NCBI GenBank assembly: GCA_021414025.1
Contig: JAIOPG010000006.1
Location: 186,001-250,000 of the forward strand
Reading direction: 5' to 3'
DNA from: Planctomycetota bacterium
Lineage (GTDB): Bacteria > Planctomycetota > Phycisphaerae > Phycisphaerales > SM1A02
DNA: 64,000 nt
Shown: positions 1 to 64,000 of the stretch, piece by piece
How positions within the stretch are numbered: position 1 is the stretch's first letter
Layout: each line of letters begins with the position of its first letter
Made by a program: the position numbers and the translations under genes
Notes under the pieces: model-generated
The model's input: the letters and a program-made list of their open reading frames with translations, nothing else
The model's database searches: none
Told to the model about the DNA's origin: nothing

Positions 1-1113
1 TTCGTGCACCATGGTGACCAGGTCATTGAAGAGTCCGGCGGCGTTCATGAAGATGAAGGGCTTGCGCGAAGCCTGCCGCTGATATTGGTAGCCGCCCGGC
101 GCCTTGCCCTTGCGACTGTCCAGATCCAGGCAGCCGCCACCGAGCATGGTGTCGAACATCTGCGAAAGGCCCGCGTCCATGTTCTTGTAGGTGCGCGACG
201 TCTTGGCGATCAGATCGTCGGCGTTGGTGAAGGGCCGAAGCGGCGCCCGACCCTGGATGTCCACCTTGAGGTCCCACGGGCGCAGCGATTGCAGTCCCAG
301 CGCCTTGGCGCGGTTTCGCTGGATTTCACGGGCCAGCGGCACGCAATGCTTCTCGATGGCGTCCTGGAAGCGGCCGCAATCCTCGGGCGTGTAGTCGAAG
401 CGGTGCATGCGCTGATGCTGGAAGTCGCGGAAATTCTTGAAGCCCGCATTGAGGCCCATTTGGTTGCGCAGCGCGATCAGCTTGTCGTAGATCTCGTCGA
501 TCTTCGCCGAGTCCTGCAGGCGCCGCTCGGCGACCGCGCGCCAGCTCGCCTCGCGCTTGGCGCGGTCGGTCTCCTCCAGGTAGCGGGCCATCTGCGGCAG
601 CGTCCGGTCTTCGCCGTCAAAGTTCACCATCATGGCGCCGGAGATCTCGCTGTAATTCTGGTCGAGCTTGGTGGCCTCGGTCTGCAGCGCGACGTTCTCC
701 TCGCGGAACAACTTCACTTCCTGGTTGACGGAGCGCAGCAGCACGCCGTAGCGATCCTTGTCGAGCATCTTGGCGTGCGGACTGTTGGCGATCTTCTTGT
801 CCAGCTCGAAGCCGACGCGCTTCAGGTTGGGGTCGACCTGCTCGACGAAATCCAGGAAGGCCTTCTTGGCCGCGGCGTTGTCGGTGTGGCAGGTCATGCC
901 GATGTAGAGATTCGCCTCGGCCTCGCTTGCAGCGGCGTCCAGTTCACTGCGGTCCAGGATCAGCCTCTCCAGGCAGTTCTCGCAGCGCAAGGTGCGTGTG
1001 ATCAGCTGCTGATAGAGCGGCTCGAGCTGGTTCCAGTCGGCGGCGTTGAGGCCGGCAGGAACGAAGGATTGCGTGGCGGCGGTGGGCGAACAATCGACGG
1101 CGGGTTGCGACAT
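1..1113 (-). CDS. M3 family oligoendopeptidase (PepF-like), C-terminus cut off by window edge
   Basis: This reads as an intracellular zinc oligopeptidase of family M3. The 371 visible residues begin MSQPAVDCSP and run into the M3 core; the last visible residues are FNDLVTMVHE, where HE would be the start of the HEAGH zinc motif lying just outside the window. The catalytic residues themselves are therefore not seen. The start at 1113 is preceded by a good AAGGAG Shine-Dalgarno. It diverges from ispE with 65 bp between the starts. The long open frame on the opposite strand is its shadow. The family call rests on the conserved context before the zinc site (MNAAGLFNDLVTMVHE) and is fairly firm. 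Confidence 0.85.
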   Translation of the reverse strand, partial: MSQPAVDCSPTAATQSFVPAGLNAADWNQLEPLYQQLITRTLRCENCLERLILDRSELDAAASEAEANLYIGMTCHTDNAAAKKAFLDFVEQVDPNLKRVGFELDKKIANSPHAKMLDKDRYGVLLRSVNQEVKLFREENVALQTEATKLDQNYSEISGAMMVNFDGEDRTLPQMARYLEETDRAKREASWRAVAERRLQDSAKIDEIYDKLIALRNQMGLNAGFKNFRDFQHQRMHRFDYTPEDCGRFQDAIEKHCVPLAREIQRNRAKALGLQSLRPWDLKVDIQGRAPLRPFTNADDLIAKTSRTYKNMDAGLSQMFDTMLGGGCLDLDSRKGKAPGGYQYQRQASRKPFIFMNAAGLFNDLVTMVHE

Positions 1114-1166
1114 GGGCTGCTCCTTGGGGTGGATTTGTAATGTAGCCGAAGCCCGCGATTCTCCGC

Positions 1167-1172
1167 TACTTT
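1167..1172 (+). promoter_or_regulatory. -10 element TACTTT for a leaderless ispE mRNA
   Basis: TACTTT ends 6 nt before the GTG start of ispE, so transcription would begin at or next to the start codon. The GAAGG between them sits 1 nt from GTG, too close for normal Shine-Dalgarno use. No convincing -35 is visible. Confidence 0.5.
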
Positions 1173-1178
1173 GAAGGT

Positions 1179-2111
1179 GTGAACCCGCGTCCCGCCATCT
1201 CGGTTTCGGCGCCCGCCAAGCTCAATCTGGCGCTCTCGGTCGGGTCGCCCGACGCGAAGAAGATGCATCCGATCGCGAGCTGGATGGTGACGGTTTCCCT
1301 CTGCGACGAGCTTTTCATCGAGGCACTGGAGCCCGATTCGCTTTCGCTCTACGCGATCCTCTGGCACAAGGAAGCGCGGCGCACTTCGGAGATCGACTGG
1401 TCCATCACCAAGGACCTCGCGGTGCGGGCGCATCTGGCCGTCGAGTCGCACGTGGGGAAAAAACTTCCCATCAAGATGCGGCTGGAGAAAAGAATCCCGG
1501 TGGGCGGCGGCCTGGGCGGCGGCTCGAGCAACGCGGCGGCGATGCTGCGGGCGCTCAACGAACTCTTTGAATTGAAACTGCCGAAAAATGTGCTGCACGA
1601 GATCGCGACTTCGCTGGGCTCCGATGTGCCGTTCCTGATCGAGGGCGGAAGCGCGGTGGTCACGGGACTCGGTGAAAAACTGGAGGCCGCGCCATTGCCC
1701 GAGAGTTTGCACGCGGTGCTGGTGCTGCCCGCGGTCGCCTGCCCGACCGGCGCGGTCTATCAAACCCTGGATCGGTTGCGTCCGCAGGGAGCCGCAGAAG
1801 TGGAAAGGGTGAAGAAACTTTCACGCCTGGAAAACATTCCGCACGACGCGCCCTTCAACGACCTGGCCTTGGCCGCCTGCGAAGTGGCGCCGAAATTGCG
1901 CGGCGAAATGGAGGAGCTGTCGGAGCTGACCTCGCGCGTCGCACATGTCTCCGGCAGCGGAAGCACGCTCTTCGTGCTCACGGCCAGCGCTCTCGAGGCG
2001 GAGCTGCTGGCGGACGCGGTCTCCAAGCACATGGGCATGCCCGCGATCCCGGTGCAGGGGATGGCCACGCCCGCGCCGCTTCGACCGGGTTCGACGCAGT
2101 CACGGGCCTAG
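1179..2111 (+). CDS. ispE: 4-diphosphocytidyl-2-C-methyl-D-erythritol kinase
   Basis: IspE phosphorylates the 2-hydroxyl of CDP-methylerythritol with ATP in the MEP isoprenoid pathway. The 310-residue protein has the GHMP kinase layout: an N-terminal substrate loop APAKLNLALSVG (residues 11-22) and the glycine-rich ATP loop PVGGGLGGGSSNAA (107-120), with the C-terminal VSGSGSTLFVL motif. Length is normal for the family. The start is GTG, chosen because the frame opens there and a TACTTT hexamer lies 6 nt upstream. Its stop codon TAG is part of the TAGAAT element proposed for nadA, so the two genes are closely packed but may be transcribed separately. Confidence 0.93.
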   Translation: MNPRPAISVSAPAKLNLALSVGSPDAKKMHPIASWMVTVSLCDELFIEALEPDSLSLYAILWHKEARRTSEIDWSITKDLAVRAHLAVESHVGKKLPIKMRLEKRIPVGGGLGGGSSNAAAMLRALNELFELKLPKNVLHEIATSLGSDVPFLIEGGSAVVTGLGEKLEAAPLPESLHAVLVLPAVACPTGAVYQTLDRLRPQGAAEVERVKKLSRLENIPHDAPFNDLALAACEVAPKLRGEMEELSELTSRVAHVSGSGSTLFVLTASALEAELLADAVSKHMGMPAIPVQGMATPAPLRPGSTQSRA

Positions 2112-2114
2112 AAT
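2109..2114 (+). promoter_or_regulatory. -10 element TAGAAT for a leaderless nadA mRNA
   Basis: TAGAAT overlaps the ispE stop codon and ends 6 nt before the nadA ATG. There is no Shine-Dalgarno in the 6-nt gap. Confidence 0.5.
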
Positions 2115-2120
2115 GACCGG

Positions 2121-3332
2121 ATGCTTTGGCAGCCCGAAATTCCCGCTCACTATCGCTCTCTTTCCGAGGAGGAATTGGCCGCGGGCATTTCGGCGCAGCG
2201 CAAGAAACTCGGCAACAAGCTGCTGATTCTGGGGCACCACTACCAGCAAGACGATGTGATCCAGCACGCCGACCTGATCGGCGACTCGCTGCAGCTCAGC
2301 CGCATGGCCAATCGCGAAGCCAAGTTGCGCGGATCGGAGTTCATCCTCTTTTGCGGCGTTCATTTCATGGCCGAGACCGCGGACATCCTGACCGAGCCGT
2401 CGGTGAAAGTCATTCTTCCCGACCTCTCGGCGGGCTGCTCGATGGCCGACATGGCCGCTTACGACGACGCCCTCACTGCGTGGGAGGAAATCGAAAAAGC
2501 CCACGCCGGCAAGGGTGCCAAGAAAACGCGCGTGATTCCCATCACCTACGTCAATTCCAGCGCCGCGGTGAAGGCCTTCGTCGGCGAGCACGACGGTGCC
2601 TGCTGCACCTCGAGCAACGCCAAGCATGTGCTGGCCTGGGCTTTCGCGGGCGGCGACCGCAAACTTGCAAAGGGCGAGCGCGTGCAGGTGATCTTCATGC
2701 CCGACCAGCACCTGGGCCGCAACACGTCGCGCTCGCTGGGCTTGAAGAGCGAGATCGACGCCGAGCGCGATGGCGGCGCGAGCGACATGGCGGTGTGGAA
2801 TCCGAAGCAGCCGATGGGCGGCCTGAGCGCGGAGACCATCCGCTCCAGCAAAGTTCTTTTGTGGGCGGGTCACTGCAGCGTGCACAAGCTGTTCCGCCCC
2901 GAGCATGTCGAAGAGGCGCGCGCTGCGGACGCCAAGGTGAAAGTCCTGGTGCATCCCGAGTGCTGCCAGGAAGTGGTCGAGCAGGCGGACCTGGTCGGCA
3001 GCACCGAGTTCATCATCCGTCAGATCGAGCAGGCCCCCAAGGGCTCGCACTGGGTCGTGGGCACCGAGGTGCATCTGGTGAATCGCCTCGCGCAGGCCGC
3101 CGCCGAGCGCGGCGTGGAGGTGCGCATGCTCAGCGACTGTCAATGCCTCTGCACCACCATGTACCGCATCAATCAATCGCACATGCTCTGGTGCCTGGAC
3201 CAACTGGTGCAGGGCAAAATCGTCAATCAGATCGAGGTGCACCCGAAGGCGGCGGCCCTGGCCCGCAAGGCGCTGGAGAAAATGCTCGAGCTGGCGCCCG
3301 CAACCGGGCCCGCGCCCGTCACCATCGATTGA
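2121..3332 (+). CDS. nadA: quinolinate synthase A
   Basis: NadA condenses iminoaspartate with dihydroxyacetone phosphate to quinolinate in de novo NAD synthesis and holds a [4Fe-4S] cluster. Visible signatures are LGHHYQQDDV near residue 38, AGCSMAD with Cys106, HPECCQEV in the middle, and CQCLCTTMYRINQ near the C-terminus, which supply the three cluster cysteines. At 403 residues it is longer than the E. coli enzyme (347) and fits the longer bacterial forms; an extra segment lies around residues 130-230. No nadB or nadC is in the window. The ATG start is fixed by the 6-nt spacing to TAGAAT. Confidence 0.95.
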   Translation: MLWQPEIPAHYRSLSEEELAAGISAQRKKLGNKLLILGHHYQQDDVIQHADLIGDSLQLSRMANREAKLRGSEFILFCGVHFMAETADILTEPSVKVILPDLSAGCSMADMAAYDDALTAWEEIEKAHAGKGAKKTRVIPITYVNSSAAVKAFVGEHDGACCTSSNAKHVLAWAFAGGDRKLAKGERVQVIFMPDQHLGRNTSRSLGLKSEIDAERDGGASDMAVWNPKQPMGGLSAETIRSSKVLLWAGHCSVHKLFRPEHVEEARAADAKVKVLVHPECCQEVVEQADLVGSTEFIIRQIEQAPKGSHWVVGTEVHLVNRLAQAAAERGVEVRMLSDCQCLCTTMYRINQSHMLWCLDQLVQGKIVNQIEVHPKAAALARKALEKMLELAPATGPAPVTID

Positions 3333-3353
3333 GGTATTTTGTCCGATCGCCCC

Positions 3354-6300
3354 ATGACCACGCCCACCACATCAAATCCTCCCAAGAAGCGCCGCAAACT
3401 GATTCTCTGGACCGCCGCGTCGCTCGTGGTCGTCGTGGTCCTTCTGGTGGCGCTGCTGCCCACCATCGCGTCGATGCCGATGTTCCGCGGATTCATCACC
3501 GACGCGGTGGCGTCGAAAGTCAACGGCAAGGTTTCGATCGGCGACATGTCCTTCAGCTGGTCCGGCCCGCAGCGCATCGACAACTTCAGCATCGTCGGCG
3601 ACGACGGCAAGAGCACCGTGCTGGTCTCCCTCTCGCTGCAGAATGGCTTCCTGGAACTGCTCTCCACCACCATCAAGCAGATCGACATGACGGTGTCGGG
3701 CAAGGTCGCCGGCGAGCTCGGCGCTGACGGCAAGCTCAGCCTGCTCTCACTCGCCAAGAGCGCCGCGCCGACGGCGCCCGCAGCTCCGCCTCACCTGCCC
3801 GCGGCCGCAGCGCCTGGCGCGATCGCGGCCAACTGGCCGGGCAAAATCCAGGTGGTGATCAACGGCTTTGATGTGGACATCGCCAACGCAAATGGTCCGC
3901 GCTTCGCGATCGAAGGCCTCAAGGGCAAGGTCGCCCTTTCCAACAATGGTCCGATCGAGATCCAGCTCGCGGCCAACACCAAGATCGGCGACAAGCCCGG
4001 CTCCATTTCCGCCAACGGCACCTTCAAGGATGTCATGACCGCTGCGGGCGCGTTCGATCCCATCGGCATCACCGGCTCGCTCAATGCGGAAGTGAACGGC
4101 GTGCTGGTGCCCGTCACCGGCGCATCGCTTGAGATCGCCCAGGCCAAGTTCGTCATCGCCGCCGACGCCGGGAAACCCATCGATCTCTCGGCGGACATCA
4201 ACACGTCCGTCAACGGCCAGGCCGCGCCAATCCGCGCCAAGATGCAGGCCTACCGGCCCGGACCCGGCGAGCCGATCGCCTCCTGGGCCAAGGATCCGCG
4301 CACCTGGGCGGGCACGATCTCCGTGCAGGATCTGCCCACCGCGCTGCTGGAGAAATATGTCCAGGGCACGCCGATCAACATCGCCCGCGACCTCGGTCCC
4401 ACGCTCACGCTCGCCGTCGCCACCAACAGCAGCACCGGCTTCGATCTTTCGCTGAAGTCGGCGCAGGTCAAGCTGCAATGCACCGCCGCCATCGACATGA
4501 ACACCGGTGCGGTGCAGGGCAAGACCACCACGCTCGACGCCTCGCTCGCGCCCGAGCTGCTCAGTAAGTACAACGTGGTCACCCCCAAGGCGCTGCCGAT
4601 CGCGATTGCGCTGCAGAGCTTCACCATTCCGCCGCCGCTGGCCAGCGGACAATTCAACCTTGCCCAAATCACGGCGCAGGGAACCATGAGCACCGGCGCA
4701 GCGCAATTCACCAGCGCCGGCAACGCGCCGGTCGCGATGGGCGCCCTCTTCGTCACGCTCGCCGCAGCGCCGCTGGCGGACAAGGTGGACTTTGTGCTGC
4801 AGACCACCATCAACGGCGCGCCGATCAACACGCGGGCCAGCCTCACCGGCTTGATGAAAGAGAATGCCTTCACGCCCAAGCAGATGATGGTGGACAGCTC
4901 CACGCAGCTCGGGCCATTCGATCCCTCGCTGCTGCCGGGCATGCCCTCGAACATCGTGGAAATCCTGCGCCAGGTGCAACCGGGCAACTCCACCATTCAC
5001 TCGACGCTGGCGGGCTCCTACGAGAAGGGCTCGATGGACCTCAAGGTGCAGATGGTTCCCGGCACGGTCAATGCAAAGGCGAACTGGGACGCGACCACTG
5101 CGACAATCTCGATCGAGAACACCGCCTGGACCGTGTCGCCCGGGCTGGCGGAGTGGGCAAGCCAGGGCAAGGTCGTCCTTTCGGCGCCGGCCAAATGCAC
5201 GATCGCCGCAGGTCCCATCAAGGTGGATCGCGCCGCGCTGGAAAAGGGCCAGGCCGGATTCCTTCCCAGTCCAATTTCGATTTTCGTGGACAAGCTCGCC
5301 ATCGCCAAGGCGCCGGGACTCACCGGCACCGCCACCGTGCAGAATGCCGTGGTGCGCGGCGACTTCGACGCCGACGGCCCGCAGACTTTCAAAGGCACGC
5401 TGACGGCGACGGCTCTGCTGGCCAACGGACTTCCCGGCGGTATCACCAACGCGACGCTCTCCGAGCTGAGCATTCAGGCCACGGTGGAGAAGGATCCCAA
5501 CGCGCCGGGCTCCACGGTCGCGGTCACCGCATCGTCGCTCGGTTTGACCAATGTCCAGGGTCTCAGCGAGCCGCTGCTTGGAAAGAATCTGCACGCCAAT
5601 TTCACCGGCCCGCTCTCGATGAATGGTGCGGCGACCGCCACCCTGAGCATGGATGTGCTGGAAGCCACCGGCCCCGCGGCCAAGATCGCCGGCGAGTTCA
5701 AGACGCAACCCGGCTCCGACTGGACCGCCTCCGTGACGGCCAACGAAGTTTCCACGCAGCGCATCGCGCACTTGCTGGGCATGGGCGATGTTCCGGAGTG
5801 GACCGCGGGTGGCGCGCCCAATGCCGGCAAGTTGAAAGCGAATGTCACCAATCAATCAAGCGCGATGACCTTCGCGGTCAACGCCGATCTCGGCCGCATC
5901 GTCGCCGACCTCAACGGCACCCGAGCCGCCGATGGATCCATCACGCTCACAAAAAGTTCCGCCCTGGCCAGCGTGCCTGGCTCGGCGGTGAAGAACTATC
6001 TGGAGCGCGACCAGAAGAAGACGCCCATCCGCAATCTGAGCGACCTCAAGGTGGCGCTGGACATTGCCTCGGTGAAAATTCCCTCGGTCAACGGCGCGCT
6101 GGATCCGCTGGCGGCGGGCGCGGCGATTGCCACAAAGGTTCGCATCGAGCCCTTCAATTTGACCTTTGCTCCGGAGAGCCTGGTTCCGCCGTCGGAACCA
6201 AAGCCGGGAGCCAAGCCCGCGGCGCCGGCTGCTGCGCCAGCCGCCTCGCAGCCTGAAAAACTCGCCACGCTCGCCTTCGGTGCGACCGACGTCTCACTGC

Positions 6301-7457
6301 AGACCAGCGGCGCCGAGAGCGCGCAGGTCACCGTGAATGGATCGCTCGCCACCGAAGGCCAGCCGACCAAGCCCATGGCCGTGCAGTTGAAGGCGCAGAA
6401 TCTGGCCGGCGCCGACGGCAAGCTCAACACAAAGGGCATGAAGCTGGTGGCGGATGTGAACGTCAGTGAGTTCCCCTCGGCCATCGTGGACGCCATCACC
6501 AAGGGCGACGGCTTCATTCCCAATCTGGCGGGGCCGGTCTTCAGCGTCACGCTCTCGGGCCGCACCGGCTTCGATAAATCAGACAGCTTCAAGGGGCACG
6601 TCGAAAGTCCAACTCTCACGCTGGACATTCCCGCGGTGCGCATCGTCGACGGTCAGATGTCAGTCGTGCCGGCCGAGGCCATCACGCTGCAGATTCGCCC
6701 GGATGACAACATCCGCCAGAAGATCCTGCGGCCGATCAACCCGATCCTTGCGGAAATTGAATTGAAGAACAAGGCGATCAACACCACGGTCTCCGAGGTG
6801 CGGGCGCCGCTGCCCTTCGACATGAAACAGACCGACGCGCGATTCGTCGTGCAGGTGGGCGAGGTCGAGCTGGAGAAAAAGGGGCAGATCGTCAGCCTGC
6901 TCAATTTGGCCACGGTGAAGGATGGCAAGTCCACGATTCCCGGCTTGGTTTCGCCACTCAACGGCGAAGTCAACAAGGGCATCCTCACGTACAAAGATTT
7001 CACGATCAAGGCGGGCAAGCAGGGGGAGACCTGGCAGCAGACGATCATCTCCGACGCCAACATCAACCTCACCACGCAGCCGGCCTACGCCAACGCGATC
7101 AACGTGCGCTATCCGCTGGAGGGCGTCACCAACGCGGTGGCCGCCAACGCGGGGCTGAACTCGGTCATGGGCGAGATCAACAAGGCGCTGGGCAGCACCA
7201 CCGCCGAGATGCGCCAAGCCATTCAGTTGAAGGTGGTCTTCTCGGGGCCGCTGCAGGGCGATCAGTTGAAGATGACAGTGGAGCCGGCGCTGGACTTGAA
7301 GAGCGGCGACGATCTTTTGAAGGGCGTGGGCGGCATGGTCGAGGGAATCCTGAACGGCAAGTCCGGCACCACGGCTCCCGGCACGACGCCGGCGCCGGGT
7401 GCCAAGGACCCGACGATCGGCGACGTCCTGGATCTCTTCAAGAAGAAGCCGAAATAG
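3354..7457 (+). CDS. large AsmA-like envelope protein with N-terminal membrane anchor
   Basis: A 1367-residue protein with a basic N-terminus (KKRRK), one hydrophobic helix (roughly residues 15-38) and a very long, beta-rich, low-complexity periplasmic part. The sequence after the helix (FITDAVASKVNGKVSIGDMSFSWSG) resembles the start of AsmA/DUF748 proteins, which are thought to bridge or assist lipid transport across the envelope. An Ala/Pro-rich linker lies near residues 940-965. It follows nadA directly. ATG 3354 is chosen over an in-frame TTG at 3339 because a TATTTT at 3335-3340 would give transcription just upstream of this ATG; the TTG with GAGG 4 nt upstream is the alternative. The family assignment is by overall pattern, not a diagnostic motif. 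Confidence 0.7.
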   Translation: MTTPTTSNPPKKRRKLILWTAASLVVVVVLLVALLPTIASMPMFRGFITDAVASKVNGKVSIGDMSFSWSGPQRIDNFSIVGDDGKSTVLVSLSLQNGFLELLSTTIKQIDMTVSGKVAGELGADGKLSLLSLAKSAAPTAPAAPPHLPAAAAPGAIAANWPGKIQVVINGFDVDIANANGPRFAIEGLKGKVALSNNGPIEIQLAANTKIGDKPGSISANGTFKDVMTAAGAFDPIGITGSLNAEVNGVLVPVTGASLEIAQAKFVIAADAGKPIDLSADINTSVNGQAAPIRAKMQAYRPGPGEPIASWAKDPRTWAGTISVQDLPTALLEKYVQGTPINIARDLGPTLTLAVATNSSTGFDLSLKSAQVKLQCTAAIDMNTGAVQGKTTTLDASLAPELLSKYNVVTPKALPIAIALQSFTIPPPLASGQFNLAQITAQGTMSTGAAQFTSAGNAPVAMGALFVTLAAAPLADKVDFVLQTTINGAPINTRASLTGLMKENAFTPKQMMVDSSTQLGPFDPSLLPGMPSNIVEILRQVQPGNSTIHSTLAGSYEKGSMDLKVQMVPGTVNAKANWDATTATISIENTAWTVSPGLAEWASQGKVVLSAPAKCTIAAGPIKVDRAALEKGQAGFLPSPISIFVDKLAIAKAPGLTGTATVQNAVVRGDFDADGPQTFKGTLTATALLANGLPGGITNATLSELSIQATVEKDPNAPGSTVAVTASSLGLTNVQGLSEPLLGKNLHANFTGPLSMNGAATATLSMDVLEATGPAAKIAGEFKTQPGSDWTASVTANEVSTQRIAHLLGMGDVPEWTAGGAPNAGKLKANVTNQSSAMTFAVNADLGRIVADLNGTRAADGSITLTKSSALASVPGSAVKNYLERDQKKTPIRNLSDLKVALDIASVKIPSVNGALDPLAAGAAIATKVRIEPFNLTFAPESLVPPSEPKPGAKPAAPAAAPAASQPEKLATLAFGATDVSLQTSGAESAQVTVNGSLATEGQPTKPMAVQLKAQNLAGADGKLNTKGMKLVADVNVSEFPSAIVDAITKGDGFIPNLAGPVFSVTLSGRTGFDKSDSFKGHVESPTLTLDIPAVRIVDGQMSVVPAEAITLQIRPDDNIRQKILRPINPILAEIELKNKAINTTVSEVRAPLPFDMKQTDARFVVQVGEVELEKKGQIVSLLNLATVKDGKSTIPGLVSPLNGEVNKGILTYKDFTIKAGKQGETWQQTIISDANINLTTQPAYANAINVRYPLEGVTNAVAANAGLNSVMGEINKALGSTTAEMRQAIQLKVVFSGPLQGDQLKMTVEPALDLKSGDDLLKGVGGMVEGILNGKSGTTAPGTTPAPGAKDPTIGDVLDLFKKKPK

Positions 7458-7501
7458 CCGCAGCGCAGTTCTCAGCAAGATTGTGGTGATTCACAGCGCG
7501 G

Positions 7502-8059
7502 TCACATCGGCTTTTCGCCGACGGTCTGGTCGTACACCTGCAGCAGCTTCGACTTGTCGAAGATCAGCTCCTGGCGCGACAGTCCGGTGATCTCGTAGTG
7601 CGGCGTGAGCTCGATCGCGTCCACCGGGCACGCCTCTTCGCACATGCCGCAGTAGATGCAGCGCAGCTCATCGATGTCGAACTGCTTGGGGTACTTCTCG
7701 CGGTCCTCCCACGGGCTCGCCTCGGCGACGATGTGGATGCAATTCGCGGGGCACGCTGTGGCGCACATGAAGCAGGCCACGCAGCGCACGCGGCCGTCTT
7801 CGTCCTTGTTCAAGCGGTGCACGCCGCGGAAGTTCTCGCGGAACTGTCCGCCCTCCTCCACGGGCCGGTCGTCGCGCTTCTGCTCCGGATACTGCAGCAC
7901 CCAGATGTTCTTCTTGTTGGAGCCGTTGCGGCCGAAGTTCTCGAAGGCATGCCGCATGGTCGTGCCCAGCCCCTTGAAGACGGAAAGCACGAAAAGATTC
8001 TCCGAGCGATTGAGCTTGCTCAGGGAGACATCAACAATTTCGTCGTCGGGAATGGCCAT
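7502..8059 (-). CDS. nuoI: NADH-quinone oxidoreductase subunit I (two 4Fe-4S ferredoxin)
   Basis: NuoI carries clusters N6a and N6b in the peripheral arm of complex I. The 185-residue protein has two CxxCxxCxxxCP motifs, CVACFMCATACP and CIYCGMCEEACP, about 40 residues apart, and the NuoI N-terminus GLGTTMRHAFENFG. The open frame extends far upstream, but the extension is low-quality sequence antisense to atpI; ATG 8059 gives the family-typical length. No other nuo gene is in the window, so this subunit is either detached from its operon or is the last gene before a rearrangement. It runs opposite to the atp operon. Confidence 0.9.
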   Translation of the reverse strand: MAIPDDEIVDVSLSKLNRSENLFVLSVFKGLGTTMRHAFENFGRNGSNKKNIWVLQYPEQKRDDRPVEEGGQFRENFRGVHRLNKDEDGRVRCVACFMCATACPANCIHIVAEASPWEDREKYPKQFDIDELRCIYCGMCEEACPVDAIELTPHYEITGLSRQELIFDKSKLLQVYDQTVGEKPM

Positions 8060-8107
8060 GCGGGGAACTCGGCGTTTGGCTTGGAAGTGTAGGCTTCCGT
8101 GAAAACC

Positions 8108-8518
8108 ATGCCACCCACCGGGAACAACTCCGATCCTGATCCTGAACCGCCGCGCCACACCGATCTGTGGGGCGATACCAATTCGGGGGAGGATCCCGAC
8201 CGTGACGCGCCCTTTTCCATCAAGCGGCTGCTCCCGCTTTCGCCCGCCGCCCGCCGCAACCGGGACCGGCGGGAAACCCGCATCGGCTGGAAAATGGCCG
8301 CCCTCGGCTGGGAATTCACCAGCCAGGTCATCGCCGGCGTCGCCCTGGGCTGGGGGGTGGATTACCTCTTCCCGAACCTGGGCCATTGGGGAATCATCGG
8401 GGGTGCGGTGGCGGGAGTGCTGGTCGGTCTGCTGACCTTTCTAAGGAGCGCCCTGAAGCTCAACAATGAGCTGGAAAATCCTGATCCAAAATCCAAAAAG
8501 GATGGCTCAAATGGATAA
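8108..8518 (+). CDS. AtpI/AtpZ-like ATP synthase accessory membrane protein
   Basis: A 136-residue protein with a long charged N-terminus and two membrane helices (about residues 68-90 and 95-117) in the order GWEFTSQVIAGVALGWGVDY ... GHWGIIGGAVAGVLVGL. This matches the small AtpI/AtpZ family that heads many atp operons and helps ring assembly or divalent-ion handling; the family role is not settled. An in-frame GTG at 8099 is an alternative start. TAGGCT at 8090-8095 may be a -10. It overlaps the next gene slightly, so it is the first gene of the ATP synthase operon. Confidence 0.75.
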   Translation: MPPTGNNSDPDPEPPRHTDLWGDTNSGEDPDRDAPFSIKRLLPLSPAARRNRDRRETRIGWKMAALGWEFTSQVIAGVALGWGVDYLFPNLGHWGIIGGAVAGVLVGLLTFLRSALKLNNELENPDPKSKKDGSNG

Positions 8519-8957
8519 GGTGGCTAAGGCCATCAAAGCCGAACCGCGGTTTGCCATGCCCGTGAAACGGGTCACGGGACTGTTTACGTTAATGCTTATC
8601 TTGTCAGTGCTTACAAAGACTTTGCCCTTGGAAAGCTGGGGTGCTCCAGCGGGATCCGCAGATGGTTTCCGTTGGTCATCCGGCTTCATGGTCATCTTTT
8701 TGGCGGTCATTTTCTACGCCATGCGGCCCTGGAAGGAGCGGCCCGCCAGCGAGTGGATGCTCTGGTGGCTGGGGGGCACCGTCCTACGCATTCTGGGGGC
8801 GCCTTTGGTGCTGATTTCGATATACTTCTCCTCCCATCTTCCAGCCATGAGCGTGATGATTGGCGGGGTGATTTGGGCGGTGATCGGCCTCCTTGCGGAA
8901 GCCATCATTGTCGCGAAATCAGTGTCACGGCAGACGGCCTCCCCACGAAGCCCCTAA
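8511..8957 (+). CDS. small integral membrane protein in the ATP synthase operon (AtpI/AtpR-like position)
   Basis: I do not recognise a named family. The 148 residues contain about four hydrophobic helices (near residues 22-42, 60-78, 88-105 and 112-132). It sits exactly where the second atpI or atpR-type gene lies in other operons, just before atpB, so a role in F0 assembly is inferred from position only. ATG 8511 is preferred over ATG 8466 because AAGGA lies 8 nt upstream of it and the overlap with the previous gene shrinks to 8 nt. Confidence 0.6.
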   Translation: MDKVAKAIKAEPRFAMPVKRVTGLFTLMLILSVLTKTLPLESWGAPAGSADGFRWSSGFMVIFLAVIFYAMRPWKERPASEWMLWWLGGTVLRILGAPLVLISIYFSSHLPAMSVMIGGVIWAVIGLLAEAIIVAKSVSRQTASPRSP

Positions 8958-8996
8958 AGGCAGTAATTTCTGACTCTCTCTTTCCCGAACCCCACC

Positions 8997-9944
8997 ATGA
9001 CTTTCATCCTCGCCTCAGGCCACAGCCCCATCAGCCACGTGCTCGACTCGCCGGTCCGCATCGGCGGCCAGGTGCCATTCAACGGACTCACGCTGCAGGT
9101 GGTCTCGCTCTTCATCGGGCTGGCCCTGTTCCTGGGAGTGCTGCTCTTTGCCAGCAAGAACATCAAGACCGGACCCGAGTCCATGGGGCACCGCCGCTAC
9201 CTCTCCCGCGGCCGCATCGCCCAGTTGATCGAAGTCATCTGCCTCTATCTGCGCGACGAGATGCTGGCGCCGATGATGGGCAAGAAGGACGCCTTCAAGT
9301 ACGCGCCCTTTCTGCTGACGCTGTTCTTCCTGATTCTGGCGCTGAATCTTTTCGGCATGATTCCGCTGCAGGACATGCAGGCCATCACCGGAACCTGGCT
9401 GCAGGACGCCGAGCTCTCGGTGGTCGGCGGAACCGCCACGGCCAACATCACCGTCAACGCGGTGCTGGCGTTCTTCGTCTTCATCGTGGTGCAGGTGCAT
9501 GGTCTGCGCGAGCTCGGCCTCAAGGGCTGGCTCGAGCATCTCTGCGGCGGCCATGAACTGGTCGCCGGCCCCAAGCCGCTGCTGCTGGTGGTGCCGATGA
9601 TCTTTCTGGTCGAGCTGATGGGCCTCATCATCAAGCCCTCGGCTCTCTGCATTCGACTTTTCGCCAACATGTTCGGCGGCCACACGCTGCTGGCCACCTT
9701 CCTGATGTTCGGCGGCATGACTTGGGCGGGCACGCAGAATGGCTGGGCCACCGGCGGCGTCACGCTGCTCTCGGGCCTCTTCGCCGTCGCGATCACCTTC
9801 ATGGAATTGTTCGTCGCCTTCCTGCAAGCGTTTGTGTTCATGTTCCTCAGCGCGGTGTTCATCAGTCTGATGAGCCACCACGACGAGGAGCACGCGCACG
9901 AGGAGCATGATGTGGAAGATGACATTCTGGCGGCGGCGCACTGA
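8997..9944 (+). CDS. atpB: ATP synthase F0 subunit a
   Basis: Subunit a forms the two half-channels of the proton path. The 315-residue protein has five to six membrane helices and the essential arginine in SALCIRLFANMFGGH (Arg220), followed by the C-terminal helix pair ending in FMFLSAVFISLMSHH. The tail is rich in His, Glu and Asp (HHDEEHAHEEHDVEDD), which is unusual and could bind metal, though that is only a guess. There is no clear Shine-Dalgarno before ATG 8997. It lies downstream of the two small membrane proteins and upstream of atpE. Confidence 0.95.
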   Translation: MTFILASGHSPISHVLDSPVRIGGQVPFNGLTLQVVSLFIGLALFLGVLLFASKNIKTGPESMGHRRYLSRGRIAQLIEVICLYLRDEMLAPMMGKKDAFKYAPFLLTLFFLILALNLFGMIPLQDMQAITGTWLQDAELSVVGGTATANITVNAVLAFFVFIVVQVHGLRELGLKGWLEHLCGGHELVAGPKPLLLVVPMIFLVELMGLIIKPSALCIRLFANMFGGHTLLATFLMFGGMTWAGTQNGWATGGVTLLSGLFAVAITFMELFVAFLQAFVFMFLSAVFISLMSHHDEEHAHEEHDVEDDILAAAH

Positions 9945-10029
9945 CTTTTGACGGAACAACTTCGGGTTCGCGTGGACCCGCTCGGACACTGGCCTTGGTT
10001 GTGGGAACCCGGGCTCGAATCGAAACCCT

Positions 10030-10406
<377 letters not shown>

Positions 10407-10414
10407 TTGATCAG

Positions 10415-10455
10415 GTGCGGACCGGCGCGGGCGAAATCCCGCGCCGGCCCCGCAC
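10415..10455 (+). terminator. strong intercistronic hairpin between atpE and atpF (partial terminator or mRNA stabiliser)
   Basis: GTGCGG-A-CCGGCGCGGG pairs with CCCGCGCCGG-CC-CCGCAC around the hexaloop CGAAAT, giving 16 G/C-rich pairs, followed only by ATTT. A second 7-bp hairpin (TTGCAGC/GCTGCAA) follows at 10466-10488. With so short a U-tract it may attenuate or protect the 3' end of the atpE message, raising c over b. That role is inferred. Confidence 0.55.
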
Positions 10456-10513
10456 ATTTCCCGGGTTGCAGCGATGATCATGCTGCAATCCACACTGTAT
10501 TGAGAGGTTTCCC

Positions 10514-11050
10514 ATGAATATTCTTCTTCTTGCTAGCGAGACCGCGGAAGGCGCCGCTCAGAGTCCCCTGGACATGAAGCTGCTTCCCGCCATCAGCACC
10601 GTGGTGGTGTTCCTTGTCGCCCTGGGCATTTTCGCCTTCGTGGTGTGGCCGAAGATCACCAAGGCCCTCGACGCCCGCGACGAGAAGATTCTCGGCGAGA
10701 TCCGCGCCGCCGAGGCCGCTCAGGCCAAGGCCAAGGCCGCCCAGGGCGAGTTCGAGAAGAAGCTTGAGGAGGCGCGCGCCGCCGCCGACGACATGATCCG
10801 CAAGGCTCGTGGAGAGGCCGACCGCCAGGCGGAGGAACTTCGCTCCCGCAGCCAGCGTGAGCTGGACGAGATGCGACAGCGAGCCACGCAGGAGCTTGAG
10901 AGCGCCAAGCGCACCGCGCTGGCCGAAATCCACGCCACCGCCGCGACTCTCGCCACCGCTGTGGCTGGGAAAATTCTCAAGCGCGAGATCCAGCCCGGCG
11001 ACCAGAAGCGCCTGGTGGATGAGAGCCTCGCCGAGATGACCAGTCGCTAA
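10514..11050 (+). CDS. atpF: ATP synthase F0 subunit b
   Basis: Subunit b is the peripheral stalk linking F0 to F1. The 178 residues begin with a membrane helix (about residues 20-43, LLPAISTVVVFLVALGIFAF) followed by VWPKITKALDARDEKI and a long Ala/Glu/Arg coiled coil, exactly the family layout. GAGAGG precedes ATG 10514. Only one b gene is present, so the stalk is probably a homodimer unless a b' gene lies elsewhere. Confidence 0.94.
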   Translation: MNILLLASETAEGAAQSPLDMKLLPAISTVVVFLVALGIFAFVVWPKITKALDARDEKILGEIRAAEAAQAKAKAAQGEFEKKLEEARAAADDMIRKARGEADRQAEELRSRSQRELDEMRQRATQELESAKRTALAEIHATAATLATAVAGKILKREIQPGDQKRLVDESLAEMTSR

Positions 11051-11098
11051 GACCCGACCGAAGCACGCACGCACGAACCATCACTCAACAGGAATCCA

Positions 11099-11716
11099 AT
11101 GCCAGCCCAAGTGGACCGAGTCGCGAAGATGTATGCCGAGAGCCTGCTCTCCCTGGCTTTGGCCAAGGGCGGCGACGTGCCAGCGGAAGTCGGCGCTGAA
11201 CTCGACGAACTCTGCGAACTGGTGCGCGGCAACGCCCCGTTCCGGCAGTTCCTCAAGAGCCCGATCGTGGATGGCAAGAAGCGCGAGCAGAGTCTGAAGA
11301 ACATTTTGCAGGGCAACGTCAGCGACCTGCTGATGAAGTTCATCCTGATCCTCAGCCGCAAGGGCCGTGTTGGTCACCTGCTGGAAGTTGGCGACGCCTA
11401 CGACCAGATCATGCAGGAGCGATTCGGCAAGCTGGAGGTCGATGTCTTCACGGTGGCCGGCGGGGTCATTCCCGAGGACGTCGCCAAGAGCGTTTCCAGT
11501 CGAATCAAGGACACCTACGGCAAGGACGCGGTGCTGCACAGCTATCGCGACGCCAACATGATCGGCGGCATCAAGCTTCGCATCGGCGACCAGCTCATCG
11601 ATGGCAGCGTGGCCACCCGGCTGCGGCGCATGCGCTCGGCCATGATCGACGCGGCGCGGCACGATCTGGCGGTCTCCCCCGACCGCTTCATGGACGACGG
11701 CGGCAAGAAGAACTGA
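11099..11716 (+). CDS. atpH: ATP synthase F1 subunit delta
   Basis: Delta joins the peripheral stalk to the alpha subunits. The 205-residue protein shows the OSCP/delta pattern: an N-terminal helical bundle starting VDRVAKMYAESLLSLA, the central FLKSPIVDGKKREQSLKNIL, and the C-terminal signature DANMIGGIKLRIGDQLIDGSV. AGGAA lies upstream of ATG 11099. It follows atpF and precedes atpA in the standard order. Confidence 0.94.
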   Translation: MPAQVDRVAKMYAESLLSLALAKGGDVPAEVGAELDELCELVRGNAPFRQFLKSPIVDGKKREQSLKNILQGNVSDLLMKFILILSRKGRVGHLLEVGDAYDQIMQERFGKLEVDVFTVAGGVIPEDVAKSVSSRIKDTYGKDAVLHSYRDANMIGGIKLRIGDQLIDGSVATRLRRMRSAMIDAARHDLAVSPDRFMDDGGKKN

Positions 11717-11764
11717 TCACACACGAATTTTCTCACCCATTGACTTTGTACACGGAGCATCACA

Positions 11765-13354
11765 GTGAAGATTAAAACGGACGAAATCACCTCGGTCATC
11801 AAAAAAGAGATCACGCAGTTCAGCCAGCAGCTCGAAGTCTCCGAAGTGGGACAGGTGGTCGAGATCGGCGACGGCATCGCCCGCGTCTACGGCTTGAGCA
11901 AGGCCATGAGCGGCGAGCTGGTCGAGTTCGACTCCGAGGGCGGCGTGGTGACCGGCCAGGTCATGAACCTCGAAACCGACATGGTCGGCGTGGCCATCTT
12001 CGGCAACGCCACCCGCATCCGCGAAGGCGACACCGTCCGCAGCACCAGCCGTCTGCTTGAGGTGCCCGCGGGCCCCGAGCTGCTCGGCCGCGTGGTGGAC
12101 GCCCTGGGCAACGCCGTCGACGGCGGCCCGGCCATCAAAGCCACTGCCAGCATGAAGGTCGACATCGTGGCCCCCGGCATCAAGGAGCGCCAGCCCGTCC
12201 GCGAGCCGCTGCAGTTCGGCGTGAAGGCCGTCGACTCGATGATTCCCGTGGGCCGCGGCCAGCGCGAGCTGGTCATCGGCGACCGCAAGACCGGCAAGAC
12301 CGCCGTCTGCATCGACGCCATCATCAACCAGAAGAAGTATTGGGGCACCCCCGACGCCGTCGTGTGCGTCTATGTCGCCGTCGGCCAGAAGGATTCGACC
12401 GTTGCCGCCGTGGTGGACACGCTCAAGCGCAACGGCGCGATGGAATACACCATCGTGGTCGACGCCGGCGCTGGCACCAGCGCTCCGATGCAGTACATCG
12501 CGCCCTACTCCGGCTGCGCCATGGGCGAGTGGTTCATGTGGCAGGGCAAGCAAGGCAAGACACCGAAGCACGTGCTCTGCGTCTACGACGATCTTTCCAA
12601 GCAGGCCGTCGCTTATCGCGAGCTTTCGCTCTTGCTGCGTCGTCCGCCCGGCCGCGAAGCCTATCCCGGCGACGTCTTCTATCTGCACAGTCGCTTGCTC
12701 GAGCGATCGACCAAGCTCTCGCAGGAGAACGGCGGCGGTTCGCTCACCGCGCTGCCGATCATCGAGACGCAGGAAGGCGACGTGTCCGCCTACATCCCAA
12801 CCAACGTGATTTCGATCACCGACGGTCAGATCTATCTGCAGCCTGAATTGTTCGCCGCGGGTATTCGTCCCGCCATCAACGTGGGCATCTCGGTCAGCCG
12901 CGTCGGTGGAAGCGCGCAGATCAAGGCCATGAAGGAAGTCGCGGGTTCGCTGCGACTCGATCTTGCCTCCTTCCGCGAACTCGAAGCGTTCGCCCAGCTC
13001 GGCACCGAGCTCGACGCCTCCAGTCAGCGGCAGCTTGACCGCGGTGCACGCATGGTGCAGTTGCTCAAGCAGGGACAGTACACGCCGTTTGAAGTCTTCG
13101 ATCAGTGCATCTCGATCTTCGCCGGAAGCAAGGGCCTGCTGGACGATGTTCCGCTGGACCATGTTTCGAGCTTCGAGAAGGATTTGCTGGCGAATTTCCA
13201 CGGACCCAACAAGACCCTTCGCGACCAGCTGGTCGAGAAGAAGTCCTTCAAGGGGCTCGAGGACAACTTCATCGCCGCGATCAAGGCCTTCAAGCAGAAC
13301 TGGCGCGCGCCATCGGATGGCGCCAGCAGCGCCAAGCCCGCCGCCAAGAAATGA
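11765..13354 (+). CDS. atpA: ATP synthase F1 subunit alpha
   Basis: Alpha carries the non-catalytic nucleotide sites of F1. The 529-residue protein has the N-terminal beta barrel, Walker A GDRKTGKT (residues 172-179) and the late signature [17 protein letters not shown]. The start is GTG with GGAG 7 nt upstream. The C-terminus ends in an Ala/Lys-rich tail. Its stop TGA overlaps the ATG of the following deaminase gene by 4 nt (ATGA). The gamma, beta and epsilon genes that normally follow are absent, so the operon is split. Confidence 0.96.
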
Positions 13355-13803
13355 TTTCGCCGGAAATCATCCGCGTCGGACTTGATGCGGCGATCGCGGA
13401 GGCCGAAGCGGGCTGGAGCGAAGGCGGCATTCCCATCGGCAGCGCGCTGCTCAATGATCAAGCGGAGGTTGTTGCACGCGGGCACAACATGCGCGTGCAG
13501 TCCGGCGACCCCACGGCGCACGCCGAGGTGAGCTGCATCCGCAACGCGGGCCGTAGACGAGATTGGCGCAAACTGACGCTGGTGAGCACGCTCAGCCCTT
13601 GCCCCATGTGTTCGGGCACGGCAATCCTCTTCAAGATTCCGCGAGTGGTCATCGGCGAGCATCGCACCTTCATGGGCGCCGAGGAGTGGATGCGCCAGCA
13701 GGGGATCCTGCTGCACCTGGTCGACGATGCCCGCTGCGTCGCCCTGATGGAGCGGCTACAGCGCGAGAAGCCGGATCTGTGGGCCGAAGATATTGGCGAG
13801 TGA
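13351..13803 (+). CDS. cytosine deaminase of the yeast FCY1 type
   Basis: A zinc hydrolase expected to deaminate cytosine to uracil in pyrimidine salvage. The 150 residues carry HAE (His57, Glu59) and PCPMC (Cys84, Cys87) as zinc ligands and proton shuttle. From memory, the whole length lines up with yeast FCY1: GGxPIG, RGHNMR, TLSPCxMC, IPRxVxGE, VDDxRC and the C-terminal DWFEDIGE-like WAEDIGE, which is the yeast substrate lid. This is unlike E. coli CodA, which is an amidohydrolase. It is translationally coupled to atpA by an ATGA overlap. A broader nucleoside deaminase role is possible, but the C-terminal lid favours cytosine. Confidence 0.85.
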
Positions 13804-13828
13804 GATTGCTTCGTGAGCGAGGTGCTAT

Positions 13829-13923
13829 CAGTCGCTCAGACAACACGCTTTGCGGAAAGAAGTAGCCCCAGTCGCTCAGACAACACGCTTTGCGAAAAAG
13901 GTGGCACCAGTCGCTCAGACAAC
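13829..13923. repeat. three spaced direct repeats CAGTCGCTCAGACAACACGC...
   Basis: A 26-bp unit beginning CAGTCGCTCAGACAAC and ending CTTTGCG occurs at 13829-13854 and 13869-13894, and its first 16 bp again at 13908-13923. Spacing is about 40 bp. The 14-bp gaps are too short for CRISPR spacers and the third copy decays. It may be a decayed tandem duplication or a small regulatory array. Confidence 0.75.
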
Positions 13924-13979
13924 GCTCCGGGGCTCGCGGACTCGCCCCTGCGCTAAACTCGCTTGGTGGTGCCACCTTT
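13897..13979. repeat. 13-bp perfect inverted repeat with 57-bp loop
   Basis: AAAGGTGGCACCA (13897-13909) is the reverse complement of TGGTGCCACCTTT (13967-13979). The third direct repeat lies inside the loop. It could fold in RNA from either strand. Confidence 0.6.
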
Positions 13980-14101
13980 ATTCGCGACGCGGGAAGTCAA
14001 GTGTCACTTAAAGCACTTCGCTCACTGCTCACAACTAAAGTCGCCATTTTGGGGGCACCTCTTTTGCGTCGCTCGGCACAAAGGACTCGCCCTTATCCGC
14101 A

Positions 14102-14131
14102 CACTTGCATACTGACGTCAGTGTGCAAGTG
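14102..14131. terminator. 30-bp near-perfect palindrome at a convergent gene junction
   Basis: CACTTGCATACTGACGTCAG followed by TGTGCAAGTG reads almost the same on both strands, with one mismatched pair and the core ACTGACGTCAGT perfect. It lies 18 bp beyond the stop of the minus-strand CotH gene, a natural place for a bidirectional terminator, but there is no T-tract. A protein-binding palindrome is the alternative. Confidence 0.45.
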
Positions 14132-14148
14132 AGCCAAACACCATTGAT

Positions 14149-16740
14149 TTACGGGCACGCGCCAAAGTCGAGCAGCACCAAGCCGATGTCGCCGCCGTCG
14201 ACTTCGCCTGAGCCGTCGATATCGGTGGGGCAACCGGGGCAGGGGCCGAAGTCCAGCAACACCAGCCCGATGTCGCCGCCATCCACTTCGCCGGAGCCGT
14301 CCAGGTCGTAGGGACAGGGAATGGGAGCGAAGTACGCCGTCAATGTGGTGGCGCCCGTCAGCGTCAGCTCGGTGGTCGGGTTGAACGCATTCGTCAGTGT
14401 TCCATTGAGGTTGGTGAGGGACCAGTGATCAAACTGAAATCCTTCCTTCGCCTGCGCGCTCACCGGAATCGGCACGCCCTTGAAATACACGCCCAGCCAG
14501 GGATAGGGATTCGCCGGCACGCCCGCCGTGCTTCCATCCAGGGCGACCGTGTTGATGGTGACCGTGCCATGGGCCGTGTCGTCGACATTCACAGTGAGAT
14601 TCGCGGTGCCGCTGAGTGCGAACTTCGAGACGATGTGCGAGCGCACCGCGGCGGGCCGCTGCTGGATGTAGTTGCGGATGCGCGTCAGCACGCTCGACCA
14701 ATTCGTGGGTTGGCGCCACCGGTTGACATGCTCGGTCATGCCGGGCGAATAGGTCGCCTGGTATTGATCCAGCGACGCGCTGGCGTTGACCGATGACAGC
14801 GTGGTGTTGAGCAGATCGGCGAAGCGATTGATGAACTTGCGCTTGAAGGTCGTGTTGTCGAGCGACTTGCGCAGCAGGCGCGTGCCGATCTCGTTGTTGC
14901 TCCAATCGCTGCCGTTGGCCGCAGTCGCGTGGGCCAGCGTGTTGTGGTTGGCTCCATCGGCCCAGCCGATCACATAGGAAAAATCCAGTCCCAGCCCGAA
15001 GTCCGTGTCGTAAAGCAGCCAGCGCCAGCGACCGTCCGCACGCGGGTTCGCGCCCTGGGAATTGTCCGGCGTGACCGCCCTCCAAAGCCGCTGGTTGTTG
15101 CCCGGCCAGTCGGTGTTGCCGCACCAGATCTCCATGATGTTGTAATCAATGTAGTTGTCGATGTCGATGCGGCCGGCCAGCGCGGTATAGCCCGCCGCGG
15201 AGGCAAACTTGTTGTTGCCGGCGCGGTTGAGGATGTCGTTGAAATCCGCCAGCAGCGCCGTGTCGCCTTCGGTGGCGCTGGGCCAGCTCCCGTTGCATGA
15301 GCAGATCTCCAACTGCGTGAATTGAGTTTCGCCCAGGCCATAGTGATTGAGGTAGTAGTCCTCGTCGAAGCGGTCGCGGACATTGTGGATGCCCCAGTAT
15401 TCGCCATCCAGAAACACCACGGCCGGACGCGTGAACTGGCGATCGATGCCGGTCGGCCCCGCGAGCGTGCTCACGAACGCATCCCGGAAAATGGCCTGGC
15501 CCCAGTCGTTGCCGCTGTTGCGGAGCAGGAAGGTTTTGAAATTCGCCACGCTCTTGTCCGGGAAGATCTGGTAGTTGAACGGCGCGCTGCCCGTCGGATT
15601 GCGCGCGTAGATGCGCAGGGTCTTGCGCGGTCGGTTCACCGTGGTGCCGCCGTGGATGCGCACGCCGATCTCCCCCTGGAACGCCAGAGCGCCGCCCGTC
15701 TCATAGAACTCGATGTGGCCCGGCCGCTCCCACTCGCTGCCCTCCTGGTAAAAATTGTTGGAGTTGCCGACCACATAGATGCCGGTCTCGGCACTGAAGA
15801 AGTTGGCGCTTGTTGAAGAAATCGAAATCACCGGAAAGGGGTAGCGCCCCACGCCCAGTGGATCGATCAGGTAGCTCTGCGTGGTGATGCGGCTCGGCAG
15901 CACATTGGGCTTGAAGACGCACGCCCGCAGCACGTTGATCTTGTAGACCTCGCCAATGGGCTGCTGCCATCCCTCGTAGTAGGGCGGGCCCACCGCCTGG
16001 CTGTTGGTGGGAATCATGGAGATCCCGTTGGCCTGACCCGCGCGGCTGGAGAGCGTGATCGGACCGGTGTAGGCGGTCGATGACTCGGTCGGGTCGGAGC
16101 CGTCGAGCGTGTAGCGAATGGTGCCACCGATCGCGGTCGTGGTGATGGCCACGGTGGCGGGTGTGGTGCGCATTCCTCCCGGCACGGAGAAGACCGGCTG
16201 CGCAAGAATTTCCGTGGGATATCCCGTCGTGGTGTTGGCCGCACCCGGAGTGGGCTGCGAGAAAAAGTAAAGCGTGCCGGTGCCGTCGGGCTTGCGGCCC
16301 ATCGACAGGTCGGAGGCGATGGCGGTGGATGGAAGGGAATCCACCAGCGTGCCGCCGGCATTGCTGAGCACGATCGGCTCGCCGCCGGCGCTGATCGCCC
16401 ACGAGGTGTGGATCTGCGGTCCATTGGGTCGGTTCTTGCTGGAGGCCCACACCATGAGCTTCTGTCCCGGCTGAATCGTCACATTGCCGAAGAGCCACTT
16501 CATCGGATTTCCCGCGTTGTCGGAAAGCCCCCAGCCCTGCAGGTTCACTGCGGCCGCGTCGGGGTTGTAGAGCTCCACCCAGTCGGAGGAATCTCCATTT
16601 TCATCCTGGATCGTGCTCAGATTGGACGACTGGATCTCGTTGATGCGGATGCCCGCGAGCGCGGGGTTCCCCAGCGAGGTGATGCCGAGCGTCGCAACCA
16701 ACCACGAACCAAAGAATGAGGGCCGACGGATGCGTGACAT
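14149..16740 (-). CDS. secreted multidomain CotH-kinase protein with lamin-tail domain and dockerin-like tag
   Basis: An 863-residue exported protein. In order: signal peptide (residues 1-30), lamin-tail domain (about 30-165, INEIQSSN...SDWVELYNP), a chitobiase C-terminal-like beta domain (about 175-245, GGTIRYTLDGSDPTES), the CotH kinase-like region (about 330-650, with GVRIHGGTTVNRPRKT, DGEYWGIHNVRDRFDEDYY and LLYDTDFGLG), a bacterial-repeat-like domain (about 700-800), and a double EF-hand tag (about 805-863). CotH proteins phosphorylate spore-coat proteins in Bacillus; planctomycete homologues have unknown substrates. The start at 16740 is preceded by GGTGGAG; an upstream in-frame ATG at 16767 lacks one. 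The tag is shared with eight other proteins here. Confidence 0.85.
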   Translation of the reverse strand: MSRIRRPSFFGSWLVATLGITSLGNPALAGIRINEIQSSNLSTIQDENGDSSDWVELYNPDAAAVNLQGWGLSDNAGNPMKWLFGNVTIQPGQKLMVWASSKNRPNGPQIHTSWAISAGGEPIVLSNAGGTLVDSLPSTAIASDLSMGRKPDGTGTLYFFSQPTPGAANTTTGYPTEILAQPVFSVPGGMRTTPATVAITTTAIGGTIRYTLDGSDPTESSTAYTGPITLSSRAGQANGISMIPTNSQAVGPPYYEGWQQPIGEVYKINVLRACVFKPNVLPSRITTQSYLIDPLGVGRYPFPVISISSTSANFFSAETGIYVVGNSNNFYQEGSEWERPGHIEFYETGGALAFQGEIGVRIHGGTTVNRPRKTLRIYARNPTGSAPFNYQIFPDKSVANFKTFLLRNSGNDWGQAIFRDAFVSTLAGPTGIDRQFTRPAVVFLDGEYWGIHNVRDRFDEDYYLNHYGLGETQFTQLEICSCNGSWPSATEGDTALLADFNDILNRAGNNKFASAAGYTALAGRIDIDNYIDYNIMEIWCGNTDWPGNNQRLWRAVTPDNSQGANPRADGRWRWLLYDTDFGLGLDFSYVIGWADGANHNTLAHATAANGSDWSNNEIGTRLLRKSLDNTTFKRKFINRFADLLNTTLSSVNASASLDQYQATYSPGMTEHVNRWRQPTNWSSVLTRIRNYIQQRPAAVRSHIVSKFALSGTANLTVNVDDTAHGTVTINTVALDGSTAGVPANPYPWLGVYFKGVPIPVSAQAKEGFQFDHWSLTNLNGTLTNAFNPTTELTLTGATTLTAYFAPIPCPYDLDGSGEVDGGDIGLVLLDFGPCPGCPTDIDGSGEVDGGDIGLVLLDFGACP

Positions 16741-17050
16741 GTCTCCACCATATCCCATGAAACCCATTCAAACAAAGATCCCCGGGGAATTTGGCTGAAA
16801 TTGCAACCTTCAATTTGACTCGGTTTGATCCCGTGCTAAATGTTTGCCCACGGGTCGAAATCCGACCGATCCGTAGTTCCTAGTTGTCGGACGAGAGAGT
16901 TGGCTTAAAGGGTTCTAAAAAATATCGGGTCTGGAGTGCAAGATTTGTGGCTTTTTATCCCACGAATCCGCCGTTTCGCTGTGGTTATGCCGGGCATGCG
17001 CCCGCGACGCACGAGCGGTGATTTCCTTTCAATCGAGCTGGAGCAATCAC
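16741..17050. other. divergent intergenic region with no recognised element
   Basis: This 310-bp gap separates the divergent CotH and PEP-CTERM genes, so it must hold promoters for both. TTGACT at 16815 followed 16 nt later by TAAATG is the best plus-strand guess, but the second box is weak. No hairpin, tRNA or small gene was recognised. Confidence 0.4.
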
Positions 17051-17647
17051 ATGAAATCATTGACCGCTGTTCTGACCATCGCTTCACTGTCAGCGTCCGC
17101 GAGCGCCTTGACCGTGCTGGAAACCCAATCCGCCTGGACCGGCGGGTTCATCACAAACGTTTCAAATGGGCCGGTGGTTTACAACTTCGGCGAATCCTTC
17201 CAGGTGCCGTTGTCGGGCGACACCATCTTTGACAAGGGATTCCTGAATGTCCGCACACTGCAGGGTCGTACCGTGACCATGGGCATCGCCGCGTACACGC
17301 CCGTGGGTTCCACCATCGGGTCGCCGATTTCAACGCAGTCCTTCAATGTGATCGGCAACGGCCTCTGGCAGCAGCTCGCCTTTGACCCGATCGACATTCC
17401 GCTGACTCCGGGTGGTTTTTACGCTCTCTTCGTTCAGGCCACGCTCTCTCCCGTGTCGTTCGACATCGGGTCCACTCCGGGAACGGCGTATGTCCCGGGC
17501 CGCTACCTCGTGGGTCCCAACTTGCCGGGCACCATCCAGAATTTCGCCTCCGACGACGCGGCGTTCCGGGTTGAGCTGGTGCCCGCTCCGGGTGCGCTCG
17601 CGCTGCTCATCGGCGCCGTGCCCTTGTTCCGCCGCCGGAACAAGTAG
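17051..17647 (+). CDS. secreted protein with PEP-CTERM-like anchor
   Basis: A 198-residue exported protein of unknown function. It has a signal peptide (residues 1-19, LTAVLTIASLSASASA), a beta-rich middle without a family I can name, and a C-terminal sorting tail VPAPGALALLIGAVPLFRRR. That tail follows the PEP-CTERM plan (short motif, hydrophobic helix, basic end) recognised by exosortase-type enzymes in other bacteria. The body mentions no catalytic motif. ATG 17051 is preferred to ATG 17018 because it starts the signal peptide and has GGAG upstream. Confidence 0.75.
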   Translation: MKSLTAVLTIASLSASASALTVLETQSAWTGGFITNVSNGPVVYNFGESFQVPLSGDTIFDKGFLNVRTLQGRTVTMGIAAYTPVGSTIGSPISTQSFNVIGNGLWQQLAFDPIDIPLTPGGFYALFVQATLSPVSFDIGSTPGTAYVPGRYLVGPNLPGTIQNFASDDAAFRVELVPAPGALALLIGAVPLFRRRNK

Positions 17648-17686
17648 ACGAAGCAGAATGTTGCCGGGCGCAGTGAGCGCCGAAGA

Positions 17687-18478
17687 TCATTGGCAAGGGC
17701 CGAAGCTCAGGAGCACCAGTCCCACATCGCCGCCGTCGACCTCGCCCGATCCATCAAGATCGGTCGGGCAGCCGGCGCAAGGGCCATAGTCAAGGAGCAT
17801 CAACCCGATGTCGCCGCCATCGACTTCACCCGAACCGTCCAGATCGCCAAAGCAAATGGAGGGGTCCTCCAGGGTGAGTTCGGTAAAGGCAAAGTCAACA
17901 TACAGGTCGATCTTGTAGGTGTCGAAGCCCTTCAATGCGGCAGTGCATCCCCAGGGGTTGGGCGACTCGTCGTAATAGAACGTCTGCCCGTAATACCCGG
18001 AGACATCAAAGGAGAGCGGATCATTGAATCCATCCTCGCCATCGAGAAGAGGCATGATTTCGATGGCCCCGCCGGCCCCCGCGGTGTTGGCGAGCAACTT
18101 GGCGCGGAAATTGACCAAGTCGAACACGCCGCCGTCGACCCGCTTGATGATGATTCTTGCCTTGTAGTCCGTCTGGCCGGGGGGAGGAGTGGTCACGGCC
18201 TGCGCCTCCACGCCATCCGGCCAGGGCACGCGAACCTGGCGGCCGATGATGTGGCCGGTTCCGCCGGTGAAGAGCTTGTCGCGCGTGTAGGTGAAGAGGT
18301 ACCCGTTGCTGCTGATGGTGTCCGAAGTGATGCCGGATGAAACGGGCGTTGCCACCTGCGAAGGATCGAAGAAGACGGTGGTGCCGGCGATGGCCTCCAC
18401 GCCGAGAAAAGACCCGAACAGCATGGCCGCGACGGTGAGCGATCGACGAACCCGCGAGGTGCATTGGAATGTTCTCAT
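17687..18478 (-). CDS. secreted hypothetical protein with double dockerin-like tag
   Basis: A 263-residue exported protein. After the signal peptide (ending near VEAIAG, residue 32) comes a beta-rich domain of about 170 residues with no family I recognise. It ends with two EF-hand-like loops (about residues 208-262) matching DxDGSGEVDGGD, separated by GPCAGCPT. The tag is encoded at about 17690-17846. It is convergent with the PEP-CTERM gene. A TAAAAT lies 6 nt upstream of its ATG, suggesting a leaderless mRNA. Confidence 0.75.
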   Translation of the reverse strand: MRTFQCTSRVRRSLTVAAMLFGSFLGVEAIAGTTVFFDPSQVATPVSSGITSDTISSNGYLFTYTRDKLFTGGTGHIIGRQVRVPWPDGVEAQAVTTPPPGQTDYKARIIIKRVDGGVFDLVNFRAKLLANTAGAGGAIEIMPLLDGEDGFNDPLSFDVSGYYGQTFYYDESPNPWGCTAALKGFDTYKIDLYVDFAFTELTLEDPSICFGDLDGSGEVDGGDIGLMLLDYGPCAGCPTDLDGSGEVDGGDVGLVLLSFGPCQ

Positions 18479-18484
18479 GCGCCA

Positions 18485-18490
18485 ATTTTA
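18485..18490 (-). promoter_or_regulatory. -10 element TAAAAT for leaderless gene starting at 18478
   Basis: On the minus strand TAAAAT is followed by 6 nt and the ATG. There is no Shine-Dalgarno. Confidence 0.5.
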
Positions 18491-18651
18491 GGCGCGCAAA
18501 AACCAGAATCCATCGCAGGGTGAAAAAGTTTTCGAGATGCGATTGTGAATCGGCAGAAATAAACATTGGAATCGAATTGGAACAACGATGTTGTTGCACA
18601 ATCGGCTGTTGGAATTACGACCCGAATTCCGGAATGGAATCTGCATTTCAT

Positions 18652-19386
18652 TCACGAAACGATGTGCCGTTTCGGATCCTCGAGATCGGTCGCGTGGCCG
18701 CACTCGGGGCAGAAGTCTGGCGCAATTCCAGCGAGGTCGTAGCCGCATCGCCTGCAGCAGCCGCGAGCCGCACGGCGAAGACCGCGGTTTGCACGGTGAA
18801 CGACAAGCCAGGCGATCCCTGAGCAGGCTGCGATGAAAATTCCCAGGATGAGGGGAGAGTGCGTCATACTGGTCCATCCGTAGATTGCCGCATTCGTCCA
18901 GATCGTCTCGTCGAAAGTGTCGATGGTTCTTGCCTGCTCGATGGTGGCGGGCGTGAAAGGCGACAAGGCATTTGAAGTGTGCATGCTTTCGGCAACAGCG
19001 GCACGATAGAAGCCGATCTCTTCGTTGGATACACCGGCACCGGGGACTTGATCGTGTTGGAAGGAAATGGAACCCATTCTCAATTCCCAGTGGCGATGAA
19101 TGGGCATGCCCCTTGGATGGTCCGATTGGATCATGTCAAATGCGACCCGTGCCAGAATGACTCCGTCCTTGACAAGGAGGGCATCACGATATTCGCGCAC
19201 GAGTTGGATTCCCTTCGGCGTCTGGACGACCTCGACGTTGTAGTGAGCCTGGCCGGTATCTGGCCCGCTCCAAGTTTGCAGGCCGATCACCAGAGTCGCG
19301 ACGAACCCGATCAGCAGGGCTGCGCCGAGGAAAGCCATCACGCCGATCAGGATGGTCCAGGTGGCAACAGATCGTCGCGACGGCAT
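18652..19386 (-). CDS. membrane protein with C-terminal zinc ribbon
   Basis: A 244-residue protein of unknown function. It has an N-terminal membrane helix (about residues 10-35), an extracytoplasmic part of about 140 residues, a second helix (about 175-197, LILGIFIAACSGIAWLVV) and a cytoplasmic zinc ribbon with paired cysteines CRRCGYDLAG...FCPECGHA. This ribbon at the end of membrane proteins is widespread in planctomycetes and its role is not known to me. A TAAACT lies 6 nt upstream of the ATG. Confidence 0.75.
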   Translation of the reverse strand: MPSRRSVATWTILIGVMAFLGAALLIGFVATLVIGLQTWSGPDTGQAHYNVEVVQTPKGIQLVREYRDALLVKDGVILARVAFDMIQSDHPRGMPIHRHWELRMGSISFQHDQVPGAGVSNEEIGFYRAAVAESMHTSNALSPFTPATIEQARTIDTFDETIWTNAAIYGWTSMTHSPLILGIFIAACSGIAWLVVHRANRGLRRAARGCCRRCGYDLAGIAPDFCPECGHATDLEDPKRHIVS

Positions 19387-19392
19387 GGGGGC

Positions 19393-19398
19393 AGTTTA
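19393..19398 (-). promoter_or_regulatory. -10 element TAAACT for leaderless gene starting at 19386
   Basis: On the minus strand TAAACT, then GCCCCC (6 nt), then ATG. No ribosome-binding site fits in the gap. Confidence 0.5.
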
Positions 19399-19487
19399 TT
19401 TGAAACAAGTGATTGTGATCGTGCGCGCCTCGCTCACGGAGCAATCAGCCCACGCCTCACCTTCGTTGGTTATTCTCCAACGACATC

Positions 19488-21038
19488 ATGCAGCTCTTCC
19501 TTGTCAGCCTGTGCTTGACCTACATCATCGTCCTGTACTTCCTGACCAACCCGCTGCACCACACGCGCAAGTTCATGGTGCGCCGCTTCGTGAACTGGTT
19601 CCCGCTGGGCATGACCTATGCGTTCCTGTACATGGGCCGCTACAACCTGGTCGTGGCCAAGGGCGCGCTGGGCGACCTGATGACCAAGGAGGATTTTGGT
19701 TTTATCAGCGGCGTGGGCTTCACGGTCTACGCCGTCGCGCTGTTCTTCATCGGGCCGCTGGTGGACAAGATCGGCGGCAAGAACGGCATTCTGCTGGGCG
19801 CCATCGGCTCGAGTCTGATGAACGCACTGATGGCGGGCGTGCTCTACCTCTTCCTGCACGGCACGCTCAAGGTCAACCTGGTGCTGGCCTTCTCCATCCT
19901 GTATGGATTGAACATGCTCTTTCAGAGTTTCGGCGCCGTTTCCACCATCAAGGTGAAGTCCTTCTGGTTCCATGTGCGCGAGCGGGGGACCTTCGGGGCC
20001 ATCTTCGGCACGCTCATCTCGCTGGGCGTCTACTTCGCCTTCGACTGGGGCGGCGCCATCGCCGACGCCGTGAAGATCGACCAGCCCGCCACGCCGACCA
20101 AGGTGCGCGAGTTGCTCAACTACATGTTCGCCCTGGATGGCCGCACCATCCCTGCGCTCTGGCTGATCTTCGTCATCCCCGCGCTGATCATGGTGGTGTG
20201 GGCCTTGATCGACCTGGTGCTGCTGCGCGACTCGCCCGACACCGCCGGCTTCACCGATTTCAAGACCGACGACGCCTCGTCGGACGAGGTGCACGACAAG
20301 AAGTACCGCTACTTCGAGGTGATGAAGAAGATCTTCACCAACAAGATCATCATGACCATCGGCGTGATCGAGCTGACCTCCGGAATCCTGCGCAACGGCA
20401 TCCTGCAGTGGTATCAGATCTTCGCCAAGGAAACCGGGCTGGGCGTGCCGAACATCACCTCCAACTGGGGCTTCTGGGGCTGCGTCACCGGCATCGCCGG
20501 GGGATTCGCCGCGGGCGTGATCAGCGACAAACTCTTCCATTCGCGCCGCGCCCCCAGCGCTGGCCTGATGCAGGCCATCATGCTGGTGTGCACAGCGGTG
20601 ATGATCGCCTGCCTGACGCTGCAGCCCTTGAACGCCGCCGCGGCGCCGGGCGACAGCGCGCTGCTGGCCTGGTTCCTGGAGTACCGGTCGATGGTGCTGG
20701 GCATCTGCGCCGTCACCATGATGATGGCGGTGATCGGCGTGCATTCAATCATGTCGGGCACGGCCACTGCGGACTTCGGAGGCAAGAAGGCGGCGGCGAC
20801 CGCGACCGGCATCGCCGACGCCTGCGCCTACGTCGGCAGCGCCATCCAGTCCTTCGTCATCGGCATCCTGGCCACCAAGAGCTGGTCCTACTGGCCGATG
20901 TTCCTGCTGCCCTTCACGATCGTCGGGCTGATTTTCGCCATCAAGATGTGGGATGTGCTGCCCGCGGCCACCCGCCGCTACCTGGCCGAGGTGGAGAAGA
21001 AGCACGTGGGCGAGAAACGGGTCAGACATCGGGCGTGA
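19488..21038 (+). CDS. MFS transporter of the organophosphate:phosphate antiporter type (GlpT/UhpT-like)
   Basis: A 516-residue, roughly 12-helix inner-membrane carrier. The stretch GMTYAFLYMGRYNLVVAKGAL early in the protein and DKIGGKNGILLGAIGSS in the first cytoplasmic loop fit the GlpT/UhpT branch, which exchanges sugar phosphates or glycerol-3-phosphate for phosphate. An extra N-terminal helix (residues 1-22) and a longer central loop distinguish it from the E. coli proteins. Substrate cannot be told from sequence. TATTCT lies 11 nt upstream of the ATG; no clear Shine-Dalgarno. Confidence 0.8.
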   Translation: MQLFLVSLCLTYIIVLYFLTNPLHHTRKFMVRRFVNWFPLGMTYAFLYMGRYNLVVAKGALGDLMTKEDFGFISGVGFTVYAVALFFIGPLVDKIGGKNGILLGAIGSSLMNALMAGVLYLFLHGTLKVNLVLAFSILYGLNMLFQSFGAVSTIKVKSFWFHVRERGTFGAIFGTLISLGVYFAFDWGGAIADAVKIDQPATPTKVRELLNYMFALDGRTIPALWLIFVIPALIMVVWALIDLVLLRDSPDTAGFTDFKTDDASSDEVHDKKYRYFEVMKKIFTNKIIMTIGVIELTSGILRNGILQWYQIFAKETGLGVPNITSNWGFWGCVTGIAGGFAAGVISDKLFHSRRAPSAGLMQAIMLVCTAVMIACLTLQPLNAAAAPGDSALLAWFLEYRSMVLGICAVTMMMAVIGVHSIMSGTATADFGGKKAAATATGIADACAYVGSAIQSFVIGILATKSWSYWPMFLLPFTIVGLIFAIKMWDVLPAATRRYLAEVEKKHVGEKRVRHRA

Positions 21039-21130
21039 GCCCGAAAGTGCGTTTGGTTTCGGCACAATCTGGATGTAAATTTGAGCCGTTCGTTCGCGCG
21101 TTTCCGGGCCCCTTTACCAGAGGAGAAGCG

Positions 21131-21853
21131 ATGAAAATCAAAACCGGATTGATCTCGTCCGCGCTGCTCGCCGGCGCCACGCTTTCGCAGTCCAAGGCGT
21201 CGACGATTCTGTTCACCAACAGCAAACCGGCGTGGGACGCATGGGTGCAATATCAAACGCTGAACATCTCCTTCGAGGAGGGCTTCTGGCCGCACCATGT
21301 CGAATTGCATGGGCCACAAACCCTCAACGGCGTTACCGTTCTGAGCACGAGCGCCGCGCCGATCGCGCCGAATATCGTCATCGGAAATTACCTGGGCCTG
21401 GACAACGTCTGCGTTTCGGATGGCGACGAGAACTTTGATATCACCGTGCAGGATCCGCGCCGGGCCTTCGCCCTGGACGCCTACGCCAACATCCACGGTC
21501 CGGCGACAGTGTCGGCGTTCGACGCCGACAACCACCTGCTGGGCTCCGCTACCATTCCCGCGGGCACCATGCAGTTCGTGGGCATGGTGTCGGATCAGCG
21601 CATCGCCCGCGTGCATTTCGATGCCGTGCTCGGTCGCCTTCTGGACACGGGCATCGACAACATCCGCACCGCGGACCTCTCCAACCACAATCCCGCCGAC
21701 CTGAACGACGACTGCGTGGTGGATTCGGGCGATCTGGGTTTCATGCTGCTGGATTTTGGCAGCTCCGGCGCCAGTGATCTCGATGGCAGCGGCGAGGTGG
21801 ACGGCGGCGATGTCGGCCTGCTCCTGCTCGAATATGGGTGGACCTGCCTGTAG
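21131..21853 (+). CDS. secreted hypothetical protein with dockerin-like tag
   Basis: A 240-residue exported protein. It has a signal peptide (residues 1-24), a beta-sandwich-like body that I cannot assign, and a C-terminal tag in which the first loop is the variant DLNDDCVVDSGDLGFMLLDF and the second is DLDGSGEVDGGDVGLLLL. It ends only a few residues after the tag. AGGAGAAG precedes ATG 21131. It follows the MFS gene by 92 bp and is convergent with the SulP gene. Confidence 0.75.
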   Translation: MKIKTGLISSALLAGATLSQSKASTILFTNSKPAWDAWVQYQTLNISFEEGFWPHHVELHGPQTLNGVTVLSTSAAPIAPNIVIGNYLGLDNVCVSDGDENFDITVQDPRRAFALDAYANIHGPATVSAFDADNHLLGSATIPAGTMQFVGMVSDQRIARVHFDAVLGRLLDTGIDNIRTADLSNHNPADLNDDCVVDSGDLGFMLLDFGSSGASDLDGSGEVDGGDVGLLLLEYGWTCL

Positions 21854-21865
21854 CGATCCGGCCGC

Positions 21866-23605
21866 TCACGCACGCGGGGGTTCGGCCTGCTGATCGTCGA
21901 TCGCGTCGGAGACTGAGGTGAATCGGTTCACGCCACCCAGCACTTCGTCTACCCCCTCGTTGCGAAGGCAATCGCGCACCGACGAGCGGGCCTCGACTAC
22001 CCGGAATCGAATGCCTCCCGCGGTCAATTCCTGGGCCAGCTCACCCAGCATGTGCGCGCTGTGCATGTCCATGTTCGGAGTTGCCGAGAGGTCGATGACC
22101 ACCAGCTTTGGCGCCTCAGCCTCGGCGCGGATCCGGTCCAGGATCATGTCACGCACGTGATCCATGTTGAAGTAGACCAGCCCCGCCTCGGGCCGGAAAA
22201 TGAGCACCCCCGGATCGCGCTGGTTGTCCGTGTGGCGGTCAGCGTCGGAATAGCGCCGCGTCCCCGGAATGCGGCCCAGCACCGCGACGTGCGGAATCGA
22301 CGCGCGGCGGATCAGCAGCACCATCGAGATGACCGCGCCGATCAGCACACCCTTGAGCAGGCCCGCGCTGAGCACGCCCGCCAGCGCGCCCAGCACCACC
22401 ACATATTCGGTGAGGTTGGTCTTGCGAAGATGGCGGATGGTGGAGAATTTGAACAATCCGGTGACGGCCATCAGCACCACCGCCGCCAGGACCGGCTGCG
22501 GCAGGGCCTTGAGCAGCTGCGACAGAAACACGATCACCAGCAGGATGATGCCCGATGAGATGAGTCCGGAGAGGGGCGAGCGCGCGCCGCCGCTTTCGTT
22601 GACCAGCGATTGCGACATGCCGCCGCTCACCGGAAAGCCCCGGCCCAGCCCCGCGGCGAGATTGGCCGCCGCCAGCGCCAGGAATTCCTGGTTGGCGTCG
22701 AGGCGCACGCCGCTTTTCGCCGCGAAAGTCCGGCCAATGGCCGATGTTTCCACCGCGGCGAGCAGGAAGCAGGCCAGCGCGAGCGGGAGCAGATCGCCCA
22801 GGTCGTCCCAGCGGATCGCGGGAACCCCGAGGGTCGGCAGCCCCTGCGGCACATCGCCCAGCAGCTTCACTCCGCGAGCGTCCAAGCCCAGCCACGAGGA
22901 GGCCGCAATGCCGCCGACCACGACGATCAGTGCCACGGGCTTGTGCTTGAGGAAAACCTTTCCGAGCACCAGCACAGCCAGGGCGATACCGCCGATCGCC
23001 AGCGACGCGGGATTGGTCTCCTGCAGATGCGTGCAGAAGTAGGCGCTGTTCCTCCAGAAATTGTCGTGCACGCCGTGCATGCCGAAGAGCTTGGGCAGCT
23101 GCGTGCTGGCCAGGACCAGGGCCACCCCGAACTTGAAACCGATCAGCACGCTCTCGGAGATGAAGTTGACGATCGAGCCGGCCTTGATCAGCCACGCAAT
23201 GAACGCGATCAGTGCCACCAGCAGCGCCGTGCCCGCCGCCAGCGCGCCGAACCGGCTCGCGTCGCCGCCGGAGATCCCCCCCAGCGAGGCGCCGACCAGC
23301 AGCGAGATGGCGGAAGTGACCGTGATGGAGGTGAGCCGCGAGCTGCAGAAGAGCCAGAACACGAGCCCGGCAAAGAGGCAGGCATACAACCCGGCTTCGG
23401 GCTGCAGGTTGGCCAGCGACGCGTCGCCCAGCCCGGCCGGCAGCAGATAGGCCGCCAGCGTGATGCCTGCCACGACATCGCCGGTCAGCCAGGACTTGTC
23501 GTAAGAGCGAAGCCAGCGCAGCGCCGGCAGCGCAGTGCCAAGCCGCGCCCCGAAACCGGGCGCGTTGTGATTGCTTCCATTGTTCGCGGCCGCGTTGATG
23601 CTCAC
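21866..23605 (-). CDS. SulP family anion transporter with STAS domain
   Basis: A 579-residue permease for sulfate, bicarbonate or a related anion. The membrane part has the SulP opening WLTGDVVAGITLAAYLLPAGLGDASLANL and about 12-14 helices; a cytosolic STAS domain fills about residues 460-570, with VVIDLSATPNMDMHSAHML as its core. GTG 23605 is chosen over an in-frame TTG at 23632 because TAGCCT lies 7 nt upstream of this GTG and the extra residues add nothing to the family pattern. The substrate is not determinable here. Confidence 0.88.
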   Translation of the reverse strand: MSINAAANNGSNHNAPGFGARLGTALPALRWLRSYDKSWLTGDVVAGITLAAYLLPAGLGDASLANLQPEAGLYACLFAGLVFWLFCSSRLTSITVTSAISLLVGASLGGISGGDASRFGALAAGTALLVALIAFIAWLIKAGSIVNFISESVLIGFKFGVALVLASTQLPKLFGMHGVHDNFWRNSAYFCTHLQETNPASLAIGGIALAVLVLGKVFLKHKPVALIVVVGGIAASSWLGLDARGVKLLGDVPQGLPTLGVPAIRWDDLGDLLPLALACFLLAAVETSAIGRTFAAKSGVRLDANQEFLALAAANLAAGLGRGFPVSGGMSQSLVNESGGARSPLSGLISSGIILLVIVFLSQLLKALPQPVLAAVVLMAVTGLFKFSTIRHLRKTNLTEYVVVLGALAGVLSAGLLKGVLIGAVISMVLLIRRASIPHVAVLGRIPGTRRYSDADRHTDNQRDPGVLIFRPEAGLVYFNMDHVRDMILDRIRAEAEAPKLVVIDLSATPNMDMHSAHMLGELAQELTAGGIRFRVVEARSSVRDCLRNEGVDEVLGGVNRFTSVSDAIDDQQAEPPRA

Positions 23606-23612
23606 AAGGCAT

Positions 23613-23618
23613 AGGCTA
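23613..23618 (-). promoter_or_regulatory. -10 element TAGCCT for leaderless SulP gene
   Basis: On the minus strand TAGCCT is followed by 7 nt and GTG. It supports the GTG start. Confidence 0.4.
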
Positions 23619-23673
23619 GTTCCTTCGTGCAAGTGAAGTGGACAGTGACTTTGCCTTACAATTGAAAAACGCC

Positions 23674-24018
23674 ATGAAAAAAACAGAATCCAACTCCGCC
23701 TTCATCCCGCTCGCCTCGCTGCCCGCGCGCGACATCATCGGCGGCGTCGCGCAGGGGCGCTACGCCAGCCTGGATCGCATGACCATCGGCGAGGTCCGCC
23801 TCAAGGCGGGCACGGTGATCCCCATGCACAACCACCCGCATGAGCAGATCACCTACCTGCTTCAGGGGCGCTTCGAGTTCACCATCGGCGACGAGTCCGG
23901 CGTCCTTGAACCGGGCGTCGCCGGGCTCATTCCGGCCGGTGTGATGCATGGGGGCAAGACCCTCACCGAGTGCCTCGTGATCGACATCTTCTCGCCATCG
24001 CGCGACGAATATCGCTGA
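23674..24018 (+). CDS. small cupin-domain protein
   Basis: A 114-residue single-domain cupin. Cupin motif 1 is visible as HNHPHEQITYLLQGRFEFTIG (two His and a Glu metal ligand) and motif 2 as PAGVMHGGKTL. Such small cupins bind a metal and act as sensors, isomerases or dioxygenases, so the reaction is unknown. TACAAT at 23657-23662 may be the -10, giving a leader of only a few bases. The gene diverges from the SulP gene and ends 5 bp before the next ATG. Confidence 0.8.
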   Translation: MKKTESNSAFIPLASLPARDIIGGVAQGRYASLDRMTIGEVRLKAGTVIPMHNHPHEQITYLLQGRFEFTIGDESGVLEPGVAGLIPAGVMHGGKTLTECLVIDIFSPSRDEYR

Positions 24019-24023
24019 CTCCC

Positions 24024-24833
24024 ATGATGCGAACTTTCATCACATCCCTTTCGCTCCTCGCCCTATGCGCGTCGGCGCTGGCCCAAACGGTGCTCTACGA
24101 CGCCGCCGGCGGACAGAAGGTAAGCCAGTTCGGCGGATGGTTCGTCAATCCGCTTTCCCTGGAGAGCTATTCCTCGGGCAGCACGCTCTACAACACTCTC
24201 TCGAACAACAGCGTGCAGGGGGGATTCTCGCGCTTCGGTCCAACCCTTAGCCGCTCCGCGGGGTTTTCACTGGACTTCACCATCAAGGTCGACAGCGAAA
24301 CCCACGACGGCGCCAACGGCCCCAACCGCTCCGGCGTCTCGGTGATTGTCATCACCAGCGACCTGCAGGGCATCGAGCTCGCCTTCTGGCCCGATCGCGT
24401 CTGGGCGCAGTCCGGTCCCGCCTTCACCAAGGCCGAGGAGGGCTTCTTCAACACAACCGCGGCCTTGACGACCTACCGACTTCGGATTGTGGGCAGCGGC
24501 TATCAGCTTCTCGCCAATGGCGAGGTCGTTCTCGCCGGCGAGCTCCGCAACTACTCCTCGTTCGGAACGCCCTACAACATTGCCAACTTCATGTTCTTTG
24601 GCGACGACACCACTTCGGCGCGGGGAAACTTTCGCACGACGCGAATCACGCTCGGCCCCGCCGAGAGTAATCCCGCGGACCTCAATGGCGACTGCGTGGT
24701 CGATTCCGGCGATCTCGGCTTGCTGCTCCTGGACTTTGGACCTGGCGGTGGCCCAAGCGATCTGGACGGCAGCGGCGAAGTCGATGGCGGCGATGTGGGC
24801 ATGCTTCTGCTCGACTACGACTGGACGTGCTGA
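24024..24833 (+). CDS. secreted protein with dockerin-like tag
   Basis: A 269-residue exported protein. The signal peptide ends near ALAQ (residue 20). The body (about 25-205) is beta-rich with VDSETHDGANGPNRSGVSV and FNTTAALTTYRLRIVGSGY, a lectin-like or concanavalin-like jelly-roll pattern, though I cannot name the family with certainty. The tag at the C-terminus has DLNGDCVVDSGD followed by DLDGSGEVDGGD (encoded about 24675-24830). Either of two adjacent ATGs (24024, 24027) could start it. It is probably cotranscribed with the cupin. Confidence 0.72.
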   Translation: MMRTFITSLSLLALCASALAQTVLYDAAGGQKVSQFGGWFVNPLSLESYSSGSTLYNTLSNNSVQGGFSRFGPTLSRSAGFSLDFTIKVDSETHDGANGPNRSGVSVIVITSDLQGIELAFWPDRVWAQSGPAFTKAEEGFFNTTAALTTYRLRIVGSGYQLLANGEVVLAGELRNYSSFGTPYNIANFMFFGDDTTSARGNFRTTRITLGPAESNPADLNGDCVVDSGDLGLLLLDFGPGGGPSDLDGSGEVDGGDVGMLLLDYDWTC

Positions 24834-24858
24834 AGCAACTCATGGCACACTGCAACGC

Positions 24859-25044
24859 ATGCACATGAAGGCAATGGCTCGATTCCTGATCTCCCTGCCG
24901 CTGATCGCGGTGGCCGGCTTCTGCGTGTTCGGGTTTCTCGCCAGCTTCGAGCCGGGGACACACCAATGGAGTTGGCGCGGCACGTACGGGCTTGCTTTTC
25001 TTTTTACGGTTTGGGGAATGATCTCGATATGGCGCCGACCGTAG
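24859..25044 (+). CDS. small two-helix membrane protein
   Basis: A 61-residue peptide with two hydrophobic segments (residues about 8-27 and 43-57) and a basic end IWRRP. It has no family I recognise. ATGs at 24865 and 24874 are possible alternative starts. It lies 25 bp after the dockerin-tagged gene. Reality as a gene is likely but not certain at this length. Confidence 0.45.
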   Translation: MHMKAMARFLISLPLIAVAGFCVFGFLASFEPGTHQWSWRGTYGLAFLFTVWGMISIWRRP

Positions 25045-25078
25045 GCGGGTTCTTCCGATGAACGAAGGAGCATGATCC

Positions 25079-25861
25079 ATGCGCCACGGCCGGTTCCTCT
25101 TCGCCGCATTGGTCCTGGGAATACTCGCCGCGTGCGGCGGCAGCGTGCAGCCGCCTGCAGTATCCCCACCGGGCGCGCCCCGGACGCCGGCGTCCGCCGC
25201 AGGGCGCCCAAGTCCGTCCGTCATATTCGACTTGATGAAGTCTCGCTACGCCAGCGCGAAGAGCTACCGCGACCATGGGCAGTGGGTGGTGCGAGTGTTC
25301 CACGATGGAAATCCAGAGTCGAGGATTCATGTGGTCTTCACCACGGCATTCGACCGCGGCGCAGGATTGAAACTGAAAGCGGATGAGGAAATCGTGGGGA
25401 GCGGCAAGGCCTACGCGTATTTTGCATCGACCAAAAACTTCAAGCGCTTTGATTGGGATTACTCCAGGTGGCCCGGCAAATTCAAGGCCAGCACCGCGCT
25501 CGGCGCTTTCTCGGAGCCCATTGGCGAAACCGAGGGGATCGTGGGAATTGTTCCGGGGCTGCTCATGCCGGAGCAGGACTTCAGGCACATCCGTCTCGAT
25601 CCGGCCACATGGCCCAACATCTCGATCAGCGACGCCGGCGACGAGACGGTAGACGGCGTCGAGTGCTTCGTCCTGGACATGAAAGGCTGGTGCGTTCCAG
25701 AGGTCCGGCTTTGGATCGATCGCAGCGGCGCATTGCGCATGTTCTGGGGAGTGGTGCATGCACAATCGGGTGTGATGGAGGTGCCGGCGGTAGGGATGGT
25801 CGAAACCACCGTCCAATACGCGCCTGAATTCGATCCCATCATCGAACCCGCGGAGTTATGA
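25079..25861 (+). CDS. lipoprotein of unknown function
   Basis: A 260-residue protein with a lipobox LAAC at residues 17-20, so it is expected to be lipid-anchored, followed by a Pro/Ala-rich linker and a domain starting near residue 48 (DLMKSRYASAKSYRDHGQW). That opening and the later WIDRSGALRMFWG recall LolA-like or DUF2092-type outer-membrane lipoprotein folds, but the similarity is only by eye. GGAG lies 9 nt upstream of the ATG. Confidence 0.7.
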   Translation: MRHGRFLFAALVLGILAACGGSVQPPAVSPPGAPRTPASAAGRPSPSVIFDLMKSRYASAKSYRDHGQWVVRVFHDGNPESRIHVVFTTAFDRGAGLKLKADEEIVGSGKAYAYFASTKNFKRFDWDYSRWPGKFKASTALGAFSEPIGETEGIVGIVPGLLMPEQDFRHIRLDPATWPNISISDAGDETVDGVECFVLDMKGWCVPEVRLWIDRSGALRMFWGVVHAQSGVMEVPAVGMVETTVQYAPEFDPIIEPAEL

Positions 25862-26042
25862 GCCGCGTGGCGAACCCCATGCACCTGAATCGCGATCAAT
25901 CGAAGTCGTGAAATGTTTCCAGGATCATTTGCAACGAGCCGATATTGCGGCTAGTTTTCACATGCCTGTGCTCCCTTGAACGCACGGGTTCCGGACGTTT
26001 CCCGCGCCATCTTTCCCTTTACCAAAGATTGGACTTTCCATC

Positions 26043-26879
26043 ATGAACACCAAGCTTCTTCCTGTCTCCTTGTTGAGCACCGCCCTCTTCGCGTCGTTCG
26101 CCTCCGCGGCAACCACCCCGCTGTACGGCATCAGCTCGGTCGGCCTGACGACCACCTTCTGCTCGATCGACACCTCCACCGGTGCGGCGACCGCGCTCTT
26201 CAGCTTCAGCCACACCAGCGGGCTCAGCACAAACGGCCTGACCTACAACCCAACCAACAACAAGTTTGTAGCGGTCCATTTCATCACCACGAATTCAGCC
26301 GAGTTGATCGAGATCGACGCCGGCGCCCAGACCGCCACCGTCGTGGCGAACCAGATCCCAACCGCATTCTTCGAGGGGCTCGAATACTCCACCGCCGAGG
26401 GCGGCCTGGTCGTGTCCTACGGCGCCAACCAATACACGGGCAATCTGGCCCTGCTGAACAACAGCTACAACCTGCTGGCCTTCAACAACGCCACCGGCCT
26501 GGTCGATGGTGACACGCTGGTAACGGACGGCACAGGTTCACTTCATGTCATGGACACCAACAATCCGACGGGCGGATACCAGTACAACCTGATCGGGAAT
26601 CCCTTCGCGGTCATGGGATTTTCAGGAGTCCCGGCCAACAACTTCAATCCGTTGACTGATTTCGACATGGCCTACAAGGGCGATGAGGGTCTCATGTTCC
26701 TGACCCGGCAGATCTCGTTGGCCACGGTTGGCGCCGGAAATGTGATCACCACCATCGGCGCCTTCGGAGTGGATGCTTCGGGAGCCGAGTACCGCATGAC
26801 CGGCATCGCCGCCATGCCCGCGCCGGGTGTGGCCTCGATCCTGGGACTCGCCGGATTGATGTCCCGTCGCCGGCGCTGA
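26043..26879 (+). CDS. secreted protein with PEP-CTERM-like anchor
   Basis: A 278-residue exported protein with signal peptide (residues 1-22), a Thr/Asn/Gly-rich beta-propeller-like body with repeated short strands (LYGISSVGLTTTFCSID, NGLTYNPTNNKF) and the C-terminal tail MPAPGVASILGLAGLMSRRRR. It is the second PAPG-type protein in the window. A DUF4394-like or WD-like body is possible. No clear ribosome site precedes the ATG. The gene is convergent with the lipoprotein gene that follows. Confidence 0.72.
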   Translation: MNTKLLPVSLLSTALFASFASAATTPLYGISSVGLTTTFCSIDTSTGAATALFSFSHTSGLSTNGLTYNPTNNKFVAVHFITTNSAELIEIDAGAQTATVVANQIPTAFFEGLEYSTAEGGLVVSYGANQYTGNLALLNNSYNLLAFNNATGLVDGDTLVTDGTGSLHVMDTNNPTGGYQYNLIGNPFAVMGFSGVPANNFNPLTDFDMAYKGDEGLMFLTRQISLATVGAGNVITTIGAFGVDASGAEYRMTGIAAMPAPGVASILGLAGLMSRRRR

Positions 26880-26889
26880 CCGGAGCGGT

Positions 26890-27357
26890 CTAGAAGTTCA
26901 GCACAAAGTTCGGATCGCGGATGCTGATCTCGATGCGATCGATCGGCACGCCGCGGGTCTGCCAGTCGACGGGATAGAACGAGATGTTCATTCCGCCGGG
27001 CGGTTCGGACGCCGAAGCGAAGATCCAGACCGGCACGGCTTGATTCACGCAGTCGATCTTTCGTTCCAGCACGAGAAAGGGCGGCCCGCCGGCGCCGCCG
27101 GGCATGCCGTAGGAGCGGTGGAAGCCGCTGCCGCTCATTTCGTGGCACGCTCCCAGCGCCTTGCTGACGGTGGTGTTCATCGCGAGTTCGTGCCGCATCA
27201 GGACTTCGCCGCGCGCTTCGGCATTTTCAGCGATCAACTTGTCCTCCGGATGCACCACGGTTGGCGCGGGCGGCGGGGCGTTGGCGGGCTTGCAACCGCC
27301 GGCGAAGGCGGCCGCGCACAAGATCAATCCGCACCGTGAATTGGATTGATCAAGCAT
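26890..27357 (-). CDS. small lipoprotein of unknown function
   Basis: A 155-residue protein with a lipobox AGGC at residues 19-22 and a short Pro-rich linker. The folded part contains two Cys (in GACHEMSG and IDCVNQA) that could form a disulfide. No family recognised. Its ATG has TACAAT 6 nt upstream, and it diverges from the gene at 27416 with only 58 bp between starts. Confidence 0.7.
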   Translation of the reverse strand: MLDQSNSRCGLILCAAAFAGGCKPANAPPPAPTVVHPEDKLIAENAEARGEVLMRHELAMNTTVSKALGACHEMSGSGFHRSYGMPGGAGGPPFLVLERKIDCVNQAVPVWIFASASEPPGGMNISFYPVDWQTRGVPIDRIEISIRDPNFVLNF

Positions 27358-27363
27358 GGGCTC

Positions 27364-27369
27364 ATTGTA
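27364..27369 (-). promoter_or_regulatory. -10 element TACAAT for leaderless gene starting at 27357
   Basis: On the minus strand TACAAT, then 6 nt, then ATG. It faces a plus-strand TAGACT 33 bp away, so the two promoters share their upstream DNA. Confidence 0.55.
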
Positions 27370-27402
27370 GGTCGTCAGCGCATCGCAAATCGATCATGGC
27401 GA

Positions 27403-27408
27403 TAGACT
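27403..27408 (+). promoter_or_regulatory. -10 element TAGACT for leaderless gene starting at 27416
   Basis: TAGACT is followed by GCGCGGC (7 nt) and ATG. The same hexamer at the same kind of spacing precedes the gene at 36506. Confidence 0.5.
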
Positions 27409-27415
27409 GCGCGGC

Positions 27416-28642
27416 ATGAATCGGGTCTCCCGGATCATGGTCGCGATCGCGCTGCCGGCTGCGTGCTGGCTCGCCGGTTGCGCCGGCTCGCCTCCAACTC
27501 GCGCGTCGCAAGCCGACCGGGCGGCGCTGGCGGACTCCCAGGAAATGCAATCGGTGGTGATGATGATGGCGGACGACTGGATCATGGCGATGGGCGAGGC
27601 GATGTCCGTGGTCCAATCGAGTTCCCAGGCGGACCTGCGCACGCAGCTGCTGGCCGCGACCGCCCTTCGCAACAGCATCAGCTCGTCGCTGGACATCGCC
27701 GTGGGGGCAAATCCGCGGGTGGCCATGCTGGATCTTCTTGTGCTCTCGGCACTGCAGCAGTGGACACTGGCGAAAGAGTGGCCGGGATATGGCATTCCGA
27801 CCGAGGTGGTCAAGCAGGTCCAGCAGCGATTGTTCTCGACCCGAAGGGACATGGTGGAGAAGACGCAGAAGTACCTGTCTCCAATCCAGCTGCAGGAATT
27901 GCAGCGGCTGATCGACGCATGGATTGCGGCCAATCCACATCAGGAAGTGGTCGCGTTCGTGCGGCTCAGCAACTTCGTCGGGGATCGCAATCGCCTGCCG
28001 CAGGCGGATCGCGAACTCGCGGGCGGCCTGCTGCAGGAAGTGGCGCAGGTCACATCGGCATTGGACGACACCCGATTTCTTGGAGAACGAGCCCTCTGGT
28101 ACGCGTCGCGCTATCCCCTCGTGGTCGGGCTGCAGGCGGAATTCACGGCGTACCGGCTCGCCATCAACCTCACCAAGGAGTTGGATGCGCAGCGCGACGA
28201 GTTTTTCGACCGCGTCGCCCATGAGCGGACCGAGATCATCCGCGAATTCGACGAGCACCGCGACAGCGTGACGCAGGTGCTCGGTCAATCAAGGGACACC
28301 ATGAAGTCCGCCGAGACCCTGAGCAGCGAGATCTCGAAACTCGTTGCGGCCCTCGACCTGCTGGCGGCCCGATTCGACCACGGCAACAGCCTCGCGGGCC
28401 TGACGGCGCAGGATCTGAAGGATGTGATTCGTGAAACCGGCGTTTCGGCGGAAAAGCTGACCGCTCTGGTGAGCGCCGGCGACTCCATGCTCGAGGCGAA
28501 GAAGATCAGCAACGCGGAGATCGAAGCGAACCAATTCGGCGTGGCGATGGTGAACCGAATTCTGTGGGGCGGGGCCGGAATCGTGGTGCTCCTCATCGCC
28601 GGGCTGGCCCTGGTGCGGCTGATTCCGCAGCGCACGAGGTGA
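27416..28642 (+). CDS. lipoprotein/membrane protein with coiled coil and C-terminal helix
   Basis: A 408-residue protein of unknown function. It starts with a signal sequence and lipobox LAGC (residues 19-22), then a largely helical body. Residues about 250-330 look coiled-coil-like (FDRVAHERTEIIREFDEHRDS), and a membrane helix closes the protein (about 382-403). Anchors at both ends are unusual. It lies 2 bp before the CPBP gene, so the two are probably one transcript. Confidence 0.68.
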   Translation: MNRVSRIMVAIALPAACWLAGCAGSPPTRASQADRAALADSQEMQSVVMMMADDWIMAMGEAMSVVQSSSQADLRTQLLAATALRNSISSSLDIAVGANPRVAMLDLLVLSALQQWTLAKEWPGYGIPTEVVKQVQQRLFSTRRDMVEKTQKYLSPIQLQELQRLIDAWIAANPHQEVVAFVRLSNFVGDRNRLPQADRELAGGLLQEVAQVTSALDDTRFLGERALWYASRYPLVVGLQAEFTAYRLAINLTKELDAQRDEFFDRVAHERTEIIREFDEHRDSVTQVLGQSRDTMKSAETLSSEISKLVAALDLLAARFDHGNSLAGLTAQDLKDVIRETGVSAEKLTALVSAGDSMLEAKKISNAEIEANQFGVAMVNRILWGGAGIVVLLIAGLALVRLIPQRTR

Positions 28643-28644
28643 AA

Positions 28645-29364
28645 ATGCCCGAGTTCGATCCGAACTTCATCGCGCCGCTCGGGTGGTTCCATCTCATCTT
28701 CTTCGGCCTGCTCATTCCCTATTTCGCGTGGAAGGGGCAGCGGCAACTGCGCGCCAAGGACGCGGCCCCGATGGACCGGATGAAGCATTTCCGTTCGGCG
28801 GCATATTCGCTTGTGCTCTTCGGCGCGTTTTCCATCTTCACGGCGAACGAGCAGTGGATGGTTCTGTTCCCGCGCGAGCTGCCCTCGCTGTGGACCTGGG
28901 CGGCGGGTCTGGCGATGTACATCGCCATGGTGCTCGTCATGAGACCACGCTGGCGCCGCGCCGTGCAGAAGCGGGTGCGCATCGTGCATCTGTTCATGCC
29001 GGACAACGCAAAGCAGCGCGCCTGGTGGATCCTGGTGGCGGTGCTGGCGGGCGTCAGCGAGGAGATCACCTGGCGCGGCGTGCAAACCGGGCTGCTGACC
29101 AACCTGGTCGGGATGGAATGGGCGGCAATGGCAATCTGCGCCGCGATGTTCGGCCTGGCGCACCTCGTCCAGGGGTGGAAGTCGGTGGCGATCATCACTT
29201 GCTTCGCGCTGGGCTTCCACGGTTTGGTCTGGCTCGGCGGCTCGCTCTATGTGGCGATGCTCGCGCACCTGACCTACGACATCCACGCCGGGCTCGCCTA
29301 CGGACGGCTCGGTCGCGAACTGGGCTACAAGCTGGACGCGCCGGTCGCGCCGCCGCACGCCTAG
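28645..29364 (+). CDS. CPBP (CAAX-type) intramembrane metalloprotease
   Basis: A 239-residue protein with about six membrane helices. The CPBP motifs are EExxxR in VSEEITWRG (about residues 137-145), FGLAHLVQGW and the later HLTYDIHAGL histidine. Family members cleave prenylated proteins or peptides, or act in bacteriocin self-immunity; the substrate here is unknown. GAGGTG lies upstream of ATG 28645. It is coupled to the gene before it. Confidence 0.82.
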   Translation: MPEFDPNFIAPLGWFHLIFFGLLIPYFAWKGQRQLRAKDAAPMDRMKHFRSAAYSLVLFGAFSIFTANEQWMVLFPRELPSLWTWAAGLAMYIAMVLVMRPRWRRAVQKRVRIVHLFMPDNAKQRAWWILVAVLAGVSEEITWRGVQTGLLTNLVGMEWAAMAICAAMFGLAHLVQGWKSVAIITCFALGFHGLVWLGGSLYVAMLAHLTYDIHAGLAYGRLGRELGYKLDAPVAPPHA

Positions 29365-29376
29365 AAAGCGAATCCC

Positions 29377-30543
29377 ATGAACCCCGCCCATCTCAAGGTG
29401 GCCATCATCGGCGGCGGCATCGGCGGACTCGCCGCGGCGCTGGCACTGCGAAAAATTGGAGCCGCGGCAACCGTGTTCGAGCGCGCGCCAGCCATCCGCG
29501 AAATCGGCGCCGGCCTCGGCCTCTGGGCCAATGCGGTGCGGGTGCTCGATGGACTTGGCGTTGGTGGAGCGATCCGAGCCGTCGCCCAGCCCATGGCCAC
29601 CATCGGCATCCACGCCGCCGACGGCCGGCCGCTGAGCGTGACCGACATGACGGCCCTCACCCGCGAGCTTGGGACGCCGAGCTTTGTGATGCACCGCGCC
29701 GACCTGCAGCAGGCCCTGGTCGCCGCCTTGCCGGCCGAAACGCTGGTCGTCGGAGCGGAATGCGCCGGCATCGAGGAGCAGGGCGATGGAGTCATCGTGC
29801 GCTTCACCAACCACGAATCCGCGAAGGCCGATCTGGTGGTCGGCGCCGATGGATTCCATTCGACGATCCGCCGCCACCTCTGGGGCGAGAGCGATGAGCG
29901 CTATTCCGGCCAGACCTGCTACCGCGGAGTGGTGCGGATGCAGGTAAAGCAGCCGGGCCTGCTCGCCGAAGTCCAGGGCCGCGGCAGGCGGCTCGGGCAC
30001 TGCCCCTTCGCGCGGGATCGCATGTACTGGTTCGCCTGCCACAACGCGCCGCCCAACCAGCCCGAGGATCCGCGCGGGGCAAAGGCCAAGCTGCTGGAGA
30101 TGTTCCGCGGCTGGCCTTTCGACATGGCCGGCGCCATCGCCGCCACTCCGGATGACGCCATCATTCGCAACGATCTCTGCGACCGTTGGCCGCTGAAGGC
30201 GTGGAGCCGCGGACGTGTCACGCTGCTGGGGGACGCCGCGCATCCCATGCTGCCGAACCTGGGGCAGGGCGCCTGCACCGCCATCGAGGATGCCCTGGTT
30301 CTCGCTCGCTCCGTGAAGGAAGCGGCGAGCCTGGAGGAGGCTCTCGCGATCTACGAATCCGCGCGCCTGCCGCGCACGACCCGCATGGTTTCGCTTTCCT
30401 GGCGTTTCGGTCAAGTGGCGCGATGGTCGACTCCGATGGCGGTGGCGCTGCGCGAGGCCATGTTCCGGTTGACGCCCAAGGCCATGATGCGCAGGGAGCT
30501 CCTCTGGCAGCTCGGTTGGGGCAATGAATCCGACCATTGTTGA
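29377..30543 (+). CDS. FAD-dependent aromatic-type monooxygenase
   Basis: A 388-residue class A flavin monooxygenase. The Rossmann motif GGGIGGLAAALALRKIG (about residues 12-28), the DG motif LVVGADGFHSTIR (about 150-162) and the late GDAAHPMLPNLGQGA (about 285-299) are all present. The family includes salicylate, 3-hydroxybenzoate, UbiH and TetX-like enzymes. The substrate cannot be chosen from sequence. No transport or ring-cleavage genes accompany it. Confidence 0.87.
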   Translation: MNPAHLKVAIIGGGIGGLAAALALRKIGAAATVFERAPAIREIGAGLGLWANAVRVLDGLGVGGAIRAVAQPMATIGIHAADGRPLSVTDMTALTRELGTPSFVMHRADLQQALVAALPAETLVVGAECAGIEEQGDGVIVRFTNHESAKADLVVGADGFHSTIRRHLWGESDERYSGQTCYRGVVRMQVKQPGLLAEVQGRGRRLGHCPFARDRMYWFACHNAPPNQPEDPRGAKAKLLEMFRGWPFDMAGAIAATPDDAIIRNDLCDRWPLKAWSRGRVTLLGDAAHPMLPNLGQGACTAIEDALVLARSVKEAASLEEALAIYESARLPRTTRMVSLSWRFGQVARWSTPMAVALREAMFRLTPKAMMRRELLWQLGWGNESDHC

Positions 30544-30631
30544 ACGCGAGACGCGGCATCACCTCAGGGCTTCGCCGGTTGGCCTATAGTGCAACGACGA
30601 ATTGATCGAACACTCTTTTGGAGCCCGTCCC

Positions 30632-31129
30632 ATGACCAGCAAACGCACCACCGCCACCAAGACCAAGTCACGCGCCAAGAGCGCCTCCGGTGCCAGGAGC
30701 GCCGATGAGGCGTCTCGCACGGCGGAGGAGAACGCGAACCGCGCCGCGCGGGAGGAATTCCTGAAGGCCGTGAAATCCTTCGCCAGCACCACCACCAAGG
30801 AGTTCCGCGAGGATCTTGGCGTCCTGGTGGCCCGGGCACAGCGCACCGGATCCAAGCTCGCCGAATCCGCGAGCAAGACCTATCGCGCCGCGGATGGGCG
30901 GATCCTGGAATTCTCCGGCGAGGCCGCCCGCGACGGATTGAACGCCGTGCGACGCAAGGCGGGGGGATGGGCGACGACCGCAGGCGGATTTCTCGAGGGT
31001 CTTGCCAAGGCCATTGCGCCGGCGCCGAGTGAGCCGGTCGCCACGGTCAGGGTCAAACCTGCCGTGAAGAAGAGCGTCAAGAAGAAGGTCGCCAAGAGCG
31101 CCAGCCGGACCACGGCGAAGCGGCGCTGA
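30632..31129 (+). CDS. helical protein with basic Lys/Ala-rich (histone H1-like) tail
   Basis: A 165-residue protein. Its ends are basic (TSKRTTATKTKSRAKSASG at the start; VKKSVKKKVAKSASRTTAKRR-type Lys/Ala repeats at the end) and its centre (about 30-115) is an amphipathic helix region EEFLKAVKSFASTTTKEFREDL. The tails resemble DNA-binding histone H1-like proteins, the centre resembles phasins or apolipoprotein-like helices. Role unknown; nucleoid or granule association is a guess. GGAG precedes ATG 30632. Confidence 0.7.
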   Translation: MTSKRTTATKTKSRAKSASGARSADEASRTAEENANRAAREEFLKAVKSFASTTTKEFREDLGVLVARAQRTGSKLAESASKTYRAADGRILEFSGEAARDGLNAVRRKAGGWATTAGGFLEGLAKAIAPAPSEPVATVRVKPAVKKSVKKKVAKSASRTTAKRR

Positions 31130-31161
31130 CTTCGAATTGGAATCGTCGGTCGTCGCGGGGT

Positions 31162-32850
31162 CTATCCGCCGCGGTTCTTCCGGTTCGAAACGATCATCAA
31201 CACGACCAGCACGGAAGCCGCCAAAAAACCCGCGAAACCGATGAGCGACAGTCCGGTCGAGGTCTGGTCGCGGTTGGCCAGGATCAGGATCGACGATCCG
31301 ACGAACATGGCCGCGATGATCAGGGCGAAGGAGATGTTTCGGCTCGCGTGCTCGATGGTGCTGGTGAGCCGGCCCAGGCCCTTGTGCTCCAGGTTGATCG
31401 CCAGCTTGTTGCGGCGTAGCTGGGTGATCACATCGTGCAGCTCCCCGGGCAGCTCCTCGGCGAGCTCGGCGTACTGAAGCAGGCTGCGCCGGAGCCGCCC
31501 CAGGATCGCCGAAGGGGTGTATCGCTTGTTGACCAGCCGCTCCAAGTAGGGTCGCACGAAGCTGGACATCTCGAAGGAGGGATCCAGGTCGCGGCCGACC
31601 GACTCGATCGTGGACAGCGCCTTGATGAGCAGCATGATGTCCGCCGGGCACTGAATCTTGTGCGCCCGCAGCGTGGCGAAAAAATTCTGCAGGACCTTTC
31701 CCAGGTTCAGCCGGTCCAGTGGCGTGCCCTGGAACTCGGCGAGGATGCCCTGGACGTCCGCGCGAAGCTCGCGGTCCTCGAGCTTTTCCCCGTCCACATC
31801 CCCCAGGGCCCCGGCCACCGCGAGCACGCGATCGACATCGCCCGCGACGACGCCGGTGACCAATTCGGCCAGCTGCCGCGAAGTTCGCGCGTCGACCTGG
31901 CCCGTCATGCCGCAGTCGATGAAGGCGATGCGCCCGCCCGGCAGCGCGATCAGATTCCCCGGATGCGGGTCGGCATGGAAGAATCCGTGATCCAGGCACT
32001 GAAGAAAGACCGCCCGGGCACCGTTCTCCACCAGCTTGCGGCGGTCCGCGGCGCCGATCTGGCCATCCTTCAGTCCTGCAAGCACGATGCCGTGCACCTC
32101 CTCAAGGGCCAGCACGTTTGTCGTGGTCGCCTCCCAGTAGACCTTGGGAAAAACGATGTCGGCGTCGTCGATGAAGAAATTCCCGAGCCGCTCCGTCGAG
32201 CGCGCCTCATCGGTGAGGTCCACTTCGTGCTTGAGCTCCTTGGCGAACTCGTTCACCACCTTGGTCGGGCTGTAGCCCAGGTTGGAGAAGTGCTTCTCCA
32301 CGAGCTCGGCCAGCGTGCGCAGGATCTCCATGTCGATGGCGGTCAGTTCGCGGATGCCGGGGCGCAGCACCTTGAGCACGATCTGCGTGCCATCGTGCAG
32401 CCGGGCGCGATGCACCTGGGCGATCGAGCCGGCCGCCAGCGGCTTCTTGGTGATCGACCGAAAGAGGTGCTTGAGCTGACCGGGAAACTCGGCCTCAAGG
32501 CTCGCGTGGATGACCTCGTAGTCCACTCCCGGCACATCGTTCTGGAGCTTCTTGAACTCGTCGGCCAAGTCCTGCGGGATCAAATCCGGGCGGGTGCTGA
32601 GCACCTGACCCATCTTGACGTAGGTCGGTCCCAGTTCCTCCAGCACCTTTCGGATTCGCGCGAGATGCGGCACCTGCTCATGTCCCTTGACGGACTTGCC
32701 TCCGAGAAAACTTCGTCCGCGATCGATCAACGTGTCGAGTCCGAGCTGCTGGGCGAGATCCCCGAAGCCGTTGCGGGCGAGCACCTCCAGCACCTGCACA
32801 TAGCGCTGGACATGCTGGATCCGCCGTGCGATGGGCGCGAAGGTGGTCAT
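31162..32850 (-). CDS. ubiB: UbiB/ABC1/ADCK family atypical kinase
   Basis: A 562-residue membrane-attached atypical kinase/ATPase linked to quinone biosynthesis. Signatures are the KxGQ motif in YVKMGQVLSTRPDLIP, the Ala-rich loop PLAAGSIAQVHRA, the catalytic HADPHPGN and the DCG metal motif FIDCGMTGQ. Two C-terminal helices (about residues 505-555) anchor it. It lies 19 bp upstream of no partner: the next gene on the strand is the dienelactone hydrolase, which precedes it and may be cotranscribed. No other quinone genes are near. Confidence 0.92.
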   Translation of the reverse strand: MTTFAPIARRIQHVQRYVQVLEVLARNGFGDLAQQLGLDTLIDRGRSFLGGKSVKGHEQVPHLARIRKVLEELGPTYVKMGQVLSTRPDLIPQDLADEFKKLQNDVPGVDYEVIHASLEAEFPGQLKHLFRSITKKPLAAGSIAQVHRARLHDGTQIVLKVLRPGIRELTAIDMEILRTLAELVEKHFSNLGYSPTKVVNEFAKELKHEVDLTDEARSTERLGNFFIDDADIVFPKVYWEATTTNVLALEEVHGIVLAGLKDGQIGAADRRKLVENGARAVFLQCLDHGFFHADPHPGNLIALPGGRIAFIDCGMTGQVDARTSRQLAELVTGVVAGDVDRVLAVAGALGDVDGEKLEDRELRADVQGILAEFQGTPLDRLNLGKVLQNFFATLRAHKIQCPADIMLLIKALSTIESVGRDLDPSFEMSSFVRPYLERLVNKRYTPSAILGRLRRSLLQYAELAEELPGELHDVITQLRRNKLAINLEHKGLGRLTSTIEHASRNISFALIIAAMFVGSSILILANRDQTSTGLSLIGFAGFLAASVLVVLMIVSNRKNRGG

Positions 32851-32869
32851 GGGTGAAGCGACATGGGAT

Positions 32870-33838
32870 TCAACGGATGTCCTTCAGTATTTTCTTCAGG
32901 CGATCCCACGCCTCATGCCGGGCCTTCTTGTTGGCTTTGTACGCAGCCAATTCCTTCTGGTACTCGGCCGGCTTGTCGACGCCGTCCTTGTCGTTCTTGC
33001 CGGTGGGCTCCATGGGCTCCGGTCCGTCTCCGGCGCGCATGAAGCCATGGCCCGCGCCCGCATAGGTGACCGGCTCGTATTTCTTGTTGAGCTCCTTCAT
33101 CGCCTCGGTCGTCGCGGGAATCGTGGCGTTGATGCGCGCGTCGTTCTCGGCGTAGAAGCCGTAGACCGGCACGGCGATGCGCTTGAGCGCGTCCTTGTCG
33201 ACGGACTGGCCGGACATCGGTGCCGTGCCGTAGAAGACGAACGCCGCCTTCAAGTCGGCCCGATTGGTCGCAAAGCGGAAGGTCTGAGTGCCGCCCCAGC
33301 AGAATCCGCCCACCGCGAGCCGGCCGTTGGCAGCGGGCAACTTCGCCGCATAGTCGGCGACCGCGTTCAGGTCGGCGGTGATCTGGTCGGGCGGCAGGTC
33401 CCGGATCGCCAGGCCCACCGCGTTGCTGCCGGTGGCGGCGATTTCGGCCGTGCCGCCTCCGCCGGGACCCATGCCGGAGAGCAGATCAGGCGCAATCGCG
33501 ATGTAGCCCGCCTCGGCCACTTCGTCGGTGAGCGCCTGCACCCAGTCGCTCATGCCGAAGATCTCGTGGATGACCACCATCGAAGTCGCCTTGTCCTTCA
33601 CCTCGGGATAGACCACGAAGCAATTGACCTCGCGGCTGCCGCTCTTGACCTTCACCCACTCCTGGTGGCGCGGCGACTTGGTCAGCTGCTCCTGGGCCCA
33701 GTTGCGAGCCGGCGCGTCGTCCACCTGATGGTGCTGCATTTTCTTGTCCTGCGCCGATGCGCTGCCGTGCGCCGCGAGGAGGGCGATGACCGCGAGGGCA
33801 CCGGCGAACGAGTGGCGCGCAACCAGGGATGTGTTCAT
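32870..33838 (-). CDS. secreted dienelactone hydrolase family protein
   Basis: A 322-residue alpha/beta hydrolase with a Sec signal peptide (residues 1-30, ending ASAQ). The nucleophile Cys is in GGFCWGG (near residue 178), with the acid in AENDARIN and the His in GAGHGFMRA, the Cys-Asp-His triad of the DLH family. Most DLH proteins are cytosolic, so export is notable. The C-terminal 50 residues are charged. AAGGAG precedes ATG 33838. It is divergent from pap and lies 19 bp before ubiB. Confidence 0.87.
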   Translation of the reverse strand: MNTSLVARHSFAGALAVIALLAAHGSASAQDKKMQHHQVDDAPARNWAQEQLTKSPRHQEWVKVKSGSREVNCFVVYPEVKDKATSMVVIHEIFGMSDWVQALTDEVAEAGYIAIAPDLLSGMGPGGGGTAEIAATGSNAVGLAIRDLPPDQITADLNAVADYAAKLPAANGRLAVGGFCWGGTQTFRFATNRADLKAAFVFYGTAPMSGQSVDKDALKRIAVPVYGFYAENDARINATIPATTEAMKELNKKYEPVTYAGAGHGFMRAGDGPEPMEPTGKNDKDGVDKPAEYQKELAAYKANKKARHEAWDRLKKILKDIR

Positions 33839-33901
33839 CAGATTCTCCTTGTGCGTTCGAGTGTTTCGAACGTGAATGATGCTCAGTCTATCCCATTCCG
33901 A

Positions 33902-33907
33902 TACGAT
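33902..33907 (+). promoter_or_regulatory. possible -10 TACGAT upstream of pap
   Basis: TACGAT ends 9 nt before the ATG, so the leader would be one to three bases. The spacing is a little longer than in the other cases. Confidence 0.35.
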
Positions 33908-33916
33908 GACCGAGCC

Positions 33917-35392
33917 ATGTTCGAATCCGCCGAGCTCGGGCACAGCATTACGGACCGCGCCTATGACCGGGCCGTGCCCAAGCTGCGCGAAGCCTTGCTC
34001 AAGGCACAGTACGAGTTGCTGGCGGACCGGACATTCCCGGTGGTCATCATCATCGGCGGCGTGGACGGCGCCGGCAAGGGCGAGACCGTCAACATCCTCA
34101 ACGAGTGGATGGACCCGCGGTTCATCCTCACCAACGCCTTCGGCGAGATGTCGGACGAGGAGCGTGAGCGGCCGCGGATGTGGCGCTACTGGCGGGCGCT
34201 GCCGCCCAAGGGGCGCATCGGCATCCTGTTCGGAGGTTGGCATACGGACCCGATCGTCAATCGCGTCGTCGGTGCCACCAATGACAACCAGCTGGAGCTG
34301 GCCATGGAAGAGATCGTGCGCTTCGAGCGCATGCTGGCCGACGAGGGCGCACTGATCCTCAAGTTCTGGTTCCACCTCTCCAAGAAGGCCCAGAAGAAGC
34401 GGCTGAAGTCACTCGAATCCGACCCCAAGACGCGCTGGCGGGTGACCGACACCGACTGGCAGCGCTACAAGCTCTACGACCGCTTCCGCCAGGTTTCGGA
34501 GGAAGCGCTGCGCGAGACCAGCACGGGCTACGCGCCGTGGAATGTGGTCGAGGGCAGCGATCCGAACTACCGATACGTCACCGTGGGCCGCACCGTGCTC
34601 GATGCGCTCAAGAAGCGGCTCGCCGGCAAGCGGCCCCCGGTCAGCAAAGCCGCGGCGCTGACCGAGCCCGCGATCGACGGGCGCACGGTGCTTTCCAGCC
34701 TGGACTACGAAGCGAAAATCTCGCACAAGTCCTACGCCAAGAAGCTCGAGAAGTACCAGGGCGAGCTCAACATGCTCTGCCGCCACAAGAAGTTCCGGGA
34801 GAAGTCGATGATCATCGTCTTTGAGGGGGCCGACGCCGCAGGCAAGGGCGGGGCGGTCCGGCGCGTCACCGGTGCGCTGGACGCCCGCCACTACCAGGTG
34901 ATCCCCGTTGCGGCGCCGACCGAGGAGGAGCGCGCCCAGCCCTACCTCTGGCGCTTCTGGCGGAACATGCCGCGACGCGGGCGCGTGACCATCTTCGACC
35001 GCTCCTGGTATGGCCGAGTGCTGGTGGAGCGCGTGGAGAAGCTCTGCTCCGAGGAGGACTGGATGCGCGCCTATCACGAGATCAACGACTTTGAGGAGCA
35101 GCTCGTCGAGGCCGGCGGCGTGGTGACCAAGTTCTGGCTGACCATCACCAAGGAGGAGCAGCTGCGCCGCTTCCATGCGCGCGAGAAGACCGCGTTCAAG
35201 TCCTTCAAGATCACCGCCGAGGATTGGCGCAACCGCAAGAAGTGGGGCGCCTACGAGCAGGCGGTCTGCGACATGATCGAGCGCACCAGCAACGACCTGG
35301 CCCCGTGGATCCTGGTGCCGGCCAACGACAAGTACAGCGCGAGGATCTCGATCCTCAAGACCTTGTGCGAACGCCTCGAAGCCGCGCTGTGA
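33917..35392 (+). CDS. pap: two-domain polyphosphate kinase 2 (polyphosphate:AMP phosphotransferase)
   Basis: A 491-residue protein made of two fused PPK2 domains. Each domain has a Walker A: GGVDGAGKG (residues 47-55) and EGADAAGKGG (about 304-313). The C-terminal domain also keeps the Walker B and lid motif FDRSWYGRVLVERV, while the N-terminal domain has FGGWHTDPIVNRVV in its place. This is the class II arrangement that phosphorylates AMP to ADP with polyphosphate; the second domain is the active one in characterised members. Divergent from the DLH gene. Confidence 0.9.
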   Translation: MFESAELGHSITDRAYDRAVPKLREALLKAQYELLADRTFPVVIIIGGVDGAGKGETVNILNEWMDPRFILTNAFGEMSDEERERPRMWRYWRALPPKGRIGILFGGWHTDPIVNRVVGATNDNQLELAMEEIVRFERMLADEGALILKFWFHLSKKAQKKRLKSLESDPKTRWRVTDTDWQRYKLYDRFRQVSEEALRETSTGYAPWNVVEGSDPNYRYVTVGRTVLDALKKRLAGKRPPVSKAAALTEPAIDGRTVLSSLDYEAKISHKSYAKKLEKYQGELNMLCRHKKFREKSMIIVFEGADAAGKGGAVRRVTGALDARHYQVIPVAAPTEEERAQPYLWRFWRNMPRRGRVTIFDRSWYGRVLVERVEKLCSEEDWMRAYHEINDFEEQLVEAGGVVTKFWLTITKEEQLRRFHAREKTAFKSFKITAEDWRNRKKWGAYEQAVCDMIERTSNDLAPWILVPANDKYSARISILKTLCERLEAAL

Positions 35393-35397
35393 TTCGA

Positions 35398-35403
35398 TAG
35401 GAT
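35398..35403 (+). promoter_or_regulatory. -10 element TAGGAT for leaderless gene at 35410
   Basis: TAGGAT ends 6 nt before ATG 35410 and lies in the 17-bp gap after pap. Confidence 0.5.
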
Positions 35404-35409
35404 TGTCTG

Positions 35410-36489
35410 ATGCGGTCTCCCACGTGCCATGTGCTTTTTGCTTTCGAGGCCGCATTTGCCATCGACCTGGCGCTGGCGGAAAAAGTGTTGGCCGCCGGCG
35501 CGGGCGGAGAGCCCTCGGGCGGACTGCTCAGCGGCGGCCGTAATCTCACCGGCGCGGACTTCCACCCGCGCCCGGTGCGCAGCGTGGTGCGTCTTGACCC
35601 CGTGGTGGTGGCCGCGTGGCACACCGCGGCCGAGTGCCGCGTCACCATCTACGACTTCGGCGCGATCAGCGTTTGCCTGGAGATTCCGCTCCATGGCCCG
35701 CTGGAGGCACTGCTGCCGCTGGCCCGCGCGCTCACCGGTAACCCGCAGCTCACCGAGGCGGCGCGAAAGGTTGCCCTGCAGGTGCTGGAGCGCATCGCCG
35801 CCGCGGTCACCAAGCCCCGGCTCGCTCCGCACGTCGAGGACTATGTGATCTACGCCATTCCAGCGCCTGCCGATGCCGGCTCAGCGCTGTCGATCGACCG
35901 CGAGTTCGTCGCGCGTCTGCTTCGCGCGGAAGAAAGCAGACTCTCCGAGGAGGAGACCGCCGACGCCTTCTCGCACACGGTGCGCTACGCCCCCAACGAC
36001 CTCGCGGTGGTGGACTGGAACGCGGCGCTGCTGATGGACGACGATCCCGGCGCCTCCATCGCCGTGCTCGAGTTCGCCAACACCGAGCTGCTGGAGATGC
36101 GCCATCTCGACGACGAGCTGGACGCCTCGCTGGCCGAGGCCTACGGACTCAGCGCCAAGCACCTGAACCGGCGCCGCCTCTTCGCCGGCCGCACGGCACG
36201 CGACGCCAGCCGCCTGGCCGAAATGCAGATCGACGCCGCCACGATCTTCGAAGCGGTGAACAACGCCCTTAAGCTCTACGGCGACCAGTACCTGGCCCGG
36301 CTGCACTCCGCGGCCACGCGCCGCTTCCACACCGAGGACTACGAGCGCAGCGTGCTGCGCAAGGTGGAGACGCTCGAATCCATCTACGGCAAGATCCGCG
36401 ACGCGCAGTCGCAGCTGCGCATGGAGATCCTGGAGTGGATCATCATTGCGCTGATCGCCTTTGAAGTGGGCATGTCGCTGCTGCGCTAG
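35410..36489 (+). CDS. DUF155/RMD1-like protein with C-terminal membrane helix
   Basis: A 359-residue protein. The opening HVLFAFEAAFAIDLALAEKVL, the VTIYDFGAISVCLEIPL strand pair, and the ending VLRKVETLESIYGKIRDAQ followed by EWIIIALIAFEVGMSLL resemble the RMD1/DUF155 family, in which a soluble domain is tethered by a final helix. The mitochondrial relatives act in mitoribosome maintenance; the bacterial role is unknown. The match is by pattern and only moderate. Confidence 0.55.
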   Translation: MRSPTCHVLFAFEAAFAIDLALAEKVLAAGAGGEPSGGLLSGGRNLTGADFHPRPVRSVVRLDPVVVAAWHTAAECRVTIYDFGAISVCLEIPLHGPLEALLPLARALTGNPQLTEAARKVALQVLERIAAAVTKPRLAPHVEDYVIYAIPAPADAGSALSIDREFVARLLRAEESRLSEEETADAFSHTVRYAPNDLAVVDWNAALLMDDDPGASIAVLEFANTELLEMRHLDDELDASLAEAYGLSAKHLNRRRLFAGRTARDASRLAEMQIDAATIFEAVNNALKLYGDQYLARLHSAATRRFHTEDYERSVLRKVETLESIYGKIRDAQSQLRMEILEWIIIALIAFEVGMSLLR

Positions 36490-36493
36490 CGTT

Positions 36494-36499
36494 TAGACT
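36494..36499 (+). promoter_or_regulatory. -10 element TAGACT for leaderless gene at 36506
   Basis: TAGACT ends 6 nt before ATG 36506. The gap TGTGCG has no ribosome site. Confidence 0.5.
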
Positions 36500-36505
36500 T
36501 GTGCG

Positions 36506-37198
36506 ATGAGCCGGCCCTTGCCACCGATCACCGACCCCGAGATCACTCCCCTCTATCTCCACAACCTGCTCGGCGCCACCGCCCGCGTGGTGCTGGAGAT
36601 CGGCGCGCATCATGGCTGGAACACGGCGGGGTTCCTGAAGATCTTTCCCCATGCGTCGATCTACGCCTTCGAGCCCGAGCCCCGCGCCATCAAGAAGTTC
36701 AAGGCCAACGTGAGCAGCCCGCGCATCAAGCTCTTTGAGACGGCCATCGGCGCCGAGGATGGGCAGGCCCAGTTCCACGCCAGCAGCGGCGCGCCTCCCT
36801 ACGACACGCCCGACATCGCCGAGGATTACCCCGACGGATACGACCAGTCCGGGTCGCTGCGCCTGCCCAAGGCCCACAAGGAGATCTGGCCCTGGGTCAA
36901 ATTCGAGAAGACCATCACGGTGCCGGTGCGCAGCCTGGACAGTTGGGCGAAGGAGTACAAGATCGGTCCCGTCGACTTCATCTGGGCCGACATGCAAGGC
37001 GCCGAGGGCGACCTGATCAAAGGCGGCGCCGCCACGCTGGCGCGGACGCGCTACCTCTACACGGAGTACAGCGACGAGGAGATCTACGAGGGGGAGCCCA
37101 CGCTGCAGAACCTGGTGGACATGCTGCCCAACTTCACGATCCTCAAGCGCTACCCCGACGATGTGCTGATGCAGAACATGGCATGGGTGGGGCGGTGA
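36506..37198 (+). CDS. FkbM-family methyltransferase, first of two tandem copies
   Basis: A 230-residue SAM-dependent methyltransferase. The SAM loop is VVLEIGAHHGWNTAGFL (about residues 27-43) with the acidic end of strand 2 in YAFEPEPRA; the FkbM-type signature VRSLDSWAKEY...VDFIWADMQGAEGDLIKGG follows. Such enzymes O-methylate sugars or other hydroxyls. The next gene is a close copy, coupled by a GTGA overlap. Confidence 0.87.
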   Translation: MSRPLPPITDPEITPLYLHNLLGATARVVLEIGAHHGWNTAGFLKIFPHASIYAFEPEPRAIKKFKANVSSPRIKLFETAIGAEDGQAQFHASSGAPPYDTPDIAEDYPDGYDQSGSLRLPKAHKEIWPWVKFEKTITVPVRSLDSWAKEYKIGPVDFIWADMQGAEGDLIKGGAATLARTRYLYTEYSDEEIYEGEPTLQNLVDMLPNFTILKRYPDDVLMQNMAWVGR

Positions 37199-37890
37199 GC
37201 CGCGATCGCCTGCCGCCACTGAGCGAAGGCGAGGTTTCCCCCGCGTATCTGCGCGAGCAGGTCGGCGCCGAGGCGAGGGTGATCCTGGAGATCGGCGCGC
37301 ATCACGGCTTTCACACGGCGGTGTTCCTCAAGATGTTTTCCGGGGCAATGATCCACGCGTTCGAGCCCGATCCCCGCGCCGCGGCGCGGTTCCGGACCAA
37401 CGTCAGCGATCCCCGCGCGACCCTTCACGAATTGGCGGTTGGAGCCCAGGATGGACGGGCAAGCTTTCATGCCAGCAACGGAAAACTTCCCGACTGCACT
37501 CCGGAGGAAGCGGCGCATTATCTCAAGGGCTGGGACCAGTCCGGCTCCCTGCATGCCCCCAAGAAGCACAAGGAACTATGGCCCTGGGTCAAGTTCAACC
37601 GCATCATCACCGTCAATGTGCGCAGCCTGGACAGCTGGGCCAAAGAGCACCAGATCGGTCTCGTTGACTTCATCTGGGCCGACATGCAGGGGGCCGAGGG
37701 CGATCTGATCAAGGGCGGCGCCGCCACGCTCGCGCAGACGCGCTATCTCTACGCGGAGTACAGCGACAAGGAGATCTACGAGGGAGAGCCGACGCTACTG
37801 GAGCTGCTTGACATGCTGCCGAATTTTTCGGTCGACCGGCTGTATGCCGAAAATGTGCTTTTGAAAAACACGGCTCTGGCGGGCCGCTGA
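37195..37890 (+). CDS. FkbM-family methyltransferase, second tandem copy
   Basis: A 231-residue paralogue of the preceding gene. It shares VRSLDSWAKE, WPWVKF, VDFIWADMQGAEGDLIKGGAATLA and YSDKEIYEGEPTL almost word for word, while the substrate region (about 85-120) differs. GTG 37195 overlaps the previous stop (GTGA) and gives an N-terminus that matches the paralogue (MSR..LPP); ATG 37183 is an alternative. Divergent substrate regions suggest two different acceptors. Confidence 0.85.
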   Translation: MSRDRLPPLSEGEVSPAYLREQVGAEARVILEIGAHHGFHTAVFLKMFSGAMIHAFEPDPRAAARFRTNVSDPRATLHELAVGAQDGRASFHASNGKLPDCTPEEAAHYLKGWDQSGSLHAPKKHKELWPWVKFNRIITVNVRSLDSWAKEHQIGLVDFIWADMQGAEGDLIKGGAATLAQTRYLYAEYSDKEIYEGEPTLLELLDMLPNFSVDRLYAENVLLKNTALAGR

Positions 37891-37944
37891 ATCTCGAACG
37901 CGCGTCCAAGCGCGACGCAGGGAACCCATTCCGATCTCGCGCGA

Positions 37945-39528
37945 TCAATGCTCGCGATGCACGCCGGCACGAGGCAGGGTTTCCCGCTCGCGCGGCCGGC
38001 TTTTGGTCCTCTGGCAGGGGCCGAAATCCAGCAGCAGCGAACCGATGTCTCCGCCGTCCACTTCGCCGGAGCCGTCCAGGTCGGTGACGCAGCCGAGGCA
38101 GGGACCGAAGTCCAGAAGGATCATGCCAAGGTCGCCGCCATCCACTTCACCCGATCCGTCGAGATCCGAAGGGCAGGGCTGACCCGGATAGTCCAGCAGC
38201 CGCGAAAGGATGCCTGTGGAATAGGCCAGGTAGCCCGACTCGTTCAGGTGCGCCTGATTGTTGCCGTTGCCCGCGTAGAAGTTCTCCGCGTCGGCGTCGG
38301 TCGCGGAGATGATCTTCTCGAGATTCAGATAGGTGACTCCCGGCTGCATCGTGTCAGGCCAGGCTTCCGCGCGCATCCGCACTTCGCTCAAGATGCTCTC
38401 CGCCCCGGCGAGTGGCGGCGCGTTAGTCGGGTGCGTGACGCTGCAGAGGAAGGCGAGGTTGTCGATGTCGCCTCCCGCCTGCGCAAATCCGCAGGTGATT
38501 GCGTCGATGATCTGTTCCATGCCTCCGGTCCACTGCAGGTAGCTGCTGGGGCCGTTGATGCCGCCGTTGACCCAGATCAGGACTCGCCCTGAGCCGCCTG
38601 CGGCCTTCTGCCGGGCGAGGATCTCTCCAAAGTAGAAGTTCCAGAAGGAGCTGCCCGCGCCAGTGATGTCCTGGGCCATGGTCGCGACGGTAGATCCGCC
38701 GTTGTAGTAGATGTTCGTGCCGCTGAAACCCTTGCGGAGCCGGTAGACGCTTTCGTAGACCGCGCCGGCGGGGCCGACCGCGGGGTTGCTGTAGTTCCAC
38801 CCCGCGACGACGTAGGAGGAAGCCGGCATCACGAAGGGAGTCTCGACCGTGTCCAGGCTGTATCGGCCCGTGTTGGTGCCGGTCAACTCGGCCTGCGCCA
38901 CCAATTCATGGGTCGTGGCGTTCCACACCGAAGGCTGAAGGCTGCCATTTCCATTGGGGAAAGTCGGAAAGACGACGCGGTAGATCAGCGGGGTTCCCGG
39001 CTCGCACCACGATCCATGGGCCGGGCTCACCGCGTAGTTCGACCAGTCCTGGGCTTGGCAGGAACTTCCCGGCGCGACATAGGCCCAGTCCATGCCGGCG
39101 GCCCCGCCCGGATGCATGGTCGAACGAGGGAGATAGTGGGCGTTGATTTGATCGGGACCATGCGCCGCACCTGAAAGAAGTTTTCCCGAGGGGGAGAGCG
39201 TCGCATGGGTCCAGCCGAAACTTGTTCCGTTCGAGCGGCTCTGGTGGTCGTTGCCCATCACGACCATGAGCGGCGACGCGTAGGGAAGGAATCCCTTGCC
39301 CAGGCAGGCGTTGATCAGACCCAGATTCCATCCGCCGGAATTGGGATAGCCCGCGTTCGAGTCGCCGATGGTGACGATGTCGAGTGAGTCCGCCCCCATG
39401 TGCAGATCGCGGAGGAAGTCCGAGGCGCGCTGCGAACCGAACACGGCGCGGGGCTGATCGGCGTCCGCGGCGCAGAGCGTGCCTGAGCCCACCAGCAGTG
39501 CCGTCAGAAAAAGGATTGCCCTCCGCAT
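37945..39528 (-). CDS. secreted SGNH/GDSL-like hydrolase with dockerin-like tag and extra tail
   Basis: A 527-residue exported protein. After the signal peptide (ending CAADA) comes a block VTIGDSNAGYPNSGGWNLGL that resembles the GDSL/SGNH block I serine (IGDSN), then a long beta-rich body, ALINVNGGINGPS-like block III and a late GNNQAHLNESG that could be the Asp/His block V. The paired EF-hand tag is encoded at about 38018-38176. Unlike the other tagged proteins, about 22 basic residues follow the tag. The second of two adjacent ATGs (39528) is chosen because TAACAT lies 6 nt before it. Confidence 0.68.
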   Translation of the reverse strand: MRRAILFLTALLVGSGTLCAADADQPRAVFGSQRASDFLRDLHMGADSLDIVTIGDSNAGYPNSGGWNLGLINACLGKGFLPYASPLMVVMGNDHQSRSNGTSFGWTHATLSPSGKLLSGAAHGPDQINAHYLPRSTMHPGGAAGMDWAYVAPGSSCQAQDWSNYAVSPAHGSWCEPGTPLIYRVVFPTFPNGNGSLQPSVWNATTHELVAQAELTGTNTGRYSLDTVETPFVMPASSYVVAGWNYSNPAVGPAGAVYESVYRLRKGFSGTNIYYNGGSTVATMAQDITGAGSSFWNFYFGEILARQKAAGGSGRVLIWVNGGINGPSSYLQWTGGMEQIIDAITCGFAQAGGDIDNLAFLCSVTHPTNAPPLAGAESILSEVRMRAEAWPDTMQPGVTYLNLEKIISATDADAENFYAGNGNNQAHLNESGYLAYSTGILSRLLDYPGQPCPSDLDGSGEVDGGDLGMILLDFGPCLGCVTDLDGSGEVDGGDIGSLLLDFGPCQRTKSRPRERETLPRAGVHREH

Positions 39529-39534
39529 CATGAA

Positions 39535-39540
39535 ATGTTA
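39535..39540 (-). promoter_or_regulatory. -10 element TAACAT for leaderless gene starting at 39528
   Basis: On the minus strand TAACAT, 6 nt, then the second of two tandem ATGs. Confidence 0.4.
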
Positions 39541-39612
39541 CTCATGCAATGGGGGTTCCTATTTCATGCCAGCACAATTTCCCTGATTTGTTGGGAAAAT
39601 TCCTCGAATGGT

Positions 39613-40866
39613 TCAGGGGCATGGTCCGAAATCAAGCAGCACCAGGCCGACATCGCCGCCGTCCACCTCGCCCGAGCCGTCCAAATCGGTCATGCAGCCG
39701 GGGCAGGGCCCGAAGTCGAGCAGGATCAATCCGATGTCGCCGCCGTCCACTTCGCCGGAGCCATCCAAGTCCATGGGGCACATGTTCGCCTGGATCGCCA
39801 CGGTGTGGTATCCGCCCGCGGTCACCGCGCTGCATGGACCAAGATCCAAGGGCACCATCGATTGGCCGTAGTGCGGATATCCGGAATTGTCGGTGCCTGC
39901 GCCCCACACCACGACCATGCCGTCCTCACGGAGAGCCACGGTGTGGTAGATGCCCGCGGCGATTGCAACGCACGGCCCGAGATTTGGCGGGACCATCGAT
40001 TGGCCGTACTCCTGCCCAGTCCCTCCGCCATTTGGGTCGTAGGTCATTCCCGTGCCCCAGCACACCACAGTTCCATCATCCTTGAGTGCGACCGTGTGCG
40101 AGTCGCCCACGGCGACGGCTTTGCAAGGTCCAAGCCCGGCAGGAACGATGCACTGGCCGTAGTTCGGCCACGCGCCGGAGTTGACGGTGCCCGCGCCCCA
40201 GCACACCACCGTTCCATCATCCTTGATGGCCGCGGTGTGATAGCCGCCCGCTGCGACAGCCTTGCAGGTGCCCAGCGCCGGAGGAAGGATCAATTGTCCG
40301 TAATCCGGCCAGAAGGAATTCACGGCTCCCGCGCCCCAGGCTTGCACCGTTCCATCGTCCTTGATCGCGACGGTGTGGAAGTAGCCCCCGGCAACCGCTT
40401 TGCAAGGTCCGAGCAACGGAGGCACGATGGCCTGTCCCATGTTCGGAAAATTTCCCTGCGGGGTGGCTTCCATGCCCCAGGCCCGGAGTGTGCCATCGTC
40501 CTGAATGGCTAGTCCGTGATAGGCGCCCGAAGCGAGGGCTTTGCAGGAGCCGAGATTTTCGGGAACGAGGCACTGACCAAACTCAATTCCCGACGCGCCG
40601 CCGAAGGCGACATCGGTGGTGCCCGCGCCCCAGGCGCGGACCGTTCCATCCGCCTGCAACGCCAGCGTGTGATAGGCGCCGCCCGCGACGGAGGTGCAAT
40701 GGCCGAGGTCGCCGGGTACGGGAAGCTGACCGGATAAGTGATCGCCCCAGCCTACGACCGGACCGCCGCTGCCCAGCGCCGCCGAAGTCGCTGCAAGCGT
40801 GGAGAGGGCCGTCAGCACCGCGCTCGTGAGCATGTTCTGAAACTTGAAGGCAGGGGCTGATTTCAT
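39613..40866 (-). CDS. secreted RCC1/BLIP-II-like propeller, 7 repeats, dockerin-like tag
   Basis: A 417-residue exported protein. After the signal peptide (about residues 1-32) come seven repeats of about 45-55 residues built on LGxCxAVAxGxYHTxAIxDDGTVxxWG, then an EF-hand pair (encoded about 39616-39780). The motif is that of RCC1 and BLIP-II seven-bladed propellers; the N-terminal GPVVGWG strand would close the ring with the last repeat. GGAG precedes the ATG. It is the only short family member with the tag. Confidence 0.83.
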   Translation of the reverse strand: MKSAPAFKFQNMLTSAVLTALSTLAATSAALGSGGPVVGWGDHLSGQLPVPGDLGHCTSVAGGAYHTLALQADGTVRAWGAGTTDVAFGGASGIEFGQCLVPENLGSCKALASGAYHGLAIQDDGTLRAWGMEATPQGNFPNMGQAIVPPLLGPCKAVAGGYFHTVAIKDDGTVQAWGAGAVNSFWPDYGQLILPPALGTCKAVAAGGYHTAAIKDDGTVVCWGAGTVNSGAWPNYGQCIVPAGLGPCKAVAVGDSHTVALKDDGTVVCWGTGMTYDPNGGGTGQEYGQSMVPPNLGPCVAIAAGIYHTVALREDGMVVVWGAGTDNSGYPHYGQSMVPLDLGPCSAVTAGGYHTVAIQANMCPMDLDGSGEVDGGDIGLILLDFGPCPGCMTDLDGSGEVDGGDVGLVLLDFGPCP

Positions 40867-41074
40867 TTCGACGATCTCCGGAAAATGTTGTGGGGCAATT
40901 CAAAACCGAACGAACGGATGCCGCCGGCGGGGTCTGGCCGCGACGCCCACGCAGTATGACAGCGCATGGCTTTGAAGCAAACAAAATAAGGGTTTTCCGG
41001 AGGCGGAAATGGGCGAAATGAGCGACGAATCGACGGCACAACCAAGGGCGGTCCGGTCTGGCCGGCGCGGCCGG

Positions 41075-42070
41075 CTATTTCGTCTTGCCTTGCGTGCCGG
41101 TGTTCTTGGTGCCCGCGCCCCACACGACCACCGTGCCGTCGTTCTGCAGCGCCATCGAGTGATAGGAGCCCGCGGCGATTGCTTTGCAGGGGCCCAGATT
41201 CTCGGGAACGATGGACTGATTGTGATTGTTCAGCGACAGCGCAACGCGGGATCCCGCGCCCCAGGCGACGACGGTGCCATCGTCCTGCAGCGCGACGGTG
41301 TGGTAGTTGCCTGCGGCCAGCGCCTTGCAGGAGTTGAGCGTTTCCGGTACATCGATCTCGCCGTTCACGTTGCGGCCCCAGGCGACAACGGTTCCATTCT
41401 CCTGGATCGCCACGGTGTGGTAGCGCCCGGCGGTGATCGCCTTGCAGGGACCCAGATTCTGATGGATGACGGACTGGCCGTAGTTGACATCCATGGCGGT
41501 GTCGGAAATGCCCGCGCCCCAGCTGACAATGGTGCCGTCATCGCGCAGCGCCACCGAGTGGAAGTAACCGGCGGCGATCGCCTTGCAGGGGCCCAGGGTC
41601 TCGGGAATGATGGATTGCCCGTAGCCGGCGTAGCCCCAGGTGACGACCTTCCCGTCCTCCTGCAGCGCCATCGAGTGGTAGTTGCCCGCGGCGATCGCCT
41701 TGCATGGGCCAAGGGTCGCGGGCACTTTTGTCTGACCGTATTGGTTGTAGCCCCAGGCGACGACGGTTCCATCCTCGCGCAGGGCGAGGGTGTGCGATGA
41801 GCCGGCGGCGATCGCCTTGCAGGGGCCGAGCGTCTTGGGCACATTGCATTCGCCGCATCGGTTGAAGCCCCAGGCCACCACGGTTCCATTTTCCTGGATG
41901 GCCACGCTGTGTCCGCTGCCCGCGGCGATCGCCTTGCATGGGCCTAGATTCTTGGGCGGCGTGCCGGTGCCCCACACCACATCACCCGGCGTTGCTGCCA
42001 GCGCGGCGGGCGAGAGCGAAAGAGCCAAGACGGAGACAAACTTCAAGAGCGAAGCAGTGTGTGGATTCAT
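41075..42070 (-). CDS. secreted RCC1/BLIP-II-like propeller, 7 repeats, no tag
   Basis: A 331-residue exported protein. The signal peptide (about residues 1-26, ending ALAA) is followed by seven repeats of about 39-48 residues on the pattern LGPCKAIAAGxxHSVALxxDGTVVAWG. It ends twelve residues after the seventh WG (AGTKNTGTQGKTK) with no EF-hand tag, alone among the five paralogues. ATG 42070 begins the signal peptide; the frame is open further upstream but without signal-like sequence. No clear ribosome site. Confidence 0.8.
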   Translation of the reverse strand: MNPHTASLLKFVSVLALSLSPAALAATPGDVVWGTGTPPKNLGPCKAIAAGSGHSVAIQENGTVVAWGFNRCGECNVPKTLGPCKAIAAGSSHTLALREDGTVVAWGYNQYGQTKVPATLGPCKAIAAGNYHSMALQEDGKVVTWGYAGYGQSIIPETLGPCKAIAAGYFHSVALRDDGTIVSWGAGISDTAMDVNYGQSVIHQNLGPCKAITAGRYHTVAIQENGTVVAWGRNVNGEIDVPETLNSCKALAAGNYHTVALQDDGTVVAWGAGSRVALSLNNHNQSIVPENLGPCKAIAAGSYHSMALQNDGTVVVWGAGTKNTGTQGKTK

Positions 42071-42305
42071 AAATGGCTTTGGACAGTGATCCGCAAACCG
42101 GAAGGCTCGCGACCGTGCCCGCTTCCAAAGAAGAAGAGGCACCACCCCTTCCGTTGGCCGGTTGAGCCAAGTTCCCCGAATAGTCACCGTTAACCGAGTT
42201 TAATCATATATGCAGTTGCGATTGCCTATAACGATTTCAAAACCGCGTTGCTCGCGCGGATTCAATCAGATCGATGAGCGCAATGAATAGGTGATCACGG
42301 GCGCA

Positions 42306-44318
42306 TCAAGGGCAAGCGCCAAACTCAAGCAGCACCATCCCGATGTCGCCGCCGTCCACTTCGCCGGAGCCGTCGAGGTCGGTGACGCAGCCGGGGCAGG
42401 GGCCGAAGTCCAGCAGGATCATGCCGATGTCGCCGCCATCCACTTCGCCGGAGCCGTCAAGATCCATGGGGCAGGGAACCGCAGGAGATTGAATCACGAC
42501 TGAATGCGCATAGCCCGCAGCAATAGCAATGCAGGGTCCGAGCGTTCCCGGCACATCGAATTGACCGTAACTATTTATGCCATTCACATAGACTCCCGAT
42601 TCCCAGGCCACAACGGTTCCATCCTCCTGCAAAGCAATGTCGTGAAGGACACTTGAGGCAATCGCTTTGCAATTGCCGAGGGTTAAGGGGAAAGGAGACA
42701 CACCCCACAGCACGACCGTTCCATCTTCTTTGAGAGCCACAGTTTGGTCCGATCCAGCAGCAATTGCTTTGCAAGCTCCCAGGGTCGCAGGAACATTGCA
42801 TTGGCCACTACCGTTGTAGCCCCAAGCCACAACAGTTCCATTTTCTTGAAGTACCACTGAGTGATATTCGCCCGCTGAAATTGCTTTGCAGGGACCAAGC
42901 GTCGCTGGCACGATGCATTGACCATTGGAATTGCTGCCCCAAGCGGCGACGGTCCCATTTTCCCGCAAACCCAAGGTGTGATACCGACCTGCTGCAATCG
43001 CTTTGCAGGCGCCGAGAGTCGCGGGCACAGTGCATTGCCCCTTGGAGTTGTAGCCCCAAGCCACAACAGTTCCATTTTCTTGAAGCGCAACGGAGTGGAA
43101 ATAGCCCGCGGCAACCGCTTTGCAAGCGCCAAGGGTTGCGGGCACGATTGATTGGCCTAAGTGCGGGCTATTAAAACCTCCACCTATTGTCGTTCCCGCT
43201 CCCCAGGCCACAACGGTTCCATTTTCCTTGAGGGCCAGCGTGTGGACATAGCCCGCAGCTACGGCTTTGCAGTCGCCAAGAGTCGCCGGCACATTGATCT
43301 GTCCATAGTTTTTGTGGCCCCAAACGACGACAACGCCATCATCCTGAAGTGCCACGGCATAGTCATATCCCGCAGCGACGGCCTTGCTGGCGCCAAGAGT
43401 CGCAGGAACAGCGGTTTGGCCGGAGTCATCGTCACCCCACGCGACAACAGTCCCATTTTCCCGAATGGCCACGGAGAGTTTGACGCCCGCAGAGATTGCT
43501 TTGCATGCGCCAAGATTTGCAGGCACCACATTGGCGTTGCCAATACCCCAACTCACCACGGTTCCATCTTCTTGAAGAGCTATCGAGTGCCAGTAGCCCG
43601 CGGCAATTGCCTTGCATGCTCCAAGATTCGCAGGCACCTTTGATTGTCCATTGTCGAAACCATTCGTGCCTTGCGTGGCTCCTGCGCCCCAGGCGACGAC
43701 CGTCCCATCTTCCCGCAATGCAACGGTGTGGTAAAGGCCCGCCGAAATGGCTTTGCAGGGTCCAAGAGATGCGGGCACGATGGATTGGCCTTTGTGCGGA
43801 TTAAATCCGCTTGCACTTACCGTCGTTCCCGCCCCCCAGGCCACGACCGTTCCGTCTTCCTTGAGGGCCACGGTGTGCCAGTGACCTGCGGAAATTGCTT
43901 TGCAAGCACCAAGTGACGCGGGCACGATTGATTGGCCGTAGTTTATGCTGCTGTTCGTATTTGTTGTACCGGCGCCCCATGCCACGACCGATCCGTCCTC
44001 CTTTAGAGCTACGGTATGGAATTCTCCCGCGGAAATTGCTTTGCAGGCACCAAGATTTGCGGGCACGATGGATTGGCCGTAGTTGTTGCCTGAATGCGAA
44101 TTTGTAGTTCCAGCACCCCAAGCCACGACCGTTCCATTTTGCTGAAGAGCCACGGTGTGATATTGACCCGCGGCAATTGCTTTGCACGAACCCATTGCGG
44201 GAAGGGGGAGATCAACCCCCCATGCCACGACGGGTCCGGCGTCAGTCGCGAGCGCAACAGGTGCGGGCATCGCAACGAGCGCGGCTGAAACGGTCAGGCA
44301 ATTAAAAACAATTTTCAT
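42306..44318 (-). CDS. secreted RCC1/BLIP-II-like double propeller, 14 repeats, dockerin-like tag
   Basis: A 670-residue exported protein with a signal peptide (about 1-25), the closing strand GPVVAWG, fourteen repeats and an EF-hand pair (encoded about 42309-42470). Repeats 1-5 and 9 carry longer linkers with AGTTN...GQSIVP, the others the short YNxxGQCxVP form. Cys is kept in thirteen of fourteen repeats (repeat 7 has Ser). Fourteen is twice the seven-blade ring, so two propellers in one chain are likely. GC in sampled stretches is about 55%, below the flanking genes. It lies 34 bp after the next paralogue upstream. Confidence 0.83.
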   Translation of the reverse strand: MKIVFNCLTVSAALVAMPAPVALATDAGPVVAWGVDLPLPAMGSCKAIAAGQYHTVALQQNGTVVAWGAGTTNSHSGNNYGQSIVPANLGACKAISAGEFHTVALKEDGSVVAWGAGTTNTNSSINYGQSIVPASLGACKAISAGHWHTVALKEDGTVVAWGAGTTVSASGFNPHKGQSIVPASLGPCKAISAGLYHTVALREDGTVVAWGAGATQGTNGFDNGQSKVPANLGACKAIAAGYWHSIALQEDGTVVSWGIGNANVVPANLGACKAISAGVKLSVAIRENGTVVAWGDDDSGQTAVPATLGASKAVAAGYDYAVALQDDGVVVVWGHKNYGQINVPATLGDCKAVAAGYVHTLALKENGTVVAWGAGTTIGGGFNSPHLGQSIVPATLGACKAVAAGYFHSVALQENGTVVAWGYNSKGQCTVPATLGACKAIAAGRYHTLGLRENGTVAAWGSNSNGQCIVPATLGPCKAISAGEYHSVVLQENGTVVAWGYNGSGQCNVPATLGACKAIAAGSDQTVALKEDGTVVLWGVSPFPLTLGNCKAIASSVLHDIALQEDGTVVAWESGVYVNGINSYGQFDVPGTLGPCIAIAAGYAHSVVIQSPAVPCPMDLDGSGEVDGGDIGMILLDFGPCPGCVTDLDGSGEVDGGDIGMVLLEFGACP

Positions 44319-44352
44319 TCAGGCTCGCATTCATCAATTGCAACTCAAAAGT

Positions 44353-46287
44353 TTACTGACACGCCCCGAACTCAAGCAGCACCATTCCGATGTCGCCGCC
44401 GTCCACTTCGCCGGAGCCGTCGAGGTCGGTGGGGCAGCCGGGGCAGGGGCCGAAGTCGAGCAGGATCATGCCGATGTCGCCGCCATCCACTTCGCCGGAG
44501 CCGTCGAGGTCGGTGGGGCAGGGTGGTTGCGATTGAATAGCCAACGCATGGTGATAGCCGGCAGCGATGGCGTCACAGGGACCAAGCGTCGATGGCAACA
44601 TGATCTGTCCATAGTCATCTTGACCCCACGCAACCACGGTTCCGTCAACTCGAAGTGCAACGGTGTAGTAGGAACCCGCCGCTATGGCGCGACAGGGACC
44701 GAGGTCCCCGGGGATGGTCGATTGACCGTAGTTGTTGCGGCCCCAGGCGACGACCGTTCCGTCTTCCTGCAGGGCGACGGTGTGATTGCTCGCGGAAATC
44801 GCCTTGCACGCTCCAAGGGTCACCGGCACATTGCATTGCCCATAGCTGTTGTTTCCCCAGGCCACAACCATTCCATCTTCGCGAATTGCCACAGTGTGAT
44901 ATCCGCCTCCGGCGATGTCCTTGCAGGGGCCAAGTGTCGCAGGCACAGTGCATTCTCCATGGAAGTTGTAGCCCCAGGCGACAACGGAGCCATCGATTTT
45001 GATCGACAAGGAGTGTTCCGCACCCGCCGCAATCGCCTTGCAGGCGCCAAGGGACGCGGGAACATTGCATTCGCCTTGCGTGTTGTCGCCCCAGGCCACA
45101 ACGGTGCCGTCTTCCTTCATTGCCACGGTGTGGTAAGAGCCCGCAGCAATGGCCTTGCACGCTCCAAGAGACGGGGGAACGATGGATTGGCCGAGGCCGA
45201 ATATTCCTGAATAGCTGGTGCCTGCTCCCCACGCCACGACGGTGCCATTTTCCTGGAGCGCCACGGTGTGCCAGATGCCCGCGGCAATCGCCGTGCAGGC
45301 GCCAAGCGACTCGGGCACGGTGGATTGACCGTAGTAGCCGAAGCCCCAGGCCACAAGGACTCCATCGGCAGTGATCGCCACGGTGTCTTTACTACCCGCG
45401 GCAATCGCGATGCAGGCTCCCAGATCGCCAAGCACATTGCATTGACCATAGGTGTTGTCACCCCAGGCAACAACGGTTCCATCTAGCTTCATCGCCACGG
45501 TGTGATTGAGGCCGGCGGCGATTGCCTTGCATGGACCAAGCGATGCCGGAACCGTGGCCTGGCCCAAGCTGTTGCTTCCCCAGGTGACAACGGTGCCGTC
45601 ATCTTGGAGCGCAACTGTGTGACCATTTCCCGCAGCAACCGCCTTGCAGGTGCCAAGCGACACGGGCACATTGCATTGGCCGGATCCGTTGGAGCCCCAG
45701 GCAACCACCGCTCCAGTTTCCTTCACGGCCACGGTGTGATTCATGCCTGCCGTAATTGCTTTGCATGCTCCGAGAGTCACGGGCACGATGGCTTGCCCAA
45801 AGTTGTTGTTCAGGCCCGTATTGGTTGTCCCGGCACCCCAGGCCACAACGGTCCCGTCATTCTGGATGGCCGCGCTGTGGTACTGGCCGGCAGCGACGGC
45901 TTTGCATGCTCCAAGACTCGCGGGCACGATGGCTTGGCCATATTCGCTGCCGGAACCGGTATTGGTCGTTCCCGCGCCCCACGCCTCGACAGTCCCATTG
46001 TTCTTCAAGGCCAAGGAGTGATAGCGACCTGCTGCAATCGCTTGGCATGCACCCAGAGATGCTGGGACATTGCATTGACCGTTGGAGTTGGAACCCCAGG
46101 CCACGATGGTTCCGTTGTTCAGACGCGCTAATGTGAAATCCCAACCACCTGCAACGGAATTGCAAGTTCCATAAAGTGGAGGCGACCCCCAGGCCACGAC
46201 CGGTCCGGCATCGGTGGCGAGTGCAACGGGTGAGAAAGCGGCGACAACGGTGGCGGCGACTGTCAGGAATTTGGAAATGTTCTTCAT
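44353..46287 (-). CDS. secreted RCC1/BLIP-II-like double propeller, 14 repeats, dockerin-like tag
   Basis: A 644-residue exported protein laid out as its neighbours: signal peptide (about 1-25, ending ALAT), GPVVAWG strand, fourteen LGxCxAIAAG repeats and an EF-hand pair (encoded about 44356-44520). The N-terminal ALATDAGPVVAWG is identical to the 42306-44318 paralogue, so these two arose by a recent duplication. ATG 46287 begins the signal peptide; another in-frame ATG at 46311 does not. It is probably in one transcript with both neighbours (gaps of 33-34 bp). Confidence 0.83.
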   Translation of the reverse strand: MKNISKFLTVAATVVAAFSPVALATDAGPVVAWGSPPLYGTCNSVAGGWDFTLARLNNGTIVAWGSNSNGQCNVPASLGACQAIAAGRYHSLALKNNGTVEAWGAGTTNTGSGSEYGQAIVPASLGACKAVAAGQYHSAAIQNDGTVVAWGAGTTNTGLNNNFGQAIVPVTLGACKAITAGMNHTVAVKETGAVVAWGSNGSGQCNVPVSLGTCKAVAAGNGHTVALQDDGTVVTWGSNSLGQATVPASLGPCKAIAAGLNHTVAMKLDGTVVAWGDNTYGQCNVLGDLGACIAIAAGSKDTVAITADGVLVAWGFGYYGQSTVPESLGACTAIAAGIWHTVALQENGTVVAWGAGTSYSGIFGLGQSIVPPSLGACKAIAAGSYHTVAMKEDGTVVAWGDNTQGECNVPASLGACKAIAAGAEHSLSIKIDGSVVAWGYNFHGECTVPATLGPCKDIAGGGYHTVAIREDGMVVAWGNNSYGQCNVPVTLGACKAISASNHTVALQEDGTVVAWGRNNYGQSTIPGDLGPCRAIAAGSYYTVALRVDGTVVAWGQDDYGQIMLPSTLGPCDAIAAGYHHALAIQSQPPCPTDLDGSGEVDGGDIGMILLDFGPCPGCPTDLDGSGEVDGGDIGMVLLEFGACQ

Positions 46288-46320
46288 GTGGTCTCGTTTC
46301 AATGTGGTCACTCCAAATAA

Positions 46321-48249
46321 TTACGGACACGCCCCGAACTCAAGCAGCACCATCCCGAGGTCGCCGCCGTCCACTTCGCCGGAGCCGTCCAGGTCGGTGG
46401 GGCAGCCGCCGCAGGGGCCAAAGTCAAGCAGGATCATGCCGATGTCGCCGCCATCCACTTCACCGGACCCGTCGAGGTCGGTGGGGCAGGGTGCTGGTGC
46501 TTTGATCGCCATTGTGTGATATCCACCCGCTGTAATCGCACTGCAAGTTCCTAGGTCTTCAAGCACGCTGCATTGACCGAATTCGCTGTCACCCCAGGCC
46601 ACAACGGTTCCATCTTCTTTGAGAGCGACCGCATGTTCGGTGCCCGCCGCGATCGCCTTGCAAGCGCCGAGCGTCGCCGGCACATTGCATTGACCGTATT
46701 GGTTGTCACCCCATGCGACAACGGTTCCATCTTCCTTAAGAGCCATGGTGTAAAACCCGCCCGCTGCAATTGCTTTGCAGGGTCCAAGATTTGCAGGAAT
46801 CATTGCCTGCCCATAGTTGTATTGCAGTCCCGTATTCGTTGTCCCAGCACCCCACGCCCTGAGTGTTCCATCTTCCTGGAGAACCACAGAGTGGATATAG
46901 CCCGCGGCAACTGCTTTGCACTCGCCAAGGTTTGCAGGCACACTGAGCTGGTTGTAACCATTGTTGCCCCAAGTCACGATGGATCCGTTGTCCTTTAGCG
47001 CAATGATGTAATAGGCACCTACGGCAACATCTTTGCAAGCGCCAAGATTTGCGGGAACTATATTTTGGCCCTGTTCGTTGTTGCCCCAAACCACGACGGT
47101 TCCATTTTCCTTGATCGCAGCGCTGTTCCAGTTGCCGGCAGCAATCGCTTTGCATGCGCCAAGGGTCGCAGGCATGACGGATTGGCTGTAATTCGGGGGA
47201 CCGCCTCCGCTGAATTTTCCGGCGCCCCACGCCACAACGGTTCCATCGGCTTGCAATGCCAGCGAGTGTTCGTCTCCCGCTGCGATTGCTTTGCATCCTC
47301 CCAGGGTTGCTGGCACGATGGCTTGGCCGGCAGCGTAGGAACCCCAGTTAAAGACGGTTCCAGTTTCCTGAACGGCAACAGAGCGGTCAAAGCCTGCCGC
47401 GATTGATTTGCAGGCGCCAAGATTTGAAGGCACAAAGGTCTGTCCATAGTGATTCGTCCTGCCCCAGGCCACTACCGTTCCATCGTCCCGAAGCGCAACA
47501 ACGTGAAAATTGCCCACCGCAATCGCCTTGCAAGGTCCAAGTGTCGCAGGCACAGTGCGTTGTCCGTAGCCATTGGAACCCCATACAACGGCGGTTCCAT
47601 CTTCCTTGAGAGCCGCGGAGTTGTAGAAGCCCGCCGCAATTGCCTTGCAAGCACCAAGTGTTCCAGGCACATTGTTTTGGAGTGCGCCATTTTCGCCCCA
47701 AGCCACGACGGTTCCATCCTCTTTGAGAGCCAGGGTGTGGTTTCCGCCAGCAGCAATTGCTTTGCATGCGCCAAGTGTCGCTGGCACCATGCATTGTCCG
47801 TTTGCATTGTTTCCCCAGGCCACGACGGTTCCATCTTCCTGAAGGGCAACGGAGTGGTAGGAGCCTGCAGTGACCGCCTTGCATGCGCCAAGAGTTACGG
47901 GGACATTGCATTGTCCGCTGTTGTTTTGACCCCAGGCCACGACAGTTCCATTATCTTGCAGAGCAAGGTTGTGTCCGGAGCCCGATGCAATTGCTTTGCA
48001 CGCCCCAAGAGTTGCAGGCACATTACATGCACCATTTGCATTCTCGCCCCACGCCACGACATTTCCATTTTCCTGTAAAGCCAATGAGTGATACGAGCCT
48101 GTCGAACCTGCTTTGCATACTCCAAGCGTTGCCGGTGGCGAACCAGCGCCCCAAGCTGCGACAGTGCCGTCGGCAAGTGCGGCCGTTGAAAATACGATTG
48201 AAAGGGAGACGGCGGCGAACGCAACAAGGCGGGCGAGATGTCGATTCAT
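46321..48249 (-). CDS. secreted RCC1/BLIP-II-like double propeller, 14 repeats, dockerin-like tag
   Basis: A 642-residue exported protein and the probable first gene of the three-gene 14-repeat operon. The signal peptide (about 1-28, ending ALAD) leads into GTVAAWG and fourteen repeats, then an EF-hand pair (encoded about 46324-46488). Several repeats diverge in the HTVAL strand (FDRSVAVQETG, AYYIIALKDNG), which suggests different surfaces. GGAAG lies upstream of ATG 48249; an in-frame ATG at 48321 is a less likely start. Confidence 0.83.
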   Translation of the reverse strand: MNRHLARLVAFAAVSLSIVFSTAALADGTVAAWGAGSPPATLGVCKAGSTGSYHSLALQENGNVVAWGENANGACNVPATLGACKAIASGSGHNLALQDNGTVVAWGQNNSGQCNVPVTLGACKAVTAGSYHSVALQEDGTVVAWGNNANGQCMVPATLGACKAIAAGGNHTLALKEDGTVVAWGENGALQNNVPGTLGACKAIAAGFYNSAALKEDGTAVVWGSNGYGQRTVPATLGPCKAIAVGNFHVVALRDDGTVVAWGRTNHYGQTFVPSNLGACKSIAAGFDRSVAVQETGTVFNWGSYAAGQAIVPATLGGCKAIAAGDEHSLALQADGTVVAWGAGKFSGGGPPNYSQSVMPATLGACKAIAAGNWNSAAIKENGTVVVWGNNEQGQNIVPANLGACKDVAVGAYYIIALKDNGSIVTWGNNGYNQLSVPANLGECKAVAAGYIHSVVLQEDGTLRAWGAGTTNTGLQYNYGQAMIPANLGPCKAIAAGGFYTMALKEDGTVVAWGDNQYGQCNVPATLGACKAIAAGTEHAVALKEDGTVVAWGDSEFGQCSVLEDLGTCSAITAGGYHTMAIKAPAPCPTDLDGSGEVDGGDIGMILLDFGPCGGCPTDLDGSGEVDGGDLGMVLLEFGACP

Positions 48250-48439
48250 TGGGGACTTCCGGAACAAGGATTGAGATGGCGGCCAAATCCGGCCAGACCA
48301 TCTATATGGATAATGAGACACAACCCATTTCGGGCAGATTTGGGCAGTGGTTCCGGATTATCAGCCTAAAACCTGATTTATCTGGTGAATGAAGCTCAAC
48401 CCCCAATATCAGAGCCGAAACAGCGAGTTTGTAAATGAA

Positions 48440-48465
48440 AAGAGGTGCCCTTGCGGGCACCTCTT
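48440..48465 (-). terminator. rho-independent terminator of ftsK
   Basis: On the minus strand AAGAGGTGCCC and GGGCACCTCTT pair perfectly (11 bp) around a GCAA tetraloop, followed by TTCATTT. It begins 21 bp after the ftsK stop codon. Confidence 0.88.
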
Positions 48466-48486
48466 AGTGAAGTCCTTCAGCTCGTG

Positions 48487-51138
48487 TCAGTTCTTGTACT
48501 CGCCCTCGAACTCCGCAGGCACGCTCGGATCGACATCATCGGACGCGGTGGCGCCGAGATTGTCCGGATCGGTGTCCGTGCCGGGAGCGGCTACTTCCAT
48601 CTCGCACATGCGGTGCCAATCATCCAGCGTGATCAGCACCTCGCGCGCGACGCTGCCCTTGTGATCGCTCAGGATTCCGGCCTGGCCCATCTGGTCAATC
48701 AGACGGCTTGCCCGGCCATAGCCGATCGCCATGCGGCGCTGCAGCAAGCTCACGCTTCCGCGATTCGATTCAATGACGATCTCGACCGCTTTCTCGAACA
48801 TCGGGTCGCGATCGCCGCCATCGCTCGCCGCGCAGCCGCCGTCGCGGTTGTCATGCTCCACGGCGGCCTTGGTGCCGCGGATCGCGACCAGCGATCGCTC
48901 GAACGAGGGCCGGGCCACATCCTTCAGGAAGCGGGCCACCTTGCGGGTCTCGCTCTCGGTGACCAGCGTGCCCTGGGCGCGGCGCAGCTCGCTGCTGCTT
49001 GGCGTGAGCACCATCATGTCGCCCTGTCCCAGAAGCAACTCGGCGCCCTTCTGATCCAGCACGATGCGGCTGTCCATGCCGCTGGCAACCTTGAAGCTGA
49101 TGCGGCAGGGCATGTTGCTCTTAATGAGACCGGTGACCACATTCGCCTGCGGCCGCTGCGTGGCAAGCACCAGGTGGATGCTGACCGCGCGCGCCTTCTG
49201 GGCGATGCGCACGATCGACTGCTCCACTTCCTTGTGGGACATGATCAGGTCCGCGAGCTCGTCCACCACGAAGACCATCGCGGGCAGCTTCTTCGGGATG
49301 CGCGCCTTCTCCAGATCGTTGGCGGGCTTGAGCCGTTCGAAGAGTTCCGCTTCGCCCAGCGCGTTGTAGGAAGTGACATCGCGGCAACCCACGCTCTTGA
49401 GCAGCTCGTAGCGCTCCTCCATCTTGTCCACGGCCCACTCCAGGATGCCGGCTGCCTTGGTCATCTCGGTCACGACCGGGCACATCAGGTGCGGAATCTC
49501 GGCGAACTGGCTCATTTCCACCATCTTGGGATCGATCAGGCAGAGCTTGAGCTCATCCGGCCGCTTGGTGTAGAGCCAGCCCATGATGATGGTGTTCATG
49601 CAGACGCTCTTGCCGCTGCCGGTAGTGCCGGCGATCAGCATGTGCGGCATCTTGGCCAGATCGATCACCATCGGCTCGCCCGAGGAATCCTTGCCCAGGA
49701 AGGTCGGCAGCATCATGCCCTGCGCGTGGCCGCCGCTCATGAGCTCCTTGAGCAGCACCTTCTCCTTCTGCTTGTTGGGAACCTCGATGCCGATCGAGGT
49801 GCGACCCACCATGTTGGGAATGATGCGGATGTTTGGGGCTTGCAGCGAGCGCGCGATGTCGGCGGCGATCGTCTGCAACCTCGCCACGCGCGTGCCTGGG
49901 GCGAGCTCGACGGAGTAGAGCGTGACCACGGGTCCGCTCTCGATTCCGGTCACCTCGCCATCGATCAGGAAGGTGTGCAGGGCCTGCTCGAGCACCTGAG
50001 CCTGGTCGCGCACATAGGTCTCCATCGTCTCGGACCAATTGCCGACCGGGTCTTCGAGCAAATCCAAACCGGGGAACTGGTAGCCGTCGTAGTTCTCCTG
50101 CCGGGGAATGTCCTCGTCGCGGGCGACCACGGTGTTGTTGCCGGCCATGCGCAGCGGAAGCTTGGCGATCTTGGCCTTGAGCTCCTCCTCGGTCAGCGTG
50201 CGCGGAGCGGGGATGGGTTCGGCGGCGGCGTCTTCGCGATCCTCCGCCGTTTCCTCGGACTCCTCCTCGTCGGATTCCTCGTCCTCTTCGTCCTCGTCGT
50301 CCTCGTCGGAATCCTCATCTTCCTCGGTGATTTCGTCGATTTCCTCGGCGTCCTCATCTTCGTCGTCGTCATCCGACGCTTCGTCGGAGTCCTTCTCTTC
50401 CTCCTTCTCGTCGGCTTCGAGCACTGCCGAGTTGGAGGAAGCGCCGCTCTTGGCGACTGCGCCGGCCTTCGCCGTGGCCAGCGCCAGGTTCAGCACTGCG
50501 GGACGGGTGCGCAACTTGGCCATGAAACTCTTCCAGTCCACGTCGCGCATCGGCGCCGACCAGTTCCAGAAGTGGGAGAAGTGGCGGGGCAGCGCGAAGA
50601 CGATCTCATCCATGCAGACCACGGCGCCCAGGGCCAGCGCCGTCAGCAGCGCCAAGCTTGTGGCGGTGGCGCTGAAGCGAAGTCGCAGCTCCTCGGCGAT
50701 CCACTGCGGCACCAGTCCGGCTTCGCAACCGGTCAGAGATCCGAGCCGCGGAAACCACAGCGCGTGGATCGCGCTGAAGGCGAGCATCATCAGGCAGGCG
50801 CCGAAAGTCCGCACCAGCGGATGCGTCACGCGGCGGCCACTGGCGATGGCGCCCAGTCCGATCGCGAAGGCGATCATGGGCAGCCACGCGCCGAAGCCCA
50901 CGCCCATATAGATCCAGTAGGCGAGCGTGGCGCCGAGTCGGCCCATCAGGTTGCTCGCCGGGTTTGAATGGATCGCCACCACATGGCTTGGCCAGTCCGA
51001 CGCGCTGAAAGTCGTCATCGCCAGAAAGAGGAAGACCCAGACTCCGGCGGCCATGATCCAGGATGCGCGGCGGGCGAAAGTGGGTGCGGGGAGGTCGCTG
51101 AAGGACCCGGAAGAACCAATAGATGCTGAGCGTGCCAT
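48487..51138 (-). CDS. ftsK: DNA translocase FtsK/SpoIIIE
   Basis: FtsK pumps chromosome ends through the division septum and helps dimer resolution at dif. The 883-residue protein has about four N-terminal membrane helices (residues 20-200), a strikingly acidic linker of about 70 residues (near 238-306, runs of Asp/Glu/Ser), the alpha/beta motor with Walker A GTTGSGKSVCMN (near residue 505) and VFVVDELADLIM Walker B, and the C-terminal winged-helix gamma domain (SVSLLQRRMAIGYGRASRLIDQMG) that reads KOPS-type sites. ATG 51138 follows TATGGAG; an upstream in-frame start at 51225 lacks support. Confidence 0.95.
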   Translation of the reverse strand: MARSASIGSSGSFSDLPAPTFARRASWIMAAGVWVFLFLAMTTFSASDWPSHVVAIHSNPASNLMGRLGATLAYWIYMGVGFGAWLPMIAFAIGLGAIASGRRVTHPLVRTFGACLMMLAFSAIHALWFPRLGSLTGCEAGLVPQWIAEELRLRFSATATSLALLTALALGAVVCMDEIVFALPRHFSHFWNWSAPMRDVDWKSFMAKLRTRPAVLNLALATAKAGAVAKSGASSNSAVLEADEKEEEKDSDEASDDDDEDEDAEEIDEITEEDEDSDEDDEDEEDEESDEEESEETAEDREDAAAEPIPAPRTLTEEELKAKIAKLPLRMAGNNTVVARDEDIPRQENYDGYQFPGLDLLEDPVGNWSETMETYVRDQAQVLEQALHTFLIDGEVTGIESGPVVTLYSVELAPGTRVARLQTIAADIARSLQAPNIRIIPNMVGRTSIGIEVPNKQKEKVLLKELMSGGHAQGMMLPTFLGKDSSGEPMVIDLAKMPHMLIAGTTGSGKSVCMNTIIMGWLYTKRPDELKLCLIDPKMVEMSQFAEIPHLMCPVVTEMTKAAGILEWAVDKMEERYELLKSVGCRDVTSYNALGEAELFERLKPANDLEKARIPKKLPAMVFVVDELADLIMSHKEVEQSIVRIAQKARAVSIHLVLATQRPQANVVTGLIKSNMPCRISFKVASGMDSRIVLDQKGAELLLGQGDMMVLTPSSSELRRAQGTLVTESETRKVARFLKDVARPSFERSLVAIRGTKAAVEHDNRDGGCAASDGGDRDPMFEKAVEIVIESNRGSVSLLQRRMAIGYGRASRLIDQMGQAGILSDHKGSVAREVLITLDDWHRMCEMEVAAPGTDTDPDNLGATASDDVDPSVPAEFEGEYKN

Positions 51139-51241
51139 GGCTCCATAGATCGGAAAAATGGCGGTTTCTTCGTCACAATTGGCGTTTGAGTGGTTTGGCG
51201 GGGGGCGGCTTCGGGATGGAGCCAAGACGGCGGCACTTGGT

Positions 51242-51247
51242 TAGCAT
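51242..51247 (+). promoter_or_regulatory. -10 element TAGCAT for leaderless fabZ-like gene
   Basis: TAGCAT ends 7 nt before GTG 51255 and heads the plus-strand block of lipid and CoA genes. Confidence 0.45.
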
Positions 51248-51254
51248 CGAATCC

Positions 51255-51671
51255 GTGAAATTCAAACTCATCGACGCGGTTCTGGAGCGGAGCGAGGATC
51301 GCATCGTGGCGATCAAAAACGTCACCTCCGCCGAGGAATACCTCGCCGATCACTTCCCGGATTTCCCGGTTCTGCCCGGGGTTTTCATGCTTGAAGCCAT
51401 GGTTCAGGCCGCCCGCGAGCTGCTCAAGGATCAGACCAAGGTCCGACTGGTGCTGGGCAACGTCCGCGCCTTGCGCTACGGCAGTTTCGTCCGCCCCGGC
51501 GAGGCCCTGCAGGTGGAAGTCATCCGCGAAAAAATTCATGAAGATGGCTCCTTCGGGCTGAAAGGATCGGCCGTGGTGGTTCGATCCACCGGCCCCGGCG
51601 AAACAGCCGTCTCCGGCCGCTTTACAATGCGTCCGGTTCGAACCCAAGCCGCCGTCGCGGCCAGTCACTAG
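51255..51671 (+). CDS. FabZ-like 3-hydroxyacyl-ACP dehydratase
   Basis: A 138-residue hot-dog protein. The FabZ active site is visible: DHFPDFPVLPGVFMLEAMVQ with the catalytic His and Glu. It should dehydrate 3-hydroxyacyl-ACP to trans-2-enoyl-ACP. GTG 51255 is preferred over ATG 51216 because TAGCAT sits 7 nt upstream and the resulting N-terminus (MKFKLIDAVLERSEDRIVA) is family-like. It leads an ACP gene and a second dehydratase-like gene. Confidence 0.8.
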   Translation: MKFKLIDAVLERSEDRIVAIKNVTSAEEYLADHFPDFPVLPGVFMLEAMVQAARELLKDQTKVRLVLGNVRALRYGSFVRPGEALQVEVIREKIHEDGSFGLKGSAVVVRSTGPGETAVSGRFTMRPVRTQAAVAASH

Positions 51672-51718
51672 CACCGCCGCCTTCCGAGGCGGCTTCACCA
51701 CTGAATGGAGATTTCACA

Positions 51719-52123
51719 TTGTCATTTGATCGCAAGCAGATTGAGGATGGCGTTCGCGAGGTTCTTGAGGAGGCCCTGGGCGTCGACGCCGAGGATGTCA
51801 CGCCGACGGCCACGCTCACCGGCGACCTGGGCGCGGAGAGCATCGACTTCCTGGACATTCAGTTCCGCCTGGAGAAGAAGTTCTCCACCGCCGCCAAGCC
51901 CTTCAAGATCGAGCAGGGCGCGCTCTTCCCCGAGAACATGCTGCAGGACACGAGCATGGTGGAGAATGGCAAGGTGACCGACAAAGGACTGCAACTTTTG
52001 AAGGAAAAACTGCCGCATATCGACTTTTCCGGCTTCGCCAACGACCGCTCGGTGGGCAAGCTCAGCGAGGTCTTCACCGTCAAGAGCCTGACCGACTTCG
52101 TCGACCGCCGACTCAAGGGCTGA
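51719..52123 (+). CDS. acyl carrier protein (long form)
   Basis: A 134-residue carrier protein, longer than the usual 75-90. The attachment site is GAESIDFLDIQFRLEKKF, where Ser of ESID carries phosphopantetheine (near residue 42). About 45 extra C-terminal residues (from HIDFSGFANDRSVGKL) are unusual. TTG start with GGAG 10 nt upstream. Flanked by two dehydratase-like genes and followed by coaD, so it is likely a specialised ACP rather than the housekeeping one. Confidence 0.82.
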   Translation: MSFDRKQIEDGVREVLEEALGVDAEDVTPTATLTGDLGAESIDFLDIQFRLEKKFSTAAKPFKIEQGALFPENMLQDTSMVENGKVTDKGLQLLKEKLPHIDFSGFANDRSVGKLSEVFTVKSLTDFVDRRLKG

Positions 52124-52172
52124 TTCGCTTTCGCCTTTGCCGCCACGACTCTCCCGACCAAAGGAATTGACC

Positions 52173-52691
52173 ATGCGCTGGATGTGGGTTGACATGATGG
52201 TGGCCTTCGAGCCCGGCCGCCGCCTGACGGCGGTGAAGAACGTGAGTCTGGCCGAAGACCACATGCACGACCATTTTCCCGAGCAGCCGATCATGCCCGC
52301 GTCGCTGATGCTGGAAGGCATGGCCCAGACCGCGGGCGTGCTGGTGGGCAGCACCCGCGACTTCAAGGAGAAGGTCATCCTCGCCAAGATCGGCTCCGCC
52401 ACCATCGACCAGGATGTGGTGCCCGGCCAATCCATCCGCTACGACGCGGTCATCGAGCGCGTGGACGATTCGGGGGCGAGCACCAAGGGGGTCATCTCCA
52501 GTTTCGACCACCGGACCGGCGTCTGGACTGACATCGGCACCACCGAGATCGTCTTCAGCCACATTGATAACAACCGCAGCGGCCTGAACTTTCCCAAGGA
52601 GAACTTCGTTTTCGGCGAGAATTTTCGGCGCCTGCTCAACGCGGCGGGATTGACCAAGGTCATGTCCGCCGCCGGAGTCTCCGGCCCCTAG
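52173..52691 (+). CDS. second FabZ/FabA-like hot-dog dehydratase
   Basis: A 172-residue hot-dog protein. HDHFPEQPIMPASLMLEGMAQTAG holds the His and Glu of the FabZ active site, with Ala-Ser replacing the usual Gly-Val after PIMP. It is longer than FabZ by about 30 C-terminal residues. AAAGGAATTG precedes ATG 52173. Two dehydratases around a dedicated ACP suggest a specialised acyl pathway, but no ketosynthase is in the window. Confidence 0.72.
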   Translation: MRWMWVDMMVAFEPGRRLTAVKNVSLAEDHMHDHFPEQPIMPASLMLEGMAQTAGVLVGSTRDFKEKVILAKIGSATIDQDVVPGQSIRYDAVIERVDDSGASTKGVISSFDHRTGVWTDIGTTEIVFSHIDNNRSGLNFPKENFVFGENFRRLLNAAGLTKVMSAAGVSGP

Positions 52692-52703
52692 GGCCGCGCC
52701 GCC

Positions 52704-53258
52704 ATGCATCATCTCGCCGTCTACGCCGGATCCTTCGACCCCATCACGCTGGGACACATCGACGTGCTCGAGCGCAGCCGCGGCATCTTCGACGAGGTCG
52801 TGCTGGCCATCGGCATCAACATCGACAAGCCGCCGCTTTTCACCATCGAGGAGCGCCGCGAGTTCGCCCAGATCCTGGTGGACCGGCTGCAGAAGAAGAA
52901 TCCCAAGGGCGGCAAGATCCGCGTGGAGAGCTACAACGGCCTCACCACCGATTTCGCCCGCAAGCAAAATGCGTCGGCGATCATCCGCGGCATCCGCAAT
53001 GTCACCGACCTCGCCGCGGAGTGCCAGCTGGCGATCACCAACCGCCAGGTCGCCGAGATCGAGACCGTCTTCATTTTGACCGGCGAGAGCTACGCCTATG
53101 TCTCCAGCAGCCTGATCAAGCAGATCGCCGCTTTTGGCGGGGATTTGCAGCGACTTTCGGCGCTGGTGCCTCCCGAGGTGATCGCCGCGCTGGAAGCCAA
53201 GCGCCGCGACCCCAACGATCCGCTGAGCCGACTGGCCAAGGAGTCCGCGGCGGATTGA
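52704..53258 (+). CDS. coaD: phosphopantetheine adenylyltransferase
   Basis: CoaD makes dephospho-CoA from 4'-phosphopantetheine and ATP. The 184-residue protein has the nucleotidyltransferase HxGH in YAGSFDPITLGHIDV (residues 7-21), IRGIRNVTDLAAE in the middle and the substrate motif YAYVSSSLIKQIAAFGGD. About 20 residues longer than E. coli CoaD at the C-terminus. With panB it ties this block to CoA supply. Confidence 0.95.
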   Translation: MHHLAVYAGSFDPITLGHIDVLERSRGIFDEVVLAIGINIDKPPLFTIEERREFAQILVDRLQKKNPKGGKIRVESYNGLTTDFARKQNASAIIRGIRNVTDLAAECQLAITNRQVAEIETVFILTGESYAYVSSSLIKQIAAFGGDLQRLSALVPPEVIAALEAKRRDPNDPLSRLAKESAAD

Positions 53259-53261
53259 TTC

Positions 53262-53945
53262 ATGGCGGCGAGCTACCGGATCATCTCCATCGGCGCGATG
53301 TCGGCGCACCCGCTGTGGGGCGAGAAGTCCGATGTCCGCGCCGCGCACGCCACCATCACGCTGGTCATTTCCGGCGACGCGCACATTCTGGTTGACCCAT
53401 CGCTGCCGGCGCAGATCCTGCTGCCGCGCCTTGCGGAGCGGGCCGGCAAGAACGCCGACTTCATCACGCATGTTTTCCTGACCAGCTTCCATCCGATCCG
53501 CCGAAGAGGGCTGGACGCGTTTCCCAATGCAATCGTTTTGATCTCGGAAGGTGAGCGGCGCGGCGTGCGCGAGCAGCTCGATGAGAAGCTGGAGCAGGCC
53601 CGCAAGGAAAAGGATGGCGACTTGGCGCGACTGCTCCACGACGAGATCAACACGCTCAACGAGTGCGAGATCGCCCCGGACAAACTGGCCGATGGCGTGG
53701 ATCTCTTTCCGCTGCCGGGAGTCACGATCGGCTCCGCTGGCCTGCTGTTGCCGGCGCCCAGCGCCACCATCCTGATCGCCGGCGACGCGGTGGCGACCTC
53801 GGAGCACTTGGAGCAGGGCCGCGTGTTTTCCCCTTGTTTCGACATCGAACAGGCCCGCGAATCGCTTTCGGAAGCCATCGAGATCGCCGACGTGATCGTG
53901 CCCGGCCGCGACAATCTCATCGTCAATCCGATCCGTCGGTTTTAA
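53262..53945 (+). CDS. metallo-beta-lactamase-fold protein with a degenerate metal site
   Basis: A 227-residue protein with MBL-fold order: VISGDAHILVDPSLPAQIL, then LTSFHPIRRRGLDAF at the HxHxDH position, then PLPGVTIGSAG at the pGHTxGS position and ILIAGDAVAT with GDA kept. The expected ligands are mostly gone (only one His of HxHxDH remains and GHT is GVT). It is probably a non-metal or altered-metal member, with a role that cannot be named. It starts 3 bp after coaD. Confidence 0.6.
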   Translation: MAASYRIISIGAMSAHPLWGEKSDVRAAHATITLVISGDAHILVDPSLPAQILLPRLAERAGKNADFITHVFLTSFHPIRRRGLDAFPNAIVLISEGERRGVREQLDEKLEQARKEKDGDLARLLHDEINTLNECEIAPDKLADGVDLFPLPGVTIGSAGLLLPAPSATILIAGDAVATSEHLEQGRVFSPCFDIEQARESLSEAIEIADVIVPGRDNLIVNPIRRF

Positions 53946-53957
53946 GGGAAAACGGGC

Positions 53958-53963
53958 TACCAT
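53958..53963 (+). promoter_or_regulatory. -10 element TACCAT for leaderless panB
   Basis: TACCAT ends 8 nt before GTG 53972 and favours that start over TTG 53963. Confidence 0.35.
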
Positions 53964-53971
53964 TGGCCACC

Positions 53972-54898
53972 GTGGAGCCCGACAACACCCCATTGAACGA
54001 ATCGCTCGCCACCAGCCGCAGCGCCGACGCCGGCCGCGGAGAGGCCGTCACGCTGCGCACCCTTGCCCGCATGGCCCGGGAGCAGAAGCGCTTCGCCTGC
54101 CTGACCTGCTACGACGCCACCACGGCGCGCTGGCTCGACCGCGCGGGGATCGAAGTGCTGTTGGTGGGCGACACCGCCGCCGAGGTGATCCTGGGTCACA
54201 CCGCGACCATCCACGCGCCGCTTGATTTCATGATCGAGATCACTGCGGCCGTCAAGCGCGGCGCGCCGCGCCGGGTGGTGATGGCGGACATGCCCTTCCT
54301 TTCCTATCAATGCGAACCCGACCAGGCCATCCGCAACGCGGGGCGCTTCCTGACCCAGGGCATGGCCGACTGCGTCAAGATGGAAGTGGATCGATCCTTC
54401 GCGCCGCTGGTGGAGCGGATGGCGCGGGCGGGAATTCCCGTGGTCGCGCATGTCGGCAGCCGTCCGCAGCAGGCCAAATTGAAGGGCGGATATTTCTCGG
54501 CCGGAAGAACCGCGGAGGAAGCAGTCCGTATCGTCGCCGATGCATCTGCCTTGGAGGCCGCCGGCGCCGGCATGTTGCTCGTTGAAGCCTGCCCCCCCGA
54601 GGTAACCCAGTTGATCGTCGAACGAGCCACCATTCCCGTCATCGGCTGCGGAGCCGGAGCCAGTTGCCACGGGCAAGTCGTGGTGCTGCAGGACATTCTC
54701 GGCATGAGCGAGTGGCAGCCCGCCTTCGCGCGGCCGATGGCTGCGGTGGGCAAGGCGATCGAGAGCGGCGCCGCGGCCTTCGCGGATCTGGTTCGCTCCG
54801 GAAAATTGCCGGGCACGACTTACCGCATGGAGGCCGCCGAGCAGGAGAAGCTGCGGGCCATGCTGCGATCGGGAACCGACACCCATGCGGCGCATTGA
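53972..54898 (+). CDS. panB: 3-methyl-2-oxobutanoate hydroxymethyltransferase
   Basis: PanB makes ketopantoate from ketoisovalerate and 5,10-methylene-THF, the first committed step of pantothenate synthesis. The 308 residues have CLTCYDATTARWLDRAGIEVLLVGDTAAEVILGH near the N-terminus, KMEVD in the barrel and VIGCGAGASCHGQVVVLQDILGM near the end, where E. coli has GIGAG..TDGQILV. A 20-residue N-terminal extension is present. GTG 53972 is favoured by TACCAT 8 nt upstream. It overlaps the protease gene by 14 nt. Confidence 0.93.
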   Translation: MEPDNTPLNESLATSRSADAGRGEAVTLRTLARMAREQKRFACLTCYDATTARWLDRAGIEVLLVGDTAAEVILGHTATIHAPLDFMIEITAAVKRGAPRRVVMADMPFLSYQCEPDQAIRNAGRFLTQGMADCVKMEVDRSFAPLVERMARAGIPVVAHVGSRPQQAKLKGGYFSAGRTAEEAVRIVADASALEAAGAGMLLVEACPPEVTQLIVERATIPVIGCGAGASCHGQVVVLQDILGMSEWQPAFARPMAAVGKAIESGAAAFADLVRSGKLPGTTYRMEAAEQEKLRAMLRSGTDTHAAH

Positions 54899-56360
54899 AT
54901 ACCTCGGGCCATCGCTGGTGGTGCTGGCCGCGGCGGGGGCCTTGCTCTTTGTCGGCCCGGCAGCGGTGCGGCAGGTGACCCAGGGCATGACCGCCATCCA
55001 AATGAACAACGCCGAGGACCGGCTGCACTCAGGCTCGCTGCTGGACCAGCTCTCGCAGGCCACGCGCGACGTCGCCACTTTCGTCGAGCCGAGCGTGGTG
55101 CATGTGAGCAGTTCCGGTTCCGCGGGCGGTCGAGCCGGCAATCGCGGCTTCATCAACTCAGGCAGCGGCTGGGTCTACGACGCGCAGGGACACATCGTGA
55201 CCAACGCCCATGTCGTGGAGGGCGCCTCGCGCCTGGAAGTGCAGATGGTCGATGGCGAGCGCCGCGAGGCGAAGCTGCTCGGTGCAGATTTGCGCACGGA
55301 CATCGCAGTCCTTCAGGTCGACACGCGCGGGCTGGTGCCGGCCCAGCGGGCCGCCCAGGATCCGCAGCAGGGTGACATGGTCTTCGCCTTCGGAAGCCCC
55401 TTTGATTTCCGCTTCTCCATGAGCAACGGCATCGTCTCGGGGTTGGGCCGCGCCGCGGGCATCTCCGACATCGAGTACGAAAATTTCATTCAGACCGACG
55501 CCGCGATCAACCCCGGCAATTCCGGCGGACCGCTCACCAACACCAAGGGCCATGTCGTGGGCATGACCACCGCCATCGCCACCGGCCGCGGCAATGGCGT
55601 CTCGCAGGGGCAGTTCGCCGGCATCGGCCTGGCGATTCCCATCTCGATGATCGACAACGTGGTGGACCAGCTCATCGACCATGGCGAAGTGGTGAAGGGC
55701 TACCTGGGCGTGTCGACGGGCGACATGGAGGAACTGATCCGGATGCGCGTGCGCGACCCGCTGCTGCAGACCACGGCCCGGTATTTCCAGGGCGACGGCG
55801 CCGTGGTGACCTTGGTCAGTCCTGCGAGCCCGGCCGAGGCCGCGGGATTGAAGATCGGCGATGTGATCACCCAGTTCGGCGGGCAGCGCATCCAGAATGC
55901 CGGGCAGTTGCGGGCGATGATCGCCTCGCGGCAGCCGGGCGAGACCATCAACATCGATCTGTGGCGGCCCGATGTTGAGAAGAAGAGCGGCCTGCCGACC
56001 TCCACGCAGGTGGTCATCGTGCAGTTGAAGCCGGAGACCAATGCGGAGTGGGCCGTGAAGGCGCTGGAAAACGTCGGCATCAAGAAGCTCGCCACGGCCA
56101 CCGAAGCCGCCGCGCAGCAGTACGGCGTCTCCTTCGAGCGCGGCGTGATGGTGGAGGAGGTCGTTCCCGGCTCGAGCGTCGCCGGCATCCTGCCCGCGGG
56201 CACGCTGATCACCGAGGTCTTCGGCCAGCGCGTCAGCAACCTCGACGACTTCTACGCGCGGATCCGGCGGCAGATCGGGGCGACGCGCGCGAACGAGCTG
56301 GTGCTGGGTGTGCGACAGGCCAATGGCAGTGTCGCTCAGGTGCAGGTTCCATTGCGATGA
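54885..56360 (+). CDS. DegP/HtrA-like periplasmic serine protease with two PDZ domains
   Basis: A 491-residue envelope protease. An N-terminal membrane or signal helix (about residues 6-30) is followed by the trypsin-like domain with His in TNAHVVEG, Asp in LRTDIAVLQ and Ser in [11 protein letters not shown] (near residues 108, 139 and 212), then two PDZ-like domains (about 290-370 and 400-485). It should degrade or chaperone misfolded envelope proteins. It overlaps panB by 14 nt and the ABC ATPase gene by 4 nt (ATGA), a chain of translational coupling. Confidence 0.9.
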
Positions 56361-57196
56361 ACTCAAAGCATCTCCTTGAAGTCCGCGATCTCAAGACCTG
56401 GTTCCCAGTGCGCCGCGGCATTTTGCAGCGGGTGACCGGCCATGTGAAGGCCGTCGACGGCGTCAGCTTTACGCTGGACAAGGGGGAGACGCTGGGCCTG
56501 GTGGGCGAGTCCGGCTGCGGCAAGACCACGGTCGGGCGCACGCTCTTGCGGCTGGTCGAGCACGCCGGCGGCCAGGCGATCTTCGAAGGCAAGGACATCT
56601 TCGCGATGAACTCCGCCGAGCTTCGCCAGGCGCGGCGCAAGATGCAGATCATCTTCCAGGATCCCGGCGGAAGTCTGAACCCGCGCATGCGCGTGGGGCG
56701 CATCGTGGGCGAGCCGATCGAGGTGCATGGACTGGCCACCGGCGACGAGCTGCGCGATCGCGTGGAGAAATTGCTGGAGCGCTGTGGCATGTGGCCCGCC
56801 GCCGCGGACCGCTATCCGCATGAGTTCAGCGGCGGCCAGCGGCAGCGCATCGGCATCGCCCGCGCTCTTGCCTTGAACCCGGCCTTGATCGTCTGCGACG
56901 AGCCGACCAGCGCGCTGGATGTCAGCATTCAGAGCCAGATCCTGAATCTGCTCAAGGATCTGCAGGACGAATTCCAATTGTCCTACCTCTTCATCAGCCA
57001 CGACATGGCGGTGATCCACCACATCTGCGACCGCATCGCCGTGATGTACGACGGCAAGATCGTGGAGGAGGGCCCGCGTGACGAGGTCATCCACCGGCCG
57101 CAGCATCCCTACACCAAGGCGCTGCTCAGCGCCGTGCCCGAGGCCGATCCGCGCCGCAAGCGGACGCGCATTTCATTGCAGGGCGTGCGGGTTTGA
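56357..57196 (+). CDS. OppF/DppF-type ABC transporter ATPase
   Basis: A 279-residue ATPase of the peptide/nickel ABC family. Walker A is [17 protein letters not shown], the signature [19 protein letters not shown] and Walker [15 protein letters not shown]; the C-terminal extension [16 protein letters not shown] is typical of OppF. No permease, OppD or binding protein is in the window, so the rest of the transporter must be upstream in another locus. ATGA overlap with the protease gene. Confidence 0.9.
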
Positions 57197-57699
57197 AGAA
57201 TCAATCCACGTTTCGCGCGGTGTTCGCGGTGCTATTCATCACGATGGCAATCGCCGCATTCTTCTTCGGCTGGTGGGTGACCCGCAATGTGCGCGAGGAC
57301 GCCAAGCAGACCGACATCCAGCTGCGCGGCGTCGCCTGGGGCATCATGAGCTACTCCGCCGCGACCGGCTCCATGCCGACTTCGCAGGAATCCCTGACCA
57401 AGTATCTCTTTGATCACCCCGAGTGCCTCACGGCGTCCCGGCGCACAGGGGAGTGGCCCGCCACGGTTCAGGCGTTGGACGGCCTTGTCACCCCGACGGA
57501 AATTTCGGCGGCGCTCATCGGACGCATCGAGGTGATCTGGCCCCCCTCGGGAAATCTGGCGCCGGTGATTCAAGTGCGCGGCCGGCCTTCGGGACAGGGC
57601 ACCATCGAGCAGGTGAATGAGTGGCTGCAAAAATGGAATCACGGGGTCGCGGCGACAGGTTCCCGCGACCAGACGCCCGTTGCCACGCCTCAAACTTGA
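57193..57699 (+). CDS. membrane-anchored protein of unknown function
   Basis: A 168-residue protein with one N-terminal helix (about 8-29) and a periplasmic domain with no family I recognise. [21 protein letters not shown] stretch after the helix recalls the type II secretion pseudopilin-like layout, but the prepilin motif is missing. TTG start overlaps the OppF stop (TTGA). Confidence 0.6.
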
Positions 57700-57717
57700 C
57701 GCCACACTACGACTCTG

Positions 57718-58215
57718 ATGCAACGCCACGACTCTGATACCGCCGTGATCCGCCTCCGACCGACCGGGCCGGGCGATTTGCCTGCGATCTTCGAGATGCA
57801 GAGCGACCCTGAATCCAACGAAATGGCCGGGACCAAGCCGCGCACGCGCGAGGTCTTCTTCGCTGCATGGGAGCGAAACCTCACCGACCCGGGCGTCAAC
57901 TCGCGAGTGATCGAGATCGACGGCGCGAGAGGACCCGAGACCGTCGGCACCATCAATCGCTTTCAGGCCGATGGACATGACTGCGTCGGGTACTTGATCG
58001 CGCGGGCGCACTGGGGCAAGGGCATCGCGTCGCGGGCGCTGACGATGTTTCTCGCCGAGGAACGCCGCCGCCCGCTGCACGTGACCACGGACCGCGGCAA
58101 CGCTGTGTCGCGGCACATCCTGGAAAAGAATGGCTTCCGCTTCACCGGTCAGCGCATGGGCGAGGAAACCGACCGCTACATCGCGAGGGAGATCGTGGAT
58201 TACATCCTGGAGTGA
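57718..58215 (+). CDS. GNAT family N-acetyltransferase (RimJ/RimL-like)
   Basis: A 165-residue acetyltransferase. The acetyl-CoA loop is VGYLIARAHWGKGIASRAL (Q/RxxGxG/A-like HWGKGIA), followed by VTTDRGNAVSRHILEKNGF, the RimJ-type ending. The acceptor is not known. No Shine-Dalgarno is visible; the start codon lies in a small direct repeat (CGCCAC..ACGACTCTGAT). Confidence 0.85.
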   Translation: MQRHDSDTAVIRLRPTGPGDLPAIFEMQSDPESNEMAGTKPRTREVFFAAWERNLTDPGVNSRVIEIDGARGPETVGTINRFQADGHDCVGYLIARAHWGKGIASRALTMFLAEERRRPLHVTTDRGNAVSRHILEKNGFRFTGQRMGEETDRYIAREIVDYILE

Positions 58216-58235
58216 GGCGTGTTGTCGCGCACGAC

Positions 58236-58241
58236 TATGAT
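58236..58241 (+). promoter_or_regulatory. -10 element TATGAT for leaderless gene at 58250
   Basis: TATGAT ends 8 nt before ATG 58250. Confidence 0.4.
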
Positions 58242-58249
58242 CATCGCTC

Positions 58250-59731
58250 ATGGTCGCCCCGAAACCACCCGCGGTTTTCATAACCGGGGCGACCGGCTAC
58301 ATCGGCGGCCGCCTCGCCCCGCGGCTCATTGAGCGTGGCTACCGCGTGCGCTGCCTGGCCCGCAGCGCCGCCAAGCTGCGAAGCCGTCCGTGGGCCGGGC
58401 ATGAGCGAGTCGAGATTGTGGAGGGGGACGCCGCCGACGAGGCCAGGCTCGCATCCCTCATGCAGGGATGCATCGCGGCCTATTACCTGGTGCACTCGAT
58501 GGACGCTGCGGGGCCGCGCTACCGGCAGCATGATGCTGCCCTTGCCGAGGGCTTCGGTCGCGCGGCCGCGAAGGCCGGCGTGTCGCGGATCATCTATCTG
58601 GGAGGGCTGGGTGAAACCGGCGCCGGACTCAGCGAGCACCTCTCATCGCGGCGGGAGGTCGAGGCGGCCCTGCGCCACGGCGGCGGCGCGGCAGTCCCCA
58701 TCACCGTGCTCCGCGCTGCGATGATCATCGGGTCCGGCTCCGCTTCCTTCGAGATCCTCCGCTACCTCGTCGAACGACTGCCGATCATGATCACGCCGCG
58801 CTGGGTCAACACGCAGTCGCAGCCGATCGCCGTGCGGGATGTGCTGCATTACCTGATCGCCGCGCTGGAAACACCTGAAACGGCGGGCAAGACGCTGGAC
58901 ATCGGCGGGCCGGAGGTGCGGACCTATCTGGAGATCATGCGGGAGATGGCCTCGGCGCTGCGGCTGCGGCGCCGGCTGGTGATTCCCGTTCCGGTGCTCA
59001 CTCCGCGGCTGAGTTCCCTGTGGATTCACCTGGTCACCCCGCTGCGCGCGAGCATCGCCCGCCCGCTCGCGGAGGGCCTGAAGAACCGCGTCGTCTGCCG
59101 CAACGACGAGGCCGAGCGGCTCATGCCCCATCCGGCCGGACAGGCGTGTCTCACCATCCGGGCCGCCATGGATGAGGCGCTGGCCAAGGTTGGCGCGGAC
59201 GCGGTGGAGACAGCCTGGTCGGATGCCGGCGTGATGCCCGGCGATCCGTCGTGGGCCGGGGGGACGGAATTCGTCGATGGCCGAGAGGTCGTCACGACCG
59301 CATCCATCGACGCGGTGTGGAGAGCCGTCTGTTCACTCGGCGGATCTCGCGGGTATTACGCCATGGACTGGCTCTGGCGATTGCGGGGAATCATGGACCG
59401 TCTTGCGGGCGGGCCGGGCCTTCGCCGCGGCCGGAGGAGCTCACACGAGTTGCGGCTGGGTGATGCGCTGGACTTCTGGCGAGTCTCCGCGATCGAACCC
59501 CCTCGGCATCTGCTGATGACTGCGGAGATGAAGCTGCCCGGAGTGGCCACGCTCGGCTTCGACCTTGAACAAGTCGCGACCGGAGGCTGCCGGCTGGCGA
59601 TGGCTGCCCGCTTTCGCCCGCGGGGTTTCCTGGGGATCCTTTACTGGTACTCCGTGCTTCCGCTGCACGCGCTCGTTTTCAAGCGGATGCTCCACGGAGT
59701 GATCCGGGCCGCGGAGTTCGCGTTGGATTGA
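58250..59731 (+). CDS. SDR-like NAD(P)-binding protein fused to a DUF2867-type domain
   Basis: A 493-residue protein. Residues 1-290 are an atypical extended SDR with GATGYIGGRLAPRLIERGY near residue 12 and no typical YxxxK catalytic pair that I can see; residues about 330-490 resemble the DUF2867 (START-like) domain. Proteins of this build are annotated as NmrA-like or DUF2867 epimerases; the reaction is unknown. Confidence 0.72.
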   Translation: MVAPKPPAVFITGATGYIGGRLAPRLIERGYRVRCLARSAAKLRSRPWAGHERVEIVEGDAADEARLASLMQGCIAAYYLVHSMDAAGPRYRQHDAALAEGFGRAAAKAGVSRIIYLGGLGETGAGLSEHLSSRREVEAALRHGGGAAVPITVLRAAMIIGSGSASFEILRYLVERLPIMITPRWVNTQSQPIAVRDVLHYLIAALETPETAGKTLDIGGPEVRTYLEIMREMASALRLRRRLVIPVPVLTPRLSSLWIHLVTPLRASIARPLAEGLKNRVVCRNDEAERLMPHPAGQACLTIRAAMDEALAKVGADAVETAWSDAGVMPGDPSWAGGTEFVDGREVVTTASIDAVWRAVCSLGGSRGYYAMDWLWRLRGIMDRLAGGPGLRRGRRSSHELRLGDALDFWRVSAIEPPRHLLMTAEMKLPGVATLGFDLEQVATGGCRLAMAARFRPRGFLGILYWYSVLPLHALVFKRMLHGVIRAAEFALD

Positions 59732-59750
59732 GGCAAAACGGAGATGCCCG

Positions 59751-59756
59751 TACGAT
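59751..59756 (+). promoter_or_regulatory. -10 element TACGAT for leaderless gene at 59763
   Basis: TACGAT ends 6 nt before ATG 59763. Confidence 0.5.
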
Positions 59757-59762
59757 TCTGCG

Positions 59763-60245
59763 ATGCCCCAGATCAGCACCTTTCTGACGTTTAACACCCA
59801 GGCCGAGGAAGCGGCTCGCTTCTACACCTCGATCTTCCCCAACTCAAAGATCACGCGCGTCTCGCGCTACCCCGACCTCGGGCCGCAATTTCCGTACAAG
59901 GCCGGCAGCGTGATGACCGTCGAGTTCACGCTCGACGGCCGCGCCTTCACCGCCCTCAACGGCGGGCCGCAGTTCACCTTCACCCAGGGCTTCTCCATCG
60001 CCGTGCTCTGCGATACGCAGAAGCAGGTGGATGAATACTGGGACAAGTTCGTCGCGGCGGGCGGCACGCCGGTGGCCTGCGGCTGGATCACCGATCACTT
60101 CGGCGTCTCGTGGCAGATCGATCCCAAAATTCTGATCGAGATGGTCTCCGACCCCGACCCGGTCAAGGCCGGCAAGGCCATGCAGTCGATGATGACCATG
60201 GTCAAGATCGACAGCGAAGAACTCAAGCGGGCAATGGCCAAATGA
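59763..60245 (+). CDS. VOC superfamily protein (PhnB-like)
   Basis: A 160-residue vicinal-oxygen-chelate protein of the PhnB/3-demethylubiquinone-methyltransferase-like subgroup: TFLTFNTQAEEAARFYTSIF at the start, FTALNGGPQFTFTQGFSIAV in the middle and GVSWQIDP near the end. The function of this subgroup is unclear. It is coupled to the next gene by ATGA. Confidence 0.82.
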   Translation: MPQISTFLTFNTQAEEAARFYTSIFPNSKITRVSRYPDLGPQFPYKAGSVMTVEFTLDGRAFTALNGGPQFTFTQGFSIAVLCDTQKQVDEYWDKFVAAGGTPVACGWITDHFGVSWQIDPKILIEMVSDPDPVKAGKAMQSMMTMVKIDSEELKRAMAK

Positions 60246-60784
60246 AGAGCAACGCCAAGACCGTCAAGGACTACCTCGCTTCGCTTCCGGCGGACCGCCG
60301 CGCAGGCATCGAGGCGGTGCGGAAGGTGATCCTTAAGAACCTCGACAAGAATTATGAAGAGGGGATGATGTGGGGAATGATCGGTTACGCCGTGCCGCAC
60401 CGCGTGTGGCCGCTCGGGTACCACTGCGACCCCAGCAAGCCGCTGATGATGGCCGCCCTGTCGAGCCAGAAGGACAACTTGACGGTCTACCTCATGAGCG
60501 TCTACGGGCAGAAGACGGAGCGCGAGTGGTTCCAGAAGGCCTGGGCCAAGACGGGCAAGAAGCTCAACATGGGCGGATGCTGCATCCGCTTCAAGACGTT
60601 GGAGCATGCCGCGCTGGATGTGATCGGCGAGGCCGTCCGCCGCACGCCCGCCAAGGCGTACGTGGAGAACTATGTCAAGATTCTGGCGAGCACGGGCCGG
60701 GGGCCCGATGGCAAGAAGCTCAAGGGCGACAAGGCCGCAAAGAAAACCGCCAAGAAGACCGCGAAGAAGAAATCGAAGCGGTGA
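60242..60784 (+). CDS. DUF1801 domain protein with Lys-rich tail
   Basis: A 180-residue protein with the DUF1801 pattern VKDYLASLPADRRAGIEAVRKVI and GMIGYAVP..WPLGYHC. The last 25 residues are Lys/Ala repeats. DUF1801 proteins are common partners of VOC genes, as here, and have no assigned function. A 4-nt overlap with the VOC gene supports one transcript. Confidence 0.78.
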   Translation: MKSNAKTVKDYLASLPADRRAGIEAVRKVILKNLDKNYEEGMMWGMIGYAVPHRVWPLGYHCDPSKPLMMAALSSQKDNLTVYLMSVYGQKTEREWFQKAWAKTGKKLNMGGCCIRFKTLEHAALDVIGEAVRRTPAKAYVENYVKILASTGRGPDGKKLKGDKAAKKTAKKTAKKKSKR

Positions 60785-60802
60785 GGTAGGCATCCCAACT
60801 GT

Positions 60803-60831
60803 CGAGCCTCGTCAGGGCTCGGAACATTTTT
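60803..60831 (+). terminator. probable rho-independent terminator after the DUF1801 gene
   Basis: CGAGCC and GGCTCG (60803-60821) pair with a 7-nt loop, then GAACA and five T. The T-run begins 5 nt after the stem, so it may be inefficient. Confidence 0.5.
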
Positions 60832-60876
60832 CGAAAGTCCGCGATTTTTCATTACCAGCGGCGGGGGGTTTCACCG

Positions 60877-60882
60877 CATAAT
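60877..60882 (+). promoter_or_regulatory. -10 element CATAAT for leaderless thyX
   Basis: CATAAT ends 6 nt before ATG 60889, with no ribosome site between. It follows a terminator, so it should be a true promoter. Confidence 0.5.
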
Positions 60883-60888
60883 CACAGA

Positions 60889-61812
60889 ATGCCCAGCACA
60901 AGCGATTCAACCGCCGGCGCAACCGCCAACAAGACGGACAGCGCCTCCAAGATCCGCCGCGTGCAACCCGAGGCTCCGATGCGCGATCTGATGGATGGAT
61001 GTTCGAGGTGGGAGATTCCGGTTCATCAGCATGGCTTCATCGCGCTGGTCGACGTGATGCCGCGGCTGGCGCCGGTCGGGCAGACCGCCGACGCGGCGAT
61101 CGTGCAGGCGGCGCGAGTCAGCTACGGCGACGGCACCAAGCAGGTCAGCGAGGACCGCACGCTGGTGCGCTATCTGCTACGCCACCGCCACACCACGCCG
61201 CTTGAGATGGTGGAGTTCAAGTTCCATGTGGCCATGCCGATGTTCGTGGCCCGTCAGTGGATCCGCCACCGCACCGCGAACGTGAACGAATATTCGGCGC
61301 GCTACTCGATTGTGCCTGACCGCTTCTACCGGCCGACCGTGGAGAATGTGCGCAAGCAGAGCGCCATCAACCGGCAGGGGGGCGACGAGCCGATCGACGC
61401 GGGCACCGCGGAGTCCTTCCTGGGCCTGCTCGAGCGCGCCGAGAACAACTACCGCGACTACCTCTCGCTGACCGAGCAGGGGGTGGCCCGCGAGCTCGCC
61501 CGCGCGGCGCTGCCGGTGAGCGTCTACACGGAGTGGTACTGGAAGTGCGACCTGCACAACACGCTGCGATTCCTCTCGCTGCGCATGGATTCGCATGCGC
61601 AGCAGGAGATTCAGGACTACGCGAAGGCCATGTTCGAGCTGATCAAGCCGCTGGTCCCCAGCACCTGCGAGGCCTTCATGGACTACGAGATGGAGGCGCT
61701 GCACCTGACGCGCCTGGAGATCGAGTCGATCAAAAGCGGCAAGCCCATCGACACCGCCAACAAACGCGAGCAGGCGGAGTTCGAGGCCAAGAAAAAGCGG
61801 CTTGGTCTGTGA
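60889..61812 (+). CDS. thyX: FAD-dependent thymidylate synthase
   Basis: ThyX makes dTMP from dUMP with FAD and methylene-THF. The 307-residue protein carries the signature RHRTANVNEYSARYS (RHRxxSxxxxSxR-type, with Ala-Asn in place of the first Ser region) and an N-terminal extension of about 45 residues. It is probably the source of dTMP here, as no thyA is seen in the window. Its stop overlaps the next GTG by 4 nt (GTGA). Confidence 0.93.
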   Translation: MPSTSDSTAGATANKTDSASKIRRVQPEAPMRDLMDGCSRWEIPVHQHGFIALVDVMPRLAPVGQTADAAIVQAARVSYGDGTKQVSEDRTLVRYLLRHRHTTPLEMVEFKFHVAMPMFVARQWIRHRTANVNEYSARYSIVPDRFYRPTVENVRKQSAINRQGGDEPIDAGTAESFLGLLERAENNYRDYLSLTEQGVARELARAALPVSVYTEWYWKCDLHNTLRFLSLRMDSHAQQEIQDYAKAMFELIKPLVPSTCEAFMDYEMEALHLTRLEIESIKSGKPIDTANKREQAEFEAKKKRLGL

Positions 61813-62684
61813 AGTCGGTGGGAGTCGCGAAGTCGACCGCCGGAATCAAATCCGGGACCAACTTTGATCCATGGATCGTTGAATCTGAAAATGGGGTCGT
61901 GTGGCTACGTTCGCCGCTGCTGTACCGCGAAGGATTCGCCCACGCCTTCAGCACGCGCCTGGGCGGCGAGAGCCCCGCGCCCTTTGACACCATGAACCTG
62001 GGCATCGCCGACGCTCCCGGCGAGTCTGACCGGATGGAGCGCGTCGACGGAAACTGGCGCAAGCTGCTGGGCGCCGCTGGCATCGGCGACCGGACACTTG
62101 TCCGCGCCAGGCAAGTGCATGGATGCGCCGTGCTGCAGGCCGATCGCGCCAAAGACATCGTCCGCGCGGCGCCGCCCTTCGTGGAGGGTGACGCGCTGCT
62201 CACCGGGGATCCGAAGCAAGCGCTGGCGATCCGCGTCGCCGACTGCGTTCCAATCCTGATCGCGGACGAACGAACGCGCCTGGTGGCCGCCGTGCACGCG
62301 GGGTGGCGCGGAGTGATCGCTCAGATCGTTCCCGAAACCATTCGGCAAATGCGGGAACGCGGAAGTCGCCCTCAGGATCTGCGCCTTGCGATCGGGCCCT
62401 GCATTCGCATGGGAAATTTTCAAGTCGGCGCCGAAGTGGCCCAGGAGTTCCAGCGAGCCCGGCTTGCCGAGTGCGTCGCGCCCGATCCGGGTCGCACCGG
62501 TCACTGGAGGGCCGACCTTTCCGGCGCCATCCAGCTTCAGGCGAAGGCGGCGGGAGTCAGCCCGGTCCAAATCGATGATTGCCTGGCCTGCACCCACGAA
62601 AACCCCGGTTATTTCTTCAGTTACCGACGGGATGGAGCCCGCGGCGGCCGACTTGCCGCCGTCATTTGCCCCGCTCCGCTCTGA
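61809..62684 (+). CDS. pgeF: peptidoglycan editing factor / multicopper-like purine nucleosidase (YfiH)
   Basis: A 291-residue protein of the PgeF/YfiH (laccase-domain) family, which removes wrongly placed amino acids from peptidoglycan precursors and in some cases acts on purine nucleosides. Motifs RARQVHGCAVL, VADCVPILIADE, AAVHAGWRGV and GPCIRMGNFQVG hold the conserved zinc His/Cys/His. It has about 40 extra N-terminal residues. GTG 61809 overlaps thyX. Confidence 0.85.
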   Translation: MKSVGVAKSTAGIKSGTNFDPWIVESENGVVWLRSPLLYREGFAHAFSTRLGGESPAPFDTMNLGIADAPGESDRMERVDGNWRKLLGAAGIGDRTLVRARQVHGCAVLQADRAKDIVRAAPPFVEGDALLTGDPKQALAIRVADCVPILIADERTRLVAAVHAGWRGVIAQIVPETIRQMRERGSRPQDLRLAIGPCIRMGNFQVGAEVAQEFQRARLAECVAPDPGRTGHWRADLSGAIQLQAKAAGVSPVQIDDCLACTHENPGYFFSYRRDGARGGRLAAVICPAPL

Positions 62685-62723
62685 GGAAAAGTGGAATTTT
62701 TCTCCAAAATTGGTTTCCAACCC

Positions 62724-62751
62724 TTGCAACGGCCGATGATTGACCCATAAT
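62724..62751 (+). promoter_or_regulatory. sigma-70-type promoter TTGCAA - 16 nt - CATAAT
   Basis: TTGCAA (62724-62729) and CATAAT (62746-62751) are 16 nt apart. Transcription would begin at about 62757-62758, just before the structured RNA. Confidence 0.55.
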
Positions 62752-62757
62752 GGGCCC

Positions 62758-62847
62758 GTCAGGACGCGGCATTTGTTCGCCCTCGTCGTAACTTGAATCG
62801 GGTGGACGAGGGCTGCAACCGTCATCAGGACGGTTGCGGTTGTTTTT
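62758..62847 (+). ncRNA. candidate small RNA of about 90 nt with two hairpins and terminator
   Basis: Hairpin 1 pairs GCCCTCGTC (62779-62787) with GACGAGGGC (62805-62813) around a 17-nt loop. Hairpin 2 pairs GCAACCGTC (62815-62823) with GACGGTTGC (62829-62837) around ATCAG and is followed by GGTTGTTTTT. TCAGGACG occurs twice, near 62759 and 62826. I do not recognise a known RNA family. It may be an sRNA or an attenuating leader of the sugar dehydrogenase gene. Confidence 0.55.
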
Positions 62848-62919
62848 AGACCCCGCGCCGTTTTCCAAGTCCTTGCGAACCATCCGCTTGGGCGGAAGAA
62901 CCCTTATATTTGCCGCCTG

Positions 62920-62943
62920 TCTCTTGCCGCCGAAAGCAAGAGA
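62920..62943 (+). other. 8-bp leader hairpin upstream of the sugar dehydrogenase gene
   Basis: TCTCTTGC (62920-62927) pairs with GCAAGAGA (62936-62943) around CGCCGAAA, 55 nt before the GTG start. No T-tract follows, so it may be a 5' leader element. Confidence 0.45.
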
Positions 62944-62998
62944 TTTGTGATCAAGTGACCGCCCCCGATGGCCGACAACTGCGAGAGAAGGAGCCACT

Positions 62999-64000
62999 GT
63001 GCCGACTGCTACCACCACCACCAACGCGTACCAAACCCTGAAGTCGAAAATTGAAACCAATCAGGCCCGCGTCGGCGTGATCGGTCTGGGCTATGTCGGC
63101 CTGCCGCTGGCGCACGCCCTGCATCAGGGCGGCTTGCCGGTGATCGGCTTCGACGTCGATCCCGAAAAGCCCAAGGCCATCAAGGAGGGACGCAACTACC
63201 TCAAGCACCTTGGCCACGACATGGTCACGTCGCTGCGCGACAGCAAGAAATTTGAGGCCACCACCGATTTCTCCCGACTGGGCGAGTGCGACGTGATTCT
63301 GGTCTGCGTGCCCACGCCGCTGGGCCGCCATCAGGAGCCGGACATCTCCTACATCCTGCAAACCGCCGACGCGATCGGCAAGACGCTTCGTCCGGGACAA
63401 CTCATCGTCCTTGAAAGCACGACCTATCCCGGCACCACCCGCGAGGACATGATGCCCGCGGTGTTCGCCGCCGCCGGCGAGAAGGCCAAGACCTGGGAAC
63501 TCGGCCGCGACATCTTCGCCGCGTTCAGCCCCGAGCGCGAAGATCCGGGACGCAAGAGCCACTCCACCAGCACGATTCCGAAGTTGGTCGGCGGCGTCGG
63601 CAAGCAGGCCACCGAGCTCGCCGCCGCGGTCTACCGCAAGGGCATCAAGGAAGTCATCGAAGTTTCCAGCGCCGAGATCGCCGAGAGCGCCAAGCTGCTC
63701 GAGAACATCTTCCGCGCCGTGAACATCGCCCTGGTCAACGAGCTCAAGACCACGCTCACGCCGATGGGCATTGACGTGTGGGAAGTGATCCGCGCCGCGG
63801 GCACCAAGCCCTTCGGCTTCATGCCCTTCTTCCCGGGGCCGGGCCTCGGCGGACACTGCATCCCGATCGATCCCTTCTATCTCACCTGGAAGGCCAAGGA
63901 ATTCGGTGCCAGCACCAAGTTCATCGAGCTGGCGGGCGAGATCAACACCGGCATGCCGCACTACGCGATCGACCGCGCCGGCGAGCTGCTGAACAACCAC
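62999..64000 (+). CDS. nucleotide sugar dehydrogenase, UDP-GlcNAc/GalNAc 6-dehydrogenase type (WbpA/WecC-like), cut by window edge
   Basis: An NAD-dependent four-electron oxidase of UDP-sugars. The 334 visible residues have the Rossmann motif VGVIGLGYVGLPLAHAL (about 25-41), VCVPTPLG, LESTTYPGTT, FSPEREDPG and the catalytic Cys in GPGLGGHCIPIDPFYL (Cys near 286). The GHCIPIDPFYL wording is that of WbpA-type UDP-N-acetylhexosamine enzymes rather than UDP-glucose dehydrogenase. GTG start with AAGGAG upstream. The product usually feeds capsule, O-antigen or exopolysaccharide. Confidence 0.9.
   Translation, partial: MPTATTTTNAYQTLKSKIETNQARVGVIGLGYVGLPLAHALHQGGLPVIGFDVDPEKPKAIKEGRNYLKHLGHDMVTSLRDSKKFEATTDFSRLGECDVILVCVPTPLGRHQEPDISYILQTADAIGKTLRPGQLIVLESTTYPGTTREDMMPAVFAAAGEKAKTWELGRDIFAAFSPEREDPGRKSHSTSTIPKLVGGVGKQATELAAAVYRKGIKEVIEVSSAEIAESAKLLENIFRAVNIALVNELKTTLTPMGIDVWEVIRAAGTKPFGFMPFFPGPGLGGHCIPIDPFYLTWKAKEFGASTKFIELAGEINTGMPHYAIDRAGELLNNH

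Follow-up and report, generated by a model that had tools for sequence, protein, structure and literature searches.

Within the window (the whole 64,000-nucleotide stretch of DNA that was analysed), five genes encoding putatively exported proteins, P0001 to P0005, form a tandem array on the minus strand. Between positions 39613 and 48321, their five frames contain 'LGxC'-type anchors in the numbers that the initial annotation had counted, i.e. 7, 7, 14, 14 and 14. P0001 (39613..40866) is an RCC1/BLIP-II-like protein of 7 units with an N-terminal velcro half-blade and a double dockerin-like tail; its ring spans approximately 39790..40764 (anchors and strands 37-359 of the model described below) and its tail, which is EF-hand-like, approximately 39613..39786. 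P0002 (41075..42070; open frame from 42187) is RCC1-like, with 7 LGxC and 8 WG anchors. The remaining three RCC1-like proteins, P0003 (42306..44318), P0004 (44353..46287; open frame from 46311) and P0005 (46321..48249; open frame from 48321), are each composed of 14 units followed by a double tail. Their units may be divided, with approximate boundaries, into a first and a second putative ring at 43344..44243 (with the seam in unit 7) and 42489..43343 in P0003, 45370..46212 and 44533..45369 in P0004, and 47368..48168 and 46501..47367 in P0005. The ATG starts of P0001 to P0005 (40866, 42070, 44318, 46287 and 48249, respectively) were picked by reading.

All five proteins matched the Pfam families RCC1_2 (1.8e-45 to 3.1e-110; 152-358 bits against a cut-off of 22) and WD40_RLD (164-337 bits against a cut-off of 150). 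Since RCC1_2 was found at this level in each of them, the repeat anchors are not a product of chance, and the proteins can be placed by their sequences in the RCC1-like repeat/BLIP-II propeller superfamily. NCBIfam matches to delta_60, WbuC, DfrA18 and TorA in P0002-P0005 were all below the cut-offs and were taken as repeat noise. Each N terminus, by reading, begins with a signal-peptide-like stretch, which suggests export, followed by a lone 'VVAWG'-type strand. In P0001, P0003, P0004 and P0005 the repeats close with a lone 'LGxCxAIAAGxxHTVAI'-type half, after which an EF-hand-like motif, DLDGSGEVDGGDIG, occurs twice. As read from the residues, a lone N-terminal strand and a lone C-terminal half together make up a propeller's velcro layout. 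P0002 has eight WG anchors, a complete last unit and no double tail, and therefore its 7 units may be what is left of a longer protein truncated close to a ring boundary. Thus, the tandem array proposed in the initial annotation is present, with the qualifications that its second short gene is unlike the first and that the family is far larger than five members.

The double tail is not limited to propeller proteins. The next gene after P0001 (37945..39531, minus strand) encodes a protein with the same tail, which we take to resemble SGNH hydrolases; Pfam and NCBIfam searches with this protein gave no match at 0.001. A search of the genome with the tail returned 73 matches, including those of the propeller proteins themselves. 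The type I dockerin family PF00404 scored 13.9-17.7 bits in four of five tails, below its cut-off of 22.9, and gave no match in the fifth stretch. Cohesin PF00963 was not found at E 0.001 in this genome, which is 97.5% complete, and was present in 1 of 14 control genomes. A dockerin/cohesin cellulosome was rejected on account of these sub-threshold tails and the lack of a cohesin match. No LPxTG C-terminal anchor was seen by reading in P0001-P0005; P0002 has a bare C terminus, and the other four end in dockerin-like sequence. The double tail probably serves generally in sorting or attachment, and would anchor the propellers.

The fold of the 7-unit protein was approached with a predicted model of P0001, built from a two-sequence input (pLDDT 58, pTM 0.66). 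A Foldseek search with this model placed BLIP-II structures in the top rows (e.g. 3qhy_B, E 4.9e-20, TM 0.80 on target), and comparison with 1jtd_B gave a Z of 29.8 and an rmsd of 2.3 over 261 aligned residues. Single RCC1-like domains of HERC proteins, which are eukaryotic, intracellular and contain several seven-bladed rings per chain as multi-ring RCC1-like domains, were also among the PDB matches. BLIP-II is the closest solved relative by sequence as well. The initial annotation had proposed a seven-bladed RCC1/BLIP-II ring for the short proteins, and this moderate-confidence model supports such a propeller for the 7-unit member. BLIP-II itself is described as a seven-bladed propeller with three-stranded blades (PMC6121496). 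By analogy, the ring of P0001 would comprise seven three-stranded blades, in which the N-terminal 'VVAWG' strand would complete the blade started by the last 'LGxCxAIAAGxxHTVAI' half and so provide the velcro closure.

The long chains had been interpreted as two propellers each, and a seam was found at unit 7, as predicted. In the 15 14-unit proteins of the genome, the profile score of unit 7 had a mean rank of 3.1 of 13 (units 1-13) and was the lowest in six (P about 1e-5, valid if the proteins are independent); in three of the 15 its rank was 6 to 9 of 13. The histidine of column 13 is kept at unit 7 in 7/15 proteins versus 10-15/15 at other units. Among the first 20 units of the 21-unit paralogue, the two lowest scores belong to units 14 and 7, and in both of them extra residues separate the halves. 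Among 14-unit proteins of wider bacteria, 15 of 36 have their single odd spacing at gap 7, and some have a long linker there. The 14-unit proteins of the same genome and of its relatives speak against a seam on this measure: of those with a single odd gap, only 2/8 and 0/4, respectively, have it at gap 7. When relatives and wider bacteria are considered, runs ending at a linker of more than 95 residues most commonly have 7 units (24/55). An AlphaFold model of the 14-unit P0005 from three sequences was poor (pLDDT 54) and matched no PDB entry at E 0.001; its quality makes the PDB search uninformative, and it was set aside as fold evidence. Taken at face value, this missing match, together with the absence of an extra linker at the seam of the window proteins, would fit a single closed 14-bladed ring or an open superhelix. 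We consider such an architecture very improbable: it would account neither for a seam at unit 7 nor for the excess of 7-unit runs before linkers, and known propellers are reported to have at most 12 blades (PMC3797127 and PMC8458387). On the basis of the sequence seam, each 14-unit protein would probably contain two seven-bladed rings, joined with little or no linker, and the 21-unit paralogue would correspondingly be composed of three.

Beyond the array, at least 25 RCC1-type proteins are encoded in 12 regions of the genome (2.8 Mb in 8 contigs), i.e. the window and eleven further regions; this is a lower bound, as the count is based on the best 150 units. The profile of the family had no match in any of the 14 control genomes. 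Nine of the 25 proteins found have 7 units, 15 have 14 and one has 21 (294 units altogether). All 25 counts are multiples of seven when a degenerate final half, added by hand to the 6 units of one protein (L067), is included, and 24 of 25 are by the counter alone. HMM-based repeat counting over four thresholds gave multiples of seven in 21-23 of the 25. The automated counter requires a minimum first-half score, so that the lone N-terminal strand is not scored as a unit, and it misses degenerate halves. As paralogues of one genome are not independent, no probability is given for this excess of multiples.

The counts were extended to 80 stretches taken from relatives at the genus, family and order levels, selected among the matches listed, with 11 candidates scored per genome, and to 80 loci from many phyla, which ranked highest in a search with a 14-unit query and are therefore biased towards 14. 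With runs at contig edges and runs of fewer than 3 units removed, multiples of seven made up 35 to 47 of 74 runs in relatives as the threshold of the automated counter was lowered from 7 to 2, and 85/127 to 81/123 runs in the wider set (one seventh would be expected if the unit number were free). At threshold 2, 21 of the 27 non-multiples in relatives and 34 of the 42 in wider bacteria leave a residue of 4, 5 or 6 over seven, and only 2 and 5, respectively, leave a residue of 1, which is the pattern predicted by undercounting. An HMM-based second counter, at four thresholds, gave 41/87 to 53/86 multiples in relatives and 78/135 to 85/134 in the wider set. Within the genus, 24 of 35 automated runs were multiples of seven (threshold 4); of the other 11, five were read by eye as 7 or 14 and six were left unassigned. 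By the same procedure, 26 of the 33 non-multiple proteins of relatives lying away from contig edges were read as 7 or 14 (L228 as 14 plus 7), five were unassigned (L155, L193, L211, L215 and L220) and two were real exceptions: L206, from the same family, with 6 units, and L224, from the same order, with 11 near-identical units. By-eye counts tend towards the expected answer, and trust should be placed in the automated figures. In the wider set, non-multiples were inspected at four loci (L109, L125, L143 and L149), and L109 and L125, from other phyla, were found to have 11 units each. The 11-unit genes of L224, L109 and L125 may be artefacts of collapsed assembly. The expectation that counts would be multiples of seven throughout thus held for all 25 proteins of this genome and as a strong mode elsewhere, and it failed outside the genus, at L224, L206, L109 and L125. 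Seven is a strong preference rather than a strict rule. We propose that ring closure, which requires a complete set of blades, would hold the blade number near multiples of seven.

The corresponding region of congeners was examined in nine stretches flanking ftsK, none of which contained a frame with three or more units. In six of them nothing beyond ftsK matches the genes of the window, and the other three have the gene cluster on the opposite side of ftsK; two of the stretches are short (4.8 and 1.8 kb). For these reasons, the negative result at the ftsK flanks cannot date the array.

The preference for sevens might instead be inherited through whole-ring or whole-gene copying and not imposed anew by folding, an explanation that we regard as rather unlikely although it deserves serious attention. 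If whole rings were copied, blades seven apart would be expected to be most alike. Within proteins, amino-acid identity was 0.621 at lag 7, 0.619 at lag 1 and 0.594 at other lags, and DNA identity was 0.655, 0.663 and 0.649, respectively. When unit effects were removed and the unit order was permuted (500 permutations), the value observed at lag 7 was reached in 36/500 permutations for amino acids and 214/500 for DNA, and that at lag 1 in 9/500 and 73/500. The slightly raised amino-acid identity at lag 7 is thus in favour of copying, but the DNA shows nothing at this lag, lag 1 is equally strong for amino acids, and the effect sizes are about 1% identity. A small position-matched signal fits copying of whole genes: in paralogues of 14 or more units, blades at matched positions of one array are slightly more alike (amino-acid residual 0.0125, reached in 0/500 permutations; DNA 30/500), and the DNA identity between proteins of one array is 0.659 at matched and 0.650 at other positions. 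Along their length, P0003 and P0004 have 60-61% identity with P0005, and a longer unit 8 is common to all three. These signals make it likely that the array members are whole-gene copies. Third codon positions, at 42-49% identity, are near saturation, and old events would be blurred either way. Against ring-wise inheritance, the near-identical 11-unit chain of L224 points to blade-wise gain. Single-blade amplification has been reported across propeller families (PMC9218822). Growth in whole rings, as suggested in the initial annotation, is a candidate mechanism for which the lag-7 similarity is weak at best.

The variable strands had been proposed to present different binding faces, and per-position diversity agrees with this proposal. 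Column entropy was calculated from 160 units of 39 residues (the other 134 of 294 were omitted, as they differ in length or register). The most variable of the 39 columns are 11, 30, 28, 12 and 31 (3.70 to 3.23 bits; the next has 2.77), and these five hold 19 of the 21 published BLIP-II contact residues. The contacts were taken from PMC10817188, with the printed 'Tyr19' read as Tyr191 and Asn304, which lies outside the printed chain, omitted; two of them, Trp53 and Thr57, were assigned manually to columns 31 and 35, and the five-column total is 19 with or without this placement. The five columns are composed of 19% Tyr, 13% Ser, 10% Asp, 9% Asn and 9% Phe, and each of the 160 units has a different combination of residues at them. 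Given the overlap with the BLIP-II contacts, a diversified binding face is plausible in this propeller family, in which the five positions per blade, rich in these residues, would correspond to the columns with which BLIP-II grips beta-lactamase. Any repeat protein would be expected to vary at its exposed columns, and the top five in 773 units of wider bacteria are likewise 11, 30, 28, 12 and 31; hence column variability is a property of the lineage and is by itself not a sign of selection. This shared ranking would also suit proteins that serve the cell surface or matrix as structural elements or scaffolds, lack a specific ligand and vary through drift of exposed loops, as would the generality of the tail and the fact that the family has no known target. 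We judge this role to be the less probable one, since the variable columns coincide with the BLIP-II contacts, Tyr reaches 19% in them versus 2.8% in the whole repeat region, and variability is lower in columns 18, 20 and 22, which belong to the other hairpin, although it is high in column 19 (2.70 bits). The recognition or adhesion role suggested in the initial annotation is consistent with a diversified face.

Our preferred reading, to which we assign a probability of about 0.6, is that the window encodes a tandem array of exported RCC1/BLIP-II-type propellers built in rings of seven, including two- and three-ring chains, which probably act as tail-anchored binding modules. The proteins would most likely have differing targets, and the dockerin-like tail would hold them at the cell surface or matrix. 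A bolder version, which we find doubtful, would treat the whole set of at least 25 propellers and 294 blades as an exported, ring-quantised repertoire, in which folding proofreads the blade number to 7, 14 or 21, with a logic like that of repeat-based receptors. If binding is true, the family would offer a natural library of BLIP-II-like binders, in which framework and variable positions are already distinct, and would make it possible to ask how blades are added to repeat proteins with ring closure intact.

By analogy, these propellers look like the diversified binding proteins known from honeybee gut bacteria. Honeybee-gut Bifidobacterium genomes are reported to carry 7-24 RCC1 genes, mostly in tandem clusters, whose LPxTG-anchored products contain 2-4 domains of, on average, 7 repeats each, and which the authors interpreted as diversifying (PMC4449606). 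The tandem arrangement, the many genes per genome and the seven repeats per domain are found here too; the Bifidobacterium proteins, however, have LPxTG anchors and Flg_new domains (PMC4449606 and PMC3447821) in place of a double dockerin-like tail, and the window proteins lack a linker between the putative rings. The finding thus carries the published Bifidobacterium picture over to a planctomycete, with a different tail. BLIP-II of Streptomyces is the best match in both sequence and fold, and it makes its contacts through the columns that vary here, but it is a single-ring, secreted beta-lactamase inhibitor, whereas this family also has chains of 14 and 21 units and a tail. A literature search combining RCC1 with Phycisphaer- found no paper in the literature covered, and among the titles listed for papers with two of RCC1, planctomycetes and dockerin, none was on this propeller family. 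Exported planctomycete proteins with dockerin or dockerin-like modules are described for the cohesin/dockerin 'planctosome' of freshwater planctomycetes (PMC6461901); unlike in that system, there is no cohesin match in this genome and the tail scores below the Pfam dockerin cut-off. WD40 chains are reported to peak in blade number at 7 and at 14, over a continuum of intermediate values (PMC9218822); their 14-blade members likewise contain several seven-bladed rings, but belong to a different propeller lineage.

Elsewhere in the same genome, an RCC1-type paralogue of the propeller proteins (locus L070, 5200-8202) contains 21 units, corresponding to three inferred rings of seven, and carries additional residues at both inferred ring boundaries. 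In a relative (L228), the propeller runs comprise 14 and 7 units, as counted by eye; Cys-rich stretches lie between the runs of this locus (4713-9110). Chains of 11 units were found in RCC1-type proteins of another relative, from the same order (L224, 4599-6227, with nearly identical units), and of two members of other phyla (L109, 9914-14866, and L125, 9131-12460). These 11-unit proteins may reflect either a fresh amplification of blades or a collapsed assembly.

Within the array, the G+C content is 0.57-0.60 where the three long genes lie (window 42001-48000), versus 0.61-0.67 in the adjoining 10 kb; across the pair of short genes it matches that of the surroundings. Next to the array, a protein without an assigned family (37945-39531, minus strand) ends with a double dockerin-like tail, which a tail search of the genome showed to be common to it and the propeller proteins. 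Two neighbouring plus-strand genes encoding FkbM-type methyltransferases (36506-37198, the one covered by the profile scan of this pair, and 36943-37890) read like a tandem duplicate.

On the other side (48487-64000), the gene cluster adjoining ftsK is located on the opposite side of that gene in three congeners (L267-L269), and therefore a rearrangement at this place is suggested.
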